Shown: positions 1 to 64,000 of the stretch, piece after piece | How the letters are laid out: each line of letters begins with the position of its first letter | Numbering within the stretch: the first letter of the stretch is position 1 | Assembly (NCBI RefSeq): GCF_013282725.1 | Contig: NZ_CP054043.1 | Span: 3,162,001-3,226,000, forward strand | DNA: 64,000 nt | Direction of reading: 5' to 3' | Origin: Yersinia mollaretii ATCC 43969 | GTDB lineage: Bacteria; Pseudomonadota; Gammaproteobacteria; Enterobacterales; Enterobacteriaceae | Translations under genes and position numbers: made by a program | The notes under the pieces: model-generated | Told to the model about the DNA's origin: nothing | What the model saw: the letters and a program-made list of their open reading frames with translations, nothing else | Databases searched by the model: none

Positions 1-219
1 CATCGCCTCAAGGGCCAGCAATGACAGGCGGCCACCGGTCAGCTCCGGCAGTAATACACCGGACAGCTTAATTTTTTCACTGTCTACGCCAAGAAATTGC
101 GCGGACGGGCGCAAGCCCACCCGGCTGTTAGTCGGCCAACGGTAATCAATATCGCGCCCCATGCTTTGGTAAGGCGTGGTCTGGCGCATAAAAACAAATA
201 ACCCCAGTGATAACATCAT
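1..219 (-). CDS. U: Phage tail protein gpU, 5' part
   Basis: Only the first 73 codons lie in the window; the frame stays open to base 1. The start is one of two adjacent ATGs (217-219 or 214-216), directly after the tape-measure stop at 222. The reading (…RQTTPYQSMGRDIDYRW…) and position after T match the gpU tail family of P2, a small protein of the contractile tail end. In P2 it is followed by D and ogr, which would lie outside the window. Confidence 0.8.
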   Translation of the reverse strand, partial: MMLSLGLFVFMRQTTPYQSMGRDIDYRWPTNSRVGLRPSAQFLGVDSEKIKLSGVLLPELTGGRLSLLALEAM

Positions 220-221
220 GA

Positions 222-2633
222 TTAATCATTCTCCATCTGGCCGCGCTGACGGGCGCGCTTATCGCGTTCGTTCTTGGCAAGCGCATCGGTCATCATTCGC
301 TCCGCATCCTGTCGGCTCATGCCCGGCGGGATAGTCACCTTGATATCATTGGTGGTGACACTGCTATCAACGATAGTGGTGCCGGTATTGGCGGTGACCG
401 GCTGATAACCGCCGTATAACACGCCGCCACTGGGTGAGTACCCCCCCGCGTAAGGGTTATCTTTCGGGACGTTATCGGCCAGCCCGGCAGATTTACTATC
501 AATAATGCCGAGTTTTTCCAGTACCCAGTCAATGCCACTGCGTAGCTGCCCCAGTGCATCAATGGGAAGTTTGAGCGCATAAGCTAAACCTCGGCCGAAT
601 GTTTCCCCGGCAGTGGTAGCAATAAGCAACGACACCCCACTAAATTTGATGGGGGCGACCAATTCAGCAAACAGTGTCTTGAGCTGGTTAAAACCATTAA
701 TTAGCGGGGTAAATGCCGCACTGATTGGTCCGGCAACAGCGGTAAAGCCTGTCACTACACCCGCCATAAATGCGCTAATAGGCTCCCAAAACTTACGAAT
801 AAGCAGCGCACCAGCGATAATAAGTGCAATCACCGCAGTGACCGGCCATGCCAACGTGGCTAGTGTTGCGGCAATTGTTCCACCCATGATGGAAAAACCT
901 GTACTCAACAGACCAGCCCCGGCCAACAGCAGGTTAAACCCGGCCATGACCGGCCATGCAATCAGCCCCAGCGCCCCCAAGCCGGCAACCAGTACCAACG
1001 CCGCGCCAGTAACGGTGGTAATGGTGCTGACCAGCTCCGGGTTTTTCTTGGCCCATGCAGCCACATTAATCAGCCAGTCGGTTGCGGTTAGGGTCAGTTT
1101 GCGCAGCGCGGAGTCTTGCTTCTCAAAGACTTCAATCTCTAAGTCTTCCCATGCCGAACTCAGGTTTTTCAGGTCGCCGTCAAGGTTATCCATTCTGACC
1201 GTGGCAATAGATTGCGCGGTGCCACCGGCCTGCATCAGCTTACTTTGTTTCTCCGCCAGCTTGCCGTTACCGGCAGCAGCCACCAGTTTCACCGCGCCTT
1301 TCATCGCCTCTTCACCGAATATCACTTTCAGATACTCGGCTTGCTGTGCGGTGCCTAACGTGTTCTTTTTAAACGAGCGGTCAATATCTTTGAGGATTTT
1401 CGCCACCGGCAACATATTGCCTTTGTCGTCGCGGGTCGTTATTCCCAGTTCTTTCAGTGCGGCCGGTGCTTGCCCGACAGGCGCTTGCAACCGGCTAAAC
1501 ACCGCACTGGTACTGGTGCCCGCCATGCTGCCCTTGATACCGTTATCAGCCAGTACACCGAGTAACGCGGTGGTGTCTTCAATGCTGGCCCCGGCGGCCT
1601 CAGCAATCGGGGCCACATATTTCATGGCCTCGCCTAGCTCTAACAGGTTGGTGTTTGAGCTGGTAAAGCCTTTCGCCATCACGTCCGACACGCGTTTAAT
1701 CTGGTCTAACGGCAGGTTAAACGCCGATTGCATGTTGGTGACAATATCGGCCGCCTCGGCAATATCCACACCGGACGCCAGCGACAGGTTAACCGTCGGT
1801 TCAGTGGCGGCCAGAATAGAGTTAGCGTCATAGCCGGAACGCGCCAGTGTGTCTTGCGTTCGTGCTACGTCAGTCGGGGAAAAAGCTGTTGAACCGCCGA
1901 TATCTCGCGCCTGTTTACGAATGGCGGCCAGCTTGGCGTCATTTTTATCCAGCCCTAAAATCGCCTGAGTGCCCGACATCTGGCTATCAAACTCCATACC
2001 TGGCGCAACCAGTTTCGCCGCGCCGTACAGCCCGGCGGTTGCCACGCCAAGACTCGCCGCACTGGTATTACGCACGGCACTGGTGGCGGCTTTGCCTTGC
2101 TGGTAACGATTGCTGATACGGTTGAGTTGCTCCTGTTTCAAGCTCAGGCGTTGCAGTTCTTGGCGCTGGCGACTCAGGGCAACAGTCGCCTCGGCGGCGC
2201 TACTGCGTAACCGGCGTTGTTCACTGCTCAGGTTTTTGGTGGCAATGCCGTCAGCGTTAAGGGCGTCGCGCTGGCGCTGCACTGACTGGCGCAGCCCGTT
2301 GTATTTGGTTTGCAGTTCAGACGCCGCGCGCTTGGCTCCCTCCATCAGTCGGGCTTGTTGAGCGGTGGGTTTCTCGGTGTTTTTAAAGGCGATAGCCAGC
2401 GCCGCCGCGTCTTCTTTGGCTTTTTTCAGCGCCTGCCCGGTGACGGCCAGTTGGGCGCTGGCCTTGCGGAAACCGTCAATTTTTGCCGCCTGCGCATCAA
2501 GGGATTTGATGCTGCTTTGTGTGTTGCGAATATCCCCGGTGAGGGATTTACTGGCGGTTTGAATGGCTTTAAACGGGCGGGTGGCTTGGTCTACTGCTTT
2601 GAGCAATACCTGTAGCTGTAAGCTCTTACTCAT
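222..2633 (-). CDS. T: Tail tape measure protein gpT
   Basis: 803 residues, close to P2 gpT. The N-terminal 180 residues are Gln/Arg/Ala-rich and look coiled coil. Hydrophobic segments lie around residues 535-680, as usual for tape-measure proteins that may enter the target membrane. It sets tail length and acts inside the tube. It overlaps the end of the E' frame by 8 bases, a P2 arrangement showing translational coupling. The frame is intact over 2.4 kb, which argues for selection on tail production despite loss of the head genes. Confidence 0.92.
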   Translation of the reverse strand: MSKSLQLQVLLKAVDQATRPFKAIQTASKSLTGDIRNTQSSIKSLDAQAAKIDGFRKASAQLAVTGQALKKAKEDAAALAIAFKNTEKPTAQQARLMEGAKRAASELQTKYNGLRQSVQRQRDALNADGIATKNLSSEQRRLRSSAAEATVALSRQRQELQRLSLKQEQLNRISNRYQQGKAATSAVRNTSAASLGVATAGLYGAAKLVAPGMEFDSQMSGTQAILGLDKNDAKLAAIRKQARDIGGSTAFSPTDVARTQDTLARSGYDANSILAATEPTVNLSLASGVDIAEAADIVTNMQSAFNLPLDQIKRVSDVMAKGFTSSNTNLLELGEAMKYVAPIAEAAGASIEDTTALLGVLADNGIKGSMAGTSTSAVFSRLQAPVGQAPAALKELGITTRDDKGNMLPVAKILKDIDRSFKKNTLGTAQQAEYLKVIFGEEAMKGAVKLVAAAGNGKLAEKQSKLMQAGGTAQSIATVRMDNLDGDLKNLSSAWEDLEIEVFEKQDSALRKLTLTATDWLINVAAWAKKNPELVSTITTVTGAALVLVAGLGALGLIAWPVMAGFNLLLAGAGLLSTGFSIMGGTIAATLATLAWPVTAVIALIIAGALLIRKFWEPISAFMAGVVTGFTAVAGPISAAFTPLINGFNQLKTLFAELVAPIKFSGVSLLIATTAGETFGRGLAYALKLPIDALGQLRSGIDWVLEKLGIIDSKSAGLADNVPKDNPYAGGYSPSGGVLYGGYQPVTANTGTTIVDSSVTTNDIKVTIPPGMSRQDAERMMTDALAKNERDKRARQRGQMEND

Positions 2634-3104
2634 GATTTACGGCTCCACTGCGTAGTAGGGCTTTATGACGCCAGCGCACCAGCTCGGTGAGGCTCAAGGC
2701 CCAAAGCTCTGACGGCGGCCAGTGAAAAATGGCGGCAATATCCGCCATCAGGTCGTCAACTTCCAGTTTCGGGTCGAGCGTTACGCCCCCTGTTTCGGCG
2801 ACAAAAAACCAATCACCTTGCCCGCCAGCGCCACTAAATCCGGCAATTCCAAGCGGCTGCATTCTGCGGCGGTCAGTGTCGGTGTCGTGATCCGGGGTAA
2901 CACCACAATCAGCGCATCCACATCAGAATGAGCGACATCTGAAAGCCGCACCCCGCGCAGCGCCCCGGCATTCGGGCGGTAAACTTCAATTTCAGTAATC
3001 AGGGTATCGCCACGCTTTAGCGGTGTTTCCAGTACCACCACATTCTCGTTAACCTCGGCGATGGTTTCAGTTTTAACAGTGAGTTTTTTCATGGTTTTTT
3101 CCAA
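2626..3104 (-). CDS. E': Tail assembly chaperone gpE+E' (-1 frameshift product)
   Basis: The E frame (from 3104) and the downstream frame ending at 2626 overlap. A T_TTT_TTG slippery heptamer lies at 2802-2808 (minus strand) and is in the right phase for -1 slippage. The product would be about 159 residues: gpE residues 1-101 followed by 58 residues starting VAETGG. In P2, gpE and gpE+E' are the equivalent of lambda G/GT and help assemble tape measure and tube. Conservation of the slip site is seen directly; use of it is inferred from the family. Confidence 0.8.
2781..3104 (-). CDS. E: Tail assembly protein gpE
   Basis: 107 residues, beginning MEKTMKKLTVKTETIAE, between the tube gene FII and tape measure T as in P2. 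It is a tail-assembly chaperone that is not part of the finished tail. The real start may be the second Met (MKKLTV). Its last codons contain the slippery heptamer used to make gpE+E'; the zero-frame product ends six residues past it with a TAA at 2781. Confidence 0.88.
   Translation of the reverse strand: MEKTMKKLTVKTETIAEVNENVVVLETPLKRGDTLITEIEVYRPNAGALRGVRLSDVAHSDVDALIVVLPRITTPTLTAAECSRLELPDLVALAGKVIGFLSPKQGA
2802..2808 (-). promoter_or_regulatory. Programmed -1 frameshift slippery site
   Basis: Minus-strand heptamer T_TTT_TTG in the zero frame of gpE (codons GGT TTT TTG). After slippage the next codon is GTC and reading continues to 2626. The same heptamer serves P2 E/E'. A downstream structure was not evaluated. 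Confidence 0.75.
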
Positions 3105-3146
3105 TTCAGTCAGGGAGGGCCAGCGGGTAACACTGGCCGTCAGGGG

Positions 3147-3662
3147 TTAGCGGCCAATGGCCTTGCGTTGCGCTTCCAGCAGGTCTACGCCATTAACAAT
3201 TTCAATCAGGTTAACCACGTCAATTTCCATTACCACCTTGCCGTCAATGGTCAGCTTGTAGTAGGTACACTGGGTGGATACCTTGGTTTCAGTGTCTTCC
3301 CCTTGCTTGGATTCGCCGCCATCAATCTCTTTATGACGGCCACGGATTTCGACTTCTACCGCTGTCACTTCGCCGGTATCGTCACGCTGATAAGCGCCCG
3401 CAAAGCGCAGCGGAACCCCGTCAACTTTAGGCGTTCCCCATTGCTGCAACACCAGCTCGTCGAGGCCGCCCATCGACCACTCCATGGATAGCGCATCGTC
3501 ATCCAGACCCAAATCAATCGGCGCAACGCCATTCATCCCGCCGCCCCGGTAGTTCTCCAGCTTGCGAGTCAGTTTCGGCAGGGTGATGGCGGACACGATC
3601 CCCATGTAATCCCAGCCATCGTTAAACAGGTTCATCAATTTCAGCTTACGTGGCAGTGCCAT
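3147..3662 (-). CDS. FII: Major tail tube protein gpFII
   Basis: 171 residues, almost the P2 FII length. It begins MALPRKLKLMNLFNDG, typical of contractile tail tube proteins of the P2/Mu class. It polymerises into the inner tube that is driven through the envelope when the sheath contracts. It lies 13 bases after the sheath gene FI and before E, in the standard F operon order. Frame intact. Confidence 0.94.
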   Translation of the reverse strand: MALPRKLKLMNLFNDGWDYMGIVSAITLPKLTRKLENYRGGGMNGVAPIDLGLDDDALSMEWSMGGLDELVLQQWGTPKVDGVPLRFAGAYQRDDTGEVTAVEVEIRGRHKEIDGGESKQGEDTETKVSTQCTYYKLTIDGKVVMEIDVVNLIEIVNGVDLLEAQRKAIGR

Positions 3663-3675
3663 AAGTCAGTTTTCC

Positions 3676-4845
3676 TTAGCTGTTGACGGCGGCGGCAAAG
3701 TTCACCAAATATTTATCGGTGATACGCTGGCGCAGGGTTAAATCTTCCAGTGGTGGCACTGGGGTATAGTCGTAATCGATAAACAGCTTGCCCGCTTTCA
3801 GGGTGTCTTTATCGTTGGCGCTGTCGTCATACCAGCAAGCGCCGTCAATAATCAGCCCGGCGGATTTCATTTCGCGGAATTTGGCGTTGATGCTGCCAAT
3901 CATGTCTTTGACCAGCGTCGGGTGCATCGGGCGGTCTATCGCCCACAACTGCGCCTCGGCCATGGTGTCGGCCAGAATCTGCGCGGTGCGGGTGTAGTTC
4001 TCAAAGGCAAACAGTGGATCATCAGAACAGGTACGCGACCCCCAAAACTTGAAGCCGTCTTTACGAATTAGCGTTGTTACACAGGCTTTGTTAAGTAAGT
4101 CAGCGTCAGTGCCAACGGTCTGCAAATCCCAGTAGACGCTGGCAGAGATACCGGTTACGCCATTTACGCCGACGTTAGACAGGGTTTTATGCCAGCCGGT
4201 ATCAGTATCAATCTTGGCGCGCAGACCGAGGGCGCGGGCGGTGGCATAAGCAATATCTGTGCTGTTGGCGGTGGTGTTCCAGCTCAGGAAGTCCGGCCAA
4301 ATCAACATCAACTCGCGTTGGCTGAAATTGTCACGGTACAGGATAGCTTCGGAAAGGGTTTTGCAGCCATAAGCGCTGATATAGCCAAAGGCGCGCAACT
4401 GCTGGCAGATACTCGCCAGCGCAGTAGACACTTGTTGGTTATCCAGCCCCGGCACACCAAGAATGCGCGGACGCACGCCGGTGACTGATTGCGCATCTAA
4501 CAGCGCTTTCATACCGGTGTAGCGGCCGTTCTCGTCAGCACCGCCGATAATATTAGACGTGGTTTCGGCTTCATCTTTGCCGGTAGCCACTCGCACCACA
4601 ATGGTAACCGGGCGCGACTGTTCAGCAATCGCCAGCAATGACGCGGCCAGCGTGCCTTTCTTACCGGCTTTACCGGCGGCGGCGCGCACATCAGTGATCA
4701 GTACCGGGGTGTTGAGAGGGAATGCGGTTGCGTCAGCATCGTCACTGGTGCAGACCATGCCGACAATGGCGGTGGAAATAGTGGAAATGACACGCGTCCC
4801 CTCGTTGATTTCGAGAACGCGGACGCCGTGATGGTAATCACCCAT
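3676..4845 (-). CDS. FI: Tail sheath protein gpFI
   Basis: 389 residues, close to P2 FI. The N-terminus (MGDYHHGVRVLEINEGTR) and the body with …GVNGVTGISASVYWDLQ and C-terminal LRQRITDKYLVNF are typical of contractile sheath proteins. The sheath surrounds the FII tube and contracts on binding. It is first in the F operon, with a candidate activator-dependent promoter upstream (4868-4936). Its intact state supports a functional contractile particle. Confidence 0.95.
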   Translation of the reverse strand: MGDYHHGVRVLEINEGTRVISTISTAIVGMVCTSDDADATAFPLNTPVLITDVRAAAGKAGKKGTLAASLLAIAEQSRPVTIVVRVATGKDEAETTSNIIGGADENGRYTGMKALLDAQSVTGVRPRILGVPGLDNQQVSTALASICQQLRAFGYISAYGCKTLSEAILYRDNFSQRELMLIWPDFLSWNTTANSTDIAYATARALGLRAKIDTDTGWHKTLSNVGVNGVTGISASVYWDLQTVGTDADLLNKACVTTLIRKDGFKFWGSRTCSDDPLFAFENYTRTAQILADTMAEAQLWAIDRPMHPTLVKDMIGSINAKFREMKSAGLIIDGACWYDDSANDKDTLKAGKLFIDYDYTPVPPLEDLTLRQRITDKYLVNFAAAVNS

Positions 4846-4867
4846 GGGGTAACTCTCCGTTGGTTAA

Positions 4868-4936
4868 GGGTGAGAGTATGGTGACGACTTACCGCGCAGG
4901 GGGCATTCAATGGGTGTTTTGTGGTGGCTGGCACAA
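4868..4936 (-). promoter_or_regulatory. Candidate late promoter of the F operon
   Basis: Minus strand shows a dyad TTGTG…CACAA (4919-4936) resembling Ogr/186-B activator boxes. A -10-like CATACT lies at 4875-4880, roughly 55-60 bases from box centre to the expected start, the usual spacing of P2-family late promoters. The half-site gap is 10, not the canonical 12, so this is tentative. It would need Ogr, whose gene is outside the window. Confidence 0.35.
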
Positions 4937-4983
4937 CGAGAAAAACCGAGAAAAATAGGTCGTGATACATAGAGCACTGGAAC

Positions 4984-5007
4984 ATGAGAAACCAATGGGT
5001 TTCTCAT
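4984..5007. repeat. Perfect inverted repeat between invertase and FI
   Basis: Ten-base perfect arms (ATGAGAAACC / GGTTTCTCAT) with loop AATG, just beyond the invertase stop. A T-rich run follows on the plus strand but not on the minus strand, so it is a weak terminator for the minus-strand genes. It may act as a transcription or RNA-stability element. Confidence 0.5.
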
Positions 5008-5017
5008 TGCATGATTT

Positions 5018-5584
5018 TTATATTAGATTGCGGCGTTCTTCTGCTGGAATGTACTTGTAAATAGTTTTCGGTGACACATCAAGAACCAAAGCGACTTGAT
5101 GGAGGCTGGCACCATTTGCAAACATGCGCTTGGCCCGCTCAATCACTTCAGTTGTCATTATCCTACGACGCCCCCCAATTCGCCCCTCAGCCCTAGCTGC
5201 TGCCAGTCCAGCACGAGTGCGCTCGACGATAAGTTCACGTTCCATTTCAGCCAATGCAGACATGACATGAAAGAAAAAACGCCCCATTGCCGTACCAGTA
5301 TCAATGCTGTCGGTCAAACTGCGAAAGTGTACCCCTCGGGTCTTTAATTCTTCTATCAGCGCTATTAAATGGCGAACACTACGGCCCAAGCGGTCAAGTT
5401 TCCATACAACCAACGTATCACCCTCGGACATTGTACGCATTGCGCGTTTTAAACCCGGACGATCAGATGACTTTCCGCTTATTTTATCTTCAAAAATCTG
5501 TTCGCAATTTGCACTAACCAGCGCATTGCGTTGCAGTTCTGTATTTTGGTCATTTGTTGATACCCTGATATAGCCAATAAGCAC
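5018..5584 (-). CDS. Tail-fibre DNA invertase (Gin/Pin/Hin-type serine recombinase)
   Basis: 188 residues, the usual length. The N-terminal resolvase fold opens MLIGYIRVSTNDQ with the catalytic Ser9. The arginine-rich WKLDRLGRSVRHL segment follows, then the long E helix and a C-terminal Hin-type helix-turn-helix (around 140-185). Such enzymes invert DNA between 26-bp crossover sites with help from Fis. It lies beside three such sites (5658, 7104, 7739) flanking swappable fibre cassettes, so it is the likely switch for fibre specificity. Frame intact. Confidence 0.93.
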   Translation of the reverse strand: MLIGYIRVSTNDQNTELQRNALVSANCEQIFEDKISGKSSDRPGLKRAMRTMSEGDTLVVWKLDRLGRSVRHLIALIEELKTRGVHFRSLTDSIDTGTAMGRFFFHVMSALAEMERELIVERTRAGLAAARAEGRIGGRRRIMTTEVIERAKRMFANGASLHQVALVLDVSPKTIYKYIPAEERRNLI

Positions 5585-5657
5585 CTTATCACCCTCGTTA
5601 AATAGATAAAGTTTGTCACAAGTAAGCCGTGATAAAAATGGGCGGGGAAATATCCAA

Positions 5658-5683
5658 GGCTAAAAAACGTTGGTTTGGGCGAC
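5658..5683 (-). other. Invertase crossover site A (silent cassette 3)
   Basis: Core AAACCAACGTTT on the minus strand (5665-5676) with central AA, the same core as I recall for e14 Pin sites. It is inverted relative to sites B and C. It overlaps codons for N-V-G-L-G-D at the head of the plus-strand cassette. Confidence 0.8.
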
Positions 5684-6055
5684 ATCAGCGCTAAGTTGCC
5701 AAAATTCATAATTTCATACCCTGATGGTACAGAATCAGCACCGGCGATAATGACCAAAAACATAAGAAAGGCCATTGCAAATCCGTTCCCTAGCAGGCGA
5801 GTTGAAGCATTAGTTGAGGTTCTAATTGCAGGGAAATGGGGCGCGACGGGTTGGCTTTATAACCCCAACGTAGCTGGTTTTGGTAGTGGTATTTCAGCAT
5901 ACCCATACGGTTCCGGCTCATCAGATGATTTTATAATAATCCAATCGGGTGGGTTAGAAGTGACAACAAGTAGCTCAAGCGCGGGGAACCCGCATGGAAT
6001 TAACGCGCAAGTAACATCAGCCCCTTATCGCGTAAGAATTAAAACGGTGGATTAA
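5666..6055 (+). pseudogene. Silent tail-fibre C-terminal cassette 3
   Basis: Open frame from the crossover site: NVGLGDISAKLPKF…IKTVD, about 129 residues, without its own N-terminal fibre part or an obvious start signal. The first residues match the constant/variable junction of gpH (NLGLGE) in the same codon register. Inversion between site A and site C would fuse it in frame to the gpH constant region (residues 1 to about 253). The sequence is Gly/Ser-rich near the end, fitting a receptor-binding tip. It is an alternative allele held in reserve, not decay. Confidence 0.75.
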
Positions 6056-6228
6056 TGAATAAATATTTTGGAAAAAAAGATGACTCAACGGAGTTTTCAT
6101 TTGAATTAGGGTTAGCTATTGATACCAAGGGCTGGATATTAATGTCTGGCCCGCGTCCAACACCAGAGCATATTGCTACTAATGGTGGCGAGTGGGTACT
6201 TGCTGATACTCTACCTGATACTATTTAG
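6055..6228 (+). CDS. Small partner protein of fibre cassette 3
   Basis: 57 residues (MNKYFGKKDDSTEFSF…), starting at an ATG that overlaps the cassette 3 stop (TAATG), so translationally coupled. The middle (SGPRPTPEHIATNGGEWVL) resembles small ORFs that follow fibre genes in phages and may be a fibre chaperone. It would be expressed only when the cassette is inverted behind gpH. Confidence 0.6.
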   Translation: MNKYFGKKDDSTEFSFELGLAIDTKGWILMSGPRPTPEHIATNGGEWVLADTLPDTI

Positions 6229-6268
6229 TTATGTAAAATATACCGGGCAATTAAGCCCGGTGTATTAA

Positions 6269-6688
6269 TTATTGTGGCGATTCGGGCCACTCGACACCCG
6301 GCGCTTTTGATGTATCAATCCGCATCAACGCCAATCGATATTTACGCCACGCCGCAAGATCCACTATTTCCTTTTCGCTTGCACTGCCGTCATCAACAGC
6401 ATCTTGACGCCATTCAATTTCTGAATCGGCAGCAGCCTTTAACTGGTTCTTTTTAGCAATAGCGCTGGCGACCAATTCCTCATGTGTCGGCGGTGGTAAA
6501 TCCACCCACGCAGGACGCCCAGTAGCAACACCCAATGTTTTTCCGCAGGGTGGTGATTGCTTCCAATAGTTGAGCCTTTCGCTATCAGACAATTCAACAA
6601 AATCGCCATAACTATCACTATAGCTACCATCTTCGACCATATCTAATGTACGAAAACCAAGTATTGTGGGGCTGAAAAATATTTTCAT
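6269..6688 (-). CDS. tfa: Tail fibre assembly protein (Tfa family) of cassette 2
   Basis: 139 residues from the Met at 6688 (MKIFFSPTILGFRT). A C-terminal half with PTHEELVASAIAKKNQL…EIEWRQDAVD…EIVDLAAWRKYRLALMRID is diagnostic of caudoviral Tfa chaperones, which help trimerise the fibre tip. It starts 1 base after the cassette 2 stop. It is probably translated only when cassette 2 is expressed, unless readthrough from gpH covers it. Confidence 0.88.
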   Translation of the reverse strand: MKIFFSPTILGFRTLDMVEDGSYSDSYGDFVELSDSERLNYWKQSPPCGKTLGVATGRPAWVDLPPPTHEELVASAIAKKNQLKAAADSEIEWRQDAVDDGSASEKEIVDLAAWRKYRLALMRIDTSKAPGVEWPESPQ

Positions 6689-6689
6689 A

Positions 6690-7121
6690 TCAATATCCAA
6701 TAACAAAATATGCGACAAAACCGCCAACCGTTGCGTTTAGAACGCGCTCAAACGCCCATACAGTACAGCCAGTTACTCCTCCTATATGCTGGAAAACAGG
6801 GAAATCACCACCGCCATCCATATAATTATCTCCGGGTATGCAAGATGTGCCGGTGATAGAGAAAACAGCAGTTGGGAACTGGATTGGATAGGTGATTTTT
6901 GCCGACTTTTCACTAACGGTTGTGGGTATTACAACTCTCCCCCACTGCAAAATTAATCCACCTGGAACATCAGGTATGCGAATGTAGTCATTTTCAGAGA
7001 AAGCTCGTTTACCGAAAATACTCATTAACCCAACCAGTGAAACCAGCTTATCCGCTGTTCCCACCTGCATTTCCGCATTTGATGCAATTCCCTTTTTAGC
7101 CGCGTCGCCTAAACCAACGTT
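6690..7121 (-). pseudogene. Silent tail-fibre C-terminal cassette 2
   Basis: Frame NVGLGDAAKKGIASNAE…FVIGY, about 143 residues, preceded in frame by TAA TGA so it cannot be a free fibre. It begins with the same junction motif as gpH. The C-terminal part (…LILQWGRVVIPTT…FPTAVFSITG) resembles gp53-type fibre tips. It lacks an N-terminal part and its own start; it is followed directly by tfa. It lies in the same orientation as gpH, tail to tail with cassette 3. Confidence 0.75.
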
Positions 7122-7129
7122 TCATTACT
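7104..7129 (+). other. Invertase crossover site B (silent cassette 2)
   Basis: Plus-strand core AAACCAACGTTT (7111-7122), identical in its 12-base core to site A but inverted relative to it. Flanks differ outside the core. The codon register of N-V-G-L-G matches sites A and C. Confidence 0.8.
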
Positions 7130-7277
7130 CAATTTTGCTCTCGGTATTTGCCTCGACCAAAGTTTCTAAATGAGACTTTATTTCTGATTCCGTTGCCTCT
7201 CTAGCGCCATCTATTTTATCTCCGGTATAAATAAAACCGTCCGCGTTGATATAGAATTTAATTTCTATGCTACCCAT
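7125..7277 (-). CDS. Small partner protein of the active fibre cassette
   Basis: 50 residues (MGSIEIKFYINADGFIYTG…), starting 11 bases after the gpH stop and ending with TAA TGA at crossover site B. The pattern of an N-terminal beta segment followed by DKIDGAREATESEIKSHLE resembles short fibre-associated ORFs of temperate phages. It probably assists the current gpH tip, as Tfa and the 6055 gene do for theirs. No certain family. Confidence 0.6.
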   Translation of the reverse strand: MGSIEIKFYINADGFIYTGDKIDGAREATESEIKSHLETLVEANTESKIE

Positions 7278-7288
7278 ATAACCTCCGC

Positions 7289-8518
7289 TTAATACCAAAT
7301 TCTAAAAATGTAGCGCCAATTACTTACAGGGGAATTGGTGACTAATGCCCCAGTAGTTCGGTTTATAAATTCAATGCCTGAAATACTGGTATCAGTAACC
7401 GGCGTAAACAGTCGTATGTCTGTTAACGATAAGCTGGGCGTAACGGATAACGTATGATATGCAACCGCATTGATGGTTAACGAGGCTGAAAGTGCAACAT
7501 CCCCAACAGCGTAGCCATCTCCTGCAACGGCTCGCTTTAGAACAACATCACATTTGCAGCGCAGTAAATTTAATCCCGTCAACCCATGAGCGGAAATTGT
7601 CATTGTGTTATTAACTGGCGTGTACTCATTTGACACCCATAACCGGGTATTTTCTGCGTTAACTTTAATGTAACGCTTATCACTAATTGCTATGTCAGGG
7701 ATGTCATTTGTTTCCGTTCCTACCCCGCGTTTCGCAGCTTCTCCCAGACCAAGGTTTGCGAGAGTCTCAGCCAGTGCGGCTGGCCCCAGTGCTTTAATCT
7801 CAGATAACAGATTGGCAATCTGAAAATACTGGTCGTGCGGATTAGCGTCTTTGCCGTGGTCTCCCAATGCTTTCGCTGCTGCTTCGGCGACTGTTTTGAC
7901 CGCTTTCGGCGTGGCGGCTAACACTTCGCTATCGCTGGTTGTGGCACTGCTTAATTTAACAAAGCCCTTTTCGGTCTTACTGGCATCCGGGTGATTGCGT
8001 GATTTCTCATGCTCGGTGAGCAGGTTGTCAGCGTACTGCTTAACCTCAATCGCTTTATCATCAGCATACTTGCGCGTAGCCAGCACCACTGACGGGTCGA
8101 TTTTCAGCGTGACAGCAGCCGTGCTACTGACAATTAAAATCATCCGAATGGTTTGGGTGCGCCCGCTGCCCTCTTGCAATTGTGGCTTATAAGTTTCGGC
8201 GCAGTTGGCAATGGCAATCAAGTCACCGTCTTTATCCAGCAAGCCAATTTCACGGATCCACCACCCGCCCTCAGTCTCAGGGATAACCTGTTCAGCAATA
8301 ATCTGACTGGTGTTAATCGGGTCAATGGTCAGCATGTTAAGGGCGGCGCGGCGCTGCTCATTCACCAGTTTGGTTTGTGCCGGGATAGGGGTTGGCAGGG
8401 TTCCGCCGCCATCCCCGACCGCCATTTGGGTAATCTCTAAGCGGGTGCCGAGCGCGGTGGCGTTCGCCAGCTTGGCCGCACCAATATTGGTCAGTAAAGC
8501 AAAGAATCTCGCTGTCAT
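7289..8518 (-). CDS. H: Tail fibre protein gpH (constant N-terminus plus active variable tip)
   Basis: 409 residues, shorter than P2 gpH (about 669). The N-terminal 150 residues (MTARFFALLTNIGAAKL…ETEGGWWIREIGLLD) are the conserved P2 fibre attachment domain (DUF3751 type). Repeat-like DASKTEKGFVKLSSAT and DHGKDANPHDQY segments follow. A crossover site overlaps codons 254-262 (NLGLGEAAK), so residues from about 254 on are the switchable tip. It overlaps the gpI stop by 4 bases. Confidence 0.92.
   Translation of the reverse strand: MTARFFALLTNIGAAKLANATALGTRLEITQMAVGDGGGTLPTPIPAQTKLVNEQRRAALNMLTIDPINTSQIIAEQVIPETEGGWWIREIGLLDKDGDLIAIANCAETYKPQLQEGSGRTQTIRMILIVSSTAAVTLKIDPSVVLATRKYADDKAIEVKQYADNLLTEHEKSRNHPDASKTEKGFVKLSSATTSDSEVLAATPKAVKTVAEAAAKALGDHGKDANPHDQYFQIANLLSEIKALGPAALAETLANLGLGEAAKRGVGTETNDIPDIAISDKRYIKVNAENTRLWVSNEYTPVNNTMTISAHGLTGLNLLRCKCDVVLKRAVAGDGYAVGDVALSASLTINAVAYHTLSVTPSLSLTDIRLFTPVTDTSISGIEFINRTTGALVTNSPVSNWRYIFRIWY
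7739..7764 (+). other. Invertase crossover site C inside gpH
   Basis: Starts TTCTCCC, core AGACCAAGGTTT (7746-7757), ends GCGAGAG: the best match of the three to the Gin/Cin/Pin consensus. The central dinucleotide is AA as in sites A and B. It is direct relative to B and inverted relative to A, so only A-C and A-B exchange give inversion. Confidence 0.8.
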
Positions 8519-9123
8519 GGGTTCACTCTCAGGTCATCGATAATGTGGATTGCGGCACTGGCGTAACCCTCGCCGGTCACGGTTATAGTTTCAGGTAAAT
8601 ACGGGTATACGGTCAGTTCATCACCGCTGTAACTGGCGGCGGCTATATACAGCGGGCCGCTACTGTCGAGATTGATGGACAGGCCGACTAAGTGACGGCT
8701 GCATGGCTTGGCGTCGTCTATCAGCCGCTCAAGCTCTTGATACATTTCCTCGGTAATGCCGGTTTCCAATACACCTACATCGAGGCGAAAGGTGCCGGGT
8801 GTTTCGTTGGTCTTCCACCACTCAATCACCTTGATGAGATAGCCGAGCGGCTCAACCACCCGACGAATTGCGCCAATGGTGCCTTTGTGTTTGTGGACGT
8901 ACTGCGAGGACTTCACCACCTCACGCTTGGTGGCTTCCGGCCAGTTCTCATCCCAGCGGTCAACAGACCACGCCCACGCCAGATAGGGCAACAGTGGTAG
9001 CGGGCAAGTGTCGGCGTTCCAGAGCTGGCGAATCGGAACCGGGGTATTTTCCAGCTCGGCGCAGGCGCGCGCGGCGGCCACTTCCAGCACAGAAGAACCA
9101 ACAGGCAATAAACGGTCAGTCAT
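8515..9123 (-). CDS. I: Baseplate protein gpI
   Basis: 202 residues from the ATG at 9123 (MTDRLLPVGSSVLEVAAA), chosen because it matches the P2 gpI start; an upstream ATG at 9204 would add 27 residues lying inside J. It contains LPYLAWAWSVDRWDENWPE and HKGTIGAIRRVVEPLGY, typical of the gpI/DUF2313-like wedge family. It builds the baseplate with W and J. It overlaps J by 8 bases and H by 4. Confidence 0.9.
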   Translation of the reverse strand: MTDRLLPVGSSVLEVAAARACAELENTPVPIRQLWNADTCPLPLLPYLAWAWSVDRWDENWPEATKREVVKSSQYVHKHKGTIGAIRRVVEPLGYLIKVIEWWKTNETPGTFRLDVGVLETGITEEMYQELERLIDDAKPCSRHLVGLSINLDSSGPLYIAAASYSGDELTVYPYLPETITVTGEGYASAAIHIIDDLRVNP

Positions 9124-10024
9124 CCGTACCCCCGACAGTGATGTTGCTGCCGGTACAATAGGCCGCTTGGGTTTTATCCAACACCACATCAGCCAGGGGG
9201 GCATTAATTACCGCCCGCTGGACACCCTCAACATGCAGCGCGGCATACAGAGCCGATAGGCGAATGTCGCGACCAAGGCGGCGTTGTGCAGTGACAAAGG
9301 CAGTCAGTTTCTTCTCAGCCGCAAGGCGCACCGGCTCAGCCTCCGGCCCCGGATGCAGATAGAGCACCGCGTCAATCTCATAATCTTCAATGTGGGCCGA
9401 TTGCACCGTCACCCGGTCAGCCACCGGCCGCGTGTTCTCATCATTCAGCGCGGCTTCAACCACGGCCAGCAGTTCGGCTGAGGCTTCGCCGTTGCCATCC
9501 CGCGATAACACCGTGACCGTGACACAGGCGGGGGTCGGACTGATTGCCGAGGCATCGGCCACACGGCCGTCAGCACTTTTGGCGTGATATTCATACGCAC
9601 CCGTTGGCCCGGCGACACTCAAGCCCTCAAAGGCTTGCGGGATACGCACCCGGAAATAACTGTCAGATTCCATCACCGCCTCAATCGGCGGAATGGCCGT
9701 GGGGTCTGCCGGGGTGATAACCAGCCGCTCAACGTTGTTATTTGCGCCGAGCTGGTCTAAATCGCTGCCGACGGCATAGGCCACCATCACCGCGCGGGCC
9801 GCATCATTGACGCGCTGGCGCAATATCACCTCGCGATAGGCGTTTTCCTGTAGCAACTTGACCAGCGGCTCCGACTCCAGCGACAACGTGCGGGCCACGG
9901 CGGCGCGCTGTTCTTCCGGGTAAAGAGATATCAGCGTGGCTTTACGCTCGGCCAGCAGGGTTTCATAATCCAGTTCTTCCACCACAAACGGCGGCGGTAA
10001 CAGGCTCAGGTCAATGGTTGCCAT
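9116..10024 (-). CDS. J: Baseplate wedge protein gpJ
   Basis: 302 residues, the P2 gpJ length, starting MATIDLSLLPPPFVVEELD. It has the Baseplate_J pattern with LEAE-type helices and …AYAVGSDLDQLG… and …VTVTVLSRDGNGEA…. It forms the wedge ring with gpI around the spike hub. Coupled to gpI by an 8-base overlap and 4 bases after gpW. Intact. Confidence 0.95.
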   Translation of the reverse strand: MATIDLSLLPPPFVVEELDYETLLAERKATLISLYPEEQRAAVARTLSLESEPLVKLLQENAYREVILRQRVNDAARAVMVAYAVGSDLDQLGANNNVERLVITPADPTAIPPIEAVMESDSYFRVRIPQAFEGLSVAGPTGAYEYHAKSADGRVADASAISPTPACVTVTVLSRDGNGEASAELLAVVEAALNDENTRPVADRVTVQSAHIEDYEIDAVLYLHPGPEAEPVRLAAEKKLTAFVTAQRRLGRDIRLSALYAALHVEGVQRAVINAPLADVVLDKTQAAYCTGSNITVGGTDD

Positions 10025-10028
10025 AGGG

Positions 10029-10379
10029 TTAGCTCACAGGGATGGTTAAAGAGAGGGGGGCCGCGCTATCGGTGCGAGTGCCGGTGATATCAACCACCAT
10101 TTTCCCGTCAAAAGTGGTTTCAAAGGTGATGCCAGTCAGTTTGACCCTCGGCTCCCAGCGCAAAATGGCACTGTAACTGGCGGCCATAATTTGCAGGCGC
10201 AGGGCCGGATTTTGTGGCTGGTCAATCAGCTCCGATAGCAGCGAACCATAAGCACGGCGCATCACCCGCGAACCCACAGGGGTGATAAGAATGTCAGCGA
10301 TAGACTGGCTGATGTGGTCAGCGTCGGTAATGGTTTGCCCGGCGTTGCGGCTCATGCCGAGATAGGTGACAGTGGTCAT
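10029..10379 (-). CDS. W: Baseplate protein gpW (gp25-like)
   Basis: 116 residues with the gp25-like wedge fold. The motif VGSRVMRRAYGSLLSELID is the hallmark of the family. It joins the sheath to the baseplate and starts sheath polymerisation. Its ATG overlaps the V stop (10376-10379), giving coupled translation. Confidence 0.95.
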   Translation of the reverse strand: MTTVTYLGMSRNAGQTITDADHISQSIADILITPVGSRVMRRAYGSLLSELIDQPQNPALRLQIMAASYSAILRWEPRVKLTGITFETTFDGKMVVDITGTRTDSAAPLSLTIPVS

Positions 10380-11017
10380 TTAATCCCCTCCGTATAATCC
10401 CCGCCGCGCAAGACGCCGCCGTGGTCATGGTTATCAACTACCACGCCATTGGATGAGAACTTGCCGCCGGAATGGTCAATGTTGCCGCTCATCGTGCCGC
10501 CTTTCTTCACGTTCAACGTGCCGGTGGTCAGGTTGTTGGTGCATTCCACTTCGGGTGTATCCAGCAGGATTTTGACTAATGCGGCACAGGTGATAGTGGG
10601 GGCGGTGGCATTTATCGATTCACTGGCATTGATAACCGCCGTTTTGATGCCATCAGCCCGCAACTCGCCGCTCTCAGGCTCGTAGTGCAACGTGGCACCG
10701 TCAGGAAAGGCGATATACAGGCCATCCGCCGAGGCCGACGGCGGCGGGAAGTCATCAGAAAAAATGCCCGGCAGCACAAAGGCGGTATCCAGCTCGCCGC
10801 CGAGGGACAATATCAACACCTGCTCCCCCTCAGACGGTGCCCACCATGATCGCGATTGACCGGCGCGCAGCGTCAGCCAGTTTAACCAGCCGGTGGTATT
10901 GTCTCCCGTCGCCACACGGCACAGGGCATTGTCGAGATCGACCTCGGCCACCGTACCAATACGGATCAGGTTGCGCAGCAGGCGCAGAATTTCAGTGATT
11001 TGGGTTTGAGTGTTCAT
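10376..11017 (-). CDS. V: Baseplate spike protein gpV
   Basis: 213 residues from the ATG at 11017 (MNTQTQITEILRLLRNLIRIG), which aligns with P2 gpV from memory; the upstream ATG at 11047 adds ten unrelated residues. There is an OB-like head, then a beta-helical needle. Near the C-terminus NHDHGG gives the His-x-His that binds iron at the spike tip in P2 gpV. This protein pierces the target outer membrane, so its intact tip fits a working injection or killing device. Confidence 0.92.
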   Translation of the reverse strand: MNTQTQITEILRLLRNLIRIGTVAEVDLDNALCRVATGDNTTGWLNWLTLRAGQSRSWWAPSEGEQVLILSLGGELDTAFVLPGIFSDDFPPPSASADGLYIAFPDGATLHYEPESGELRADGIKTAVINASESINATAPTITCAALVKILLDTPEVECTNNLTTGTLNVKKGGTMSGNIDHSGGKFSSNGVVVDNHDHGGVLRGGDYTEGIK

Positions 11018-11065
11018 GTGATTGAGGATGCCGTATTTACTCGGCATACCTCAATTAAGTTGAGA

Positions 11066-11083
11066 TGTACTACGTGTGACACA
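11066..11083. promoter_or_regulatory. Possible Ogr/B-type activator box upstream of V
   Basis: TGT-N12-ACA, the P2 Ogr pattern; on the minus strand it also fits much of the 186 B consensus (GTTGT-N8-T…CA). It lies between the caspase cargo and V. The spacing to the V start is short for a -55 activator site and the -10 is poor, so function is doubtful. Confidence 0.3.
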
Positions 11084-11131
11084 ACGTAAAATAAATTTAA
11101 TACAAAATATTTCTTTCTTCTTACTGTATTA

Positions 11132-12616
11132 CTATTGAGAGGGGGGAGTGTCTGTTCGCTCCTCATCAATAATTCCCAACTCATTTTTTATAGGTTCTAA
11201 GGAGAAATTTTCAAATTCAATCAGTAATTTGTTCACATAATCTAAAATATCTAATTTTTTAATTAACTCAAAGGTTGATGATGACCATTTTTGACTTTCA
11301 TATATTTCCCTTTCATCTGACCAGTTTATTTTTTTATAATGGCACTGAAAGCTGAATATTATAATTGCCGTTCTTGATATTATAGGTAATATATAAAGTA
11401 TAGAACTATTTATATTTTCATATTCAGATTTCGCCTTTAGTGATAATGCAATGAATGGGATGTCGACAGTACTATCTATGCTTACTGGTAAATTTACAGT
11501 TTCTTCTATTATATCATAATCACTTTCGGCATTGCCCGCACCAATCGTCGCTGCAAAAAATAGTGAGCCAAGTCTTTTTGACTTTGGTACTTTGATCTTG
11601 CGAGTTGTTTTTTCATATAACGCCTTGACAAAAAAAGATCTTTCATTTTTACTTGCCCATGATGCGATAGAGTCAATGTTAGGTATTCTTTTATAATTAT
11701 CGACCTCAGAGGCTTCCAGTGTATAAATATCTTTACCGTCATAGTCAAAAAATTTTTTATTAAATAAACATTGCTTTATTGAGTTCATAACTGCCATTGC
11801 TTCCTCTTGAGAAAGATATCGCTCTGCATCAATTTTAATTCTCTCTAATAAATTAAGGTTGGTGACTTTATTTGACTGTACACTAGCAATATCTTTAAGT
11901 TGATTGGCTAAGAGTATTTTATAATCGCTTTCCACCGTCAAAAATATTTCAGTGAAATTAGCTTGGCTAACAAATAGAGGTGTTTGACGCTGATTTTGAG
12001 TGAAGTCATCTGATATGAAATCGATAATATCTTTATATCTGACATCATCTACTTTTATATTTGTTATGGCTTCTATAAAGGATTTTGTAAATAAACTTAG
12101 ATGTATATCTGCAAATGATGATTGGTGCGATTGCGAAGAAAGCATAAAGTAGCAGCGATTAAACCCTTTAGCTTTATCATCTAGATATTTATTAAAGCTA
12201 TCTAGATTTTTTATGTATGATACTCCTGCTTGGCAGGAATCAACTACCTTTACAGTTAGTTCTGGTGATAAAGATTTAATCTGAAGATCTATTTCTGAGT
12301 TTTCAAGTGTTGTTTGCTTTAATTTTTTAATGTCACAATCTGTCATTGCATAGTGAAACTCATTACCATCATATAAACCATGCCCACTAAAGTAAAAGAA
12401 AAACTCATCAACGGCTATTCCTTCATGACGTCGAATGAATTCAGATATTTGATTTTTGACACTGGCGCTAGTCGTCTGCTTATTAATAAATAATATTTCA
12501 TTGTATTTTTTACTGTAGCTTACAATTTCATTAACTATATTTGCATCATTTAAGCATGCGGGAAGATTTGTTTCGTTATTATATTCGCTAACGCCAATAA
12601 TAATTGCCAGGTTCAT
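11132..12616 (-). CDS. Caspase-family (C14) protease-like cargo protein
   Basis: 494 residues. The N-terminal caspase fold (about 1-240) shows IIGVSEYNNETNLPACLNDA, catalytic His79 in FYFSGHGLYDG and catalytic Cys128 in VKVVDSCQAG. The C-terminal 250 residues match no domain I recognise. It is strikingly AT-rich against the GC-richer tail genes and sits alone between S and V, where P2 has nothing. It reads with the operon, with about 80-base gaps on both sides. This suggests a horizontally acquired moron, perhaps abortive-infection or toxin cargo. Function unknown. Confidence 0.85.
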   Translation of the reverse strand: MNLAIIIGVSEYNNETNLPACLNDANIVNEIVSYSKKYNEILFINKQTTSASVKNQISEFIRRHEGIAVDEFFFYFSGHGLYDGNEFHYAMTDCDIKKLKQTTLENSEIDLQIKSLSPELTVKVVDSCQAGVSYIKNLDSFNKYLDDKAKGFNRCYFMLSSQSHQSSFADIHLSLFTKSFIEAITNIKVDDVRYKDIIDFISDDFTQNQRQTPLFVSQANFTEIFLTVESDYKILLANQLKDIASVQSNKVTNLNLLERIKIDAERYLSQEEAMAVMNSIKQCLFNKKFFDYDGKDIYTLEASEVDNYKRIPNIDSIASWASKNERSFFVKALYEKTTRKIKVPKSKRLGSLFFAATIGAGNAESDYDIIEETVNLPVSIDSTVDIPFIALSLKAKSEYENINSSILYILPIISRTAIIIFSFQCHYKKINWSDEREIYESQKWSSSTFELIKKLDILDYVNKLLIEFENFSLEPIKNELGIIDEERTDTPPSQ

Positions 12617-12698
12617 ATTTTTATCCTTCTGTTGTCTGTGGTTATTTAAGTTAGCTTTGTTTTAGCTTAAATTCAATTCATTTGAATAATTTAAATAT

Positions 12699-13154
12699 CT
12701 ATAACATTGAAGAGATGAATTCTAGCGTTTGATCATGAATATAGTTGAGATCTTGCTGACTGAAACCGAGCAACGGCCGCTCGTCATACTGCACATCTTT
12801 GCTGTGTACGTTCGGACGGTCACGCAGGCCAAAATGGTGCACTGTCGCCATCCGTTCCACGCGCCCGGCGAACTCGACCACAGCCCCATCAGGGCTACTG
12901 TTGGCTTTCATATAGCGGGCGGTGCGTAACTTGGCGAACATTTCCCTTTTAATACGGCCTTTTGGCTTACGCAATGGTTGAGATTTACGGGCGGCATACG
13001 GGGTGCCGTCGGGCGCTTGTTGGCATTTAATGCGTTGTTGCTGGCTGGCCCGCAGGTGTTTAGCAACTGTCACCGCCAGCGCTTTGCGCGCCTTTGGGGT
13101 CAGACTGGCAATCAGCCCGGCCAATGCATCATCAAAGGGTTTCAACTCATTCAT
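12699..13154 (-). CDS. S: Tail completion protein gpS
   Basis: 151 residues, the P2 gpS size, with KARKALAVTVAKHLRASQQQRI and the ending VHHFGLRDRPN…YIHDQTLEFISSML. It belongs to the virion morphogenesis family that finishes the tail. It overlaps R by 4 bases. It is the last gene before the caspase insertion; in P2, V would follow with its own late promoter. Confidence 0.92.
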   Translation of the reverse strand: MNELKPFDDALAGLIASLTPKARKALAVTVAKHLRASQQQRIKCQQAPDGTPYAARKSQPLRKPKGRIKREMFAKLRTARYMKANSSPDGAVVEFAGRVERMATVHHFGLRDRPNVHSKDVQYDERPLLGFSQQDLNYIHDQTLEFISSML

Positions 13155-13606
13155 TTGACCGTTTCACCGTTAAAGTAGATGGCTGTTGGCCGTGTTGGCG
13201 TACCCGGCCACGCCGGTTCCAGCGCATGGTTAACATGCAATGCACCGTCTACCTCTTTCACAATGGCCCGCTCAGTCAGTTGCAGGTCGATACGGATATC
13301 ACTCAACACATCGCTCATCACATCAACCTTATGAATAAAACCGGTGTGGCGTTTTTCTTCTGTTGCCATGATGTCCGGTTGATGTTCCCGTAGCCATGCC
13401 AGTATCGGCACAAAGAGATAATCAACATCATCGGGGAAATCCTCAATAAACAGCGTCAGCGTATATTGATTTTCAAAAGACAGCGACGGGGCCAGCGTTG
13501 AGACAATTCGCCCGCCATCAACAAACATTTTCAGCCGCTCCGGGTTAGTCTGGAACAGTTGCAGACTGTCGGTTAAGGCTTGGCGTAACAGTTTGGGTTT
13601 TAACAT
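13151..13606 (-). CDS. R: Tail completion protein gpR
   Basis: 151 residues, MLKPKLLRQALTDSLQLFQTNPERLKMFVDGG, the typical start of the P2 gpR tail terminator family. It caps the tail at the head-proximal end. It overlaps S (4 bases) and the lysC frame (62 bases), as in P2. Confidence 0.93.
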   Translation of the reverse strand: MLKPKLLRQALTDSLQLFQTNPERLKMFVDGGRIVSTLAPSLSFENQYTLTLFIEDFPDDVDYLFVPILAWLREHQPDIMATEEKRHTGFIHKVDVMSDVLSDIRIDLQLTERAIVKEVDGALHVNHALEPAWPGTPTRPTAIYFNGETVK

Positions 13607-13859
13607 GGTGTTGTTCCTGACACTGTTTAACAGCTTCCACTTGCAGCCCGCAGGCCACCAGTGCGGTTTCTAACTGGCGGATATCGGCACTTAAATCACC
13701 GTTAACCGCCGGTGTGCTGCCCGGCAGCGGGCAACTGCTCACCGTCGGACAGCCAACGTAAATAATCGTTGGGGTTGGCGAACGCGGGGCGCTGGTGCAG
13801 CCGGATAACGTCAGTAGGCAAAGCAGTAGCGAACCAATCACGCAAGACTTTATTTTCAT
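13545..13859 (-). CDS. lysC: Outer-membrane spanin (LysC/Rz1-like lipoprotein)
   Basis: 104 residues from the Met at 13859 (MKIKSCVIGSLLLCLLTLSGC), giving a lipoprotein signal with lipobox LSGC. The mature part is Pro- and Cys-rich. It starts inside lysB in another frame, the embedded i-/o-spanin layout of P2 LysB/LysC. With LysB it disrupts the outer membrane at lysis. The longer ORF start at 13886 would spoil the signal peptide. Confidence 0.8.
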   Translation of the reverse strand: MKIKSCVIGSLLLCLLTLSGCTSAPRSPTPTIIYVGCPTVSSCPLPGSTPAVNGDLSADIRQLETALVACGLQVEAVKQCQEQHHVKTQTVTPSLNRQSATVPD

Positions 13860-14118
13860 TGAGTAACCTTTGAATTCTCTGTTCACGAGATAATGACAAG
13901 GTGCTGGCGTGGCTCAGTGATTGCCGTAATGCCCGCTCATTGTCTGCCTGTAGCCGGGCCTCATCTTGCAGGCGGGTGATCGCGCTGTCCCGGTTCTCAA
14001 TCCCAGCGGATAAAGTGCCAATAATCCGGTTAGCACTGTCGATATCGTGGCTCAGGCTGTTGGCATACCACCCCAGTGCAACCAGTAACGCGACTATCAC
14101 CATCATGGCTATGCGCAT
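13702..14118 (-). CDS. lysB: Inner-membrane spanin LysB (Rz-like)
   Basis: 138 residues: one N-terminal membrane segment (MMVIVALLVALGWYANSL) then a long charged helix (IDSANRIIGTLSAGIENRDSAITRLQDEARLQADNE) typical of i-spanins. It pairs with the embedded LysC. It begins 1 base after the endolysin stop. Confidence 0.88.
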   Translation of the reverse strand: MRIAMMVIVALLVALGWYANSLSHDIDSANRIIGTLSAGIENRDSAITRLQDEARLQADNERALRQSLSHASTLSLSREQRIQRLLNENKVLRDWFATALPTDVIRLHQRPAFANPNDYLRWLSDGEQLPAAGQHTGG

Positions 14119-14119
14119 A

Positions 14120-14626
14120 TCAGACCCCGCTCAGGCAGTGTGTTTGCTCGGTGGTGCGTCGACGCTCTAGCCCTTTGGTTTTCACGCCGTTGACGTATAC
14201 CCAGCGCGGTAACTGATTGCAGGCGCTGCGCCAGTCACTCTTGTTGATATAAAAGGCCAGCGTCGAGCGACAGGCAGCCCCCGTACCGACGTTAAAGGCG
14301 AACGACACTACCGCGTCATATACCGGTTGCGGCATGGCAACCGGCATACACACCGCCATAGCCCGTTCGACCCGCTGCACGTCAGCGACCAGATTGACCG
14401 CCACCTGTCGCTCACTGATAACACTGCCCGGCTTAACGCCGGCCGTGTGACCGATGCCATTTGTCCAGACGTTGGCGCTACATTGGTAGGCGTTGAGCTG
14501 GCAGCCCTCATAATCGGCGATCAGTTTTAGCCCGGCGGGCGATGTGTTGAGCGTCTGGTAATTTGGCAAGGTGGCGGCCAGCGCCAGAATCGCCCCGACC
14601 AGACAGCGCTTAACGATTGAGTTCAT
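14120..14626 (-). CDS. K: SAR endolysin gpK (GH24 lysozyme)
   Basis: 168 residues. The N-terminal weak membrane anchor (RCLVGAILALAATLPNY) is a signal-arrest-release segment. The catalytic pattern is E-x8-C-x5-T in DYEGCQLNAYQCSANVWT, the Cys variant of the GH24 triad seen in P2 gpK. It cleaves peptidoglycan at lysis and would release tailocin particles. It overlaps the holin by 200 bases at most by ORF length, but by 17 bases in practice. Intact. Confidence 0.92.
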   Translation of the reverse strand: MNSIVKRCLVGAILALAATLPNYQTLNTSPAGLKLIADYEGCQLNAYQCSANVWTNGIGHTAGVKPGSVISERQVAVNLVADVQRVERAMAVCMPVAMPQPVYDAVVSFAFNVGTGAACRSTLAFYINKSDWRSACNQLPRWVYVNGVKTKGLERRRTTEQTHCLSGV

Positions 14627-14819
14627 CGAACACCTCCCGCCTGATAGCCAACTCTTTTAGCAAGAAATAGCTCTTGCGCCGGTAGTACCAGTTGATAAAA
14701 CAGGTCGCCGCAGCGGCCACCGCCGCCACATAAAACGCGATATCTTGCGGACTCAGTGCGCCAATAAACGCCAGTACCAGCGCCAAGACATAGGCTACCG
14801 CAGAGCTAAATTTCTCCAT
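14610..14819 (-). CDS. Y: Class II holin (HP1-like)
   Basis: 69 residues from the Met at 14819, preferred to the ATG at 14831 because it has a GGGA ribosome site and follows the X stop. There are two membrane segments (SAVAYVLALVLAFIGAL and DIAFYVAAVAAAATCFINWYY) then a charged RRKSYFLLKELAIRRE tail. It occupies the P2 Y position but is the lambdoid/HP1 type. It times lysis and frees the SAR endolysin. Confidence 0.8.
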   Translation of the reverse strand: MEKFSSAVAYVLALVLAFIGALSPQDIAFYVAAVAAAATCFINWYYRRKSYFLLKELAIRREVFDELNR

Positions 14820-14821
14820 TT

Positions 14822-15025
14822 TCAATCCCATAATTGAACGGTTTCACGTTGGGCCGCCGGGGCCATGTCGGGCAACTCCACCGGATAACCATGCGGCAGA
14901 ATGGCCCCCAGTTCCGACAGCCCCGGATTCGCGTCATAGACTTGCTCAAGCACATCTTGCGTGCGGCCGTAATAGCGCCAGCACAATGCGTCGAGCGTGT
15001 CGCCTTGCAACGCGTTGACCTGCAT
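14822..15025 (-). CDS. X: Tail protein gpX (LysM-like)
   Basis: 67 residues, the P2 gpX size. It opens MQVNALQGDTLDALCWRYYGRT and contains a LysM-like fold that may bind the tail or peptidoglycan. Its start overlaps the L stop by one base. Confidence 0.9.
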   Translation of the reverse strand: MQVNALQGDTLDALCWRYYGRTQDVLEQVYDANPGLSELGAILPHGYPVELPDMAPAAQRETVQLWD

Positions 15026-15498
15026 CAGATAAGGCCAATAATGTTGTGAGGCTTACCGGCAATGTTGCGAATGCTAATCCGCGCATCACGCCACAACTCA
15101 TCAACCGTACTTTCAATGGCTTCCGCGCGTTTATCACCGCGCGCGCTGGCGTCATAGCCGCGATAACGCTCGGCCAACAGTGCGGCCGTAATGGCACAGA
15201 CCGCACGCTGGTACTCGGCCAACTGGATGCTCTCGCCGTCCAGTTGCTCGGCCTGTACCTCGGCCAGTGTTTTAAAGCCTGCCGCCATCTGGTCACGGCG
15301 GTACTCGTACAGTTCAGCGTTAACCTCGGCAATAGCGCCTTTGATGGTAAAGCGCAGGCGCTCGGCGGTGATGGTTCCCTCAAGGCGCAACAGCTCACGC
15401 AGTTTTATCGGGTCAACCGCAGGCCAGAAAAAGGTATTTTCAATCACCGGTTCGGCCGTTTTGTCTGGCCGTGGCGCGGGGATAACAACAGTGGTCAT
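15025..15498 (-). CDS. L: Head completion/stabilisation protein gpL
   Basis: 157 residues with FFWPAVDPIKLRELLRLEGTITAERLR and ESTVDELWRDARISIRNIAGKP, diagnostic of P2 gpL. In P2 it closes filled heads. It should have no role without a capsid, yet its frame is intact, which suggests the head deletion is fairly recent or that L is kept by operon coupling. Confidence 0.9.
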   Translation of the reverse strand: MTTVVIPAPRPDKTAEPVIENTFFWPAVDPIKLRELLRLEGTITAERLRFTIKGAIAEVNAELYEYRRDQMAAGFKTLAEVQAEQLDGESIQLAEYQRAVCAITAALLAERYRGYDASARGDKRAEAIESTVDELWRDARISIRNIAGKPHNIIGLI

Positions 15499-15597
15499 GG
15501 CAACCTCAATATCAGAATGGGTGGGCGGTGGACGACGGCGTTAACAAGGTAAACTCTGTTGCGGCCATCGTGCCGCCCGGCTCGGGGAGCGTTCGGG

Positions 15598-16257
15598 TTA
15601 GCGGCTGGCGGCGTTCTTTAACTTCACGGCCAGTCGCTCTATGTCTTTTTTGACGCCACAACCGGTATGCAGTTGGAGTGCGCGGTGAAGGTGGCTCAGG
15701 GCCAGTTCTCCCCGGTCACTGTCACGCAGCACATAACCGGTCATTTTGTGCAGTTTGGCCCGCACCTGGTCGGGCATGTCTTCCTCTTCCATCAGCTCAA
15801 TGGTTTGCAGCAGGTGGTCAACGTCAACCGGCTTACCGGTGGCATAGGCTCGCCCGGCAGACTCGGCCACTTCCTCGGCAATCAGGTAAGCGGTAGAACG
15901 AGTAAAACGGTCTGTTGGCACTAACTGATAACGCAGAGCATAACGGGCGATATCCAGTGCGCCGGGGATATCCCCGGCATCCAGACGCCAAATCATGATG
16001 GTCATTAAAATGGCGTCCTGCGCGCCTTTCCCCTCACTCAATACACCCGATACCCACGGCAGATAGTCCGGCAATAACTGCCGCTTCAGCTCGGCTTTAC
16101 GCTCGTTTGAACGCACCTGTTTCAGCTTGCGTTTATCTTCATTGAGCTTGAGCAACATCAGCTCGTAGCCGGTGGCATGGCGTAACGGGTTATCCCGTAG
16201 CTGTGAGGCGGCAATAGCCGACTGTTGGATAAAGTGGCGGCGCGCAGGACTGGTCAT
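15598..16257 (-). CDS. M: Terminase endonuclease subunit gpM
   Basis: 219 residues, starting MTSPARRHFIQQSAIAA and containing DIPGALDIARYALRYQL, the P2 small terminase signature. In P2 it cuts DNA at cos with the large subunit P. Here P and cos are missing, so it is a relic though still open. It follows the A::N fusion by 3 bases. The 99 bases to L show no gene. Confidence 0.9.
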   Translation of the reverse strand: MTSPARRHFIQQSAIAASQLRDNPLRHATGYELMLLKLNEDKRKLKQVRSNERKAELKRQLLPDYLPWVSGVLSEGKGAQDAILMTIMIWRLDAGDIPGALDIARYALRYQLVPTDRFTRSTAYLIAEEVAESAGRAYATGKPVDVDHLLQTIELMEEEDMPDQVRAKLHKMTGYVLRDSDRGELALSHLHRALQLHTGCGVKKDIERLAVKLKNAASR

Positions 16258-16260
16258 GGC

Positions 16261-17223
16261 TTATTTACCCTCGTCGGTAACGGTAGGTGCGGAGGCTGTT
16301 TTCACCGCTTCAACCAGTGCATCAGCAAGACGATCAAAGTTGGATTTGTCCGCTGCTTCGGTGTCTTCTTTTTTCGGCGGCGATAAAATCTCGATATTTT
16401 CCACCAGACAGCCGCAGGCGTAATCCTCCACCACATAATCCTGTTTAATGGATTCATAGTTTTCGATGCGGTCACGCTTGGCGTTCTCATCGATATGGCG
16501 GCGGTGTGAGTCTTCCAGCCAGTAAATAGACAGGTTATCGAGGCGGGTGATCATGAATGCGTTAGCCGGGAAGAATGGCACACGGATAGCAGAGGTGATA
16601 TCTAACCGGCCTTTCAGGTATTTGCGCCAGTGCATCGGCGTGATATTAAAAGCGCGCGCCATTCTGGCAAGATCGCCGAATATGCGTACCTGTGTATCAG
16701 CCTGCAATAAAACAGCCCTGTCACCCTGATTAGCCTTAATGCATTCATCATAATGATGGTTGTACGCCACCATTAACTCATCGCCGATTTTGCGGGCAAA
16801 GCGGCGCAGCTCTTTATCATGCATACCCGCTAGGCTGGCATAGGTTGGGGCATCAGTGGAAAAGCTCATTGACGCACTGAGGCGCATAACATTTTTACTA
16901 TTGACCACCTGAATACGCGGCCAGATACGCTGGTCAAAAACAAACACCAGCCATTTATTAGCGTCGTTTAACCCTTTATTGGCTAACAGGTATTGATAGC
17001 GAGAAATAAACTGGCTACGCAGGAAGTGGGGCAGATTATTGATATTGGCTAAAACAGCTTGCCCCTGAATCAGTTGTTCACGGGTAAGCGGTCTTGCAGG
17101 TGCAAGGGTTTGGCGCGGTTTACTGCCGGGGTAGGCGTAAGCAGGAACAGCAGCGCCACTGCCCGGATAGGGTAACGGCGCTGTTGGGGTAATACGGCCA
17201 CGCATATTATTAATGCTGGTCAT
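16261..17223 (-). CDS. Fusion of replication protein gpA (N-terminal part) to capsid protein gpN (C-terminal part)
   Basis: 320 residues in one open frame. Residues about 50-207 match the N-terminal domain of P2-type gpA (PLTREQLIQGQAVLANINNL…FNITPMHWRKYLKGR). Residues from about 212 match the C-terminus of capsid gpN (RVPFFPANAFMITRLDNLSIYW…DYVVEDYACGCLVE). The join is near 16590. The gpA nicking tyrosines (C-terminal half in P2) and most of the capsid fold are gone. Either it is simply the scar of a deletion removing the rest of A, cos, Q, P, O and N, or a chimera kept open to preserve translation into M. It overlaps the upstream gene by 14 bases. Confidence 0.88.
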   Translation of the reverse strand: MTSINNMRGRITPTAPLPYPGSGAAVPAYAYPGSKPRQTLAPARPLTREQLIQGQAVLANINNLPHFLRSQFISRYQYLLANKGLNDANKWLVFVFDQRIWPRIQVVNSKNVMRLSASMSFSTDAPTYASLAGMHDKELRRFARKIGDELMVAYNHHYDECIKANQGDRAVLLQADTQVRIFGDLARMARAFNITPMHWRKYLKGRLDITSAIRVPFFPANAFMITRLDNLSIYWLEDSHRRHIDENAKRDRIENYESIKQDYVVEDYACGCLVENIEILSPPKKEDTEAADKSNFDRLADALVEAVKTASAPTVTDEGK

Positions 17224-17458
17224 AAGACTGAGTGATTATGTGCTCAGCGATTTGATTAAGCAGTTCAGCAGCTTCTACGCCATTTAGTTCACGATTCAAA
17301 ATTTGATTTGCGATTTCTTCCAAACGAGATGAGACAAGTGCCGCCTGATTTTTTCGTTCATCAATCCGAGCCTCATTTAGCAATAACTCCAGTGAGTTCA
17401 TAGCTACAGGCGAACGTTCATATCTTATTAATTCCGCTTGTTGCTTTATATCCTTCAT
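17210..17458 (-). CDS. Small early phage protein (DUF2732-like)
   Basis: 82 residues, NSLELLLNEARIDERKNQAALVSSRLEEIANQI, resembling the DUF2732 genes found just upstream of A in P2-like phages (P2 orf82 position). Overlaps the A::N start by 14 bases. Function unknown. Confidence 0.65.
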   Translation of the reverse strand: MKDIKQQAELIRYERSPVAMNSLELLLNEARIDERKNQAALVSSRLEEIANQILNRELNGVEAAELLNQIAEHIITQSYDQH

Positions 17459-17523
17459 CGGTAATTCCTGTTTTTAGGCAATAAGAAACCCGGCGAGTAG
17501 AACGCCATATATTGCGGTGATAA

Positions 17524-17835
17524 TTAATTAATAATATTCAGTGCGCAGTCATCATTACTGACAAATGACGGCAACGAACGAGTAAACTCAATTAAGTAAT
17601 TCAACGTTTCAACAACAGATTCTCTTTCTGCTGGCGTTAATTCTGAAAACTGCATATTCACATGACGGCTTTTTAACCCAGCATGAAAACAGATTGTTTT
17701 ACGCAAATGTGCCGGTGATTTATCAAAAGCCTCCTGAGCAACATTCTTTCTATTACGGAAATGCGTTTCTTTTAATTCAGCAATACGAGCAATACCCGTC
17801 ATTCTTAATTTTTCAGCTTCCGTTAATTGCAGCAT
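17524..17835 (-). CDS. Hypothetical early phage protein
   Basis: 103 residues from the ATG at 17835, preceded by a GGGGG ribosome site; the longer frame to 17868 lacks one. Helical and charged (LTEAEKLRMTGIARIAELKE), C-terminus SELTPAERESVVETLNYL. It may belong to the DUF5347 group of Yersinia phages, from memory only. It sits between fil-like and the DUF2732 gene. Confidence 0.6.
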   Translation of the reverse strand: MLQLTEAEKLRMTGIARIAELKETHFRNRKNVAQEAFDKSPAHLRKTICFHAGLKSRHVNMQFSELTPAERESVVETLNYLIEFTRSLPSFVSNDDCALNIIN

Positions 17836-17846
17836 ATAACCCCCAA

Positions 17847-18032
17847 TCAACGTCCGAACAGACGACATAATATTGGCGTCTTCTTTGCAGAGGACAATTC
17901 TTGTAAAAGCGCCTTTTGATTACTTCCCGGTTTCCAGCGCTGGCCGCTCTTCAATTCCAGCACACCGTTACCGAAATGACGCAGGTTTACCGGACTTTGC
18001 TGTTTCAACAGTGGAGCAATAGAAATAATCAT
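17847..18032 (-). CDS. fil: Phage filamentation protein Fil-like
   Basis: 61 residues, APLLKQQSPVNLRHFGNGVLEL…CRLFGR, matching the small Fil/DUF2724 family of 186-type phages. In 186, Fil expression causes host filamentation. It follows cII by 9 bases, the 186 gene order. Confidence 0.65.
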   Translation of the reverse strand: MIISIAPLLKQQSPVNLRHFGNGVLELKSGQRWKPGSNQKALLQELSSAKKTPILCRLFGR

Positions 18033-18041
18033 AAAGACACC

Positions 18042-18551
18042 TCAACTCAAACCAGCGACAGCACTCAAGCCGCTAATAACATCAACGGTTGAAGCAAGCG
18101 CGGGGGTTGATTGAATGCGCGCCTGCACTGTCAGGCCAATCAGTGACAGATGGCGAATCGCAGTATTGACGCTATCCAGCAGAGCAGATTTGCTGAATGC
18201 TGTTTTGTGATTACCTTGCACCGCAGCGGCAGCAATAGAACCCACGGCGGCTGTAGCATGTAGCGCATAAGTCGGGATATTACCGGGGCAGGCTTCATTG
18301 ACTGGCACTGACGGCATGCAATTGATTTGTGACAGCAGGCCGTCTAATAACGTTGGGTCTTCGGTCAGGTCGGTGATGCACAGTAGTTCGTCAACGGTCA
18401 GGCGGTGTGGCTGGTCAGGATTCAATTTGTTACGCAACACTTGCGCTGAGATCCCTGCGTTTGCTGCCAACTCGACTAAATTGTGCTTTAAAGCAAACTG
18501 ACGGCAGGCGTTGTCAAAGTGCGGATGTTTGGACACTGAAAAATCAAACAT
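18042..18551 (-). CDS. cII: 186-type regulatory protein CII
   Basis: 169 residues, exactly the 186 CII length, with FDFSVSKHPHFDNACRQFALKHN, a helix-turn-helix (LVELAANAGISAQVLRNKLN) and PHRLTVDELLCITDLTEDPTLLDG. CII activates lysogenic transcription at pE in 186. It is unrelated to lambda CII. Located between apl and fil, as in 186. Confidence 0.92.
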   Translation of the reverse strand: MFDFSVSKHPHFDNACRQFALKHNLVELAANAGISAQVLRNKLNPDQPHRLTVDELLCITDLTEDPTLLDGLLSQINCMPSVPVNEACPGNIPTYALHATAAVGSIAAAAVQGNHKTAFSKSALLDSVNTAIRHLSLIGLTVQARIQSTPALASTVDVISGLSAVAGLS

Positions 18552-18605
18552 GGCTTACTTCCTCACATATGCCGACAATTAGTTGGCAAATTTGAATATT
18601 GAACA

Positions 18606-18803
18606 TTACTGGTTTGCCGCTTCTTTAGTGAGAGCGATCATATTTACGAGAACCTTTTCCATTTTGCGAACTTTCTGGCGGATAGGTAAACGACCATCTT
18701 TCACCATGCCACGGCAGGTTTCATAAGGGATCCCGCTCAATTTTGAGAACTCAGGCAGGGATAAATAAGGAGAGGTTACTGTGATTGCAAGGTTTTGAAT
18801 CAT
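18606..18803 (-). CDS. apl: Apl/Cox-type excisionase and switch regulator
   Basis: 65 residues with a short winged HTH-like region (PYLSLPEFSKLSGIPYETCRGMVKDGRLPI), as in P2 Cox and 186 Apl. These proteins repress the lysogenic promoter and direct excision. It is first in the minus-strand lytic operon, divergent from cI. With int truncated, only the regulatory role can remain. Confidence 0.85.
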   Translation of the reverse strand: MIQNLAITVTSPYLSLPEFSKLSGIPYETCRGMVKDGRLPIRQKVRKMEKVLVNMIALTKEAANQ

Positions 18804-18915
18804 GGTGCATCCTGTAATGTGTGGTTAATGCGGGTTAATTTGTGTCTTTGTTCAATAATGAGGAATTTAATCCTCAAAGTTGTACGAGTCAATATTATTT
18901 TGGCGGGAATGTTGA
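18804..18915. promoter_or_regulatory. apl-cI intergenic switch region with candidate operator
   Basis: Holds the divergent starts of apl and cI. A perfect dyad TGAGG-A-ATTTAA-T-CCTCA type repeat at 18859-18876 (arms TGAGGA/TCCTCA) is a likely CI or Apl operator. Two GGTTAAT direct repeats lie nearer apl. Promoters were not resolved. Confidence 0.5.
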
Positions 18916-19485
18916 ATGGTTTTTAGTGGCGGACAAGCTGTTGTTGATAGGTTATTGAAAGCCTACGGTTTTTCAACGCAACGTGAGCTTGTAGGAAAAA
19001 TAGGTGTTGGTCATGGAACAGTAAGCACGTGGATCAAACGTGGGTATTTTCCCGGCAAAGAAATTGTTCAGTGCGCACTTGAAACGGGTGCATCTTTGCA
19101 ATGGTTAGCTACTGGGGAAGGAGAACCGTGGGAAGCCGATAAAGCTACTAATGAAAAAGAACACGCTAAATTAATTCAGCACAGAAAGTTGGTTGATGGA
19201 TTGTTAACCGATGCCAGCCCCGTATTACTTGATCCTGAATTACTTCCAGTACAGATAGATGAACCTGAGTTGATTTCTTCACCTAATGCCAAGAGTTCAT
19301 TTCTGGTTGAGCATCAATTCAAGAAAGTTACTGATGGCCTTTGGTTGATTGAAAAAGCGGGGGTTGCATCTATCAGTGATATTACCCGTTTACCGGGTGA
19401 TGTATGGCGTATCAATGATGTCAATTGGCCGGTTAGTGAGGTCAGTATTTTGGCTAAAGTTGTTGGGGAAATTACAGGCTATTGA
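18916..19485 (+). CDS. cI: 186-type CI repressor
   Basis: 189 residues, near the 186 CI length. The N-terminal helix-turn-helix (STQRELVGKIGVGHGTVSTWIKRGYFP) is followed by a linker and a C-terminal multimerisation domain (FKKVTDGLWLIEKAGVASISDITRLPGDVWRIN). It has no obvious LexA-like autocleavage site, and 186-type repressors are inactivated by an antirepressor (Tum) after SOS; tum would lie in the region lost or outside. It keeps the minus-strand operon silent. Confidence 0.92.
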   Translation: MVFSGGQAVVDRLLKAYGFSTQRELVGKIGVGHGTVSTWIKRGYFPGKEIVQCALETGASLQWLATGEGEPWEADKATNEKEHAKLIQHRKLVDGLLTDASPVLLDPELLPVQIDEPELISSPNAKSSFLVEHQFKKVTDGLWLIEKAGVASISDITRLPGDVWRINDVNWPVSEVSILAKVVGEITGY

Positions 19486-19527
19486 TATGTAATTCTGAAT
19501 AATTTTTTGTAGCTTCACGGAGTCTTT

Positions 19528-20409
19528 ATGGATAAGAAACTCAGTGTTTTTAACTACTCACGCAATAGAGAAAAACTGTTAACCAACCTAATCAATATGA
19601 TCGAAGGTATTACCTGCGATGGTGAAGTAGATACACGAGAACTGGTCTTTTTAGATACATGGTTATTAGAATCTGAAATTATTTGTGAAAATTATTGTGT
19701 CGATGCGATTCGAACAAAAATAGCTACCATTTTAGACGATGGTGTTATTGAAAAAGAAGAGTTAGCTCAGTTTAAAATTGACCTGATTGACATCCAACAG
19801 AACTTACTAGACACGCCAGATATCGATCTTTACTCATCTGAATCAGACCAGCATTTGCTTGAGGGATTATGCAAAGGCATGCTGGCAAATCACCAATTGA
19901 TAGAAAGCGAAGTCCGCTATCTTGACTGGTGGCTTTCTCAGAATGGTATGTTGAAAAATAATTATCCCGGTAAAGAGTTGTATAAACTAGTCAAGGATAT
20001 TTTAGCCGATGGCGTTATAACTCCAGATGAAAGAGAAGCTTTAAAACAAGCGCTGATTGATTTTACCGGTTGTGATATAGCTAACGGAGTTGTAGATGGA
20101 ATGGCAACACGATTGCCTATTGAGCACGTGGATAATATTGATTTACAGGATGCTGTAGTCTGTCTTACAGGTAAGTTTCTATGTGGTAGCCGCAATAAAT
20201 GCAAGACAGATATAGAAGCTGCCGGTGGCGTTGTTGTGGATACGATAACTCAAAAAATAGACTACCTGATTATTGGTACTTTAAGTTCCCGTGATTGGCG
20301 TTTCCAAAGCTTTGGCAGAAAAATAGAGTTAGCTATTAACTATCGTGATGAAAAGGGTGTCCCTTTAAAAATCATTAGTGAAGAACAATGGAAGAGTTTT
20401 GCTGTTTGA
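19528..20409 (+). CDS. BRCT-domain cargo protein with two helical repeats
   Basis: 293 residues. The C-terminal ~85 residues form a ligase-type BRCT domain (DAVVCLTGKFLCGSRNKCKTDIEAAGG…DYLIIGT). The N-terminal part has two similar TerB-like helical units (…DGEVDTRELVFLDTWL… and …NHQLIESEVRYLDWWL…) each followed by DDGVIEKEE/DGVITPDE motifs. It lies 42 bases after cI on the same strand, so is probably made in the lysogen. No catalytic residues recognised; possibly a DNA-damage or phage-defence sensor. Function unknown. Confidence 0.75.
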   Translation: MDKKLSVFNYSRNREKLLTNLINMIEGITCDGEVDTRELVFLDTWLLESEIICENYCVDAIRTKIATILDDGVIEKEELAQFKIDLIDIQQNLLDTPDIDLYSSESDQHLLEGLCKGMLANHQLIESEVRYLDWWLSQNGMLKNNYPGKELYKLVKDILADGVITPDEREALKQALIDFTGCDIANGVVDGMATRLPIEHVDNIDLQDAVVCLTGKFLCGSRNKCKTDIEAAGGVVVDTITQKIDYLIIGTLSSRDWRFQSFGRKIELAINYRDEKGVPLKIISEEQWKSFAV

Positions 20410-20433
20410 TTGGCGAACATACATGGAGTTGTG

Positions 20434-20610
20434 ATGAAGTTCTTAACTACAGCTATTATTGGTGTTTTGCTTCTGTCTTTACCAACGGTATCAATTGCTA
20501 GAAATCCCCCCTGCTCTGGTAAAAAGGGTGGGGTATCTCATTGTGAAAATGAGAGGTTTGTCTGTAATGATGGCTCTATTAGTAAATCAAAGAAAACCTG
20601 TACGCGTTAG
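20434..20610 (+). CDS. Small secreted Cys-rich protein
   Basis: 58 residues from the ATG at 20434. Signal peptide (MKFLTTAIIGVLLLSLPTVSIA) then a mature peptide with four Cys (NPPCSGKKGGVSHC…FVCNDGSISKSKKTC). Similar small proteins recur on integrative elements and plasmids. It is expected in the periplasm with two disulfides. Function unknown. Confidence 0.65.
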   Translation: MKFLTTAIIGVLLLSLPTVSIARNPPCSGKKGGVSHCENERFVCNDGSISKSKKTCTR

Positions 20611-20707
20611 TTTTTAATCAGATGTTTGTCGCGCTACATATCAAACATTGACTACTGTTTTTATATACAGTAAATAGGCCCAAGGGATTATTCTTGAGGA
20701 CTTATTT

Positions 20708-20902
20708 ATGGCAGTACGGAAGTTACCCAATGGGAAGTGGGTCTGTGATTTTTACTCAGATGGCCGTGATAGTAAGCGGGTTAGGAAAACCTTTGTTACT
20801 CGCGGTGAGGCGTTGCGCTTTGAACGTGAACAATTAGCGCAACGTGGTGATCTGGATATTGACTATCCTACGGAGTTAAATAAGAGAGGCAAGTATGTTT
20901 GA
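20708..20902 (+). pseudogene. int: Integrase remnant, N-terminal arm-binding domain only
   Basis: The first ~47 residues (MAVRKLPNGKWVCDFYSDGR…FVTRGEALRFEREQ) match P2/186 integrases. The sequence then departs and stops at 64 residues; a full integrase has about 330. The core and catalytic domains (R-H-R-Y) are missing. The frame overlaps the SIR2 start by 8 bases. The prophage therefore cannot excise with its own enzyme. Confidence 0.88.
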
Positions 20903-22043
20903 GTCGATTGTGCCATTGGACATATACAACAAGAACATCAACATACTGATAGGCTCAGGTGCTTCAGCAGACTTGTTCCCTACGCTGGCACTCGCTATTA
21001 AAGACGCACAAGGGAATAGGGAAACGATTGAGACACTTGCCACGAAGTTTGAAACCTTGCCTGAGAAGCGAACTGCGTTGTTCATGCACTATTACAACAC
21101 GTGCATTTTTCCTGTACAGACCTTTAATCCAAGTTCCATCACTTCAGATAAAGGAAAAGAAAATCTCAAAAACTATGAGAATTTCTTGACAACTCTTTTA
21201 GGACTACTGGATAGAAGGAAAGACCTCAACCGTAAGATCAATATCTTCACCACTAACTATGATGGCTGTCTAGCCCATATGGCCGACAGCATTCTCATGA
21301 AAGGCTCGCATGATTTTGTGGTGAACGATGGCACCTCTGGATTTCACCGGAAACACTTGCATTCCAAGAACTTCAGTACGTTCCAATGTCAAACCGGAAT
21401 ATTTGAGCGCAGCAACTACGGTATCCCCCAGCTGAACATTATTCACCTTCATGGTTCGGTCTACTGGTCCAAAAGCGCTGAGAAGATTGAAGTCAATTAC
21501 CGTAATGATTTCCATAACCTTTTGGCAAGAGAAACAATCGAAAAGCTAGACAGATACTCGGTGTTCCTTAGTACCAAAGACAACAAGACCGAAGACATAC
21601 CCGCCTTGCCCTTCAGTAAAGAGCAGATGGAAACCTTCTGGGATGAGTACAACAAGCTCCCCATAGTGAACCCCACTAAGTGGAAATTTCACGAGACTGT
21701 TTTTGAAGAGCACTACTACCAGATGCTCAGGCTATTAAGCTATGAGCTTGAGAAACCAAATGCCATACTCATCACATTTGGCTTTTCATTTGCTGATGAG
21801 CACATTCTCAGGCTTGTCCAACGCTCCCTCTCCAACCCGCAACTTCAAACTTTCATTTGCTGTTACAGCGACGAGAGCGCGAACAGCATGCGTGAAGAAT
21901 TCAAGCTATGGAAAAACGTCAAGGTCATTGGACCGCCGGAAGATTTGAAGATGGACTTCACCAACTTCAATAGGTATATCTTTTCTCTCAAGCCAGAGGA
22001 CTATGAATCACCAGTCTTGGCTGAAGACGAGGATTTGATATGA
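20895..22043 (+). CDS. SIR2-domain effector of a SIR2-HerA defence system
   Basis: 382 residues. SIR2 motifs are LIGSGAS (residues 18-24), FTTNYD (118-123), LHGSVY with His186, and ITFGFSFADEHI near 295-306. Members of this family bind and break down NAD+; in SIR2-HerA pairs the two proteins assemble together and defend against phage. It has a good AGAGAGG ribosome site inside the int remnant. Its stop overlaps the herA start by 4 bases, so the two are coupled. Assignment to SIR2-HerA rests on the gene pair and motifs. Confidence 0.88.
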   Translation: MFESIVPLDIYNKNINILIGSGASADLFPTLALAIKDAQGNRETIETLATKFETLPEKRTALFMHYYNTCIFPVQTFNPSSITSDKGKENLKNYENFLTTLLGLLDRRKDLNRKINIFTTNYDGCLAHMADSILMKGSHDFVVNDGTSGFHRKHLHSKNFSTFQCQTGIFERSNYGIPQLNIIHLHGSVYWSKSAEKIEVNYRNDFHNLLARETIEKLDRYSVFLSTKDNKTEDIPALPFSKEQMETFWDEYNKLPIVNPTKWKFHETVFEEHYYQMLRLLSYELEKPNAILITFGFSFADEHILRLVQRSLSNPQLQTFICCYSDESANSMREEFKLWKNVKVIGPPEDLKMDFTNFNRYIFSLKPEDYESPVLAEDEDLI

Positions 22044-23815
22044 GTATCGTTGTAGGTGAAGTCATAGCAGTTAGTGGGGTGCGCATCTCCCTTCGTATTT
22101 TTGAAGATTCCAACCATGAGACCATCTTTTACGAAGGCATTAAGTATCGGGGGGTTTCACTCAGGGAGCACATCACCATCCAACGAGGTTTCATAGACAT
22201 TGTCTGCCTTGTTGAAGGCGAGTTTTTGGACGAAAAAAAGCTTGAGGCAGATGCCGTGAAGACCCATTACATCCGAAAAGTTGATGTCCGGCCCATAGGC
22301 TACATAGTGGATGACAAGTTTTTTGAAGGTGTGAAGTACATGCCGATGATTAGGGATAAGGCATCTCTAATCAGCGAACTCATGGTTGGGAAAATCTATG
22401 GGACAGAGGGCAAAACTGGTTTTTCCATTGGGTCCATGCTCAAAGAGAACGTCCCCATCAACTTGCCATGGACACGGTTATTTAATAGCCATCTAGGCAT
22501 CTTCGGCAACACTGGAAGCGGTAAATCTAATACCCTAGCTAAGCTTTACACGACTTTATTCAACGAGAGGCTCTCTGCACTAAATGGCAATAGTCAGTTT
22601 GTTATCATTGATTTCAATGGCGAATACACTGAAGACCAGATCCTTCCAGCCAAGGACAAGCTGATAGTTGCGCTAAACTCTAAAAAAGCTGAGCATAAAT
22701 TCAAGGTTGAAGCTGCTCATTTTTGGGATGTAGAAACTCTGAGTCTCCTGTTCCAAGCTACCACCAACACACAGCAACCGTTCTTGCGCCGAGTCCTGTC
22801 TGGCAAGGAAAAATTTAAGGATGTTCCGCTCAAAAGATATGTGGAAAAGGTTTTTGAGAAAGTGTTTAGTACAGGTGAGGCGAAATCAGATGCGTTGGAC
22901 CTGAGCCGTGAAATTGCGCGGATGATTGACTGCTATTCGTTGCAAGATCATCTAAAGGGAATCATTTATTATAACAGAGATAAGTATTTCAGGCACAGCA
23001 ACGGCACTTACTACAACTCAAATGGAAATGGCTTTGACCTTAACATCAAGCCCATCATTGATGAAGATGTTAATTTGGATGGAATTGACCAGTTCGATGA
23101 ACTCATCTTGAGGTGCTACCTCCAACTTTGTTCAGATGTCGTGTTCGGCTATGCTCAATACGAGCATATTCAACCAGTGCTTGCTAGGGCCAAATCATCC
23201 ACCTCGGCTCTTCGCAATGTCCTTGAAATCGTTAATGATCCACCACCACCACATCTCTTGCATGTTTTCTCTTTGAAGAAATGTAAGAATGAGATCAAGA
23301 AGATCTTGCCATTGCTCATTGCCAAGAATTTCTACACGAATCACAAGGATGCGGAGAATCTGAAGAGTCCGCCAAGCAGGACCCTTCACCTCATCATTGA
23401 TGAGGCACATAACATTTTGTCAGAGCAGTCCACTCGTGAGCATGAAATTTGGAAAGACTACCGACTTGAACTCTTTGAGGAAATCATCAAGGAGGGGCGT
23501 AAGTATGGTGTCTACCTCACACTCTCCAGTCAGCGGCCAGCCGACATTTCACCTACCATTGTTTCCCAAATTCATAACTTCTTCATACATCGGTTGGTGA
23601 ACGATCGCGACCTTATGCTGCTAGACAATACAATCAGCACCTTGGATTCTAGTTCTAAGGCTCTCATCCCTACGCTAGCCAAAGGCTGTTGTGTGGTTAC
23701 AGGAACGGCATTTGACTTGCCAATGATCTTGAAAATTGACCCGCTGCTGAAGCAGCATCGGCCCAGCAGTGATGATGTAGACCTTGAAGTGCTTTGGGCT
23801 ATGCCTCCCGTTTAG
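22040..23815 (+). CDS. herA: HerA-type ATPase of a SIR2-HerA defence system
   Basis: 591 residues. An N-terminal HAS-barrel-like part (VVGEVIAVSGVRISLRIF), Walker A GNTGSGKS (156-163), DUF87-type insert, Walker B LIIDEAHN (about 451-458), and SSQRPADISP with a following arginine-rich segment (FIHRLVNDRDL) typical of HerA/FtsK hexamers. It is predicted to form the hexameric motor partner of the SIR2 protein. It ends 230 bases before the tRNA fragment. Confidence 0.9.
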   Translation: MSIVVGEVIAVSGVRISLRIFEDSNHETIFYEGIKYRGVSLREHITIQRGFIDIVCLVEGEFLDEKKLEADAVKTHYIRKVDVRPIGYIVDDKFFEGVKYMPMIRDKASLISELMVGKIYGTEGKTGFSIGSMLKENVPINLPWTRLFNSHLGIFGNTGSGKSNTLAKLYTTLFNERLSALNGNSQFVIIDFNGEYTEDQILPAKDKLIVALNSKKAEHKFKVEAAHFWDVETLSLLFQATTNTQQPFLRRVLSGKEKFKDVPLKRYVEKVFEKVFSTGEAKSDALDLSREIARMIDCYSLQDHLKGIIYYNRDKYFRHSNGTYYNSNGNGFDLNIKPIIDEDVNLDGIDQFDELILRCYLQLCSDVVFGYAQYEHIQPVLARAKSSTSALRNVLEIVNDPPPPHLLHVFSLKKCKNEIKKILPLLIAKNFYTNHKDAENLKSPPSRTLHLIIDEAHNILSEQSTREHEIWKDYRLELFEEIIKEGRKYGVYLTLSSQRPADISPTIVSQIHNFFIHRLVNDRDLMLLDNTISTLDSSSKALIPTLAKGCCVVTGTAFDLPMILKIDPLLKQHRPSSDDVDLEVLWAMPPV

Positions 23816-24046
23816 GACAGTGTTTTCTCCTATTCCTTCTTTCCCCTGATAGGGACTTCGATATTATTCTGTGAGCGTTGGGGTGTATTAAGTATGAGTT
23901 AGTATTACGTTGGATTTTTTCTGAGTATTAAACTTAGCTTGGATTACTGTGACTACCATCCCCACAACAACCCAAACTAACCCGCCATCGTGTTTGGTAA
24001 CTTGTTGATTGTAGCTAAGTCTTTGATTTGCAGATTGTCCTAAGAG
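23816..24046. other. Non-coding stretch between herA and the attachment site
   Basis: No credible gene, no clear terminator with a T-run after herA. AT-rich. Expected to hold integrase arm sites if the att region is intact; none could be identified by eye. Confidence 0.5.
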
Positions 24047-24102
24047 TTTTTAAAATCCCTCGGCTTATGGCTGTGCGGGTTCAAGTCCCGCCCCGGGCAC
24101 CA
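24047..24102 (+). other. tRNA-Leu 3' fragment, prophage/island attachment site
   Basis: From the anticodon region (TTTAAAATCCCTCGGC) through variable arm, T-arm (GCGGGTTCAAGTCCCGC) to GGGCACCA, matching the 3' part of tRNA-Leu(UAA) leuZ. No 5' half precedes it, so it is a duplicated att repeat; the intact tRNA should be at the other prophage end, outside the window. A tRNA terminator follows at 24147. Confidence 0.85.
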
Positions 24103-24146
24103 TGGAAAATATTCTAAGTAAAACAAAGTAGTATGAGTATGTCGTT

Positions 24147-24169
24147 AACCGCCGAGAGGCGGTTTTTTT
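24147..24169 (+). terminator. Rho-independent terminator after tRNA-Leu fragment
   Basis: AACCGCC-GAGA-GGCGGTT hairpin followed by TTTTT. Probably the original terminator of the tRNA operon, now downstream of the tRNA fragment. Confidence 0.9.
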
Positions 24170-24904
24170 GTTTTTGGTGATCAGCCAAAATTGAGAAGTG
24201 GCGCCAAAATGGCGGCATTGTGTCTACGGTACTTTTCACACCCTCAAAGCAGTAAGCACGATAATGTTGTTGTATCAATGCCATCATAGTTATTTACGAT
24301 GCCGCGCAAATTTGGCGCGGTGTTTAACGGTAAAATTTATATTGGCCTTATTGACACAGATCCGACTATTTCCTCGAATCAGATTCAAGTTTTTTAGAGA
24401 ATGAGGATGGTAGCTGAGTTCTGGTCGCTCAACCTCTAATTATCAATACGGGTGGATAACCTTCGTCACAGCAAAACAATTTAATGCGCGAATATTGGCC
24501 TGCGTTGCATTCATGGCATTCTGGTTGATGCGCGTTGTGGCCATACGAACGAAACAGATGCAACCACATCAGGTAAGGTTTAGATTCAAGGGCTGTGTTT
24601 GGTCTCAATGGCTGTAATTGGGGGGGAGATGTGAACCAGCCTCGAACATAGAAATGGCAGGTACAGATTGCAGAAACTGTAACATAGGCCTGCAGCTTGC
24701 AACTGCTGCCAACATTTCTGGAAAAGCTTGCGATTTCTCAGGTTGTGCAGGCATTCGCTGACGTTAATGTCAGCATCCAAAAAGAAAAAGAATCCAATCA
24801 TTAGGATTAAGTTATTCTGCAGAAAAGTCGCATTCAAGGTAGCTCGGTTATGGACATAGCAGTGTAAGTAATATAAAAATCCGGGCTTAACTGCCCAGCT
24901 TATT
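24170..24904. other. Gap with no convincing gene
   Basis: A plus-strand frame around 24438-24595 (…TFVTAKQFNARILAC…) has no start, family or ribosome site and may be a gene scar. A 141-residue minus-strand frame (24586-25011) is Cys-rich, overlaps the DUF1493 gene and looks spurious. Confidence 0.5.
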
Positions 24905-25237
24905 TCAATCGTACAACCAGCGGCCTGCTTTGGCCGATTCGATAAGCATAGCAATGGTGAAATCCGGCACTTGAGGAATATCGCTTTTACTGAAAGGATT
25001 AAGTAAGTCACTCAATGGGGGTTCTGGCGGATAGTATGTTGTGATAGAAAAACTCCCGCGATCGACACTGAATCTAGTAAAAAAATCATCCATAAGTGCC
25101 TGTGCTTCATCATCTTCCAGATGCAGATCTGAATCCAGATCGGTTGCCGGTGTCAGCTCTTTTTTCTTAAAAAGGTAAATCCCATCATGGCTTCTTACCA
25201 GTTCGTAAATTCGCTGCTCAAGAGTGTCACTTACCAT
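24905..25237 (-). CDS. DUF1493 family protein
   Basis: 110 residues; ELTPATDLDSDLHLEDDEAQALMDDFFTRFSVD has the acyl-carrier-like DUF1493 pattern (no clear Ser attachment site checked). The C-terminus is FTIAMLIESAKAGRWLYD. It overlaps the next gene by 7 bases, making a two-gene unit common in enterobacterial islands. Function unknown. Confidence 0.8.
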   Translation of the reverse strand: MVSDTLEQRIYELVRSHDGIYLFKKKELTPATDLDSDLHLEDDEAQALMDDFFTRFSVDRGSFSITTYYPPEPPLSDLLNPFSKSDIPQVPDFTIAMLIESAKAGRWLYD

Positions 25238-25689
25238 ATTTTATCGTTCCCTCTGGCAATACGGTTGTAATCTCTCAGTGTACACCAAGTGATCTCTGAA
25301 ACATTAGCAGCCAGAATTATCCATCCAACAACAGGTATGGCACGGCCAGTAAACGCGCTGATTTTTGCAACCATTTTTATTTTCAATGTTGATGGCGGAT
25401 ATCCACCTATTACGGAGGGTAGGCGCACCCCCGAAGGAAACTTAGCATTCCCAAATACTTTACGGGAGCCACGGGAAGCTAACGAAATCCCCTCAATGGC
25501 ATCTCGTGGTTTTGTACGTGTAGGTAATACGTTGAGTCCAGCCACAATGGACACAATCGCCCCAAAATCCTGCACACCCAACTGATTAGCTGTATTTTCG
25601 CAGAAAACCATAAACAGCAACTGACTTGCCGTTAGGTTTGAACGACCCGCATAAAAATAGGTATTGTTGAGTTCTTCAACCGTATCCAT
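25231..25689 (-). CDS. Putative membrane protein paired with DUF1493
   Basis: 152 residues with one likely membrane segment near residues 115-132 (TGRAIPVVGWIILAANVSEI) and a basic middle. It precedes and overlaps the DUF1493 gene. Similar pairs occur in enterobacterial accessory regions. No domain assigned. Confidence 0.65.
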   Translation of the reverse strand: MDTVEELNNTYFYAGRSNLTASQLLFMVFCENTANQLGVQDFGAIVSIVAGLNVLPTRTKPRDAIEGISLASRGSRKVFGNAKFPSGVRLPSVIGGYPPSTLKIKMVAKISAFTGRAIPVVGWIILAANVSEITWCTLRDYNRIARGNDKIW

Positions 25690-25926
25690 AATTTTTATTT
25701 GTTATTGCCACATTAATTCCTGTTCAGAATATTATATTTGGATGATTACTCCAAACAATTAGAGTGAGCAAAACTCTGAAAATAGTAGGTGAAAGGAGTT
25801 GGGTTTAAATTCCCAGCCTATTCATATGAACCTTAGGAAGATGTCGTTAAAGTAAGGCGTCACTCATGGTTAAGGTGGCACTATTACGGATGAGTACCAC
25901 TCTTATTATCGACAAGCGAGAGTATG

Positions 25927-26532
25927 TCACATACCCAGTGCTGTTCTTTTGTGTTCTACTTCAGGAGTCGGTTTTACACCCATAGATCGACGAAACTCGG
26001 CAAGAGACATACAGGCAGATATCTCCCCATCCTTATTGACGCAAGCAACCTGCGCATAGTCCATTACCCCTAGACCTCCTGAACCACCGGGGTTACCACC
26101 TTTTTTAAAAGTGATATATGATTCGACATAAAGTCTGAAAGCTCTCAGCTTCTTGCCATTCTGAATAACTTCATCGAGCAAAATCCCTTTTTTTTCGGAA
26201 AAATAGGTTTGCGCCCAGAGATCAAACTTTCCCGGACCAAGAAGACCACCGTATATCAGAACGTGGTGACCATCAAATGGGGACAATGCTTCTTTAGCTT
26301 GTTCATAATTTATAAATTTTACTTTTTCATCCGCCAAGTCATCTTTACTTCTCTTGAATTCAATTAATATCCACTTATTATCTTGTGTAAATATATTGTC
26401 ACCGGCTCTCTCGTGTTTGCCATCTAATGGGGCTATAGCAGCAGTTTTACTTAAATATTTAACCACGAAATAATATTCAACGGTTTTTTCCCACCATATC
26501 ATGGTATTCGACGTATTATCTTGCCCGGACAT
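25927..26532 (-). CDS. Hypothetical protein, possible PD-(D/E)XK-like domain
   Basis: 201 residues from the Met at 26532, which has a GGGAG ribosome site; four extra residues precede it in the longer frame. The part GDNIFTQDNKWILIEFKRSKDDL has a D…ExK spacing seen in restriction-fold nucleases. The C-terminus (NPGGSGGLGVMDYAQVACV) is Gly-rich then conserved-looking. Lone gene in the orphan region. May be a nuclease-fold defence or toxin protein; uncertain. Confidence 0.6.
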   Translation of the reverse strand: MSGQDNTSNTMIWWEKTVEYYFVVKYLSKTAAIAPLDGKHERAGDNIFTQDNKWILIEFKRSKDDLADEKVKFINYEQAKEALSPFDGHHVLIYGGLLGPGKFDLWAQTYFSEKKGILLDEVIQNGKKLRAFRLYVESYITFKKGGNPGGSGGLGVMDYAQVACVNKDGEISACMSLAEFRRSMGVKPTPEVEHKRTALGM

Positions 26533-26918
26533 TACAGCTCCCATTGCAGCTATCTAGATGATAAATATCACTATACATCTATTTTATCTCTGTGCCAAAA
26601 TTGATTTACGTACTTGCTGAAATTGATTGCCGATGTTGCGCTTCAGTATACCAACTGGCACTTTCAGTGCCACTGTATGCTCTTTTAAGTAAAGAGATAC
26701 ATTCATTAACTAGCATTCCATTGATTGTTAATAATAGCGTGCTCTGCGTTATAATTATGGGTTTTAATGCTGAAAGGGAGTTATTGCGATTGGCTTTATT
26801 GCTTTTAAGCAAACATATCCAATAAAAATGATTCATGTCGTTGTGTGCCTGATTGCTTTTTCCCCTCAGGCGATGATGATATTTTGGTCGTTCCCATCCA
26901 GCCAAGAAAGGAATTAAA

Positions 26919-27206
26919 ATGAACAGAGAGAAAGACTCCTCCCGGCAAGAGCTACACTACGTGACTGCTGATTTAAATTACAACCTCGAATGTTTTGGTG
27001 ATCATCTTGCTGTTGAGTACTCACTTCCAAGTGGTATTGATGGATTTGATGCCATCTATCTATATATGTGCCGGAAATATAGATGGACAATCCAACAGTG
27101 CAGGGCTATGGAGATGTCAGATATTCGGCTTGTGCTTGCAACAGAGATGAGAGATTGGACACTGCCAAAAGAGACTGTTGATGGCAATCCAGACCTTGAT
27201 AGCTAA
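26919..27206 (+). CDS. Hypothetical protein
   Basis: 95 residues, preceded by an AGGAA ribosome site. Acidic/aromatic, with YLYMCRKYRWTIQQCRAMEMSDIRLVLATEMRDW; reminiscent of short phage or island proteins but no family recognised. Followed by a GC-rich hairpin. Confidence 0.55.
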   Translation: MNREKDSSRQELHYVTADLNYNLECFGDHLAVEYSLPSGIDGFDAIYLYMCRKYRWTIQQCRAMEMSDIRLVLATEMRDWTLPKETVDGNPDLDS

Positions 27207-27280
27207 ATGATTCGAATTCATGCAGGTTGTCCGTACCATCGATAGCGCTAAGATCAAAGAATTGTGCAGATCTTCATGAT

Positions 27281-27299
27281 GAGGCCTTTCGAAGGCCTC
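27281..27299. repeat. Perfect inverted repeat
   Basis: GAGGCCTT-TCG-AAGGCCTC, an 8-bp stem after the 26919 gene; no T-run, so a weak or Rho-assisted terminator at best. Confidence 0.5.
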
Positions 27300-27430
27300 C
27301 CGGCTGGCGCGCCTAGATAATGGTGAGTCCGAGTCTGGTTGTAGAACACTTTATCATCGAAGATATCCGCTCGACCAGAACCCCGAACATATCCAATTAT
27401 TCAGTCTTCTCGCCCCAAGACTGCAGGCAA

Positions 27431-27455
27431 TAAAAAGCCCTCAATAGTGAGGGCT
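27431..27455 (-). terminator. Rho-independent terminator of the 27461 gene
   Basis: On the minus strand AGCCCTCA-CTAT-TGAGGGCT followed by TTTTTA, just after the stop of the 86-residue gene. Confidence 0.88.
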
Positions 27456-27460
27456 AAATA

Positions 27461-27721
27461 TTATCGGTTGGCTTTATCATCCGCCTCATCGATCAGGCCA
27501 TTGGCTATTTTATTGGCATCAAGATAGCGCGCAGTGCCTAAGATTTCGTTGAGTGTCCCTCGGACACTAGCCAGAAATTGATCGTTATCGGACTCATTAG
27601 CGCATTCAACCATTAATGCGATAAGCAAAGCTTCATGGGCGATCAAGTGATCTTCACCAGGTAAGTTTGCATCGGGTTCACCTTGTTGAGCGCGAACAGA
27701 TGTTTGATTAAGTGATGACAT
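27461..27721 (-). CDS. Hypothetical protein
   Basis: 86 residues, acidic and helical (HLIAHEALLIALMVECANESDNDQFLASVRGTLNEIL). Own terminator directly downstream and AGGAGT-type ribosome site upstream (…AAGGAGTTTTATG). No domain recognised; resembles a small stand-alone cytosolic protein of Yersinia. Confidence 0.65.
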   Translation of the reverse strand: MSSLNQTSVRAQQGEPDANLPGEDHLIAHEALLIALMVECANESDNDQFLASVRGTLNEILGTARYLDANKIANGLIDEADDKANR

Positions 27722-27895
27722 AAAACTCCTTATTTAATAATTGAATAACCACCTACCCACTATAGCGGGGTTTCTGTTTATTGCTATGACAGATGAATTA
27801 ACTGTCATAGCAGGCATAACAGATAATGTGGCGGTTAGGCTTAATCCCTTAATTTATCGGTATTATTTCAGCAGTGTATCCTCTGAAGGCTTATC

Positions 27896-29455
27896 TCACT
27901 TGACTGGCCGATAGATTCGTACCGCAGCGGTTAGACGCAGAGTGCGATGGGCCAGCTCTTCCGCTGCGCCCGCATATTGTTCAACCATGGCTGCATTCTG
28001 ATGTGTCATTTGATCCAACTGGCCAATTGATTGGCTAATTTGGCCCAGTGCTTGCGTCTGTTCATGTGTCGAGGTACTGATTTCACTGATTAAGGTCGAG
28101 ACCTGACCCGCCTGTTTGACGATATTATCCATGGTAGCACCCGCATTTTGCACCAATGCACTGCCGTCGCGAACCCGCTCCACACTGGTTTCAATTAAGT
28201 GCTTAATCTCTTTAGCCGCCGTTGATGAGCGCTGTGCCAAATGCCGAACCTCACTGGCCACCACGGCAAATCCCCGGCCTTGCTCACCTGCCCGGGCGGC
28301 TTCAACTGCTGCATTAAGCGCCAGGATATTGGTCTGGAAGGCGATGCCTTCAATGACACTGATGATATCGACAATACGATGGCTGGAGTCATTAATCGTA
28401 CCCATGGTCTCAATCACCTGATGCATTAACTCGCTGCCTTGCTCAGCCGCATGACTACTCATCGCCGCCAATGAGGTTGTTTCATTCGCGCTATTGGCAC
28501 TGTTCTGTACCGTTGCCACTAATTGTTCAGTCGCGCTGACGATATGCTGCAAGTTGGCTGTTGCTTGTTCAGTACGGACTTTTAACTCCCGATTCCCTGC
28601 GGCAATTTCACTGCTGGCTGTATTAATGCCATCCACCTGACCACTCACATCATCAGTCAATGAGCGGAGATTTAGTCCCAATTGATTCACGCTACGCATC
28701 AAGTAGCCAATCTCATCAACACGGTTTAACTGTACATAGTCACCCGCTTGCCCGGAAGAGACATCCTGTGCTTGCTGTAAAATCGCCGCGATCGGGCGGG
28801 CAACTTGGCGCTCCAGCCAAAATGAGGTGATGATGCTACTGGCAAGGGTCACTGCACCCAGCGTCAACAGAGGTAAACCAGTTATGCCCATCACACCGGC
28901 AGCGGCGGTGGGCAGCAGGGAGGCACCCAGCAGTGCGCCGCGTAAACGCCAGCGTAATGGCAGCGTTTGAAACAGTGACATCCATGAGAGCCAACCGGTG
29001 CGCACAATCAATCCGCGGTACAGCCCGATACGCCGCTGTTTTGCCTTGCCGGAGTTGAAATCAGCATACAAGGTTTCGGCCAGCTTAATCTCTTCACGGG
29101 TCGGTGCGATGCGAACTGAAATATAACCCGTCAAGCGGCCATTATGGCGCAAGGGGGTGGCATTGGCGCGCACCCAATAATAGTCGCCATTCTGACGGCG
29201 GTTCTTCACCAGTGATGACCAGGAAAGTCCCGCATTGAGGGTCTGCCACATATCTGCAAAGGCGGCGGGTGGCATGTCTGGGTGGCGCACAATATTGTGC
29301 GGCTGGCCGAGTAAGTCTTGATACTCAAAGCCACTGGCACGAACAAATGCGGCATTAGCATAGGCGATATTGCCGTGCGTATCGGTGGTGGATTGCAAGG
29401 TGGTATCGCGATCAATGGGATACTCCTGCCGACTGACAGGTTTGTTCACTCTCAT
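27896..29455 (-). CDS. aer: Aer-type energy/redox taxis receptor
   Basis: 519 residues, the Aer size. A PAS domain (about 20-115) with [16 protein letters not shown] and [13 protein letters not shown] binds FAD in this family. A membrane anchor of two hydrophobic stretches (about 165-215) is followed by HAMP and the MCP signalling hairpin with the conserved tip ([20 protein letters not shown]). It has no periplasmic sensor loop. It senses redox and drives CheA. Monocistronic; the methylation region looks ordinary. Confidence 0.92.
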
Positions 29456-30194
29456 AATAACCTCAGTAAATTGGGGGGAGTTCCCGAATAACAGGTGAAG
29501 ACAATAATTGCTTACGGTAATCGGCCTCGTTAGATAAAACTTTATACCTTTATTAATTAAATTATTAATGGCCTGAGTGAGTGCTTGTTATTAGTGCAAT
29601 TGCACTTATTTGGGGCGATTTTATTTTTATAAAATGATTAGTTTAGCTAAATAAATGACCTATTTTTAACTATTGATTATTATTTTTAAATAATATTGCT
29701 TCGATTAAATTCCATTAAAAACATGTAGATGAGCAAGGTTTTGTTGTTGTTGTGGTTAATGCCTGATTGGTGAGGGATTTAAATGGGTGTTCGATTACGG
29801 TGCTATTTAGCGATAATTTAGAGGTTATAGGTGTAATTTTTAAGTAAAAGTTACGTGAAATGATGTTTTAAGACGGTTAGTTTACAATGTTTGTTAATTA
29901 TGACTTTCATAATAACTATTTGTTACAGTTGATATCAATCTGCGCAATATTATCCAGAATTACCTTGCTATCCATCCTATGGGGAAGGCAGGTGCGTGAG
30001 CCTGATAACATTTTATTATATTTAATAGCTAAATAATCACATCCAGATATGGGTATCGTTTATTAATTCCTCTATTGTTGATCCTTCAGTTACTTACCTG
30101 CCCGTGCCGTTTGCCGTCCATTAACTCGTGGTTAAATCAGGGGCTGCATCAGGGTGTGCCAGTTTGGCATTGTCATCGATATCAAGGATAAAAA
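29456..30194. other. Long AT-rich intergenic region between aer and metY
   Basis: 739 bases with no supportable gene. It must contain divergent promoters for aer and metY. No clear MetJ box array (AGACGTCT repeats) or riboswitch was recognised. Confidence 0.5.
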
Positions 30195-31469
30195 ATGAAA
30201 TTAGAAACATTATCTATTCATGCAGGCTATTCACCGGACCCCACCACTAAAGCTGTCGCCGTCCCTATTTATCAGACTTCTTCTTTCGCCTTTGATAATA
30301 CCCAGCACGGTGCGGATTTATTCGATTTAAAAGTTGCGGGCAATATTTACTCGAGAATTATGAACCCGACCAATGATGTGCTAGAGCAGCGGGTGGCCGC
30401 GCTAGAAGGGGGGATCGCCGCACTGGCAGTGGCGTCGGGTATGGCGGCGATCACTTATGCCATCCAGACCATTGCTGAAGTGGGCGATAATATTGTGTCG
30501 GTGGCTAAATTATATGGCGGAACCTACAACCTGTTGGCGCACACCTTGCCACGTTATGGGATCGAAACCCGTTTTGCTGATCATGATGATATTGGCGCAT
30601 TGGAGGCACTAATTGATGACCGGACAAAAGCGGTTTTTTGTGAATCAATTGGCAACCCAGCGGGCAATATTGTCGATTTGAAAAAATTGGCAGATGTCGC
30701 TCATCGTCATGGCGTGCCACTGATTGTGGATAATACCGTTGCGACACCTATCCTTTGTCGGCCATTTGAACATGGTGCCGACATTGTGGTGCATTCATTG
30801 ACCAAATATATTGGCGGCCATGGTTCCAGCATTGGCGGTATTGTGGTGGATTCCGGTAAATTCCCTTGGGCGCATTATCCAGAGCGCTTTGCACAATTGA
30901 ATACGCCAGACCCGTCCTATCACGGCGTCACCTATACCGAGCAATTTGGCTCGGCGGCCTACATTGGTCGCTGCCGAGTGGTGCCGCTGCGAAATACTGG
31001 CGCGGCATTGTCGCCGTTCAATGCATTTTTGATTTTACAGGGCCTTGAAACATTGGCTCTGCGTATGGAACGTCACACCGAAAATGCGCTGAAAGTCGCA
31101 CATTATTTGCAAAACCATCCACAAGTTAGCTGGGTCAAATATGCGGGGCTACCTGACCACCCCGAGCATGAGCTAGCTCAGCGCTATTTCGGTGGCAAAC
31201 CCGCGTCGATATTGTCATTCGGTATTCATGGGGGGCAGGAAGCGGGGGGGCGGTTTATTGACGCACTGAATTTAATCGTGCGACTGGTGAATATCGGTGA
31301 TGCCAAATCACTGGCTTGCCATCCAGCCTCAACCACCCACCGACAGCTCAATGATGAGGAGTTGGTCAAAGCGGGGGTACCACGGGATATGGTGAGGTTA
31401 TCGATCGGGATTGAGCATATTGATGACATTATCGATGATCTGACTCAGGCACTGGCTAAAGCGCAATAA
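30195..31469 (+). CDS. metY: O-acetylhomoserine sulfhydrylase / aminocarboxypropyltransferase
   Basis: 424 residues, Cys/Met-metabolism PLP family. Opens [30 protein letters not shown]; the PLP lysine is about residue 204 in [11 protein letters not shown]. MetY-type enzymes make homocysteine from O-acetylhomoserine and sulfide. Enteric bacteria usually use MetB/MetC, so a MetY gives a direct sulfhydrylation route. Single gene; AGGAT-type ribosome site at the start. Confidence 0.9.
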
Positions 31470-31490
31470 ACCATCAGATCAATAGTCGAT

Positions 31491-31520
31491 AAAAAAGCCG
31501 GTAGCCCGAAGGTTACCGGC
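31491..31520 (-). terminator. Terminator of qorB
   Basis: On the minus strand GCCGGTA…TACCGGC hairpin followed by TTTTTT, between the convergent metY and qorB genes. Confidence 0.88.
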
Positions 31521-31539
31521 CATCGCATCACGAAGCGCC

Positions 31540-32397
31540 TTACAGTGCAGCCAGTGTTGCGGCAATCACTTTTGCGTAAGGGGTTGTCGGGCGGCCAATA
31601 AGTTTACTCAATGTATGACTGTCATCAAATAACCCACCTTTGGCAGCACCAGCATCAGAATCGGCCAAAAGGGTGGCGAAACCTTCGGGCAGCCCTGCAC
31701 CAATCAGCGCTTGACGGAAATCCGCTTCAGATAAATCTTGGTACACCACGGCCTTACCTGACTGGCGGGCAATTTCAGCCGAGAATTCAGCCAGCGTATA
31801 GCTATCATCTCCCGCTAACTCATAAACTTTACCGGCCTGATTCTCTTGGGTCAGCACCACGGCGGCGGCTTCCGCATAATCTTGGCGTGCGGCTGAAGCG
31901 ATACGACCCTCGCCGACTGATCCGATAAATACGCCGTGGGCCAGTGCAGGTGCAATGCTGGCGGCGTAGTTTTCGGTGTACCAGCCGTTGCGCAATAACA
32001 CCACTGGCAGGCCGGACTCACGTAATAAGGCTTCAGTTGCGCGGTGTTCTTCACCCAATCCCAATGAGGATTTATCGGCATGTAGCAAGCTGGTGTAGGC
32101 CAAGAGTTTGACCCCCGCACGTTTAGCCGCCTCAATCACGGCGGTATGCTGGGCCACACGTTGACCTACTTCACTGGATGAGATTAACAGCAACTTATCG
32201 ACACCCTGGAATGCGCTATCTAAGGTGGCGGGTTGGCTATAGTCTGCTTTACGGACTTGAATCCCTAAGGCTGCCAGATCGCTGGCTTTTTCAGGGCTGC
32301 GAACTGCGGCGATGATTTCACTGGCGGGCACTTTCTTAAGTAATGCGTTGATAACAAGACGGCCCAATTGGCCTGTGGCACCGGTGACTGCGATCAT
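31540..32397 (-). CDS. qorB: NAD(P)H:quinone oxidoreductase QorB-like (NmrA family)
   Basis: 285 residues from the Met at 32397, which starts the Rossmann motif MIAVTGATGQLGRLV; the 25 residues upstream in the longer frame overlap the intergenic region. NmrA-like SDR as in E. coli QorB (YtfG). Divergent from an HxlR regulator (YtfH), the E. coli arrangement, so likely controlled by it in response to electrophile or quinone stress. Confidence 0.9.
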   Translation of the reverse strand: MIAVTGATGQLGRLVINALLKKVPASEIIAAVRSPEKASDLAALGIQVRKADYSQPATLDSAFQGVDKLLLISSSEVGQRVAQHTAVIEAAKRAGVKLLAYTSLLHADKSSLGLGEEHRATEALLRESGLPVVLLRNGWYTENYAASIAPALAHGVFIGSVGEGRIASAARQDYAEAAAVVLTQENQAGKVYELAGDDSYTLAEFSAEIARQSGKAVVYQDLSEADFRQALIGAGLPEGFATLLADSDAGAAKGGLFDDSHTLSKLIGRPTTPYAKVIAATLAAL

Positions 32398-32539
32398 AAT
32401 AAGGCTCCAGATTGATGTGATAGAAAAGGTGGCGACCTTTTTTGTCAGAAATAAAAAGCTAGCACTCGTCAAAAAATCGCCCTTGAGATCATCATATGCA
32501 ATATACTAACTTTACGTAAGTACGTACCAAAAGGTTAGT

Positions 32540-33028
32540 ATGAAAGTTATTGAGTCGCAAAAAATATTGAGGTCGGAAAAAATAGTGGAATCGCAAAAAA
32601 TAGTGGAGTCGCAAAATTTGAACAGCACTATTTCATTTCCGGAACAAGTCCGGCGTGGTGAGTTGCTCAATGCAGATTGCCCTTCCAGAGAGGTACTCAA
32701 ACGAGTGACTAGCCGCTGGGGGGTATTGGTATTGATTGCGTTAAGCAACGAAACCCTGCGGTTTAGTGCACTAAGACGCAAGATGGGGGGGGTCAGCGAG
32801 AAAATGCTGGCGCAAACGCTGCAACACCTTGAAGAAGATGGCTTTGTTGATCGCATCGCTTATCCGGTCGTCCCACCTCATGTGGAATATAAATTGACGC
32901 CGTTGGGAAGGGAGATTCAGGAGCAGGTGGAAGGGTTAACCGTTTGGCTTGAGGCCAACCTGTATCGCATCATGGAACAGAGGCAACGGCGGTCAGAATC
33001 ATCACCAACCGCTGCCGATGCTCAGTAG
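32540..33028 (+). CDS. ytfH: HxlR-family regulator YtfH
   Basis: 162 residues. A winged helix HxlR domain (about 45-140) with CPSREVLKRVTSRWGVLVLIALS and VSEKMLAQTLQHLEEDGFVDR. The N-terminal ~25 residues are an unusual low-complexity repeat (SQKI…SEKIVESQKIVESQ) coded by an 18-base tandem repeat. The true start could be downstream of it. Divergent from qorB. Confidence 0.88.
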   Translation: MKVIESQKILRSEKIVESQKIVESQNLNSTISFPEQVRRGELLNADCPSREVLKRVTSRWGVLVLIALSNETLRFSALRRKMGGVSEKMLAQTLQHLEEDGFVDRIAYPVVPPHVEYKLTPLGREIQEQVEGLTVWLEANLYRIMEQRQRRSESSPTAADAQ

Positions 33029-33204
33029 CAACAGGGTGTGGCATCCATAGCATGGTCAATTTTTAATCGTTATTCTAAGTCGATTTTGTGATAGCTAAAT
33101 TCTGCATATTGAAAGCAATAATACTTAGTTCATTTGTTGTGCGATTCAGCGTCTACTCTTAAATAAGCAGTTACGCCCATTTGACAGAGAGCGCAGAGGT
33201 GATA

Positions 33205-33363
33205 ATGACTAAGTTATTCGCATGGTTTATCGCACTTCCCCTGTGGCAATCAGCGCGTGCGGAAGAGAGCGAAACCCCGTTAGCACAGGCCGACGGTGCA
33301 CACTTACTTGAGACGATTAATGCCATTGGTGGCTTATATGGTATTGAGTTTATTCACCATTAA
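33205..33363 (+). CDS. Small exported hypothetical protein
   Basis: 52 residues from the ATG at 33205 with a GAGGTGA ribosome site. Signal-peptide-like start (MTKLFAWFIALPLWQSARA) then a short acidic mature part. No family recognised; small size keeps this tentative. Confidence 0.45.
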   Translation: MTKLFAWFIALPLWQSARAEESETPLAQADGAHLLETINAIGGLYGIEFIHH

Positions 33364-33412
33364 CACTATTTTTCATCACGTCATGCCGCTAAGTAAAACA
33401 CATCGGGAATGA

Positions 33413-33799
33413 TTACAGTGGGCAACTTAAATCGCCTTCAGGGCAATTGAGAAACGATTTTAGTTGTGTGGTGCGTTCTTCGGTTTTCTGGGTCAGGCAA
33501 GCAGAGATAATCATGGGGTGTACCGAACCGCCCTCAGTGGCTGACGATTGAAAGGTACAATCTGCGTCACGGTATTTTATCCACGTCAGTTGAGCACTCT
33601 TCAATAATGGTCTTTGAGCTACGGATGTTTTGACGAGCACTTGCTTATAGATGCGATTGAGTTCGGTATCTGCGCTCTTATAGTCTGAATTTGCGCACTG
33701 GTTCATCTCCATTTGTGTCACGGCGTTATGACAGTCGAGAGCCAACACTTGGCTGATGGGTAATACCAACAAAGATATCAACATGATTTTTTTTAGCAT
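33413..33799 (-). CDS. LprI-like lysozyme-inhibitor family protein (DUF1311)
   Basis: 128 residues: signal peptide (MLKKIMLISLLVLPISQVLA) then DCHNAVTQMEMNQCANSDYKSADTELNRIYKQVL, the DUF1311/LprI motif with paired Cys. A periplasmic protein; some relatives bind lysozyme. Upstream on the same strand is the HdeB-like gene. Confidence 0.88.
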   Translation of the reverse strand: MLKKIMLISLLVLPISQVLALDCHNAVTQMEMNQCANSDYKSADTELNRIYKQVLVKTSVAQRPLLKSAQLTWIKYRDADCTFQSSATEGGSVHPMIISACLTQKTEERTTQLKSFLNCPEGDLSCPL

Positions 33800-33873
33800 G
33801 GTTATTCCCCAAAGTCATCGTCGCCAATAAATAATGATAGCCCCACTTACCCAGTGTGGGGCCAGAGATTATA

Positions 33874-34209
33874 TTACATTGACTTCTTGTTAGTCGCCTC
33901 CTCCATCTCTTTTCTCATGTCGGACATAGCGGCCACCTTTTTGTCGGGTGATTTTTTACACATGTCCATGATTTTGGGTGTGTAGACCGTATCTATCTCC
34001 TGGAAATCGACAGCGTCCCCCTTTTTAAATTGGGTATCCTTATTAATAACCCAGAAAGCAACGGGGGTCATACTTTTGGGATTCAGATCCAGGAATTCCT
34101 TGCAGGTCATATCGGCAGGAGTGGTGGGGGATGATGCAGCAAATACGGTACTAATTGCTACGAACGAGAGTATTGCAATGATAATATTAAGCAATGATTT
34201 ATACAACAT
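33874..34209 (-). CDS. hdeB: HdeB-like acid-stress chaperone
   Basis: 111 residues. Signal peptide (about 1-24) then DMTCKEFLDLNPKSMTPVAFWV and a second Cys in IMDMCKKSPDKK, the HdeA/HdeB signature with one disulfide. HdeB protects periplasmic proteins at low pH. No hdeA lies next to it. It may form a short operon with the LprI-like gene (75-base gap). Confidence 0.9.
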   Translation of the reverse strand: MLYKSLLNIIIAILSFVAISTVFAASSPTTPADMTCKEFLDLNPKSMTPVAFWVINKDTQFKKGDAVDFQEIDTVYTPKIMDMCKKSPDKKVAAMSDMRKEMEEATNKKSM

Positions 34210-34683
34210 GACTATTTCCTTATCTATCCATTATATTTCAGCTGGTATTATTACTGCATGAGTGAGAGGTGTTATTCTCGTTATTTAGCATGGAATATAA
34301 AGTTATATTTTTCCAGCGCAACAGCTAATTTATAGGGCGATTAACCATTGGGGTTATTATAAATCCGAAATGAAGCTAACTATCTGTTTGATTTTTATGC
34401 ATGAGGTGAGAAATGCAGCTTTGCTATTCTGGATAAGATTAAATTATTAGATGTGAAAGGAAAGTTACAATTATAAACTGGTCTATTTATAATATATTTA
34501 CTTATCATTAGCAATATAATAAAAAGCAGATGAATAAAAGAAGAGTATTCAATTTACCATTGCGCCTAATTGACATCGATTCACTGGAGTATGTTATAAT
34601 TTATTGTATCGTCATTGATGTTCTCATGGGGTTAACGCTATTTTTATTTTTTTACATTTTTAAAAAATAGGTGATTTATATTT
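34210..34683. other. AT-rich intergenic region
   Basis: 474 bases between divergent hdeB-like and the GGDEF gene; nothing coding is supported. It should hold both promoters. Confidence 0.5.
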
Positions 34684-36087
34684 ATGTCTTTGTTTTCTTC
34701 TTATCATAACCACCTGAATGCTTTAGCTAAGAGAGTCTTTGGCTGGCATCAAAAAGGCAGGCCAGTGAAAAGAGAGAGTGGAAATAATGAATTATCTAAC
34801 CTTCAACTGGATGTTTTACTGAATGCTGAAAAACAGGTCGCCATCATTACGACCGACTTGGATAACTGCATCACGATATTTAATGTCGGAGCAGAGAGAA
34901 TGTTTGGCTATTCGAGAGATGAGGTGTTGGGACGCCCTATTCGGGATATCTTGTACATTCCAGAAAATGGTGAGGCACAACCTGAGCTAGATTATTTATT
35001 GCTCAACCGACGCGATGCCAGTGAGTGGTGCTACCAGCGTAAAGAGGGCACACGATTTTGGGGGGCACTCAGTGTTCACGAAATAACATCTGATAGCGAC
35101 ACTACGGTTGGCTATATCAGCGTCATTGCAGATGTTTCAGAAAGAAAAACCCTGTTGATCGCATTAGAAGAGAGTCAGCAGATGATGGACCGGCTCACTA
35201 AAAATCTGCCTGCGATGATTTATGCTTACTATTTAAATAGTGACGGTGACTCCTATTTTAAATATTGCAGCGAGGGCGTGCGGAAAATATTTGACCTTTC
35301 ACCGGACGATGTTTTGTATGTTCCCAGAGAGAAAAATCCGCTGTTTAGCCGCATTCACACTGACGATATGGCGATGTTAAAACAGGCAGTTGCCATTTCT
35401 CAGAAAAATCTATCTGTATGGAGCTGCAACTTCCGCGTGGTATTACCGGGAAAGGGAACGCATTGGCTCCACGGTGAGTCTTTCCCCACTCGTCAGGATG
35501 ATGGCTCAGTGATTTGGTATGGCTCGTTTTTTGATATTACGGAGCTTAAGCAGTCTGAATCAATCCTCAAGGCGTTGTCACAAACTGATGTGTTGACTGG
35601 CGTCGCGAATCGTCGTCACTTTGATGACCTCTATCAGCGCATCTGGCAGAAGAATCGTATTGAGGGTGGAACACTGTCAGTATTGATGATTGATTTTGAC
35701 AATTTCAAAAGTTTTAACGATCTCTATGGGCATGCGATGGGGGATGTCTGTCTGAAATCAATCGTTGAAACATTGTCAAAATCTATTCGAGGTGGCTCCG
35801 ATATTTTGGCCCGCTATGGTGGTGAGGAATTTATTGTCTTGTTGGCACCGAGTACACCCACTGACGCGAAGACCATTGCGGAGCGCATGCGTCACTCTAT
35901 TGAAGAGCTGGATATTCCTCATGGAATGTCACCGCATGGGCGAGTGACCATCAGTATTGGCGCAGCATCGATATCGGCCCCAGATGAGCACATTGCAGCA
36001 ACGGACCTGTCGGGTGCAGCAGATAAAGCACTATATCGTGCGAAAACTTCGGGGAAAAACCGTGTTGAGACAGTCATACTGAACTGA
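34684..36087 (+). CDS. PAS-PAS-GGDEF diguanylate cyclase
   Basis: 467 residues. Two PAS domains (about 40-160 and 165-295, with RMFGYSRDEVLGRPI and LHGESFPTR…WYGSFFDITE), then a GGDEF domain with active site RYGGEEF (intact GGEEF) and DVLTGVANRRHFDDL. It makes cyclic di-GMP in response to a PAS-sensed signal. Soluble. No EAL domain. It is convergent with the RIO kinase gene. Confidence 0.92.
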   Translation: MSLFSSYHNHLNALAKRVFGWHQKGRPVKRESGNNELSNLQLDVLLNAEKQVAIITTDLDNCITIFNVGAERMFGYSRDEVLGRPIRDILYIPENGEAQPELDYLLLNRRDASEWCYQRKEGTRFWGALSVHEITSDSDTTVGYISVIADVSERKTLLIALEESQQMMDRLTKNLPAMIYAYYLNSDGDSYFKYCSEGVRKIFDLSPDDVLYVPREKNPLFSRIHTDDMAMLKQAVAISQKNLSVWSCNFRVVLPGKGTHWLHGESFPTRQDDGSVIWYGSFFDITELKQSESILKALSQTDVLTGVANRRHFDDLYQRIWQKNRIEGGTLSVLMIDFDNFKSFNDLYGHAMGDVCLKSIVETLSKSIRGGSDILARYGGEEFIVLLAPSTPTDAKTIAERMRHSIEELDIPHGMSPHGRVTISIGAASISAPDEHIAATDLSGAADKALYRAKTSGKNRVETVILN

Positions 36088-36100
36088 TGCCTGAGGAGTA

Positions 36101-36148
36101 ATAAGGGGCTGCGAAATAGCATGGTGCTGTATTTCACTCGCCCCTTAT
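36101..36148. terminator. Probable bidirectional terminator between convergent genes
   Basis: Long hairpin: ATAAGGGGC … GCCCCTTAT with inner arms GAAATA/TATTTC, between the GGDEF gene and the RIO kinase. The T-run is modest on both strands. Confidence 0.65.
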
Positions 36149-36183
36149 GTTTTACTTTTTGCAAATTAGCCTAGGGTGACGGA

Positions 36184-37032
36184 TTAATAGGGATCTTGAG
36201 CTTCACGCAGACGTTCCTGCTCTTCTGCGATAACCGCTTTAATTTCCTCTAGCACACCCTCAACATCTGCCGCTTCGGTACTCTCTGCAAACTCGCCAGT
36301 CAGTTGGGTCTCAGGATGCAACTTGCCATCTTCATAGAGTGCCCACATCTCTTTGGCATATTTACGGTCGAGCAGTTCAGGCGCGTATTGACCATAATAA
36401 TGGGTCATATTCGCAACATCACGCTGTAGCATGGCTTTAGCGTGGTTGTTAGCTGCTGCATTGACCGCTTGTGGTAAATCGATAATGACTGGGCCATCTT
36501 TGTCGATTAAGACATTAAACTCTGATAAGTCACCATGGACCAAGCCGGCACAAAGCATTCGCACCACATATTGGATCATCACCGCATGGTCAATCAAAGC
36601 TTGCTCTTTGGTAAATGGAACGTCGCTGAGCCGAGGTGCCGCAAGGCCGTCCGCATCAGTGACCAGCTCCATCAGCAAAACACCATCAAGACAGGCATAG
36701 GGTTGTGGCACACGAACACCTGCGTTGGCTAACAGGTATAACGCATCCACCTCGGCAGTTTGCCACGTGTCTTCTTGCTGCTTGCGACCAAACTTAGAGC
36801 CTTTGGCCATGGCTCGGGCGTCACGGCTATTGCGAACCTTACGCCCCTCCTGATATTGGACGGCTTGTTTGAAACTGCGGTTTTCAGCTTCTTTGTAAAC
36901 TTTAGCGCAGCGGATATCCGATCCACAACGGACAACATAGACATCAGCTTCTTTGCCACTCTTCAAACGACGGATGACTTCGTCAACCAAGCCGTCATCA
37001 ACCAGCGGTTGGATTCGTTTTGGAATTTTCAT
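36184..37032 (-). CDS. RIO-type serine/threonine kinase
   Basis: 282 residues. RIO1 fold: Lys in RCAKVYKEAENRSFKQAVQY, catalytic loop GLVHGDLSEFNVLI and metal loop VIIDLPQAV. Bacterial RIO proteins are ATP-dependent kinases or ATPases of uncertain substrate. Acidic C-terminal tail. Separate from neighbours; ribosome site weakly visible. Confidence 0.92.
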   Translation of the reverse strand: MKIPKRIQPLVDDGLVDEVIRRLKSGKEADVYVVRCGSDIRCAKVYKEAENRSFKQAVQYQEGRKVRNSRDARAMAKGSKFGRKQQEDTWQTAEVDALYLLANAGVRVPQPYACLDGVLLMELVTDADGLAAPRLSDVPFTKEQALIDHAVMIQYVVRMLCAGLVHGDLSEFNVLIDKDGPVIIDLPQAVNAAANNHAKAMLQRDVANMTHYYGQYAPELLDRKYAKEMWALYEDGKLHPETQLTGEFAESTEAADVEGVLEEIKAVIAEEQERLREAQDPY

Positions 37033-37134
37033 GGCGTCCTTGTACCCTATTTAAGCCCGCGATGGAATGGCTTTGGCTGAATTTTCCTCCAGTTTACCAT
37101 TCACGCCTATCTGCGGGTGGGTTTTTACACTGTA

Positions 37135-38853
37135 TCAAGCTGCACTGAACTGGGCGCGATGCAATCTGGCATAGGCCCCTTTGCGGGCGAGCAGTTCGTG
37201 ATGATCACCTTGCTCAACAATCCCTTCCTTATCGACGACAATGATACGGTCGGCATTTTGGATGGTGGCTAAGCGGTGAGCAATTACCAGCGTAGTTCGG
37301 CCCTGAGATAGCTCAGTAAGTGCGAGCTGGATAGCTTGCTCTGTGGCAGTATCTAGCGCCGATGTTGCTTCATCTAAAATCAAAATCGGCGGATTTTTCA
37401 AGAAGATGCGCGCAATAGATAGGCGCTGTTTCTGGCCGCCAGATAATTTCACACCGCGCTCACCGACAACCGTATCGAGGCCATCAGGCAGGCTTTCAAT
37501 CAACTCATCGAGTCGAGCTTGTTTCGCGGCGGCCATGATTTCATCGTCACTGGCATCCAGCTTGCCATAGGCGATATTTTCACGGATAGACCCGCCGAAT
37601 AAGAAAACATCCTGCTGTACGATACCAATATTATTACGCAGTGACTGCTGAGTCATATCACGAATATTGATACCATCGATAGTAATTGCACCCCCATCCA
37701 GTTCGTAGAAACGGGGCAGTAGGGAGCATAATGTGGTCTTCCCGGCCCCAGATGGCCCGACGAAAGCGACGGTTTCACCCGCTCGGATTTGCAGATTTAA
37801 GTGGGTGAAAATTTTATTCTGCGGTGAATAACCAAAACTGACATCTTGATAACAAATATCGCCACGCAGATGGCCTACCGGGCGTGCATTGGGCTGATCG
37901 ACGATATCGGGCAGTGTATCGATTAGCTGTGTAAATCGTTTGAACCCCGCGATTCCCTTAGGGTAACTTTCCAGCACCGACGTTATCTTCGCTACAGGGC
38001 GGAAAAAGACCTCGACTAGCAGCAGAAAACCGACAAAACCGCCGTAACTTAACTGATCATGAACCACGTACCACGTGCCCGCCACCATCACAATCAACTG
38101 CACCAAACGGGTACTCAGATAGCTCATGGTCATGCTGGTGGTCATAATGCGGTAAGCCCGCAGTTTGGTGGTTCGATAGTTTTCGTTATCTTTGGCGAAT
38201 AATTTCTTCTCGTGGGATTCGTTCGCAAAGGCTTTCACCACACGAATCCCCCCGATACTCTCTTCAATCCGCGCATTAAAATTACCCACTTGACCAAATA
38301 GCTTGCGCCAAGTTTCTGTCATTTGTGAACCGTAGCGGCTGACCAAATAGGTCATAAACGGCACGATAATGATGGTGAGCATGGCGAGTGGCAGATGCAC
38401 GGATGCCATCAGGATAAATGCGCCAATAAAGGTCATGACGGCAATAAAAAGATCCTCAGGGCCGTGATGGGCAATTTCTCCTACCTCTTCAAGGTCTTTC
38501 GTGACATGCGTAATGATATGTCCGGTCTTCACATTGTCGTAATAGCTAAAAGAGAGCTTTTGCAGATGGCTGAATGCCTGACGGCGCATATCGGTTTCAA
38601 TCCCGACCCCGAGGGCATGGCCCCAATAGTTAACAATTGCCATCAGTGCAGTATTCAGCAGATAAATCAGTAATAGGCCAGCCGCTGCCCAGACAATGAG
38701 CACCCAATCCTGATTAGGGAGTAACTTATCAATAAACAATTTTACAGCCATCGGGAAGCTCAGTTCCAACAGCCCGGCAAGAATTGCACAACCGAAATCC
38801 AGATAGAAAAGCCCTTTATAGGGGGTGTAGTAAGAAAAGAAACGGCGGAGCAT
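37135..38853 (-). CDS. ABC exporter, fused membrane and ATPase domains
   Basis: 572 residues: six-helix type-IV exporter domain (1-310) then NBD with Walker A GPSGAGKTT, signature LSGGQ, Walker B ILILDEATS and H-loop IAHRLAT. MsbA/multidrug class half-transporter; a homodimer is likely. Substrate not predictable. It is divergent from the ArcD-like permease. Confidence 0.92.
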   Translation of the reverse strand: MLRRFFSYYTPYKGLFYLDFGCAILAGLLELSFPMAVKLFIDKLLPNQDWVLIVWAAAGLLLIYLLNTALMAIVNYWGHALGVGIETDMRRQAFSHLQKLSFSYYDNVKTGHIITHVTKDLEEVGEIAHHGPEDLFIAVMTFIGAFILMASVHLPLAMLTIIIVPFMTYLVSRYGSQMTETWRKLFGQVGNFNARIEESIGGIRVVKAFANESHEKKLFAKDNENYRTTKLRAYRIMTTSMTMSYLSTRLVQLIVMVAGTWYVVHDQLSYGGFVGFLLLVEVFFRPVAKITSVLESYPKGIAGFKRFTQLIDTLPDIVDQPNARPVGHLRGDICYQDVSFGYSPQNKIFTHLNLQIRAGETVAFVGPSGAGKTTLCSLLPRFYELDGGAITIDGINIRDMTQQSLRNNIGIVQQDVFLFGGSIRENIAYGKLDASDDEIMAAAKQARLDELIESLPDGLDTVVGERGVKLSGGQKQRLSIARIFLKNPPILILDEATSALDTATEQAIQLALTELSQGRTTLVIAHRLATIQNADRIIVVDKEGIVEQGDHHELLARKGAYARLHRAQFSAA

Positions 38854-39094
38854 GGATAATCCTTACACTTACAGAGAGAAATTAGTACGAATATAAAAAT
38901 CAGTTTGCTCATTATAAATGCAAATGGTAATTAATAGCATCTATTTTACTGATTATTAGCGGTACTAATAATCTGATTTGCCAAGTCGTTTTTCAGGTGC
39001 ATTGAAATCTATTCGGTACAGCAAAAGTAGGACTTGTCATTTTATTAGGTTACTCTATTTTTTATTGAATTATCTAATGTCAAAGGGAATGAAT

Positions 39095-40597
39095 ATGGCA
39101 GCCTCATCAAATAAAAAACTGTCACTGTGGTCATTAACTTCACTGGTTGTCGGTTCAATGATCGGCGCTGGGATTTTCTCTTTACCTGCCACATTTGGTC
39201 GTGCCACGGGGGGCTTCGGTGCCATTATCGCCTGGATTATTGCGGGTGGGGGGATGTTGACGCTGGCTTTTGTTTTTCAAACATTAGCGCAGCGAAAACC
39301 GGATTTAGATTCTGGTGTTTATATTTATGCGAAAACCGGATTTGGCGATTATGCGGGTTTTGCTTCCGCTATCGGTTTCTGGTCTGGGGCTTGTATCGGC
39401 AGTGTGTCCTATTTTGTTTTGATTAAATCTACATTGGGCGCTTTTTTCCCGTTATTTGGTGATGGCAATACACTTTCCGCAGTTTTAATTGCGTCATTAA
39501 TCTTATGGAGTTTTCATTTTATGGTGTTACGTGGCATCAAAGAGGCCGCCGCGATTAATACCATTGCCACTTTTGCCAAGGTTATTCCAATATTTATTTT
39601 TGTCATCGTGCTGGCATTTGCATTTCATACTGACACCTTCGCATTAAACTTCTGGGGGACTCAGCCTCTGGGGGCCATTGGGGATCTCTCCCATCTTGAT
39701 GATTATGGCTATACGGGTCATGCTGCATTAGAAATAGGTGCCGGCTCTGAGTCTCTATTTTCTCAAGTGCGTAGTACCATGTTGGTCACGGTATTTGTTT
39801 TTGTTGGTATCGAAGGGGCCAGTGTCTATTCCCGCTATGCTAAAGAGAGAAAGCATGTGGGTATTGCGACGGTATTAGGTTTTATTGGCGTGTTATGCCT
39901 GCTGGTTTTGGTCACCATGCTCTCTTATGGTGTACTGCTTCGTCCAGATCTCGCGGCCTTACGTCAACCTTCAATGGCAGGGGTGTTAGAGCATATTGTT
40001 GGTCGCTGGGGTGCTATATTTATCAGTATTGGCTTAATTATTTCAGTTATGGGTGCCTATCTCTCATGGACGCTCTTGGCGGCTGAAGCACTCTATTCTG
40101 CTGCTAAAAGTGACATCATGCCGAAGGTATTTGCCACTGAAAATAAGCGAGGTGTCCCCTCAGCTGCGGTTTGGATGTCGAATATTTTTATCCAATTATT
40201 CTTAATAGTTACGCTTTTTACTGAATATGCTTTCCAACTCGCGCTGGAGTTAACCAGCTCACTGGTTCTGATCCCCTATCTGTTGGTGGCAGCCTATGGG
40301 TTGAAATTAGCCTGGACGCGAGAAACTTACCCGCCAGGCTCAGTTGATCATAGGAAAGAGTTTGTTTTTGCATTGATTGCCACACTGTATGCCATATTGA
40401 TGGTTTATGCAGGAGGCTTGAAATATATCTTATTATCATCAGTGATATACGGCCCCGGCACACTGTTGTTTATTATCGCTAAGCGTGAGCAGAATAAATC
40501 AATATTTACCTCGGTTGAGAAATGCCTTTTTGCAGTCGCTATTTTCGCGGCCATTGTGGCGCTATATAGCCTCGCAACCGGTTTAATTTCGGTGTAA
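39095..40597 (+). CDS. APC-family amino-acid antiporter (ArcD/YdgI type)
   Basis: 500 residues from the ATG at 39095 with AAGGGA ribosome site six bases upstream; the longer frame to 38978 adds an implausible 39-residue head. About 12 membrane helices; the first has VGSMIGAGIFSLP, the APC substrate loop. Closest to basic amino-acid antiporters (arginine/ornithine or lysine). No arginine deiminase genes are nearby, so the exact substrate is open. Confidence 0.85.
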   Translation: MAASSNKKLSLWSLTSLVVGSMIGAGIFSLPATFGRATGGFGAIIAWIIAGGGMLTLAFVFQTLAQRKPDLDSGVYIYAKTGFGDYAGFASAIGFWSGACIGSVSYFVLIKSTLGAFFPLFGDGNTLSAVLIASLILWSFHFMVLRGIKEAAAINTIATFAKVIPIFIFVIVLAFAFHTDTFALNFWGTQPLGAIGDLSHLDDYGYTGHAALEIGAGSESLFSQVRSTMLVTVFVFVGIEGASVYSRYAKERKHVGIATVLGFIGVLCLLVLVTMLSYGVLLRPDLAALRQPSMAGVLEHIVGRWGAIFISIGLIISVMGAYLSWTLLAAEALYSAAKSDIMPKVFATENKRGVPSAAVWMSNIFIQLFLIVTLFTEYAFQLALELTSSLVLIPYLLVAAYGLKLAWTRETYPPGSVDHRKEFVFALIATLYAILMVYAGGLKYILLSSVIYGPGTLLFIIAKREQNKSIFTSVEKCLFAVAIFAAIVALYSLATGLISV

Positions 40598-40840
40598 TAA
40601 GGTTTAGGAGGTAGAGCCAAAAGGGGGCAATAATACATAATAGATTTTAATGTGTTTGAATAATGCCCTTAATTTTACAATGGATGGGCTTGATCTATCA
40701 CCCAGACTACGACAGGATCGCGTTGGAGTGGCCTGCTATTAAGTGGCGTTGGCGCGATTTTGAATAAAATGCGGCCAATAAAAAGCGCAAACTTTTAATG
40801 TAAGGTCACGGCTGATGAGTATTCGTCAGTAGGTATCACT

Positions 40841-40981
40841 TTGAAAAAACAACAAAATATCACCAATAAAGGTGATTACTCAGCAGGGATTGGTGATGCG
40901 CAATTTGCGCTCGTCGTTTTACTCACAACATCATGTTTGCTGATTGCAATAACGCTAATTGCGATCCTATGGTTAATCTGA
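40841..40981 (+). CDS. Tiny membrane protein (TTG start)
   Basis: 46 residues, starting at TTG: polar head (KKQQNITNKGDYSAGIGDAQ) then one strong membrane helix (FALVVLLTTSCLLIAITL). A ribosome site is weak. It is 26 bases before a second membrane peptide. May be a respiratory or transporter accessory peptide; no family recognised. Confidence 0.45.
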   Translation: MKKQQNITNKGDYSAGIGDAQFALVVLLTTSCLLIAITLIAILWLI

Positions 40982-41007
40982 CTTACCATAGAAATTAGGG
41001 AGAGAGT

Positions 41008-41172
41008 ATGGATAAGGGCCTGTTTGATGACAATAAAGTCATTGCACTGATTGGTTTGCTAATGGCTGCGCTCATTGTGGTTAGCACCATGTTTGTGATG
41101 ACCTACATGACCGACCGGCAGCGTAACGAAGTACAACACATAGATGTGCAAAACTGCTACAAAAAGGATTGA
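41008..41172 (+). CDS. Small membrane protein
   Basis: 54 residues from ATG with a good GGGAGAGAG ribosome site. One membrane helix (VIALIGLLMAALIVVSTMFV) then a charged tail (TDRQRNEVQHIDVQNCYKKD). It probably forms an operon with the 40841 peptide. No family recognised. Confidence 0.55.
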   Translation: MDKGLFDDNKVIALIGLLMAALIVVSTMFVMTYMTDRQRNEVQHIDVQNCYKKD

Positions 41173-41227
41173 TATTCGCCGAATAGCGGTGGCATAAATT
41201 CAGGCGAATAGCGGGAGGTTAGGGCTG

Positions 41228-41614
41228 TTATGCCAGTTTCTGGTGAATGGCATGCAAAGGCAATGCGATATTAAGGTCAATACTCGTATTTTGCCTGAAA
41301 TCATAGGGGGTTATGCCGTAACGTTTTCTGAACATGTAAGTAAAGTGTGATTGTGAGCCAAAGCCAAAGTCCAACGCAATATCAAAAATCGTGCTATCAC
41401 TGCTTCTGAGTTGATAAACTGCACCCGCCAAGCGCCTTTCCCTGATGTATTTACCTAACGATATACCTGTCACTTCTTTAAAGATTTTCTGCATATGCCA
41501 AAGTGAGTAGCCTGAGTATACGGCTAACTCTTCGAGGTAGATGACTCGCCCCAGATGGGTTTCGACCCATTTACTGAGGGCGCAGACTAACGCGAGATGA
41601 TTTTCTTGTGACAT
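41228..41614 (-). CDS. AraC-family regulator (MarA/SoxS/Rob-like)
   Basis: 128 residues, AraC DNA-binding domain only: first HTH YLEELAVYSGYSLWHMQKIFKE and second HTH IFDIALDFGFGSQSHFTYMFRKRYG with following ITPYDFR. This is the MarA/SoxS/RamA layout (single domain, no ligand pocket), controlled by abundance. It likely regulates efflux or stress genes; the exact orthologue is not determined. Confidence 0.88.
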   Translation of the reverse strand: MSQENHLALVCALSKWVETHLGRVIYLEELAVYSGYSLWHMQKIFKEVTGISLGKYIRERRLAGAVYQLRSSDSTIFDIALDFGFGSQSHFTYMFRKRYGITPYDFRQNTSIDLNIALPLHAIHQKLA

Positions 41615-41851
41615 TATTTAGTCTGTTTTTTCAAGTTAGGAGTAGTGCAGTATACACAAGTTGAATCGAACAACACAAAACACCAAATTGACTGCGATGA
41701 CACGACATGGGCCATAAAGAGTTTTCAGGGAGTATTTGCAAAAGAGTTTTCTGGTGCCATAGTAAGAAGGTAGTGTTATCAGGAAGGGGTGTCTCCCGAG
41801 GGTAGAAGGTTGAGTTTGGAAAAATAGAAATTAAAATGATGAGGTGATCGC

Positions 41852-41965
41852 ATGTTGATAACAGTGATTATGACTCTGATCGCGGTTGTTGGTGTAACCG
41901 TTTTTCTAAAAATGCCAGTAATGGTCCTGCATAAAGGTAAAAGCGCAGGAGGTGATAAACTGTGA
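41852..41965 (+). CDS. Tiny membrane peptide
   Basis: 37 residues: MLITVIMTLIAVVGVTVFLKMPVMVLHKG…; an N-terminal helix then a short basic tail. Strong ribosome site GAGGTGAT and a terminator at 42013 bracket it, which supports a real gene. Unnamed. Confidence 0.55.
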   Translation: MLITVIMTLIAVVGVTVFLKMPVMVLHKGKSAGGDKL

Positions 41966-42012
41966 GATTGGGAATATTGTGAACGGCATATATGTAATGA
42001 TTTTAACCCTAG

Positions 42013-42049
42013 AACCAGGTAATTGATGACAATCATTCCTGGTTTTTTT
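42013..42049 (+). terminator. Rho-independent terminator
   Basis: AACCAGG … CCTGGTT hairpin followed by TTTTT, downstream of the 37-residue peptide. Confidence 0.8.
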
Positions 42050-42288
42050 ATATCAATTTTTTAGCACCAGGATAGCTAGTCACTTCCCAATAGCCTATTT
42101 TTGCACACTATTCAATCAACCCATCCACCTTCTTATTTAACCCGTAGAGCAATCAGTAGTCGCTCATTAATTAGCCTGCGGTAATGTTAAGCCGTTCCGC
42201 GTCAAAATAGGAGCATGACACCGGAGGATAAAGAAATATTTTCGTCAGCGTGATATTCTTCCACAATATTATTGTGAAGGAATTATTG

Positions 42289-42528
42289 ATGTCTGACATG
42301 TTCACTAATGACCAAGAGTTGGTCTCTGATTTGGTTGCTTGCCAACTGGTGATTAAGCAAATTCTTGATGTGATTGATATTATCGCGCCAACAGAGGTGC
42401 GGGATAAGATGTCTCACCAGCTCAAAGCGATTGATTTCTCGACACATCCAGCAGGTGCTGACCCAGTGACTAAACGCGCCATTGAGAAAGCCATTGCATT
42501 GATTGATATGAAATTCACACAAAAATAA
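42289..42528 (+). CDS. YecF-like small protein (DUF2594)
   Basis: 79 residues from the ATG at 42289 (GAAGGA ribosome site); the longer frame adds 13 residues. Helical: [22 protein letters not shown]…[17 protein letters not shown]. Resembles the enterobacterial YecF/DUF2594 group, from memory. Cytosolic, function unknown. Confidence 0.6.
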
Positions 42529-42646
42529 CCCATTATTAATGATGAATGATTTACCCGCATATAGCCTGAAAACAAAGGTGACGGCGGGTAGTACCCATAG
42601 AGATCAGCAAAGAAATCGGCGGGTTGATTGCGAACCCGCAGGTTGA

Positions 42647-42880
42647 TTATTCAAATACGTTGTTGCCTATCTTTTTCACTAATGGGCAGTTAGTCACGCC
42701 GATGATGCCATTTTCGCCGTTTATAAATTGAGCGGTTACGATATTTCTGGCTGTTAGGTACTGACACTGTAAGCCCAAGCCTGCCGCGTTCTTCTCACTG
42801 CCAATAAGGACGCCATAACCTGAAAACAGTAGGCCAAGATATATGATTGCTGCCACCAAGAATAATCTGAATAAGCTCAT
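42647..42880 (-). CDS. yobH: YobH family protein
   Basis: 77 residues: N-terminal membrane helix (FRLFLVAAIIYLGLLFSGYGVLIGS) then AAGLGLQCQYLTARNIVTAQF, the conserved YobH signature with two Cys (QC…NC). Small envelope protein of unknown role, next to mgrB as in E. coli. Confidence 0.93.
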   Translation of the reverse strand: MSLFRLFLVAAIIYLGLLFSGYGVLIGSEKNAAGLGLQCQYLTARNIVTAQFINGENGIIGVTNCPLVKKIGNNVFE

Positions 42881-43124
42881 GTAGTCACTCCATGTAATTA
42901 GTTTTACTTATTGTATAGCCTATATGTGTAATAGTTTAGCTTATAATAATGTGTTAATTAATAGTAAAAATCCTAAAATATATTGATTTATAAGGCGAAA
43001 CAGTAAAAACTCTAGTTAAACTAGTGTTATAGGATGATAACGACATTAGTAATTACATATTGGCTATAAATGGTTGATGTTTGATCCAGTATAATTTAAA
43101 AAAACGTTAAAGAAGGTGCCCGAT
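42881..43124 (+). promoter_or_regulatory. mgrB promoter region
   Basis: A consensus -10 TATAAT lies at 43090-43095. Upstream TGGTTGA-N4-TGATC (about 43072-43088) is a poor PhoP-box candidate. In enterobacteria mgrB is activated by PhoP, so a box is expected; the match here is weak. Confidence 0.4.
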
Positions 43125-43268
43125 TTGAACATAAAGAAACTTGTCGCAGCGGTAGGGATCATTGCCGTTTGTTGCTTGTTTTATCTATTAGCCCTTGATA
43201 GTTATTGCGACCAAGGGGGAACTTTCTCAACGGGTATCTGTACTATTACTTCGATTATTCCATGGTAA
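43125..43268 (+). CDS. mgrB: MgrB, PhoQ feedback inhibitor
   Basis: 47 residues starting at TTG (43125), AAGAAGG ribosome site upstream. Short N-terminal basic end, one membrane helix (VAAVGIIAVCCLFYLLAL), then a periplasmic part with the conserved pair of Cys (SYCDQ…GICT) and the terminal IPW, as in E. coli MgrB. It binds PhoQ and reduces its kinase activity; the Cys pair senses periplasmic redox. Its loss gives polymyxin resistance in other species. Confidence 0.9.
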   Translation: MNIKKLVAAVGIIAVCCLFYLLALDSYCDQGGTFSTGICTITSIIPW

Positions 43269-43453
43269 GTATCGCTCGTCACTCTTGCTTATAGTCGTGG
43301 TTAGTGACTATTGCTTCTCTTTGTCACTATGACCCTTATTCATCACTATTAATCGCTAATCCCTTTCTGGATTTACCTTTGTTGTGGGCAGTTTTTGTTG
43401 ACCACGACAAGTGGTAAGATAGTTTCTTCGTCACGCATGTCATAGGGTAGTCA

Positions 43454-43729
43454 ATGTTAGAGTCAAATATGGGCGGACTGAGTGTCGTCCCCATCGCGTT
43501 ATCACTGTTTACTGTCATTTTCTTCTTGATAGTCTGGTTCTTTTTGAGCCGAGCCAGTGTACGGGCCAACGAACAAATCCGTTTACTACAAGAGATGGCC
43601 GAACAGCAAAAACAGCAAACAGAGTTGTTGAAAGCACTATTAGCAAACGCCACTGGTGTCAATGATGGGCAAAACGAGAGTGATATCGTCTCTCCTCTCG
43701 ATTTTAAAGGTTTTATTCCTGAGAGATAA
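43454..43729 (+). CDS. yebO: YebO family membrane protein
   Basis: 91 residues: membrane helix ([15 protein letters not shown]) then [31 protein letters not shown], the YebO coiled coil, ending IPER. Adjacent to mgrB as in E. coli; role unknown. Confidence 0.92.
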
Positions 43730-43773
43730 CCGATTCTGGCATTGTCGAAAGGCCGTGCCAGAGTGATATTTAA

Positions 43774-43799
43774 CCCAGTAGATACGCGTTTATACTGGG
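43774..43799 (+). terminator. Hairpin downstream of yebO
   Basis: CCCAGTA…TACTGGG stem, followed by an AGAGAGATCTCTCTCTC palindrome and a short T-run; a plausible but imperfect terminator. Confidence 0.5.
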
Positions 43800-43942
43800 C
43801 AGAGAGATCTCTCTCTCTTTTCGTCCTCCCGCTTATTTTAATGTCTTCTTTATCAAGCAGAAATAATCCGCGTTAGCTGTCATAAATTTGTCTTATTTTC
43901 ACCGTAATGTAACCAGAACTTTTTGAGATAACGGTGATTCTG

Positions 43943-44242
43943 ATGATTAAATGGGTTGAAGAGAGTGACAGTGAAGTGAACAGAAGCATCGCGCTACTGA
44001 CCGGCGAAGATCCAGATAAATGGTATCCCTACAGCGGTGTTAAAGGTAAGGATTACTGCAAGAACCCTTCTGATGCATGGCCTATCATCTATGCCAATAA
44101 AATTGGCCTCTACTCGCCAGAAATTAATGATGATAACCAGTGGAATGCCCGAATAACTAACCCTCAGGGAGAGTGGCAGGCTTACAGCCAAAGCCCGCTG
44201 CGCGCGGCAATGATCTGCTATTTGCTGAGTCAGCAAGCTTAA
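43943..44242 (+). CDS. DUF2591 (NinX-like) family protein
   Basis: 99 residues from the Met at 43943. KNPSDAWPIIYANKIGLYSP and QSPLRAAMICYLLS are the DUF2591 signature, best known from phage nin regions (NinX). Here it sits alone on the chromosome near yebO. Function unknown; likely phage-derived. Confidence 0.78.
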   Translation: MIKWVEESDSEVNRSIALLTGEDPDKWYPYSGVKGKDYCKNPSDAWPIIYANKIGLYSPEINDDNQWNARITNPQGEWQAYSQSPLRAAMICYLLSQQA

Positions 44243-44363
44243 TAATCTGTAGCGCTTTGTACCCGCATCAATAATTTTCAGCAAGAGTGAACATCCCGCA
44301 CGCATCAAGTGGTGGGAATAACAGACGGTAAGAAGTTCTTTAACGACTTTCGTGGAGCTGATG

Positions 44364-44609
44364 ATGAAACGCATTATTAAAGGGGATTCAAATCTATCAC
44401 ATCTGGTTATTGCTCATGCTGCAATTGACCACCATCAAAAATCCTACGGTGAGCGGCGTCAGGGCTGGCCTTCAACTTATCTTATCCGCTATAAGAATAA
44501 CCGCGTTGCAGTTGAAGTAGTCACCCGGCGTCAATCTTATGTAGCCACATTAATGATTGGTGCCCGCAATCTGAGTAAGTTGTGTGGTATGTCAGCGTTG
44601 CAGTTGTGA
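44364..44609 (+). CDS. DUF4060 family protein
   Basis: 81 residues from the ATG at 44364 (GGAG ribosome site six bases upstream). HHQKSYGERRQGWPSTYLIRYKNNRVAVEVV matches the DUF4060 pattern of small enterobacterial and phage proteins. Lies after the NinX-like gene; both may descend from one old phage. Confidence 0.7.
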   Translation: MKRIIKGDSNLSHLVIAHAAIDHHQKSYGERRQGWPSTYLIRYKNNRVAVEVVTRRQSYVATLMIGARNLSKLCGMSALQL

Positions 44610-44808
44610 AAGCAAGTCAGCTCTCGGACGGGTATCACTTTTTAAACATCGGCTTTCTATGACGCAAACGGGTGGCTGCCTATCCCATAGCTCGCTAACC
44701 ACCTTTATCCTTGATGCAATCAGCTTTAAGTGTTAAAAAACCGCCGCAGATTCATTTATAAGGCGCTGTTTACCACGCCAGTGGGGAATAGGTGCGGCAG
44801 AGGATAGG

Positions 44809-46200
44809 ATGGAACAGCAGTTGCAGGATTCAACACTAAAGCGCGGTTTAAAAAATCGACACATTCAACTGATTGCGCTGGGTGGCGCAATTGGTACTGG
44901 GCTGTTTCTGGGTATTGCTCAGACCATAAAAATGGCCGGGCCTTCGGTAATATTAGGCTATGCCATTGGCGGTTTTATTGCCTTTCTAATCATGCGCCAA
45001 CTTGGCGAGATGGTGGTTGAGGAGCCGGTTGCGGGTTCATTTAGTCACTTTGCCTATAAATATTGGGGTGATTTCGCGGGATTCTTATCTGGCTGGAACT
45101 ACTGGGCGATGTTTATTCTCGTCGGTATGGCGGAGTTGACCGCAGTTGGCATCTATATTCAATATTGGTGGCCGGAAATCCCGACATGGGTTTCTGCCGC
45201 CGTATTTTTTGTCCTGATCAATGCTATCAACTTAGTCAATGTTCGTCTGTATGGTGAAACTGAATTTTGGTTCGCTATCATCAAGGTTGTTGCCATTATC
45301 GGCATGATTGTGTTTGGGGCCTATCTCTTGGCTTCGGGAACCGGTGGCCCGGACGCCTCAGTGACTAACCTCTGGGCGCAGGGCGGTTTTATGCCCCATG
45401 GTATCAGCGGGTTAGTGATGGCGATGGCCGTGATTATGTTCTCTTTCGGTGGCTTGGAGATGGTGGGCATCACTGCCGCAGAAGCAGAAGATCCGCAACA
45501 CAGCATTCCTAAAGCAACCAACCAAGTTGTCTACCGTATCCTTATTTTCTATATCGGCTCACTGGCTGTTCTGCTCTCTCTTTACCCTTGGGGTAAGGTT
45601 GTGGAGGGAGGGAGTCCCTTTGTGATGATTTTCCATGCGCTGGACAGCCAACTGGTCGCGACCATCCTAAATGTCGTGGTCTTGACGGCGGCTTTATCGG
45701 TATATAATAGTGGTGTCTACTGCAACAGCCGAATGCTGTTTGGTTTGGCCTCTCAGGGGAATGCCCCCAAGTTGCTGACCAAAGTGAATAAGCGAGGTGT
45801 CCCTATTTTATCAATCGCGCTCTCGGCGTTGGCGACCTCGGCGGGTGTGGTGATTAACTATGTTATGCCCGGCAAAGCCTTTGAGTTGCTGATGGCGCTG
45901 GTGGTATCAACACTGGTGATTAACTGGGTCATGATTTGTTTGGCCCACTTAAAGTTCCGTGCCGCTAAAGTGCAAGAGGGCATCGAGCCGCGTTTTAAGG
46001 CGTTATGGTATCCCTACGGTAATTACTTGTGTCTGGTGTTTTTATCACTGATTCTGGTCATTATGTACTTCACTGATGGCATTCGAATTTCGGTCTTGAT
46101 GATGCCTGCATGGATCGCGCTGCTGTGGTGTGGCTTCATTCTGACTCGTCGTAAACATAAGCGTTGCCAGATAAAAACTAAAGACTCAAACATAGCTTAA
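44809..46200 (+). CDS. Aromatic amino-acid permease (AroP/PheP type)
   Basis: 463 residues, 12-helix APC permease. KRGLKNRHIQLIALGGAIGTGLFLG and EEPVAGSFSHFAYKYWG are shared by AroP and PheP. Segments resemble PheP (RLYGETEFWFAIIK) and AroP (VYCNSRMLFGLA) so the exact specificity (Phe versus Phe/Tyr/Trp) is open. It imports aromatic amino acids with protons. Single gene. Confidence 0.88.
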   Translation: MEQQLQDSTLKRGLKNRHIQLIALGGAIGTGLFLGIAQTIKMAGPSVILGYAIGGFIAFLIMRQLGEMVVEEPVAGSFSHFAYKYWGDFAGFLSGWNYWAMFILVGMAELTAVGIYIQYWWPEIPTWVSAAVFFVLINAINLVNVRLYGETEFWFAIIKVVAIIGMIVFGAYLLASGTGGPDASVTNLWAQGGFMPHGISGLVMAMAVIMFSFGGLEMVGITAAEAEDPQHSIPKATNQVVYRILIFYIGSLAVLLSLYPWGKVVEGGSPFVMIFHALDSQLVATILNVVVLTAALSVYNSGVYCNSRMLFGLASQGNAPKLLTKVNKRGVPILSIALSALATSAGVVINYVMPGKAFELLMALVVSTLVINWVMICLAHLKFRAAKVQEGIEPRFKALWYPYGNYLCLVFLSLILVIMYFTDGIRISVLMMPAWIALLWCGFILTRRKHKRCQIKTKDSNIA

Positions 46201-46445
46201 TTGGGCTATGTTGCCGCTAAAATAGCCGGGCATGAAGTGAATACTCAAGCCCGGCTGTATTATTTAATGAACTGATTCACCGGGTTGAGATTTCTGTATT
46301 AAATTAAGCCAATAATGTGCAGGGCTTTTAATATGTCATGCGATCGCCCCTTTCTGGTGCAATCAATGTTAATTGGGATAAATTCTTAATTGCACATCAT
46401 AACCACTTTTATTCTAGGGTTTAATGGGTTAAGTCCTCTCTCTAA

Positions 46446-47060
46446 TTAGAATTGCCAGCGCATCCAAGTAAACAACACATTCCCATTATTATAAGTGCCG
46501 GGAATATAGGTGGTTTGTAGAGAAAACTTATTATATTCAATAGAGAGAAGTGGCAGGGGTAAGGGTATAGGAATGTAAAGATATTCATGACGAGCGGTAA
46601 TACTCGCAGTAAAGCCCGCCCCGAAACGCCAGCCATCCATCTTTCCTGGTATCCACATTTTTTGATAGCCGTAACCTACAATGGGTTCAACTTCATTATG
46701 CGAATCCATAAACACCATCGCATACACCGAATGCCAGTTGTTATCTTCATCATAGCGGTATTTACCATAGCCGATACCCCATGGACGTTCATTGTATGAC
46801 GCTATCTTGTCAGCATCGTAAGTCCTGCGGTTATGCCACGTATTGAGCGGGATATACAGCTCTTGCTCGGGAGAGTCCCAAGCCAGCGTGATGTTATTTA
46901 CCAGTCGCTGCCACAGGTTGTTATTATTCATCTGTGGTTTAACTTTCATATCTATAGCCGTCTGAGCTTGCGAGTTGATCTCTTCCGCCAGAACAGTTGA
47001 AACATGACCCCACCACAAACAACTCAGAAAGCAGGTGCTGATAATGTGCTTGTAATTCAT
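46446..47060 (-). CDS. pagP: PagP lipid A palmitoyltransferase
   Basis: 204 residues. Signal peptide (about 1-25), an amphipathic N-terminal helix (LWQRLVNNITLAWDSPEQELYIP), then an eight-strand beta-barrel with the active-site His in LNTWHNRRTYD, plus Asp and Ser in MVFMDSHNEVEPIVGYGY. It moves palmitate from phospholipid to lipid A in the outer membrane. Usually under PhoP control; the regulator of PhoQ (mgrB) is 4 kb away. Confidence 0.92.
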   Translation of the reverse strand: MNYKHIISTCFLSCLWWGHVSTVLAEEINSQAQTAIDMKVKPQMNNNNLWQRLVNNITLAWDSPEQELYIPLNTWHNRRTYDADKIASYNERPWGIGYGKYRYDEDNNWHSVYAMVFMDSHNEVEPIVGYGYQKMWIPGKMDGWRFGAGFTASITARHEYLYIPIPLPLPLLSIEYNKFSLQTTYIPGTYNNGNVLFTWMRWQF

Positions 47061-48048
47061 AATTTAGATCTCTGATGCTGATATGGCGAAATAAGACATC
47101 TGTGCATCAGATTATCTATATGCCTACCAAAAGTAATGATTAGTAATAAATAGTTATAATTAAGCAGAGGGTAAAGCCTCAAGCTTAAACGGTTCTGTAA
47201 CGAGAGGGTGAAATATAATTTTAGGCTGTGCGATAGGATAGTTAAAATCTAAATTAGAGACATCGGGAAATATCTTAATTTATTATTTTAAGCACGATTT
47301 GTCAGCAATGCCGACAAAAATTCAGCAGATTAAATTGACTAAAGCACTGCAATTTTTTAACTATTTATACAGTTGACATAAAGATGCCATGCACCTTTTA
47401 GGTGCGTTCTGGCTAATAATAATGAATTATTGCACCCAGATAGCTCAATAAAAAAATCTTTGAGTTATTAATTTACCAACATTATTTCTTCTATTTTTAC
47501 GTCTGTTTCCCTATGGCAAACTCTATTGTTGCGTCTGGCTAGTCACTTCGTATTTTCACTTAATATCAAATCGGGAAATAAGATATTCATTTTCTCTAGC
47601 AGGCATCAGGAACTGCGGTATAACCTGAGGTTAAGTAAGGGGTTAGTCTTGCTGAATATGAGTAGGAAGGGTTGTGTAATCTGAGGGGATAGTCTCTGAG
47701 TCAAGGGCGTCATATATTCAATTATTATATATTTAATGCTAATAAATTTTATACCGGCACATTTTTTATCGTGTACAGAACATGGAAACCATGAGGTCTC
47801 TACGTAAGCAATATTATAAAAAGTGTTAGCTTAAATGTTAAAAACTAGCCAGAAAGCGGGATGGGACAGTATAAAAAAATAGAGCAGAAAATACGATGAC
47901 CTTCAACAATTTTTAGCATATTTAAGCACTCTTTCTAAGCAATAGATTCAAATATGTGCGACAGGTTCACCCTTGATTAAAAATGGCTTGCCATCGAATA
48001 CAGAGTATGTGATAACGCATATGGGTAAAACGAGGTACAGTTCTGTAT
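47061..48048. other. Long AT-rich intergenic region before yobF-cspC
   Basis: About 1 kb with no supportable frame. It must hold the pagP and yobF-cspC promoters; a TTGACA at 47374 and many AT-rich tracts are present. A long leader is typical of this operon. Small RNAs cannot be excluded. Confidence 0.5.
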
Positions 48049-48165
48049 ATGTGTGGCATTTTCAGTAAAGAAGTTCTGAGTAAAGACGTTAGCGTTGAAT
48101 ACCGCTTCTCTGCCGATCCTTATCTTAGTGCCTCAAGCAGTAACGACTCTAGTTTGTCTATGTAA
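48049..48165 (+). CDS. yobF: YobF small stress protein
   Basis: 38 residues: [20 protein letters not shown], matching E. coli YobF (47 residues) at its start. In E. coli yobF is cotranscribed with cspC and rises after heat and other stress. The cspC start lies 42 bases downstream. Confidence 0.9.
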
Positions 48166-48207
48166 ACGCCTACGGGCGAGTTAAACAATCCAAAGGAAAT
48201 ACTCAAG

Positions 48208-48417
48208 ATGGCAAAGATCAAAGGTCAAGTTAAGTGGTTCAACGAGTCTAAAGGTTTCGGTTTCATCACTCCAGCTGACGGCAGCAAAGATGTGTTCGTA
48301 CACTTCTCTGCAATCCAAGGTAATGGTTTCAAAACCTTGGCTGAAGGCCAGAACGTAGAGTTCGAAATCCAAGACGGTCAGAAAGGTCCGTCTGCAGTTA
48401 ACGTTACTGCAATCTAA
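48208..48417 (+). CDS. cspC: Cold-shock family RNA-binding protein CspC
   Basis: 69 residues, nearly identical to E. coli CspC from memory, with RNP1 KGFGFI and RNP2 VFVHF. Binds single-stranded RNA, acts as an antiterminator and stabilises rpoS mRNA; it is not cold-induced. Strong AAGGAAA ribosome site; second gene of yobF-cspC. Confidence 0.96.
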
Positions 48418-48434
48418 TCAGCTCTTTTGCTGTT

Positions 48435-48461
48435 AAAAACCCGCCTTTGTGCGGGTTTTTT
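48435..48461 (+). terminator. Terminator of cspC
   Basis: AACCCGC-CTTTGT-GCGGGTT hairpin with a run of T. Confidence 0.92.
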
Positions 48462-48491
48462 CGTTTCTGAGCACCCCATCTAATTCGTTGA

Positions 48492-49211
48492 TTAGGGCAG
48501 AATGATTAAGCCAGAATACTGATTGCGGCCTTTAATACTTGGGTGGGTAGGGTCAATCGCCTGCTGTTGGCTGGTGCGGCGAAAACTGGTGTACTTAAAA
48601 TGATGCTGACTCGTATCCTCTTCATCAGGCACTGTCGTGCATATTGTACAACCACCAACGCGATCAACTTGATGAATACCTGCGCCGCGTAATTGGTGTT
48701 CAGCGATAGCGGCTAAATTGAGGTGGCGGAAGCGGGGAGTAATAATATTTTTTGCCAGTGGTAATCGGTTAGCAAACTGTTCAACTAACTCTTCATTCAC
48801 CTCATAACAGCAGGAGCGCGCTGCCGGACCAATAGCGGCAACCCAATCCGCCGGGTCGTCATCTCGGGCAATACGTTCAATCATCTTTAAAATAATGCCC
48901 TCTAATAACCCACGCCAACCTGCATGAACCACCGCAATGCCTTTCCCCTGTCGATGACTGAAAATAACCGGCAGGCAATCCGCCGTCAGTACCGTTAATA
49001 AAATACCGGCTTGAGTGGTATAGAGGCCATCAGCTTCGCCGCACTCTTGCTCTGGTGCTATCACATCCACAATCCTTGTTCCATGTACCTGTTTTTTATT
49101 GGGTTGTGATGCCCGATAAGGTTCAAGTGCGTGAGATAACAGCGCCGATTTATTGCCAAACCCGTGGCAGATAGCAGTGATTCGACTCAATTGTGGTGAA
49201 AAATCTGTCAT
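48492..49211 (-). CDS. YfiH/laccase-domain family protein (polyphenol oxidase family)
   Basis: 239 residues. Conserved QVHGTRIV, LTADCLPVIFS and VVHAGWRG supply the His/Cys metal or nucleoside site of the YfiH/LACC1 family, with GPAARSCCYEV following. Relatives act on purine nucleosides or cell-wall precursors (a role in MurC fidelity was proposed). The usual yfiH lies near bamD/clpB, so this is likely a second copy beside a cell-division transpeptidase. Confidence 0.85.
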   Translation of the reverse strand: MTDFSPQLSRITAICHGFGNKSALLSHALEPYRASQPNKKQVHGTRIVDVIAPEQECGEADGLYTTQAGILLTVLTADCLPVIFSHRQGKGIAVVHAGWRGLLEGIILKMIERIARDDDPADWVAAIGPAARSCCYEVNEELVEQFANRLPLAKNIITPRFRHLNLAAIAEHQLRGAGIHQVDRVGGCTICTTVPDEEDTSQHHFKYTSFRRTSQQQAIDPTHPSIKGRNQYSGLIILP

Positions 49212-49412
49212 GGGATTGACCTAATGAGGAGAAAGTACGCCGTTCAGTGTAAGCCGTTTTTGAATGGATTGACCAGCCGCCTTTTCTTTTAAATGCTGGT
49301 TAGTGAATTGTTGCAAAATAACATCTCTTGTATCACTGTTTTTGCGTCACCCGTGCGGTGGATAGGGTCTAATGGCAGCTCTATTCCACGCCAGTAGTCA
49401 GGATTGATCTCA

Positions 49413-51122
49413 ATGATTTCTAAACCAAAAAATGACAGTAATAATTTTATTCGCTGGCGTTTCAGCTTATTGTGCTGCTCTATTTTAATGTCATTTTTTG
49501 GCCTGATTGCGCGCGTTGCTTGGCTACAGATTATTGAGCCTGATCCCTTGGTTAAAGAGGAGGACATGAGGTCAGTGCGTGTGGTCGAGACACCCAATAC
49601 GCGCGGTATGATTACTGATCGTAATGAGCATCCCTTGGCGGTCAGTGTCCCGGTCGCCGCAGTTTGGGCTGATCCCCAAACCGTGCTGGAGAGAGGGGGC
49701 GTCGGTGTCTCCGAACGTTGGCAAGCATTGGCGCAGGCACTCAACATGCCACTGGATCAGGTGAGCAGCCGTATCACGCAAATCCCTCATGCCCGTTTTA
49801 TCTATCTTGCCAGGCAAGTTGAACCCAATGTGGCCGAATACATTCAGCGCCTGAAGTTACCCGGCATTGCGACCAAAGTGGAATCAAGGCGCTTTTACCC
49901 CTCTGGCGATATCGCGGCTAACTTGGTTGGTTTTACTAATATTGATGATCAGGGGATTGAAGGTGTTGAGAAGAGTTTCAATTCGCTGTTAAGTGGCACT
50001 GCGGGCAGTCGAGTGGTGCGCAAAGATCGTTTTGGCCGAGTGATCGAGGACATCTCCTCGACGGACAGCCATCCGGGGCAGCGGGTTGAACTGAGTATTG
50101 ATGAGCGCTTGCAAGCGGAAACCTCACATGCGCTGACCAATGCGGTAATGTTCAATAAAGCTGATTCCGGTTCTGCGGTGGTGATTGATGTCAATACCGG
50201 AGAGGTTTTGGCAATGGCGAACTATCCCACCTTTAATCCCAATAATCGCGCTGATACTCCGGAGGAGAATTTTCGCAATCGGGCTATAAGCGATATTTTT
50301 GAGCCGGGTTCAACGGTAAAACCAATGGTTGTCATGACGGCATTACAGCGCCATTTGGTCAAGCCGGACACAGTGCTAGATACTCACCCCTACATCCTCA
50401 GCGGACATCAAATAAAAGATGTCGGTTTTTACCCCGCACTCTCATTGACGGGCGTATTACAGAAATCGAGTGATGTGGGCGTATCCCGGCTGGCATTGGC
50501 GATGCCCGCCTCCGCGTTGATGGAAACCTACTCTTTATTTGGCTTAGGGAAGCCGACCCAGCTAGGGCTGACCGGTGAAAGTAGCGGGTTGATGCCGCAT
50601 CGGCAGCGCTGGAGTGATCTGGATCGCGCGACGTTTTCCTTCGGTTATGGCTTGATGGTGACGCCGCTACAATTGGCCCGAGTTTACGCCACCATCGGCA
50701 GTTTTGGTATTTATCGGCCACTGTCGATTACCAAGGTTGATCCTCCCGTGCTGGGGCAGCGGGTATTTCCTGAAGGGGAGGTGCGCGAGGTTGAGCATAT
50801 GATGGAGAGTGTGGCATTGCCCGGTGGTGGCGGGACAAAGGCGGCAGTGAGGGGATATCGGGTCGCCATCAAAACAGGGACCGCCAAGAAGATTGGGCCA
50901 AACGGTCAGTATATTGATAAATATGTGGCTTATACTGCGGGGGTCGCGCCTGCCAGTCAGCCCCGTTTTGCTTTAGTGGTGGTGATTAACAATCCGCAAG
51001 GGGGTAAATACTATGGTGGCGCAGTTTCTGCTCCCGTATTCAGCGATATTATGGGTCAAATATTACGCACCATGAATGTTGAACCTGATGCCATTCCCAC
51101 CGGTGATACCCGGCACAGCTAA
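49413..51122 (+). CDS. FtsI-like class B penicillin-binding protein (PBP3SAL-like)
   Basis: 569 residues from ATG 49413 (a TTG at 49404 is also possible). Membrane anchor (FSLLCCSILMSFFGLIARVAWL), pedestal, then transpeptidase domain with active Ser about 300 in EPGSTVKP, SSD, and KTG near 487. It makes septal peptidoglycan cross-links. Position between cspC and rlmA matches the Salmonella second FtsI (PBP3SAL), used in acid or inside host cells. The main ftsI in the dcw cluster is expected elsewhere. Confidence 0.88.
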   Translation: MISKPKNDSNNFIRWRFSLLCCSILMSFFGLIARVAWLQIIEPDPLVKEEDMRSVRVVETPNTRGMITDRNEHPLAVSVPVAAVWADPQTVLERGGVGVSERWQALAQALNMPLDQVSSRITQIPHARFIYLARQVEPNVAEYIQRLKLPGIATKVESRRFYPSGDIAANLVGFTNIDDQGIEGVEKSFNSLLSGTAGSRVVRKDRFGRVIEDISSTDSHPGQRVELSIDERLQAETSHALTNAVMFNKADSGSAVVIDVNTGEVLAMANYPTFNPNNRADTPEENFRNRAISDIFEPGSTVKPMVVMTALQRHLVKPDTVLDTHPYILSGHQIKDVGFYPALSLTGVLQKSSDVGVSRLALAMPASALMETYSLFGLGKPTQLGLTGESSGLMPHRQRWSDLDRATFSFGYGLMVTPLQLARVYATIGSFGIYRPLSITKVDPPVLGQRVFPEGEVREVEHMMESVALPGGGGTKAAVRGYRVAIKTGTAKKIGPNGQYIDKYVAYTAGVAPASQPRFALVVVINNPQGGKYYGGAVSAPVFSDIMGQILRTMNVEPDAIPTGDTRHS

Positions 51123-51237
51123 TATTGCGGATTAACCCGCTAAACAGTGGCTTGCAACCCTAGAAGGGCTTCTTTAGACTAACGCCGCGTCTGCCTGTAA
51201 TTCTGGCGGTTAATACTCTGTTATTTGGAATTCAACC

Positions 51238-52110
51238 ATGTCTTATCAGTGCCCCCTTTGTCATCAAGCCTTGTTACAAAGTCAGCAACAGTGGCGTTGC
51301 AGCAATAACCATCAGTTTGATTGCGCCAAAGAGGGTTACGTCAACTTAATGCCGGTGCAGCATAAAGGCTCGAAACAGCCGGGCGATAGCCCTGAAATGA
51401 TGCAGGCGCGGCGGGCTTTTCTCGATGCTGGCTATTATCAGCCGTTACAGCAGCGGGTTTGCGACATTCTGGATTCGGCATTACCGCAGGATGCTGGCAT
51501 GTTACTGGATATCGGTTGTGGTGAGGGTTACTACACCGCAGCGGTTGCCGATAAGCTTAATCGACAGCGCCAACTGGCTGTTTTTGGGTTAGATGTGGCA
51601 AAAGTTGCTATTCGATATGGTGCTAAACGCTATCATCAAGTGAATTTCTGTGTGGCCTCCAGCCACCGACTGCCCTTTGCCAATCGCTCTCTTGATGCGG
51701 TATTACGAATTTATGCGCCTTGCAAAGCCACTGAGTTGGCGCGCACCGTGAAGCCCGGCGGTATTGTGGTCACGGTTGCGCCGGGTCCACGCCATCTCTA
51801 TCAGTTAAAAGCACTGATTTATGCTGAAGTGCAGCTTCATGATGATACCGAAGAGTCGCTGGAAGGATTTGAGTTGGTCAGTCGCGAAACATTGGCCTAT
51901 GAAATGACACTAAGTGGCAAGCAGGGCTTTAATCTATTGCAGATGACGCCTTTTGCTTGGCGTGCTTCCCTCGAAACTGGGCAAGAGCTGGCCGCCCGAC
52001 GGACATTTATCTGCGAAACAGATTTCGTCATCGGACTGCATCGACGTAAAGCCGAAGATCCCGCCGCTGAAAGTTCAGCCATTGAGAATGACGACGAGTC
52101 ATTCTGCTAG
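51238..52110 (+). CDS. rlmA: 23S rRNA G745 N1-methyltransferase RlmA
   Basis: 290 residues. N-terminal zinc finger Cys5, Cys8, Cys21 and His25 (YQCPLCHQ…RCSNNH), then SAM-binding [12 protein letters not shown]. Methylates G745 of 23S rRNA. Next to the PBP3-like gene as in Salmonella. Acidic C-terminal tail. Confidence 0.94.
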
Positions 52111-52336
52111 TGCCTGTCGGCCTGATCCTGTTCGGGCCGCAATACCTCTTTAACCTATCGCCATATCTGTTAGCTATTTAAATCCACAATATAGTGCAAT
52201 GCTATTTCTCTCCCCTCGGGAAGATATTATTATTTAATAGATAACCGTGTTGGAATACCCTGGTGTAGCGTCAGAAATTAACTTAAGTCAAATTTACAGT
52301 CTTTTATTTTTATAATATTTGTATACTACAGTGAGT

Positions 52337-52615
52337 CTATTTTAGGTCTAGATTTCGCCAAGTTCTCCCACCGGACTCAGTCACCAATATTGAGGGGATG
52401 AACCTGATCTCTTCAGCAATTTTCAGTGCTAAATCAGCCACCTCTTGTTTGTTCAGTGTGCCACTGCCGTAATTGAATTCTCCTTCCGGTAATTTATATA
52501 TTTTCTCCCTGCCGATGAGGCGGGTAAATCCCGCGTCAGTCATTTTCTTATTAAGCGTCTCATAATCGCCTTCTACTGCATTATGCAAAACGACACTGAC
52601 CGTGAAATACGGCAT
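52337..52615 (-). CDS. DUF2622-like small protein
   Basis: 92 residues, MPYFTVSVVLHNAVEGDYETLNKKMTDAGF, a ferredoxin-like fold similar to DUF2622 (a group that I recall includes antitoxin GhoS). No toxin gene (GhoT-like) is adjacent. Cytosolic. Role unknown. Confidence 0.65.
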   Translation of the reverse strand: MPYFTVSVVLHNAVEGDYETLNKKMTDAGFTRLIGREKIYKLPEGEFNYGSGTLNKQEVADLALKIAEEIRFIPSILVTESGGRTWRNLDLK

Positions 52616-52789
52616 ATCTCTTTTTCCAATTGAATAGATGATATTGCTTATATATCACACTGTAGGAAGAGATATTTTGATCGGCATCTAATTGCTGACA
52701 GGCGGCGATAAATAACCTTGCATAAGCTATGTCTTTAATGGGATATCACCTGCTTGGGGGCAATCAATGCCCCCAAGAGAAGAGGGCGG

Positions 52790-54871
52790 TTAGAGGGCGA
52801 AGGATAACCGGTTGCGGCCCGCGTGTTTAGCTGCGTAACAGGCGATATCAGCTTGGCGCATAGCTTGCGCGGCGGTCTCAATTTGGCGGTTAAAAGGAAC
52901 GGCACCTAAACTTGCAGTAAAGGCATAGGATTGACCGTGCCAATGGAACTGGATGGCGGCAATGTCAGCGACGACTTGCTCCAGAATCTCTGTTGCTGGG
53001 GCGTTCTTGCAATTAAACAGCACGATAGCAAACTCATCGCCGCCTAAGCGGGCCACAATATCGTTTTCACGCACCGCTTGTTGCATCGTTTGGGCCACCA
53101 TCCGCAACACCATATCACCCGCTTCATGACCTGCGGTATCATTGACTTCCTTGAAGTAATCTAAATCGACATAACAGAGAATGTGCTGCTCATTCTCACC
53201 CAATTGGCTGATGGCATGGGTTAGCCGCTCCTCCAGTCGCCGCCGATTAATCAGGCCAGTCAACATGTCATGGTTCGCCTGATATTGCAGCTCGCGCTGT
53301 TCATGGCGTGCCCGTGTGACATCCTGAAACACCACAACAGCGCCAGTAAGTTGGTTGTCACGATCGCGAATCGGCGAAGCTGAACAGCGAATCTCCTGCC
53401 GTTCACCCTGACTTGATAGCAACTGACTGCCTTCCGGCAATAAAGTATGACGCCCTTCACTCAGGCACTGGTTGAAGGCCACCAGATGATTTTTATCCTG
53501 TAGCGGGGACCATAAAATAAACACCTCTTCAATCGGCAGGCCGCAGGATTCATTCTGGCTTCGGCCCGTCATCTCTTCGGCTTTAGGGTTCATTAATACA
53601 ACGCGGCCTTCACAGTCGAGAGAGATAATTCCCTCCTGAATAGATGACAAGACCCGATGTAGCTGCTCGCGCTCTTCATAACGGGCCACTTCACTGGCCC
53701 GTAGGGCATCTTCGCGTTGTTTTCGCTCACTCATATCACGGATTATTTTGGCATAACCCAGCAGTTTGCCGTTATGGTCATGGACCACGGTAATGACGGT
53801 GACCGCCCAAAAACGGGTCATATCTTTGCGAACCAGCCAACCTTCGCGCTCGATTCGGCCCGCAGAGGCGGCGGTTTTCAGTAGTTTTTCCGGCAGCCCG
53901 GCGGCGATATCCTCAGGCAAAAAGAAACAGCCGAAATGCTGGGCGATGATCTCATTGCTGGCATAGCCGATATTGCGTTCTGCACCGTGGTTCCAAGTAT
54001 TGACCCGGCCCCAAGGATCAAGCATTAAGATGGCGTAGTCCTCAACGGTATCGACCATCAGGCGAAAACGCTCTTCGCTGATGCGCAATGCCTCTTCCCG
54101 CTGGCGGCGTTCAGTCAGGTCGCGGACAATTTTGGTAAAGCCCAATAGCTTTCCGCTGTCATCATGCATCGGGTTGATCGCCACACTCGCCCAGTAGCGG
54201 ATACCATTTTTGCGCACATGCCAACCTTCGGTCTGAAAATTACCTTCAGCGGTGGCTTTGGCGAGCGATTTTTCCGGCAGGCCCGCCGAGATATCCTCTT
54301 GAGTGAACAGCAGGGCAAAGTGTTCACCAATGATTTCATCAGGGGTATACCCCTCGTTGCGTTCTCCGCCTTTATTCCAGGTCAGAATACGTCCGTGGGT
54401 ATCTATCATGTAGATAGCATAATCTTCCACTTCACTGATCAGGTGACGAAACAGCTCTTCACTTTTGCGCAGGGCATTTTCCCGCTGCCATTTATCGGTC
54501 AGATCGCGGGTAACATGCACAAAACCTTGCAGATTATTATCGGCGTCATGCAGTGCATTGAGGGTGAGATTGCCCCAAAAGCGTTTGCCATTTTTCCGCA
54601 CGCGCCAGCCCTGAGTTTCATAATGACCAAACTGATTGGCGTGCTGTAGCCCTTTGGCGGGCAATTGCCCAGCCAAATCTTCTGGGGTGTAGAACAGTTC
54701 GAAAGATTGACCAATGATCTCTTCAGCGCCGTAGCCGGTATTGCGCTCTGCACCGCTGTTCCAAGTCAGGATATGCCCTTGAGCATCAATGATGTATATG
54801 GCGTAGTCATCAACGGCTTCAATTAATAGCCGGAAAATGTGATCGTCAAATGATGCCGGATGCAGAGCCAT
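52790..54871 (-). CDS. Multi-PAS GGDEF diguanylate cyclase
   Basis: 693 residues: three closely similar PAS units (about 10-130, 135-255, 260-385; each with YAIYIIDAQGHILTWNSGAERN-type signatures), a fourth PAS (about 395-515), then GGDEF with the intact RLGGDEF and DYFKEVND. It lacks EAL. The three repeated PAS units probably arose by internal duplication. Soluble; senses an unknown ligand. A near-twin role to the 34684 cyclase. Confidence 0.92.
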   Translation of the reverse strand: MALHPASFDDHIFRLLIEAVDDYAIYIIDAQGHILTWNSGAERNTGYGAEEIIGQSFELFYTPEDLAGQLPAKGLQHANQFGHYETQGWRVRKNGKRFWGNLTLNALHDADNNLQGFVHVTRDLTDKWQRENALRKSEELFRHLISEVEDYAIYMIDTHGRILTWNKGGERNEGYTPDEIIGEHFALLFTQEDISAGLPEKSLAKATAEGNFQTEGWHVRKNGIRYWASVAINPMHDDSGKLLGFTKIVRDLTERRQREEALRISEERFRLMVDTVEDYAILMLDPWGRVNTWNHGAERNIGYASNEIIAQHFGCFFLPEDIAAGLPEKLLKTAASAGRIEREGWLVRKDMTRFWAVTVITVVHDHNGKLLGYAKIIRDMSERKQREDALRASEVARYEEREQLHRVLSSIQEGIISLDCEGRVVLMNPKAEEMTGRSQNESCGLPIEEVFILWSPLQDKNHLVAFNQCLSEGRHTLLPEGSQLLSSQGERQEIRCSASPIRDRDNQLTGAVVVFQDVTRARHEQRELQYQANHDMLTGLINRRRLEERLTHAISQLGENEQHILCYVDLDYFKEVNDTAGHEAGDMVLRMVAQTMQQAVRENDIVARLGGDEFAIVLFNCKNAPATEILEQVVADIAAIQFHWHGQSYAFTASLGAVPFNRQIETAAQAMRQADIACYAAKHAGRNRLSFAL

Positions 54872-55465
54872 ATCGGTATTTCCTTGAATTTTTATTCAGT
54901 ACGCCATGGCTGAGCAGAACGATAGCCAGAAGCTTTAATCTGTTATTACGACAAAAGTGATGCGCTAGTTTATCGCTAACCCAAGAAAGTAGGTAATAAG
55001 ATTTTTATTAAAATCAATCACCAATAAAGCAAAGTGGACGTCACAAATATCAGGTGAGTAATTGGATTGACCTATCAAGCCAGTGGTGGCGGGGTTGCAA
55101 GCGATTTTTTGCCCAAGCCGATATAGGCTAAGGAATAATAGTTCACCATGCTAATAATAGGGGTGAATTCGAACGGAAGATGGGGAGGAAATGACTTAAG
55201 TGGGGAGGCTAATTATTTTTTATCTCTATAAATTCAATTTTAGGAATAATTTTACTTTAATTTCTTTCTATATCAGTGGGCAATAACGTTACCGAGAGTG
55301 ATCATGCTTTTCACACAGTTGCTCTAATTTTTTTACCACCCGAAAAATATTCCCCATGAAGCGCAGAAATGCTTGCATCGACTGATGTTATCAGGATAAT
55401 TCTGAATCCTTATAATAAGCATTCTCATTGCTAACAAATTTGCGAACTTCAGGGGCATCAACACA
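54872..55465 (+). promoter_or_regulatory. Upstream region of the siderophore receptor with candidate Fur site
   Basis: 594 bases without genes. Around 55412-55431, AATAAGC-ATTCTCATT-type sequence resembles a Fur box (hexamer repeat NATWAT), 35-50 bases before the receptor ATG. A weaker match than the mntP box. Confidence 0.5.
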
Positions 55466-57742
55466 ATGAATCAATCAATCTCCATCCACGCGGATCAGAA
55501 ACGGCTTGCGCCGCGTCTTCTGTGCGTCATGATCGGTGCTGCACTCGGCACCTTATCGGCATCGGCATGGGCCGCGACCACCACGGAAAATGCGGTTGAA
55601 AACGCCAAAAAAACCAGTGCCGTAGCAGATACTGCGAAGAGTGATGAGAGCAAAAAAACGGACACCATCACGGTCGTCGGGACGCAGGAAACATTCCGTG
55701 CTGGCGGTAATGATCTTATCCCAACCTATCTGGATGGTCAGGTGGCGAATGGTGGCCGTATTGGCTTCCTTGGGCAGCAAGATGCCCGTAATGTGCCTTT
55801 TAACGTGATTGGTTACACCTCCAAACTGGTAGAAGATCAGCAGGCGCGGACACTGGCTGATGTGGTCAGAAATGATGCTTCAGTACAGAATGTGCGTGGC
55901 TATGGTAATGCATCACAGAACTTTCGCATTCGTGGTTTTAACCTTGATGGCGATGACATTTCGTTCGGCGGTTTGTTCGGTGTGTTGCCACGTCAGGTGA
56001 TTGATACCAGCATGGTTGAGCGGGTTGAAGTGTTTAAAGGCCCGAACGTGTTTGTGAATGGTATCTCGCCAAGCGGCAGTGGTGTGGGTGGGATGATCAA
56101 TCTGGAACCTAAACGCGCCAGTGATACCCCACTGACTCGCGTTAGCTTGGATTATACCTCTTCCTCCCAAGTGGGGGGCGCGCTGGATGTGGGTCGCCGT
56201 TTTGGGGACAATGATCAGTTCGGTGTGCGAGTGAATGCGCTGCACCGTGAAGGTGAAACAGCTATTCATGACCAGAAAGAGCGCACAACCGCACTCTCTA
56301 CCGGTTTAGATTACCGGGGTGAACGCGCTCGTACCTCTTTGGATGTCGGTTATCAAAAGCAGACGGTTCACGGTATGCGGACTGATGTTGCCATTGGTAG
56401 CGCAACAGTGATCCCAGAACCGCCAGCGGCGACTTTGAACTATGGTCAGCAGTGGGTCTATACCGACATGGCCACCACCTTTGGTATGCTGCGCAGCGAG
56501 TATGATGTCAGCCAGAACTGGACGGTGTATGGCACTCTCGGTGCTAGCCACAATGACGAAACTGGGCAATACGGTTCGCCGACGCTGACCAGTGCTAATA
56601 ATGGTGATGCCACCATCAGCCGTCTGTATGTGCCTTATGTCTCTGACTCTATTGCGGGTTTAGGTGGTGTTCGTGGGCATTTCGATACTGGCCCGATTTT
56701 GCATAAAGTGAATATCGGTTATGCCGCTAACTACCGTAAAGCAAAATCCGCGTTCAACATGTCTGAGCCGGTAGGCACGAATATCTATAATCCGGGTGTG
56801 GTTCCTTTCCCTCCGACATCGAGCCTGCCGGGTTATGTCAGTGCAAATCAGGACCCAACGCTCAACAGCCAAGTTCGCGCCAGCAGCATTTCAGTGTCTG
56901 ATACCTTATCGGCGATGGATGATAAAGTGCAGTTGATGCTGGGTCTGCGCCGTCAGGAAGTGGTTATTCGCAACTTCGACAATGGCGTAGCGGATAGCAA
57001 AAACGTGCAAGATGCCATGAAAGTGACACCTGTCTATGGCCTGTTGGTTAAGCCGTGGGAGAACGTTTCACTCTATGCTAACCATATTGAAGCATTGTCA
57101 CCGGGCAGAGTGGCACCTTGGTATACCGCAAATGCGGGTAATGTTACTGGGATTATTCATGCCAAACAGAATGAGATGGGTGTGAAGTTTGATAACAAAC
57201 GCTATGGCGGTACCTTGGCGCTGTTTGAAATCACCCGACCTGCCGGCGCGATTGATGCGGCAACGAATATGTACACCTTGAGTGGTGAACAGCGTAACCG
57301 TGGTGTTGAGCTGAACGTATTCGGTGAACCGGTGTTTGGTACTCGCCTGTTAGGGAGTGCTGTGTGGCTGGATCCAGTTCTGACCGAAGCACAAGACAGT
57401 AAAAATAATGGTAATTATGCTGTGGGTGTTGCCCGCTATCAGTTGGTGTTTGGTGGTGAGTACGATATTAAAGCGGTTGAAGGGTTAACCGCGACTGGAA
57501 CCGTGACCCGCTCTGGTTCTCAATATGCTAACCAAGAAAATACCTTAAAACTGAAACCGTGGACTCGTCTGGATCTGGGGGTGCGCTACACCATGCCACT
57601 GAAAGAGACCAATCTGATCTGGCGTGCCAATGTTGAGAACGTCACCAACGAGCGCTATTGGGAATCGGTTGAAGACACCGGCACGTATATGTATCAAGGC
57701 AATCCACGTGAGCTGAAACTGTCTGTTTCAATGGACTTCTGA
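55466..57742 (+). CDS. fcuA: TonB-dependent ferrichrome receptor (FcuA)
   Basis: 758 residues, as recalled for Y. enterocolitica FcuA. Signal peptide (~1-36), TonB box DTITVVG near residue 66, plug domain (FRIRGFNLDGDDISFGGLFG), then a 22-strand barrel ending with aromatic F (KLSVSMDF). Imports ferric hydroxamate siderophores. No ABC transporter is adjacent, as for many TonB receptors. Fur control is likely. Confidence 0.9.
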   Translation: MNQSISIHADQKRLAPRLLCVMIGAALGTLSASAWAATTTENAVENAKKTSAVADTAKSDESKKTDTITVVGTQETFRAGGNDLIPTYLDGQVANGGRIGFLGQQDARNVPFNVIGYTSKLVEDQQARTLADVVRNDASVQNVRGYGNASQNFRIRGFNLDGDDISFGGLFGVLPRQVIDTSMVERVEVFKGPNVFVNGISPSGSGVGGMINLEPKRASDTPLTRVSLDYTSSSQVGGALDVGRRFGDNDQFGVRVNALHREGETAIHDQKERTTALSTGLDYRGERARTSLDVGYQKQTVHGMRTDVAIGSATVIPEPPAATLNYGQQWVYTDMATTFGMLRSEYDVSQNWTVYGTLGASHNDETGQYGSPTLTSANNGDATISRLYVPYVSDSIAGLGGVRGHFDTGPILHKVNIGYAANYRKAKSAFNMSEPVGTNIYNPGVVPFPPTSSLPGYVSANQDPTLNSQVRASSISVSDTLSAMDDKVQLMLGLRRQEVVIRNFDNGVADSKNVQDAMKVTPVYGLLVKPWENVSLYANHIEALSPGRVAPWYTANAGNVTGIIHAKQNEMGVKFDNKRYGGTLALFEITRPAGAIDAATNMYTLSGEQRNRGVELNVFGEPVFGTRLLGSAVWLDPVLTEAQDSKNNGNYAVGVARYQLVFGGEYDIKAVEGLTATGTVTRSGSQYANQENTLKLKPWTRLDLGVRYTMPLKETNLIWRANVENVTNERYWESVEDTGTYMYQGNPRELKLSVSMDF

Positions 57743-57800
57743 TGCTAAGTTAGATATTCGACATCTGCTCAATAAAAAGGCTGAGACTCGATCAGGAACG

Positions 57801-57920
57801 GTGAGGACAGGCGGAAGAGTAAAGCGTCCGCGCCAGGGATGGCGCGGCTCGAGCCTCCAGGGACGCTTATTTTTACAAAGGGAATACGGCGTCTTTACGA
57901 TCCGCCTGTTCTCTCCGCCG
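57801..57920. repeat. Palindromic MITE-like repeat (Yersinia YPAL-like)
   Basis: Terminal inverted arms near GACAGGCGGA…GTAAAG (57806-57824) and its reverse at 57891-57910, with an inner hairpin CGCGCC…GGCGCG around 57829-57846. It lies between the fcuA stop and a terminator, a usual place for Yersinia palindromic repeats. Identity with YPAL is from memory. Confidence 0.65.
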
Positions 57921-57942
57921 CTGGCCCTTTGTCAAAAACCTT

Positions 57943-57982
57943 AAACCCCGCCTCTCTTGAAGAGTGCGGGGTTTCTTTTTTT
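57943..57982 (+). terminator. Terminator between fcuA and mntP
   Basis: AAACCCCGC…GCGGGGTTT hairpin followed by CTTTTTTT on the plus strand; probably serves fcuA and, with weaker T-run, mntP. Confidence 0.9.
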
Positions 57983-58026
57983 ATGCTGACTTTATTTCAC
58001 GGTGAGAATAAAAGAGCCACGCCTGA

Positions 58027-58596
58027 TCAGGCAAGACGATAAATATGCTCATACAGAATATTAAAGCCGATACCAATCAGCACCATCCCACCCATAATTT
58101 CGGCCCGTTTACCCAACAGTGGGCCAATGTAGCGACCAATCAGCATACCGAGTGTTGCCATAATCATGGTGGCTAACCCAATCGCCATTGCGGTGTGAAC
58201 AATGTTCACTTGCAAGAACGCCAGGCCGACGCCAATGGCCATGGCATCGAGACTGGTGGCAATGGCGGTCATGACCAAGACCCAGAAACTGTGGCTGCGC
58301 ATTTTTTCGGTTTCTTCGACTTGCTTCTTCGCACCTTCAAAAATCATGCGGCAACCCAGAATAAACAGCAGGCTGAAAGCAATCCAGTGATCCCACTCCA
58401 GAATATATTGACTGGCGAACAGGCCGATACACCAACCAATCAGTGGGGTAATAGCTTCTATTACGCCAAATATCAGGCCGGTACGCAGGGCTTCTCTAAA
58501 ACGGGGTTTGTGCAGGCTCGCACCTTTACCAATAGATGCAGCAAATGCATCCATAGACATAGCAAAAGCAAGAATAAGTGTTGCAGATAGATTCAT
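58027..58596 (-). CDS. mntP: Manganese exporter MntP
   Basis: 189 residues, six membrane helices, with conserved acidic helix ends [14 protein letters not shown] and [12 protein letters not shown] (the two Asp motifs of MntP). Exports Mn2+. Preceded by a manganese riboswitch and a strong Fur box, so expression follows both Mn and Fe status. In the same order as E. coli (rlmA-mntP-yobD-man). Confidence 0.94.
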
Positions 58597-58661
58597 AGAA
58601 ATAAACTCGGCCGGGCGGCTCCATATACACGTAACCCACCCCCAACCTAACGACGGAGCTA

Positions 58662-58800
58662 CGTGTCTATGGTCTCGCCAACCTTACCTGGCTGCTCGCA
58701 CCACGTTTCAATAGATGAAACGAGTATGTTGATACGAGCGTTTCTGTTTATCGCACTATTAAAAATAGAACGAATAGAAACCGGCTACTCCCCATGAACG
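58662..58800 (-). ncRNA. yybP-ykoY manganese riboswitch upstream of mntP
   Basis: Minus strand shows GGGGAGTAGCCGG (58781-58793) and GGCGAGACC (58671-58679), the two conserved loop segments of the yybP-ykoY family, with helical segments between. E. coli mntP has the same element. It turns on translation or transcription when Mn2+ is bound. Confidence 0.85.
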
Positions 58801-58867
58801 GCGCAACCTTAACATATAAATTCTCATATCGACAACCCTAAAAATAATATGGCAACCCATTGGAGTT

Positions 58868-58886
58868 GATAATGATTTTCATTATC
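58868..58886. promoter_or_regulatory. Near-perfect Fur box upstream of mntP
   Basis: GATAATGATTTTCATTATC, differing from the 19-base Fur consensus at two central positions. It sits just upstream of the riboswitch, in the promoter area. Confidence 0.85.
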
Positions 58887-59021
58887 GGATTTTTATTTAT
58901 AAGTAGGGTATATAAGCATCAATAACGGTGTGGAAATAAGGCGAGGAGGGGGGGAGAGATTGCTGGGAAATTAATCTGTTAAGCAAAAGTAAAATAGATT
59001 CATTTCCCAGAGGATAAAGCT

Positions 59022-59483
59022 TTATGCTTGATTTTCAATGAAAAAGTTATAGATTTTTTCTAAATCATCCAATTGGCTGACTTGAATAAGTAACTTACGC
59101 TGCTCTAACTCTATGACTAAGATACCATCTTCAGATAAATTCATGCTTTTTATTCGGCTATATTCAATAAAAGCATTAGCGTAGAAGAACCCTGTATTTT
59201 TAAACAACAGTTTAGGCCAACGGATATAAGAGATATAAACCGCAATTAAGGCTAAACCCACTAATAAATAAGTGGTTAATGGTGCACCCTGCGCCATGAC
59301 ATTATTGTAAATGAGGATAGCAATCAGCCCGACAAAGATGGCGCAGTCGATTTTGCTTTTACGTTTCAGGTTAACTTGTAGCCGGGTTTTACCTTTCATC
59401 ATATTCATGATGAATTCATCATAGATGGCATAAGCAAGCAGTAGGGCAATAAAGACAACGAGAATGATATCGGTAACCGACAT
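59022..59483 (-). CDS. yobD: YobD membrane protein (UPF0266)
   Basis: 153 residues from the Met at 59483 ([20 protein letters not shown]); the frame to 59615 overlaps manZ. Four hydrophobic segments. Follows manZ, the E. coli order. Function unknown. Confidence 0.88.
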
Positions 59484-59548
59484 GCAACAACTCCCAAAAT
59501 AGAAAACCGGGAGTATGCTCCCGGTTTTAGTGCAATCTAATGGTTCAA

Positions 59549-60430
59549 TTATGGTGCGAGGAAGCCGATCCAGTAGCCGAAGATACCGATGGCGAAGAAG
59601 CCCATAATAATCCACAGTGCGTTAACTTTGCGGCGTAACAGCCACATACACCCGAAGGTCAACAGCAGCGGGACTAAGCCTGGCATCAACTGATCCAAGA
59701 TGGTTTGCACCGTCGTGACCGTGGTCTCGCCAACTTGGTTGGTTATCTTGGAGACCACCACCGGTATGTTGACGTGAGTCCACTTGTTCACCAAGGCCCC
59801 CATCACAAACAGGCCGAGGATAGACGCCCCTTCCGTCAGTTTTTGCAGCAGGCCGCCGTCCATATCGCTGACGATATTGACGCCTTTTTTATAGCCGTAG
59901 GCCACACCGTAATAACGGGTCAGCAGACGTACCAAGTTAAACAGCACAAAGAACAGCAGTGGGCCAAGTAAGCTACCGCTCATCGCGATACCGGCACCGA
60001 GAGCCGCTAACACCGGGCGAACAGTCCCCCAGAAGATTGGGTCACCGACACCGGCCAGCGGCCCCATCAGACCGACTTTGATCCCGTTAATGGCCGCATC
60101 GTCAATCTCAGCACCATTGGCTTTCTGCTCTTCCATCGCCAGCGTCACACCCAGAATGGGGGCAGCAACGAAGGGTTGGGTGTTGAAGAATTCCAAGTGG
60201 CGTTTGATTGCCTGTTTGCGCTCTTCCGAGTTCTCTGGGTACAGGCGACGGATCGCGGGCACCATAGAGAAGCAGAAGCCTAGCGCCTGCATACGTTCGA
60301 AGTTCCACGACCCTTGGAAGAGGTTAGAGCGGATAAACACACCGCGAATGTCGGCGGGCGTGAGTTTCTTTTCGCCAGTTGTTGTTTTATCAACACTGGT
60401 TTTATCAAGCACAGTTGTTGTATCAACCAT
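59549..60430 (-). CDS. manZ: Mannose PTS IID component ManZ
   Basis: 293 residues from the Met at 60430 (MVDTTTV). IID family: [26 protein letters not shown] and [17 protein letters not shown]. Forms the sugar channel with ManY. The gap to manY is 15 bases. Confidence 0.94.
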
Positions 60431-60445
60431 TTCTCTCACCTATTC

Positions 60446-61243
60446 CTAGTCTAATTCGTTATCAAGATCGTTATTGGCCGGGCCAGACTGTACAACCTGA
60501 GACTTGTTGTATTTCGGGCTGAGCTGGATATAAAGCAGGGCCATAACCACACCAATAACACCCAGAGCCACCAGGTTGAAGTTGGTAAATGCAGCAGTAA
60601 CGAAGCCTAAGTAGAAGAATGGCATCAGGTAGCCAGCACGCATCATGTTGATAACCATGGCGTAACCGACTACGACGATCATACCACCGGCGATGTTCAG
60701 ACCACTGGTAACCACATCAGGAATCGAGCTGAGCAGCATCTGAACTTCAGATGTCCCAACAGACAGGGCAACGATCAGGGCAGGGATAGCGATACGCATC
60801 GCCTGCAAGAACAGGGCAGAAATGTGAATCCAAGTTATCGCGCGAAGGCTGCCACGTTCAGCTGCTCCATCGGCGGCGTGTTGGAAGGCCACAGTGATAG
60901 TACGAACGATAATGGTTAATACCTGACCGGCCGCTGCCAGCGGAATAGCCAGTGCGATACCCGCACCGATGTCTTGACCGCCTGCAATAACCAGAATGGT
61001 AGAGATGATCGATGCCAGAGCGGCATCAGGTGCCACTGCGGCCCCGATGTTCATCCAGCCGAGTGCGATCATTTCCAAAGTACCACCGATAATAATACCG
61101 GTTTTCATATCACCCAGCACCAGACCGACTAAGGTACAGGCGACGAGGGGACGGTGGAATTGGAACTCATCCAGGATGGAACCCATCCCGGCGATACAAG
61201 CAACTATGAATATCAGCACAATCTGAAGAGTTGTGATCTCCAT
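60446..61243 (-). CDS. manY: Mannose PTS IIC component ManY
   Basis: 265 residues with several membrane helices; motifs GGTLEMIALGWMNIGAAVAPDAALA and the start MEITTLQIVLIFIVACIAG match IIC-Man. Also the receptor for lambda-like DNA injection and class II bacteriocins in related bacteria. 92 bases after manX. Confidence 0.94.
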   Translation of the reverse strand: MEITTLQIVLIFIVACIAGMGSILDEFQFHRPLVACTLVGLVLGDMKTGIIIGGTLEMIALGWMNIGAAVAPDAALASIISTILVIAGGQDIGAGIALAIPLAAAGQVLTIIVRTITVAFQHAADGAAERGSLRAITWIHISALFLQAMRIAIPALIVALSVGTSEVQMLLSSIPDVVTSGLNIAGGMIVVVGYAMVINMMRAGYLMPFFYLGFVTAAFTNFNLVALGVIGVVMALLYIQLSPKYNKSQVVQSGPANNDLDNELD

Positions 61244-61335
61244 TGTACTTCTCCTATGACCAAAAAAGCTGAGTAAAAATAACCGTGCTCCAAAACAGAA
61301 CAGGGCATAACCTTGCTACGTCGTTTTTAGTAAAG

Positions 61336-62310
61336 CTATTTATTAAGTTTGCTAATCAAGTCCATCATTTTGAGCCGGCTATCCGAAGAGACTTTCCGAA
61401 CTTCCAGTTCAATACCGCGCGCATTTAACTTATTAAATGCTTCAATATCTTTTTCATCGACGGAGACCGCATTATTCACCTGGGTTTTACCCTGACGGAA
61501 TGCCATACCACCAATATTGACTGACTTAATATCCACGCCAGCCTCAACCATACGCACGACGTCAGTTGGGTTGGTAAATAACAGCATGACCCGATCTTTG
61601 GCATATTTCGGGTTGTTGTAGACGCGGATAGCTTTTTCGACATCAACGACGTGCGCGGTGACACCTGGAGGGGCAACTTGTTTGAGCAAGGTGCTACGCA
61701 TTTTGTCAGCAGCGACTTCATCACTGACCACAATAATGCGGCTTACGTTAGTTTCTTTGGTCCAACGCGTGGCGACCTGACCATGGATTAAGCGATCATC
61801 AATACGCACCAGCCCGAATTTCATGTGATCATTCGGACCTAAAGCGACAGCGGGTGCCTTGGCTTTTGGTGCTGGAGCAGTTTGTTGCGTCTCGGGCTTA
61901 TCACTCTTAACTTCAGGCGCTTTCAGTGCTTTAACGCCTTCACGACCTGTTTCCACCGCGACTTTTACCAATTCGGCAAATGACGGGTTATCATCACGGG
62001 CCATAAAGGTTTCAGCCAGCATCGGAATGTTAACCCCGGTGACGACCTCATAGTTCTCTTTATCGACGGCAATGCGACTGGCAGCGTTAAACGGGCTACC
62101 ACCCCAAGTATCAACCAAGAATAAGACACCTTGGCTGGTCTCTAATCCGGTCAATTTACCGTTGTATTTTTCAATCAACGTTTCGGCATTCTCACCTGGG
62201 ACGAAATCGATATAAGCGACGTTATCTTGCTCGCCCAATATCATTTCAGCTGTTTTCAGCAGTTGTTCTGCCGCAGCCCCATGTGTGCCAATGATAATAG
62301 CTATACTCAC
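61336..62310 (-). CDS. manX: Mannose PTS IIAB component ManX
   Basis: 324 residues. IIA with phospho-His10 (IIGTHGAAAEQLL), an Ala/Pro linker (about 130-160), then IIB with phospho-His in RIDDRLIHGQV. Takes phosphate from HPr and phosphorylates mannose, glucose and amino sugars entering by ManYZ. First gene of manXYZ; CRP-like site upstream. Confidence 0.95.
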   Translation of the reverse strand: MSIAIIIGTHGAAAEQLLKTAEMILGEQDNVAYIDFVPGENAETLIEKYNGKLTGLETSQGVLFLVDTWGGSPFNAASRIAVDKENYEVVTGVNIPMLAETFMARDDNPSFAELVKVAVETGREGVKALKAPEVKSDKPETQQTAPAPKAKAPAVALGPNDHMKFGLVRIDDRLIHGQVATRWTKETNVSRIIVVSDEVAADKMRSTLLKQVAPPGVTAHVVDVEKAIRVYNNPKYAKDRVMLLFTNPTDVVRMVEAGVDIKSVNIGGMAFRQGKTQVNNAVSVDEKDIEAFNKLNARGIELEVRKVSSDSRLKMMDLISKLNK

Positions 62311-63062
62311 TCGCTACCCCCTCTGTTAACTCAGAATTGAGTTCTCGCACGTAACAGAAATACCCGTATTCACCAACATCACTTCGGTACACATTGAATC
62401 TATTATGATAGTCACAATATCTATTCACTGCTGGCGATTTATACGTTACAGCAATGAATCGATTCAGGTTGATACCACAATGAGGTTGGATGTGATTTAT
62501 TTTAGTCAGTGAAAAAATAAATTATGTGACGGTGCTCATTTATTGGGACATGTTATGAATGATTTCGCTTACTTGGACGATTATTAGACACATACATGAG
62601 CAGTATTGATGTGTTTGATCTCTAAAACATTCATCACAGTAGGTGTGGTGTGTTTAATATTTATGCGATTTGTATGAATGTTGGCAGATGACACACATTG
62701 GATGAGGGAGGGCGCATCGTCGTGACAGAACATCGCGGACATAAAATGGGGGAATATAATGGGTTAGGTAATAAATCCCACTATGCTGATAAAAAAAATC
62801 CTGATAAAGTTAACGGCTCTTTTAATTGTCAGGAGTTAAGGGCCTCAGCTCTCCCTATGGACTGTCACCGAAGTTACTGTTTATTTAGCGTTAATACCCA
62901 GCCAGTGGGTCTAAATCTGGTTATCCCATCACGCACTTTTGCTGCGTATAATTTCACCCGATCCTTCTGCGTATCTATACTGACAACCGTACAGCGGCAT
63001 TTTGCTGCGTCTGTTGCCGGGCGCGCATCATTTGAATCGTGTTCTTATTTTCGGAGTCTGAC
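62311..63062. other. Divergent regulatory region of manXYZ and yoaE
   Basis: No supported gene; the plus-strand frame 62698-63075 is weak and lacks any family. In E. coli manX is controlled by CRP, Mlc and NagC, and the SgrS small RNA acts on its start. Confidence 0.5.
62525..62540. promoter_or_regulatory. Candidate CRP site upstream of manX
   Basis: TGTGA-N6-TCATT, an 8/10 match to the CRP core, about 215 bases before manX. Distance is long but similar to distal sites in E. coli. Confidence 0.5.
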
Positions 63063-64000
63063 ATGGAATTTCTAATGGACCCCTCAATTTGGGCAGGGTT
63101 ACTGACGCTGGTGGTGCTGGAAATTGTTCTGGGTATCGATAACCTGGTATTTATTGCCATTTTGGCCGATAAACTTCCGCCTAAACAAAGGGATAAAGCC
63201 AGAATCATCGGCCTGTCTCTTGCGCTGATTATGCGACTTGGGCTGTTGTCGGTCATCTCCTGGATGGTCACGCTGACCACGCCGCTATTTAGTGTCGGCA
63301 GTTTTAACTTCTCAGGACGAGACCTGATTTTGCTGGTGGGGGGGCTATTCCTGCTATTTAAAGCCACCACCGAGCTACATGAACGGCTGGAGGGTAACCA
63401 GCATGATGACAGTGCGAATCGCGGTTATGCCAGCTTCTGGGCGGTGGTTGCACAGATTGTCGTGCTCGATGCGGTCTTCTCACTGGATGCCGTGATTACG
63501 GCTGTGGGGATGGTCAACGATCTGGCGATCATGATGACGGCGGTTGTGATTGCGATGGGCGTGATGCTACTGGCATCGAAAACACTGACCCAGTTTGTGA
63601 ACGCACATCCAACGGTCGTGGTGCTGTGCCTGAGCTTCTTGTTGATGATTGGTCTGAGCCTGATTGCTGAAGGCTTCGGTTTCCACATTCCGAAAGGCTA
63701 CCTGTACGCGGCAATTGGCTTCTCTATCCTAATTGAGCTGTTTAATCAGATTGCGCGCCGTAACTTCATCAAGCATGAGTCCCGTTTGCCAAGACGCCAG
63801 CGGACCGCTGAGGCGATCATCCGTTTGATGGGTGGGCGTCAACAGCAGGAGCCACAAAGTGGCGATCCACAGCAGGCAATGCCGACCGAGGCCTTTGCTG
63901 AAGAGGAGCGCTATATGATCAGCGGCGTATTGACGCTGGCCTCCCGTTCAATGCGCAGTGTGATGACACCGCGCACTGAGATCTCTTGGGTGGACTGTAA
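63063..64000 (+). CDS. yoaE: TerC/YoaE family membrane protein, 5' part
   Basis: The first 312 codons; the frame runs off the window. TerC domain with [16 protein letters not shown] and [16 protein letters not shown] (acidic motifs) over ~7 helices, then start of the CBS/CorC region ([14 protein letters not shown]). Related TerC proteins export manganese or affect secreted metalloproteins. Divergent from manXYZ as in E. coli. Confidence 0.93.

Follow-up and report, generated by a model that had tools for sequence, protein, structure and literature searches.

A natural inversion isomer supports a proposed three-site tail fibre switch in a P2-like prophage of Yersinia mollaretii

The tail fibre locus of a P2-like prophage in Yersinia mollaretii raises the question of whether the tip of its fibre protein, gpH, is exchanged by DNA inversion and, if so, how many crossover sites take part. 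The window, that is, the whole stretch of DNA that was analyzed, comprises 64 kb. The original prediction was that of an invertible fibre locus next to a Gin/Pin-type invertase, with three sites, A, B, and C, sharing a core with a central AA. We find that the switch is real and that other phages have switches of its kind, with a direct precedent in a P2-like prophage of EPEC E2348/69. We hold with high confidence that the P2-like prophage switches its fibre by DNA inversion at three sites, by the steps set out below. The invertase gene, two candidate enhancer sites, and the crossover sites are as follows.

5018..5584, minus strand: serine DNA invertase of the Gin/Pin type, 188 aa, starting at GTG (PF00239, E 2.1e-49; PF02796; phrog_125)
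5500..5514, minus strand: Fis-like site 2, putative recombinational enhancer, a consensus match centred at about +77/78 in the invertase gene
5548..5562, minus strand: Fis-like site 1, putative recombinational enhancer, a consensus match centred at about +29/30 in the invertase gene
5658-5683, minus strand: crossover site A, core 5665-5676, adjoining the invertase gene
7104-7129, plus strand: crossover site B, core 7111-7122, a direct repeat of site C
7739-7764, plus strand: crossover site C, core 7746-7757, inside gpH at NLGLG

The sites have the build expected for this invertase family. Each is 26 bp long with AA as its two-base centre, A is inverted relative to both B and C, and the sites flank the switched segment. 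The exact core ARACCAASGTTT has 3 copies in the 64 kb. With one mismatch allowed there are 4 matches against 1.18 expected, and because 4 of 100 shuffles reach the same number, the loose motif alone is weak evidence. The stricter CCYARACCAASGTTT, a pattern drawn up after the three sites had been seen, has exactly 3 matches in the whole 4.6-Mb genome, all at A, B, and C, and its reversed control has none; on these counts, chance repeats were rejected as the origin of the sites. The motif search also bore out the predicted starts of the sites at 5658, 7104, and 7739 and their central-AA core. Site B has an intact sequence, and its core equals that of A over 12/12 bases. The half-sites are not uniform, since AACG stands beside the centre in site A and AAGG in site C.

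The invertase next door to site A is intact, as had been predicted. Its alignment to Gin spans residues 1-183 of 188 (4m6f, 263.7 bits; also 3uj3), and it has a resolvase catalytic domain followed by a C-terminal helix-turn-helix. Ser9, whose mutation had been named as a sign that would speak against a working switch, is kept and aligned with that of Gin. The two putative Fis-like sites, called with the Fis consensus, lie 48 bp apart within the gene. Such a pair is a weak piece of evidence for any one gene, because 264 of 5000 synonymous shuffles of the invertase gene also give one. Among relatives, it was present in all 32 distinct 5' ends that are at least 74% identical (the present element being one of them) and in 48 of the 73 below 74%. 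A Salmonella diarizonae locus (L080) has the pair with the same 48-bp spacing, at +23/+71; in loci L056 and L074 it is absent. As a side observation, 3492 of 5426 E. coli genomes match the invertase stretch, mostly at 60-80% identity in a listing spread over the matches, so such invertases are common in E. coli.

The invertible region is made up of one constant fibre part and three tips, each with a gene of its own behind it.

5666..6055, plus strand: silent tip cassette 3 (NVGLG...), its frame open from site A onward
6055..6228, plus strand: 57-aa small ORF, the partner of tip 3, with a homologue in phage 201.16 annotated 'tail fiber assembly protein'
6269..6688, minus strand: Tfa (tail fibre assembly protein) of tip 2 (PF02413, E 6.3e-26; phrog_188)
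6690..7121, minus strand: silent tip cassette 2 (NVGLG...), Gp53-like C-terminal domain (PF21882, E 1.2e-11)
7125..7277, minus strand: 50-aa small ORF, the partner of tip 1, with a stop codon that overlaps site B
7289..7738, minus strand: active tip cassette 1, the C-terminal part of gpH; the same or a similar tip stands on other N-parts in P0017 and P0019
7289..8518, minus strand: gpH tail fibre gene, 409 aa (PF12571, E 1.7e-64; PF03406), constant N-part at about 7763-8518

Sites A and B read NVGLG and site C reads NLGLG, all in the same codon phase. Because the phase is shared, translation always passes in frame from the constant gpH N-part into whichever tip follows. Tip-side contexts were open for 50 codons in the shared phase in 95 of 97 cases, whereas the two remaining phases gave 7 and 2; the 97 are distinct contexts from the loci fetched to that point, many of them related, with those shorter than 160 nt left out. 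Both the register and these counts agree with the predicted N-(V/L)-G-L-G phase common to all sites. The locus thus has the layout of a multi-site shufflon, with three sites, three alternative C-termini, one constant N-part, and one frame.

The three tips have no meaningful similarity to one another (best E 0.16). For gpH there are weak matches to the Mu fibre S chains 8ju3 and 5yvq, and for tip 2 to the fibres 4mtm (E 5.8e-4), 6ct8, and 6cl6. The latter rank under BURRH repeat proteins, whose matches cover residues 15-50 only, look spurious, and were set aside. Two in-frame stops precede the tip 2 frame, in which a 126-aa piece could begin at an internal ATG, at 7070. Tip 3 has no start codon between the preceding stop and site A, the earliest candidate being a TTG at 5675, within the site. 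It has no match by sequence in PDB, Pfam, or PHROG; the homologues that we examined are joined at NLGLG to tail-fibre N-parts. The small ORF behind tip 3 likewise has no match in Pfam or PHROG, and the one behind tip 1 lies 3' of that tip in Yersinia loci L029 and L030 too. That each tip would have its own partner gene was correctly foreseen, as was the presence of one active and two silent cassettes; the strands need a correction, in that tip 2 lies on the gpH strand and tip 3 alone is opposite.

The strongest evidence that these parts work together comes from another assembly. The contig IMGVR_UViG_638341241_000001 (L093) matches window positions 1-11584 exactly, save that 5665-7757 is inverted. 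In three overlapping comparisons, mismatches were found solely at 5669, 5675, 7742, 7747, and 7753; since all five fall within sites A and C, strand exchange is placed in ACCAA around the central AA. In L093, site A has recombined with site C, gpH is joined in frame to tip 3 (protein P0001), tip 1 is silent, and site B is unchanged. Judged from this natural A-C isomer of the same element, at base resolution, the switch has demonstrably operated, and it appears to be active now or to have been so recently.

Comparing fibre ends in relatives, as had been proposed, brought to light two further isomer pairs and bore out the invertible locus with its Gin/Pin-type invertase. In the Y. enterocolitica phages 56.17 and 201.16, the segment between two sites is identical at 1429/1431 positions when inverted versus 374/1431 when read directly; their fibres differ by one inversion. 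Both orientations, with the exchange at the site centre, are represented by L093 versus the window and by the loci of these two phages, L025 versus L026. The third pair, P0019 versus L030, belongs to a different Yersinia phage that has tip 1: in P0019, the N-part of the active L030 fibre is joined to the silent tip of L030, with 100% identity in each part. Among five elements read that carry the pair of a tip 2-like tip and tip 3, the tip 2 type was joined to the fibre in three and tip 3 in two.

How many states the present element can reach depends on site B. By enumeration four isomers are possible, with tip 1 on gpH in two of them, tip 2 in one, and tip 3 in one; two states, tip 1 and tip 3, have been seen. 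The original prediction expected a new tip from either A-C or A-B inversion. The former is what L093 displays, but A x B inversion alone leaves tip 1 on gpH. As B and C are direct repeats, B x C recombination would delete tip 1 rather than invert it. Tip 2 on the gpH N-part was met in P0037, from a protein search with a full-length gpH-tip 2 relative (best 120 of 177 listed, 4 read). Its N-part is identical to that of gpH at 256/259 residues and its tip to tip 2 over 138 residues, so a near relative does have gpH fused to tip 2; P0037 would fit the fourth state, but also a two-site element that lacks tip 1.

Neither a genus search nor scans of viral contigs with the invertase, tips 1-3, and the gpH N-part turned up a recombined B site. 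Four elements (56.17, 201.16, and two IMG/VR contigs), represented by 7 of the fetched loci, have a joined 26-mer made of the inner half-site of B and the outer half-site of C. In 201.16 and one IMG/VR contig this 26-mer sits beside tip 3, so the inner half does not belong to tip 2 in particular. Among the 80 closest listed loci by gpH N-part, three exact cores were present in 1 (the same element), two in 3, one, without an invertase, in 3, and none in 73. Of 131 invertase loci, two have three exact cores: L093, which is the present element, and L124, in which all three are in one orientation and an N stands beside one. These three-site counts are lower bounds, as degenerate sites escape the exact-core test and contig ends truncate many loci. 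When up to one mismatch was allowed, one site (L202) or two (L203, L204, and L205) were present in four phage loci of E. coli/Klebsiella.

The prophage that carries the switch has lost its head, as marked by the first of two further features.

16261..17223, minus strand: fused ORF, replication protein gpA start and capsid gpN end, marking head gene loss (PF05125 on residues 210-277)
24049..24171, plus strand: right attachment repeat, 123 bp, identical to a tRNA-Leu 3' end and adjoining DNA left of the window

The left attachment copy lies outside the window, at L200 7958-8080. In the fused ORF, phrog_91 matches residues 7-208 and phrog_70 residues 209-285, and the ORF was also compared with phage 201.16. 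Measured against that phage, the remnants are residues 275-383 of 411 of the capsid, 3-212 of 759 of gpA, and 1-40 of 345 of the integrase; the portal, both terminase ATPase ORFs, and the scaffold had no match within the element. Head and packaging genes are thus absent or broken, with gpM and gpL still there. Tail, baseplate, fibre, and lysis genes are intact: X, R, S, V, W, J, I, FI, FII, E, T, U, and D match 201.16 over nearly their whole length with no stops, and the genes for holin, lysozyme, and LysB remain. From this gene content, the prophage may be tailocin-like.

It is possible, though we incline against it, that the headless prophage is kept as an R-type tailocin, its tail released by lysis to kill relatives and its three-way switch setting the target range, in the manner of carotovoricin. 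The near full match of the tail genes to 201.16, the retained lysis functions, the loss or truncation of portal, terminase ATPase, scaffold, capsid, gpA, and integrase, and a fibre switch active now or recently would all fit. Against this, gpM and gpL remain, any decaying prophage goes through such a stage, and there is no sign of long-term conservation: of 25 Yersinia genomes searched, one per species, 14 had a match (own included), and the gpA-gpN fusion was found in the present genome only. Very improbable, by analogy with StfE2 after PinQ inversion in E. coli e14, is a role in defence, whereby the inversion-made chimeric fibre would block adsorption of other phages. StfE2 is described in PMC12529663 as having a gp53-like C-terminal domain, tip 2 has Gp53-like_C, and the host prophage is cryptic, with a SIR2-HerA pair and a caspase-like ORF; but gpH retains a full phage-type N-part, the whole tail is kept, and Gp53-like domains are widespread among fibres, one such tip having 177 relatives.

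Two other explanations concern the sites themselves. The NLGLG codons could be short homology for ordinary recombination of tips between phages, with no site-specific switch. The same or similar tips do stand on at least five fibre N-parts joined at the motif (P0013, P0014, P0015, P0017, and P0019), that of P0015 being of the gpH type, and the 73 loci without an exact core, some cut by contig ends, also lack an invertase. A perfect 2.1-kb inversion with the exchange narrowed down to 5 bp inside a 26-bp site, the intact invertase adjoining, and the further isomer pairs make this scarcely credible; pure homologous exchange is refuted as the sole explanation and may still add to tip exchange between phages. 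It is also unlikely that A and C alone work, with B an unused scar of cassette insertion, so that tips 1 and 3 alternate and tip 2 is locked away. The two observed states do differ by A x C alone, B being unchanged, and locus G003 keeps the C-tip 1-B order without an invertase in the 10 kb read. Yet the B core matches the A core in full, the Tfa and tip 2 frames are intact, and P0037 joins the gpH type to tip 2 in a near relative, though maybe from a two-site element.

In the three-site switch that we favour, the invertase would pair site A with an oppositely oriented site and exchange strands at the central AA, probably helped by Fis bound within the invertase gene, a predicted dependence. 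Along with each tip would move the gene that partners it, a small ORF or Tfa. L093 directly shows that A and C recombined by inversion, where the junctions lie at base level, and which sequence the in-frame gpH-tip 3 product has. Use of site B would bring in tip 2 by two steps, A x C and then new C x B, giving the four isomers, and a swap of tips would change the surface receptor bound by the tail. As for its origin, the locus looks like a two-site module into which a cassette, tip 1 with its small ORF, entered precisely at the core of a crossover site, which would have left the direct repeats B and C. Unable to make heads on its own, the element would yield tailocin-like tails or else provide other particles with fibres. 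The widest reading, that the prophage is a tailocin aimed by an active three-tip switch, that the third tip was captured as a cassette at the core, and that invertase sites both switch and, integron-like, collect tips from other phages, we regard as rather unlikely.

Taken together, sequence data by themselves here show, in a clean example from nature, the switch working to a resolution of 5 bp. Exactly four isomers are predicted, in which the tips would not be equally frequent. Two published Y. enterocolitica phages can be re-read as inversion isomers of one fibre module, and the coincidence of the crossover site with the border of the extra cassette offers a testable route by which fibre tips could pass from one kind of phage to another. 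Should the headless element form tails, Yersinia would have in it a tail-like bacteriocin that can be aimed in three ways.

Among known systems, Gin has the closest solved structure to the present invertase. Gin and Cin have two sites, and Min has more than three. Serine invertase inversions by Min (plasmid p15B), Cin (P1), and Gin (Mu) yield variable tail fibre types (PMC6109161); unlike in those systems, the present backbone is P2-like. It is shared with vB_YenM_56.17 and vB_YenM_201.16, which have a 93.6% identical invertase, the same A and C positions, the same tip 3, and a related tip 2. Unlike the present locus, they have two sites and no tip 1 cassette, and the head genes of 201.16 are annotated. 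The fibre C-termini of the two phages are called diverged by Hammerl et al. 2022 (PMC9224151), in whose main text 'inver', 'recombinase', and 'phase variation' do not occur. Out of 50 strains in that account, 17 were plaqued by both phages, 5 by 56.17 alone, and 3 by 201.16 alone; these host ranges overlap widely, a point against the reading favoured here, and the phages differ outside the fibre too.

Enterocoliticin was set aside as a close relative: PMC13030884 likens its injection apparatus to phage Mu, and 'invertase', 'inversion', and 'invertible' are absent from its main text. The PinQ/e14 StfE2 system, as described in PMC12529663, resembles the present one in its serine invertase, inverted repeats reading TTGGTTTGGGAGAAGG, chimeric fibres, and cryptic prophage. 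It differs in having two repeats, an invertase acting from another prophage, and a demonstrated block of T2, whereas the present locus is known from sequence only. Carotovoricin of Pectobacterium, with the invertase Ein, likewise combines phage-tail-like particle genes with an invertible fibre locus (Nguyen et al. 2001, cited in PMC13195805), and the comparison gains weight because the present prophage has lost head genes; carotovoricin is genus-wide and a known killer, whereas here the head deletion was seen in one genome only and the element is known from its genes. Going by the published description, the EPEC E2348/69 fibre module (Goldberg et al. 2014, PMC4272514) is alike in its P2-like prophage, three inverted repeats, two overlapping inversions (of about 2,200 and 1,800 bp there), four variants (predicted ones here), and three alternative C-termini of one protein. 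There, reads and PCR revealed all four variants in culture, whereas here the second state comes from another assembly and the prophage is headless.

The window is part of a Yersinia genome, as its kinship to relatives indicates, and contains a P2-like prophage. The tail fibre locus of this prophage has three 26-bp invertase crossover sites, A (5658-5683), B (7104-7129), and C (7739-7764). Its tail fibre gene, gpH, carries an active C-terminal cassette (tip 1), and two silent cassettes (tips 2 and 3) lie nearby:

5018-5584, minus strand: invertase gene, with resolvase and helix-turn-helix domains
5666-6055, plus strand: tip 3, silent frame
6055-6228, plus strand: small ORF after the tip 3 frame
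6269-6688, minus strand: gene for the tail fibre assembly protein Tfa
6690-7121, minus strand: tip 2, silent frame, with a Gp53-like C-terminal domain
7125-7277, minus strand: small ORF between gpH and the tip 2 frame
7289-8518, minus strand: gpH, with a P2-type collar-fibre N-terminus and a fibre repeat by domain search

PDB matches of gpH to Mu fibre S were weak, tip 3 had no family match in Pfam, PHROG, or PDB searches, and comparing the three tips with each other revealed no meaningful similarity. In both silent tips, the frame from the preceding stop to the crossover site contains no start codon; short pieces could begin with the TTG at 5675 or the ATG at 7070. The invertase aligned with Gin over residues 1-183 and retains Ser9, a mutation of which the original prediction had named as evidence against switching.

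With each query used (invertase, tip 1, tip 2, tip 3, and gpH N-part), the closest locus in public viral contigs was that of IMGVR_UViG_638341241_000001, in which gpH is joined to tip 3 and the tip 3 small ORF, and tip 1 is silent and adjoins the invertase. The fetched part of this contig was 11021-25018 (L093, L174, and L221). Set base by base against window 1-11584 in three overlapping pieces, the contig mismatched at five positions in total: two on the gpH side (7742 and 7747), one on the invertase side (5675), and two within the inverted segment (5669 and 7753). As A and C differ at these positions, the inner and outer half-sites of A and C have been exchanged, and the mismatch pattern places the crossover within 5670-5674 and 7748-7752, that is, ACCAA including the central AA. 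The proposed A-C inversion thus has a natural isomer with junctions resolved at base level, and the sequence comparison shows that the fibre switch has operated. The same gpH-tip 3 fusion, with its start called later, is found in database protein P0001. By arithmetic, one end of the 25,953-bp contig maps to window 24038 and the other to a point 1,914 bp beyond the window's left edge; these mapped positions identify it as the same 26-kb element as the window prophage. Window and contig may come from a single strain, and the isomers would then be two assemblies of it.

Oriented alike, site A reads GTCGCCCAAACC-AA-CGTTTTTTAGCC, site B GTCGCCTAAACC-AA-CGTTTCATTACT, and site C TTCTCCCAGACC-AA-GGTTTGCGAGAG; in the window, A is oriented opposite to B and C. 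The pattern CCYARACCAASGTTT, derived from the three sites themselves, matches the 4.6-Mb genome exactly at A, B, and C only (reversed control pattern, 0). The core alone, allowing up to one mismatch, is not rare, with 4 matches in the 64-kb window versus 1.18 expected. The codon phase said to be shared by the three sites proved to be a general rule: the N-x-G-x-x phase was open in 95 of 97 distinct tip-side contexts and the other two phases in 7 and 2, the contexts being drawn from fetched loci, many of them related, with those below 160 nt left out.

Enumeration with two abstract segments, allowing inversions between opposed sites only, gives four isomers. State 1, that of the window, has tip 1 on gpH and holds tips 2 and 3 in reserve. 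Recombination between A and B would yield state 2, in which tips 2 and 3 trade places and tip 1 is kept on gpH, so the earlier expectation that A-B inversion changes the tip does not hold. Recombination between A and C would yield state 3, with tip 3 on gpH as in the IMG/VR contig, and state 4, with tip 2 on gpH, would be reached from state 3, leaving tip 2 two inversions away. If all sites were used equally, tips 1:2:3 would be expected at about 2:1:1. Because B and C are directly repeated, recombination between them would remove tip 1. In state 1, the tip 2 Tfa gene is downstream of gpH-tip 1 on the same strand and could be cotranscribed with it; in state 2, the tip 3 partner would take the place of Tfa.

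Comparing fibre ends in related strains, as had been suggested, uncovered opposite orientations in the isolated phages vB_YenM_56.17 and vB_YenM_201.16, which have two sites each, positioned as in the window, and an invertase 93.6% identical to that of the window. Their 1431-bp intersite segments are identical at 1429/1431 positions when one is inverted versus 374/1431 in direct alignment, and the flanks adjoining both sites are collinear. Among the five elements read that have a tip 2-like/tip 3 pair, the tip 2 type is on the fibre in three (L025 [56.17], L106, and L110) and tip 3 in two (L026 [201.16] and L100). The available text of the paper on these phages (Hammerl et al. 2022, PMC9224151) reports diverging fibre C-termini and differing host ranges, and neither "inver" nor "recombinase" nor "phase variation" occurs in the main text. 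Of 50 strains in its Table 3, both phages plaqued 17, 56.17 alone plaqued 5, and 201.16 alone plaqued 3; the source lysogen of 56.17 is among these last 3. As other genes differ too, the host ranges say nothing about the tips. A further isomer pair involves another fibre N-part, that of the Y. frederiksenii locus L030/L041, where tip 1 is silent and adjoins the invertase; database protein P0019 combines this N-part (99 residues identical) with the silent tip (155 residues identical).

When a full-length relative of gpH-tip 2 served as protein query, the search found P0037 (397 aa, on a 33-kb contig), which matches the N-part of window gpH at 256/259 residues and tip 2 without any difference. 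This shows that gpH-tip 2 occurs naturally in a close relative; P0037 may come from a three-site element in state 4 or from one with two sites that lacks tip 1. No recombined site B was found among loci from the viral-contig scans with the invertase, tip 1, tip 2, tip 3, and gpH N-part queries.

As for the third cassette, the gpH sides of the window and 56.17 are collinear as far as site C, and collinearity resumes at site B and extends 172 bp into tip 2, the remainder of which has diverged; between B and C, the window has an extra 635 bp (core to core). The half-sites flanking this extra stretch, the inner half of B and the outer half of C, join into a 26-mer found in 7 fetched loci (4 elements, including 56.17 and 201.16). 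Since this 26-mer adjoins tip 3 in 201.16 and one IMG/VR contig, its inner half is not tip 2 specific. Tip 1 and its small ORF also stand behind an N-part of P2-like type in G003 (attributed to Y. alsatica; cf. P0020), where a B-like site is present and the 10 kb read contains no invertase; in Y. frederiksenii, a phage of another type carries them as its silent cassette. The simplest reading would be that the third cassette inserted at a crossover core; alternatively, the three-site form may be the older one and the other lineages may have lost the cassette. The same or similar tips are joined at NLGLG to at least five different fibre N-parts (P0013, P0014, P0015, P0017, and P0019). In L179, L182, L187, L188, and L190, an exact core occurs at the fibre junction and no invertase relative was detected in the stretch; such cores could be vestiges or landing points for tip exchange.

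Two Fis-like matches lie 48 bp apart near the start of the invertase gene, inside its first 90 bases. Locus L080 has a pair at the same spacing, and L056 and L074 have none. After duplicates and cut ends were dropped, it was present in 18/18 distinct 5' ends at ≥85% identity (one being the window element itself), 14/14 at 74-85%, 48/71 at 60-74%, and 0/2 below. As 264 of 5000 synonymous shuffles also carry such a pair, it lends support to Fis control and falls short of proof.

The element is bounded by a 123-bp perfect repeat, with the right copy at 24049-24171 and the left copy, left of the window, made up of the tRNA-Leu 3' end plus the DNA next to it. Compared with 201.16, genes X, R, S, V, W, J, I, FI, FII, E, T, U, and D, three lysis genes, gpM, and gpL match over almost their full length and contain no stops. 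In the stretch that starts 10 kb left of the window and ends at window 25000, the 201.16 portal, both terminase ATPase ORFs, scaffold, and Cox are unmatched, and matches are partial for the capsid (275-383 of 411), gpA (3-212 of 759), and integrase (1-40 of 345). The CI repressor is 28% identical to that of 201.16. In ORF 16261-17223, the beginning of replication protein gpA is fused to the last part of capsid gpN, a fusion present in 1 of the 14 Yersinia genomes with a match (the genome itself; 25 searched). On this gene content the element is headless and should make tails and not phage. This fits a tailocin, but the element is at most a candidate for one, because the headless form is not conserved across the Yersinia genomes searched.

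Between gpV and gpS is a cargo slot, occupied in the window by a caspase-domain ORF (11132-12616, minus strand); it holds a retron-type reverse transcriptase in 56.17 (L025 8457-8939) and is empty in 201.16, and the gpV neighbour in 31.17 and 06.16-2 is a hypothetical gene (L027 6576-7032; L028 6579-7032). SIR2-domain and HerA-like ORFs (20895-23815, plus strand), inside the right attachment repeat and adjoining a 64-aa integrase N-terminal fragment, match PADLOC models of an anti-phage pair. A BRCT-containing ORF (19528-20409, plus strand) beside the CI repressor matches phrog_3989 (E 8.8e-98) and, weakly, PADLOC PDC-S48.

Three-site loci, counted by exact core, were few among the loci searched: at least 1 of 80 among the nearest loci listed by gpH N-part, which was the same element, and at least 2 of 131 invertase loci, one again the same element. 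In L124, three exact cores (669, 1070, and 1669) all point the same way, one of them has an N next to it, and a 75%-identical invertase lies alongside; this is possibly another multisite locus. In L104 (3459-6552), two outward-facing invertase genes (both 92%) enclose two sites and a tip 2/Tfa cassette. In Yersinia nurmii (L035/L082), an intact crossover site adjoins an invertase relative that is split over two frames and seems to have decayed. The window's own genome encodes further invertase/resolvase relatives at 3458017-3458568 (48%), 3403702-3404235 (33%), and 3452756-3453301 (34%); the exact core is absent from their 3.5-kb loci, and they might act in trans.

In having three sites and three alternative C-termini, the window locus is like that of a P2-like prophage of EPEC E2348/69. 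There, according to the available text, three inverted repeats give four variants with three alternative C-termini, and all four variants were found in culture (PMC4272514). Together with the Min, Cin, and Gin systems (described in PMC6109161) and Ein and carotovoricin (described in PMC13195805), these precedents place the window locus in an already known kind.
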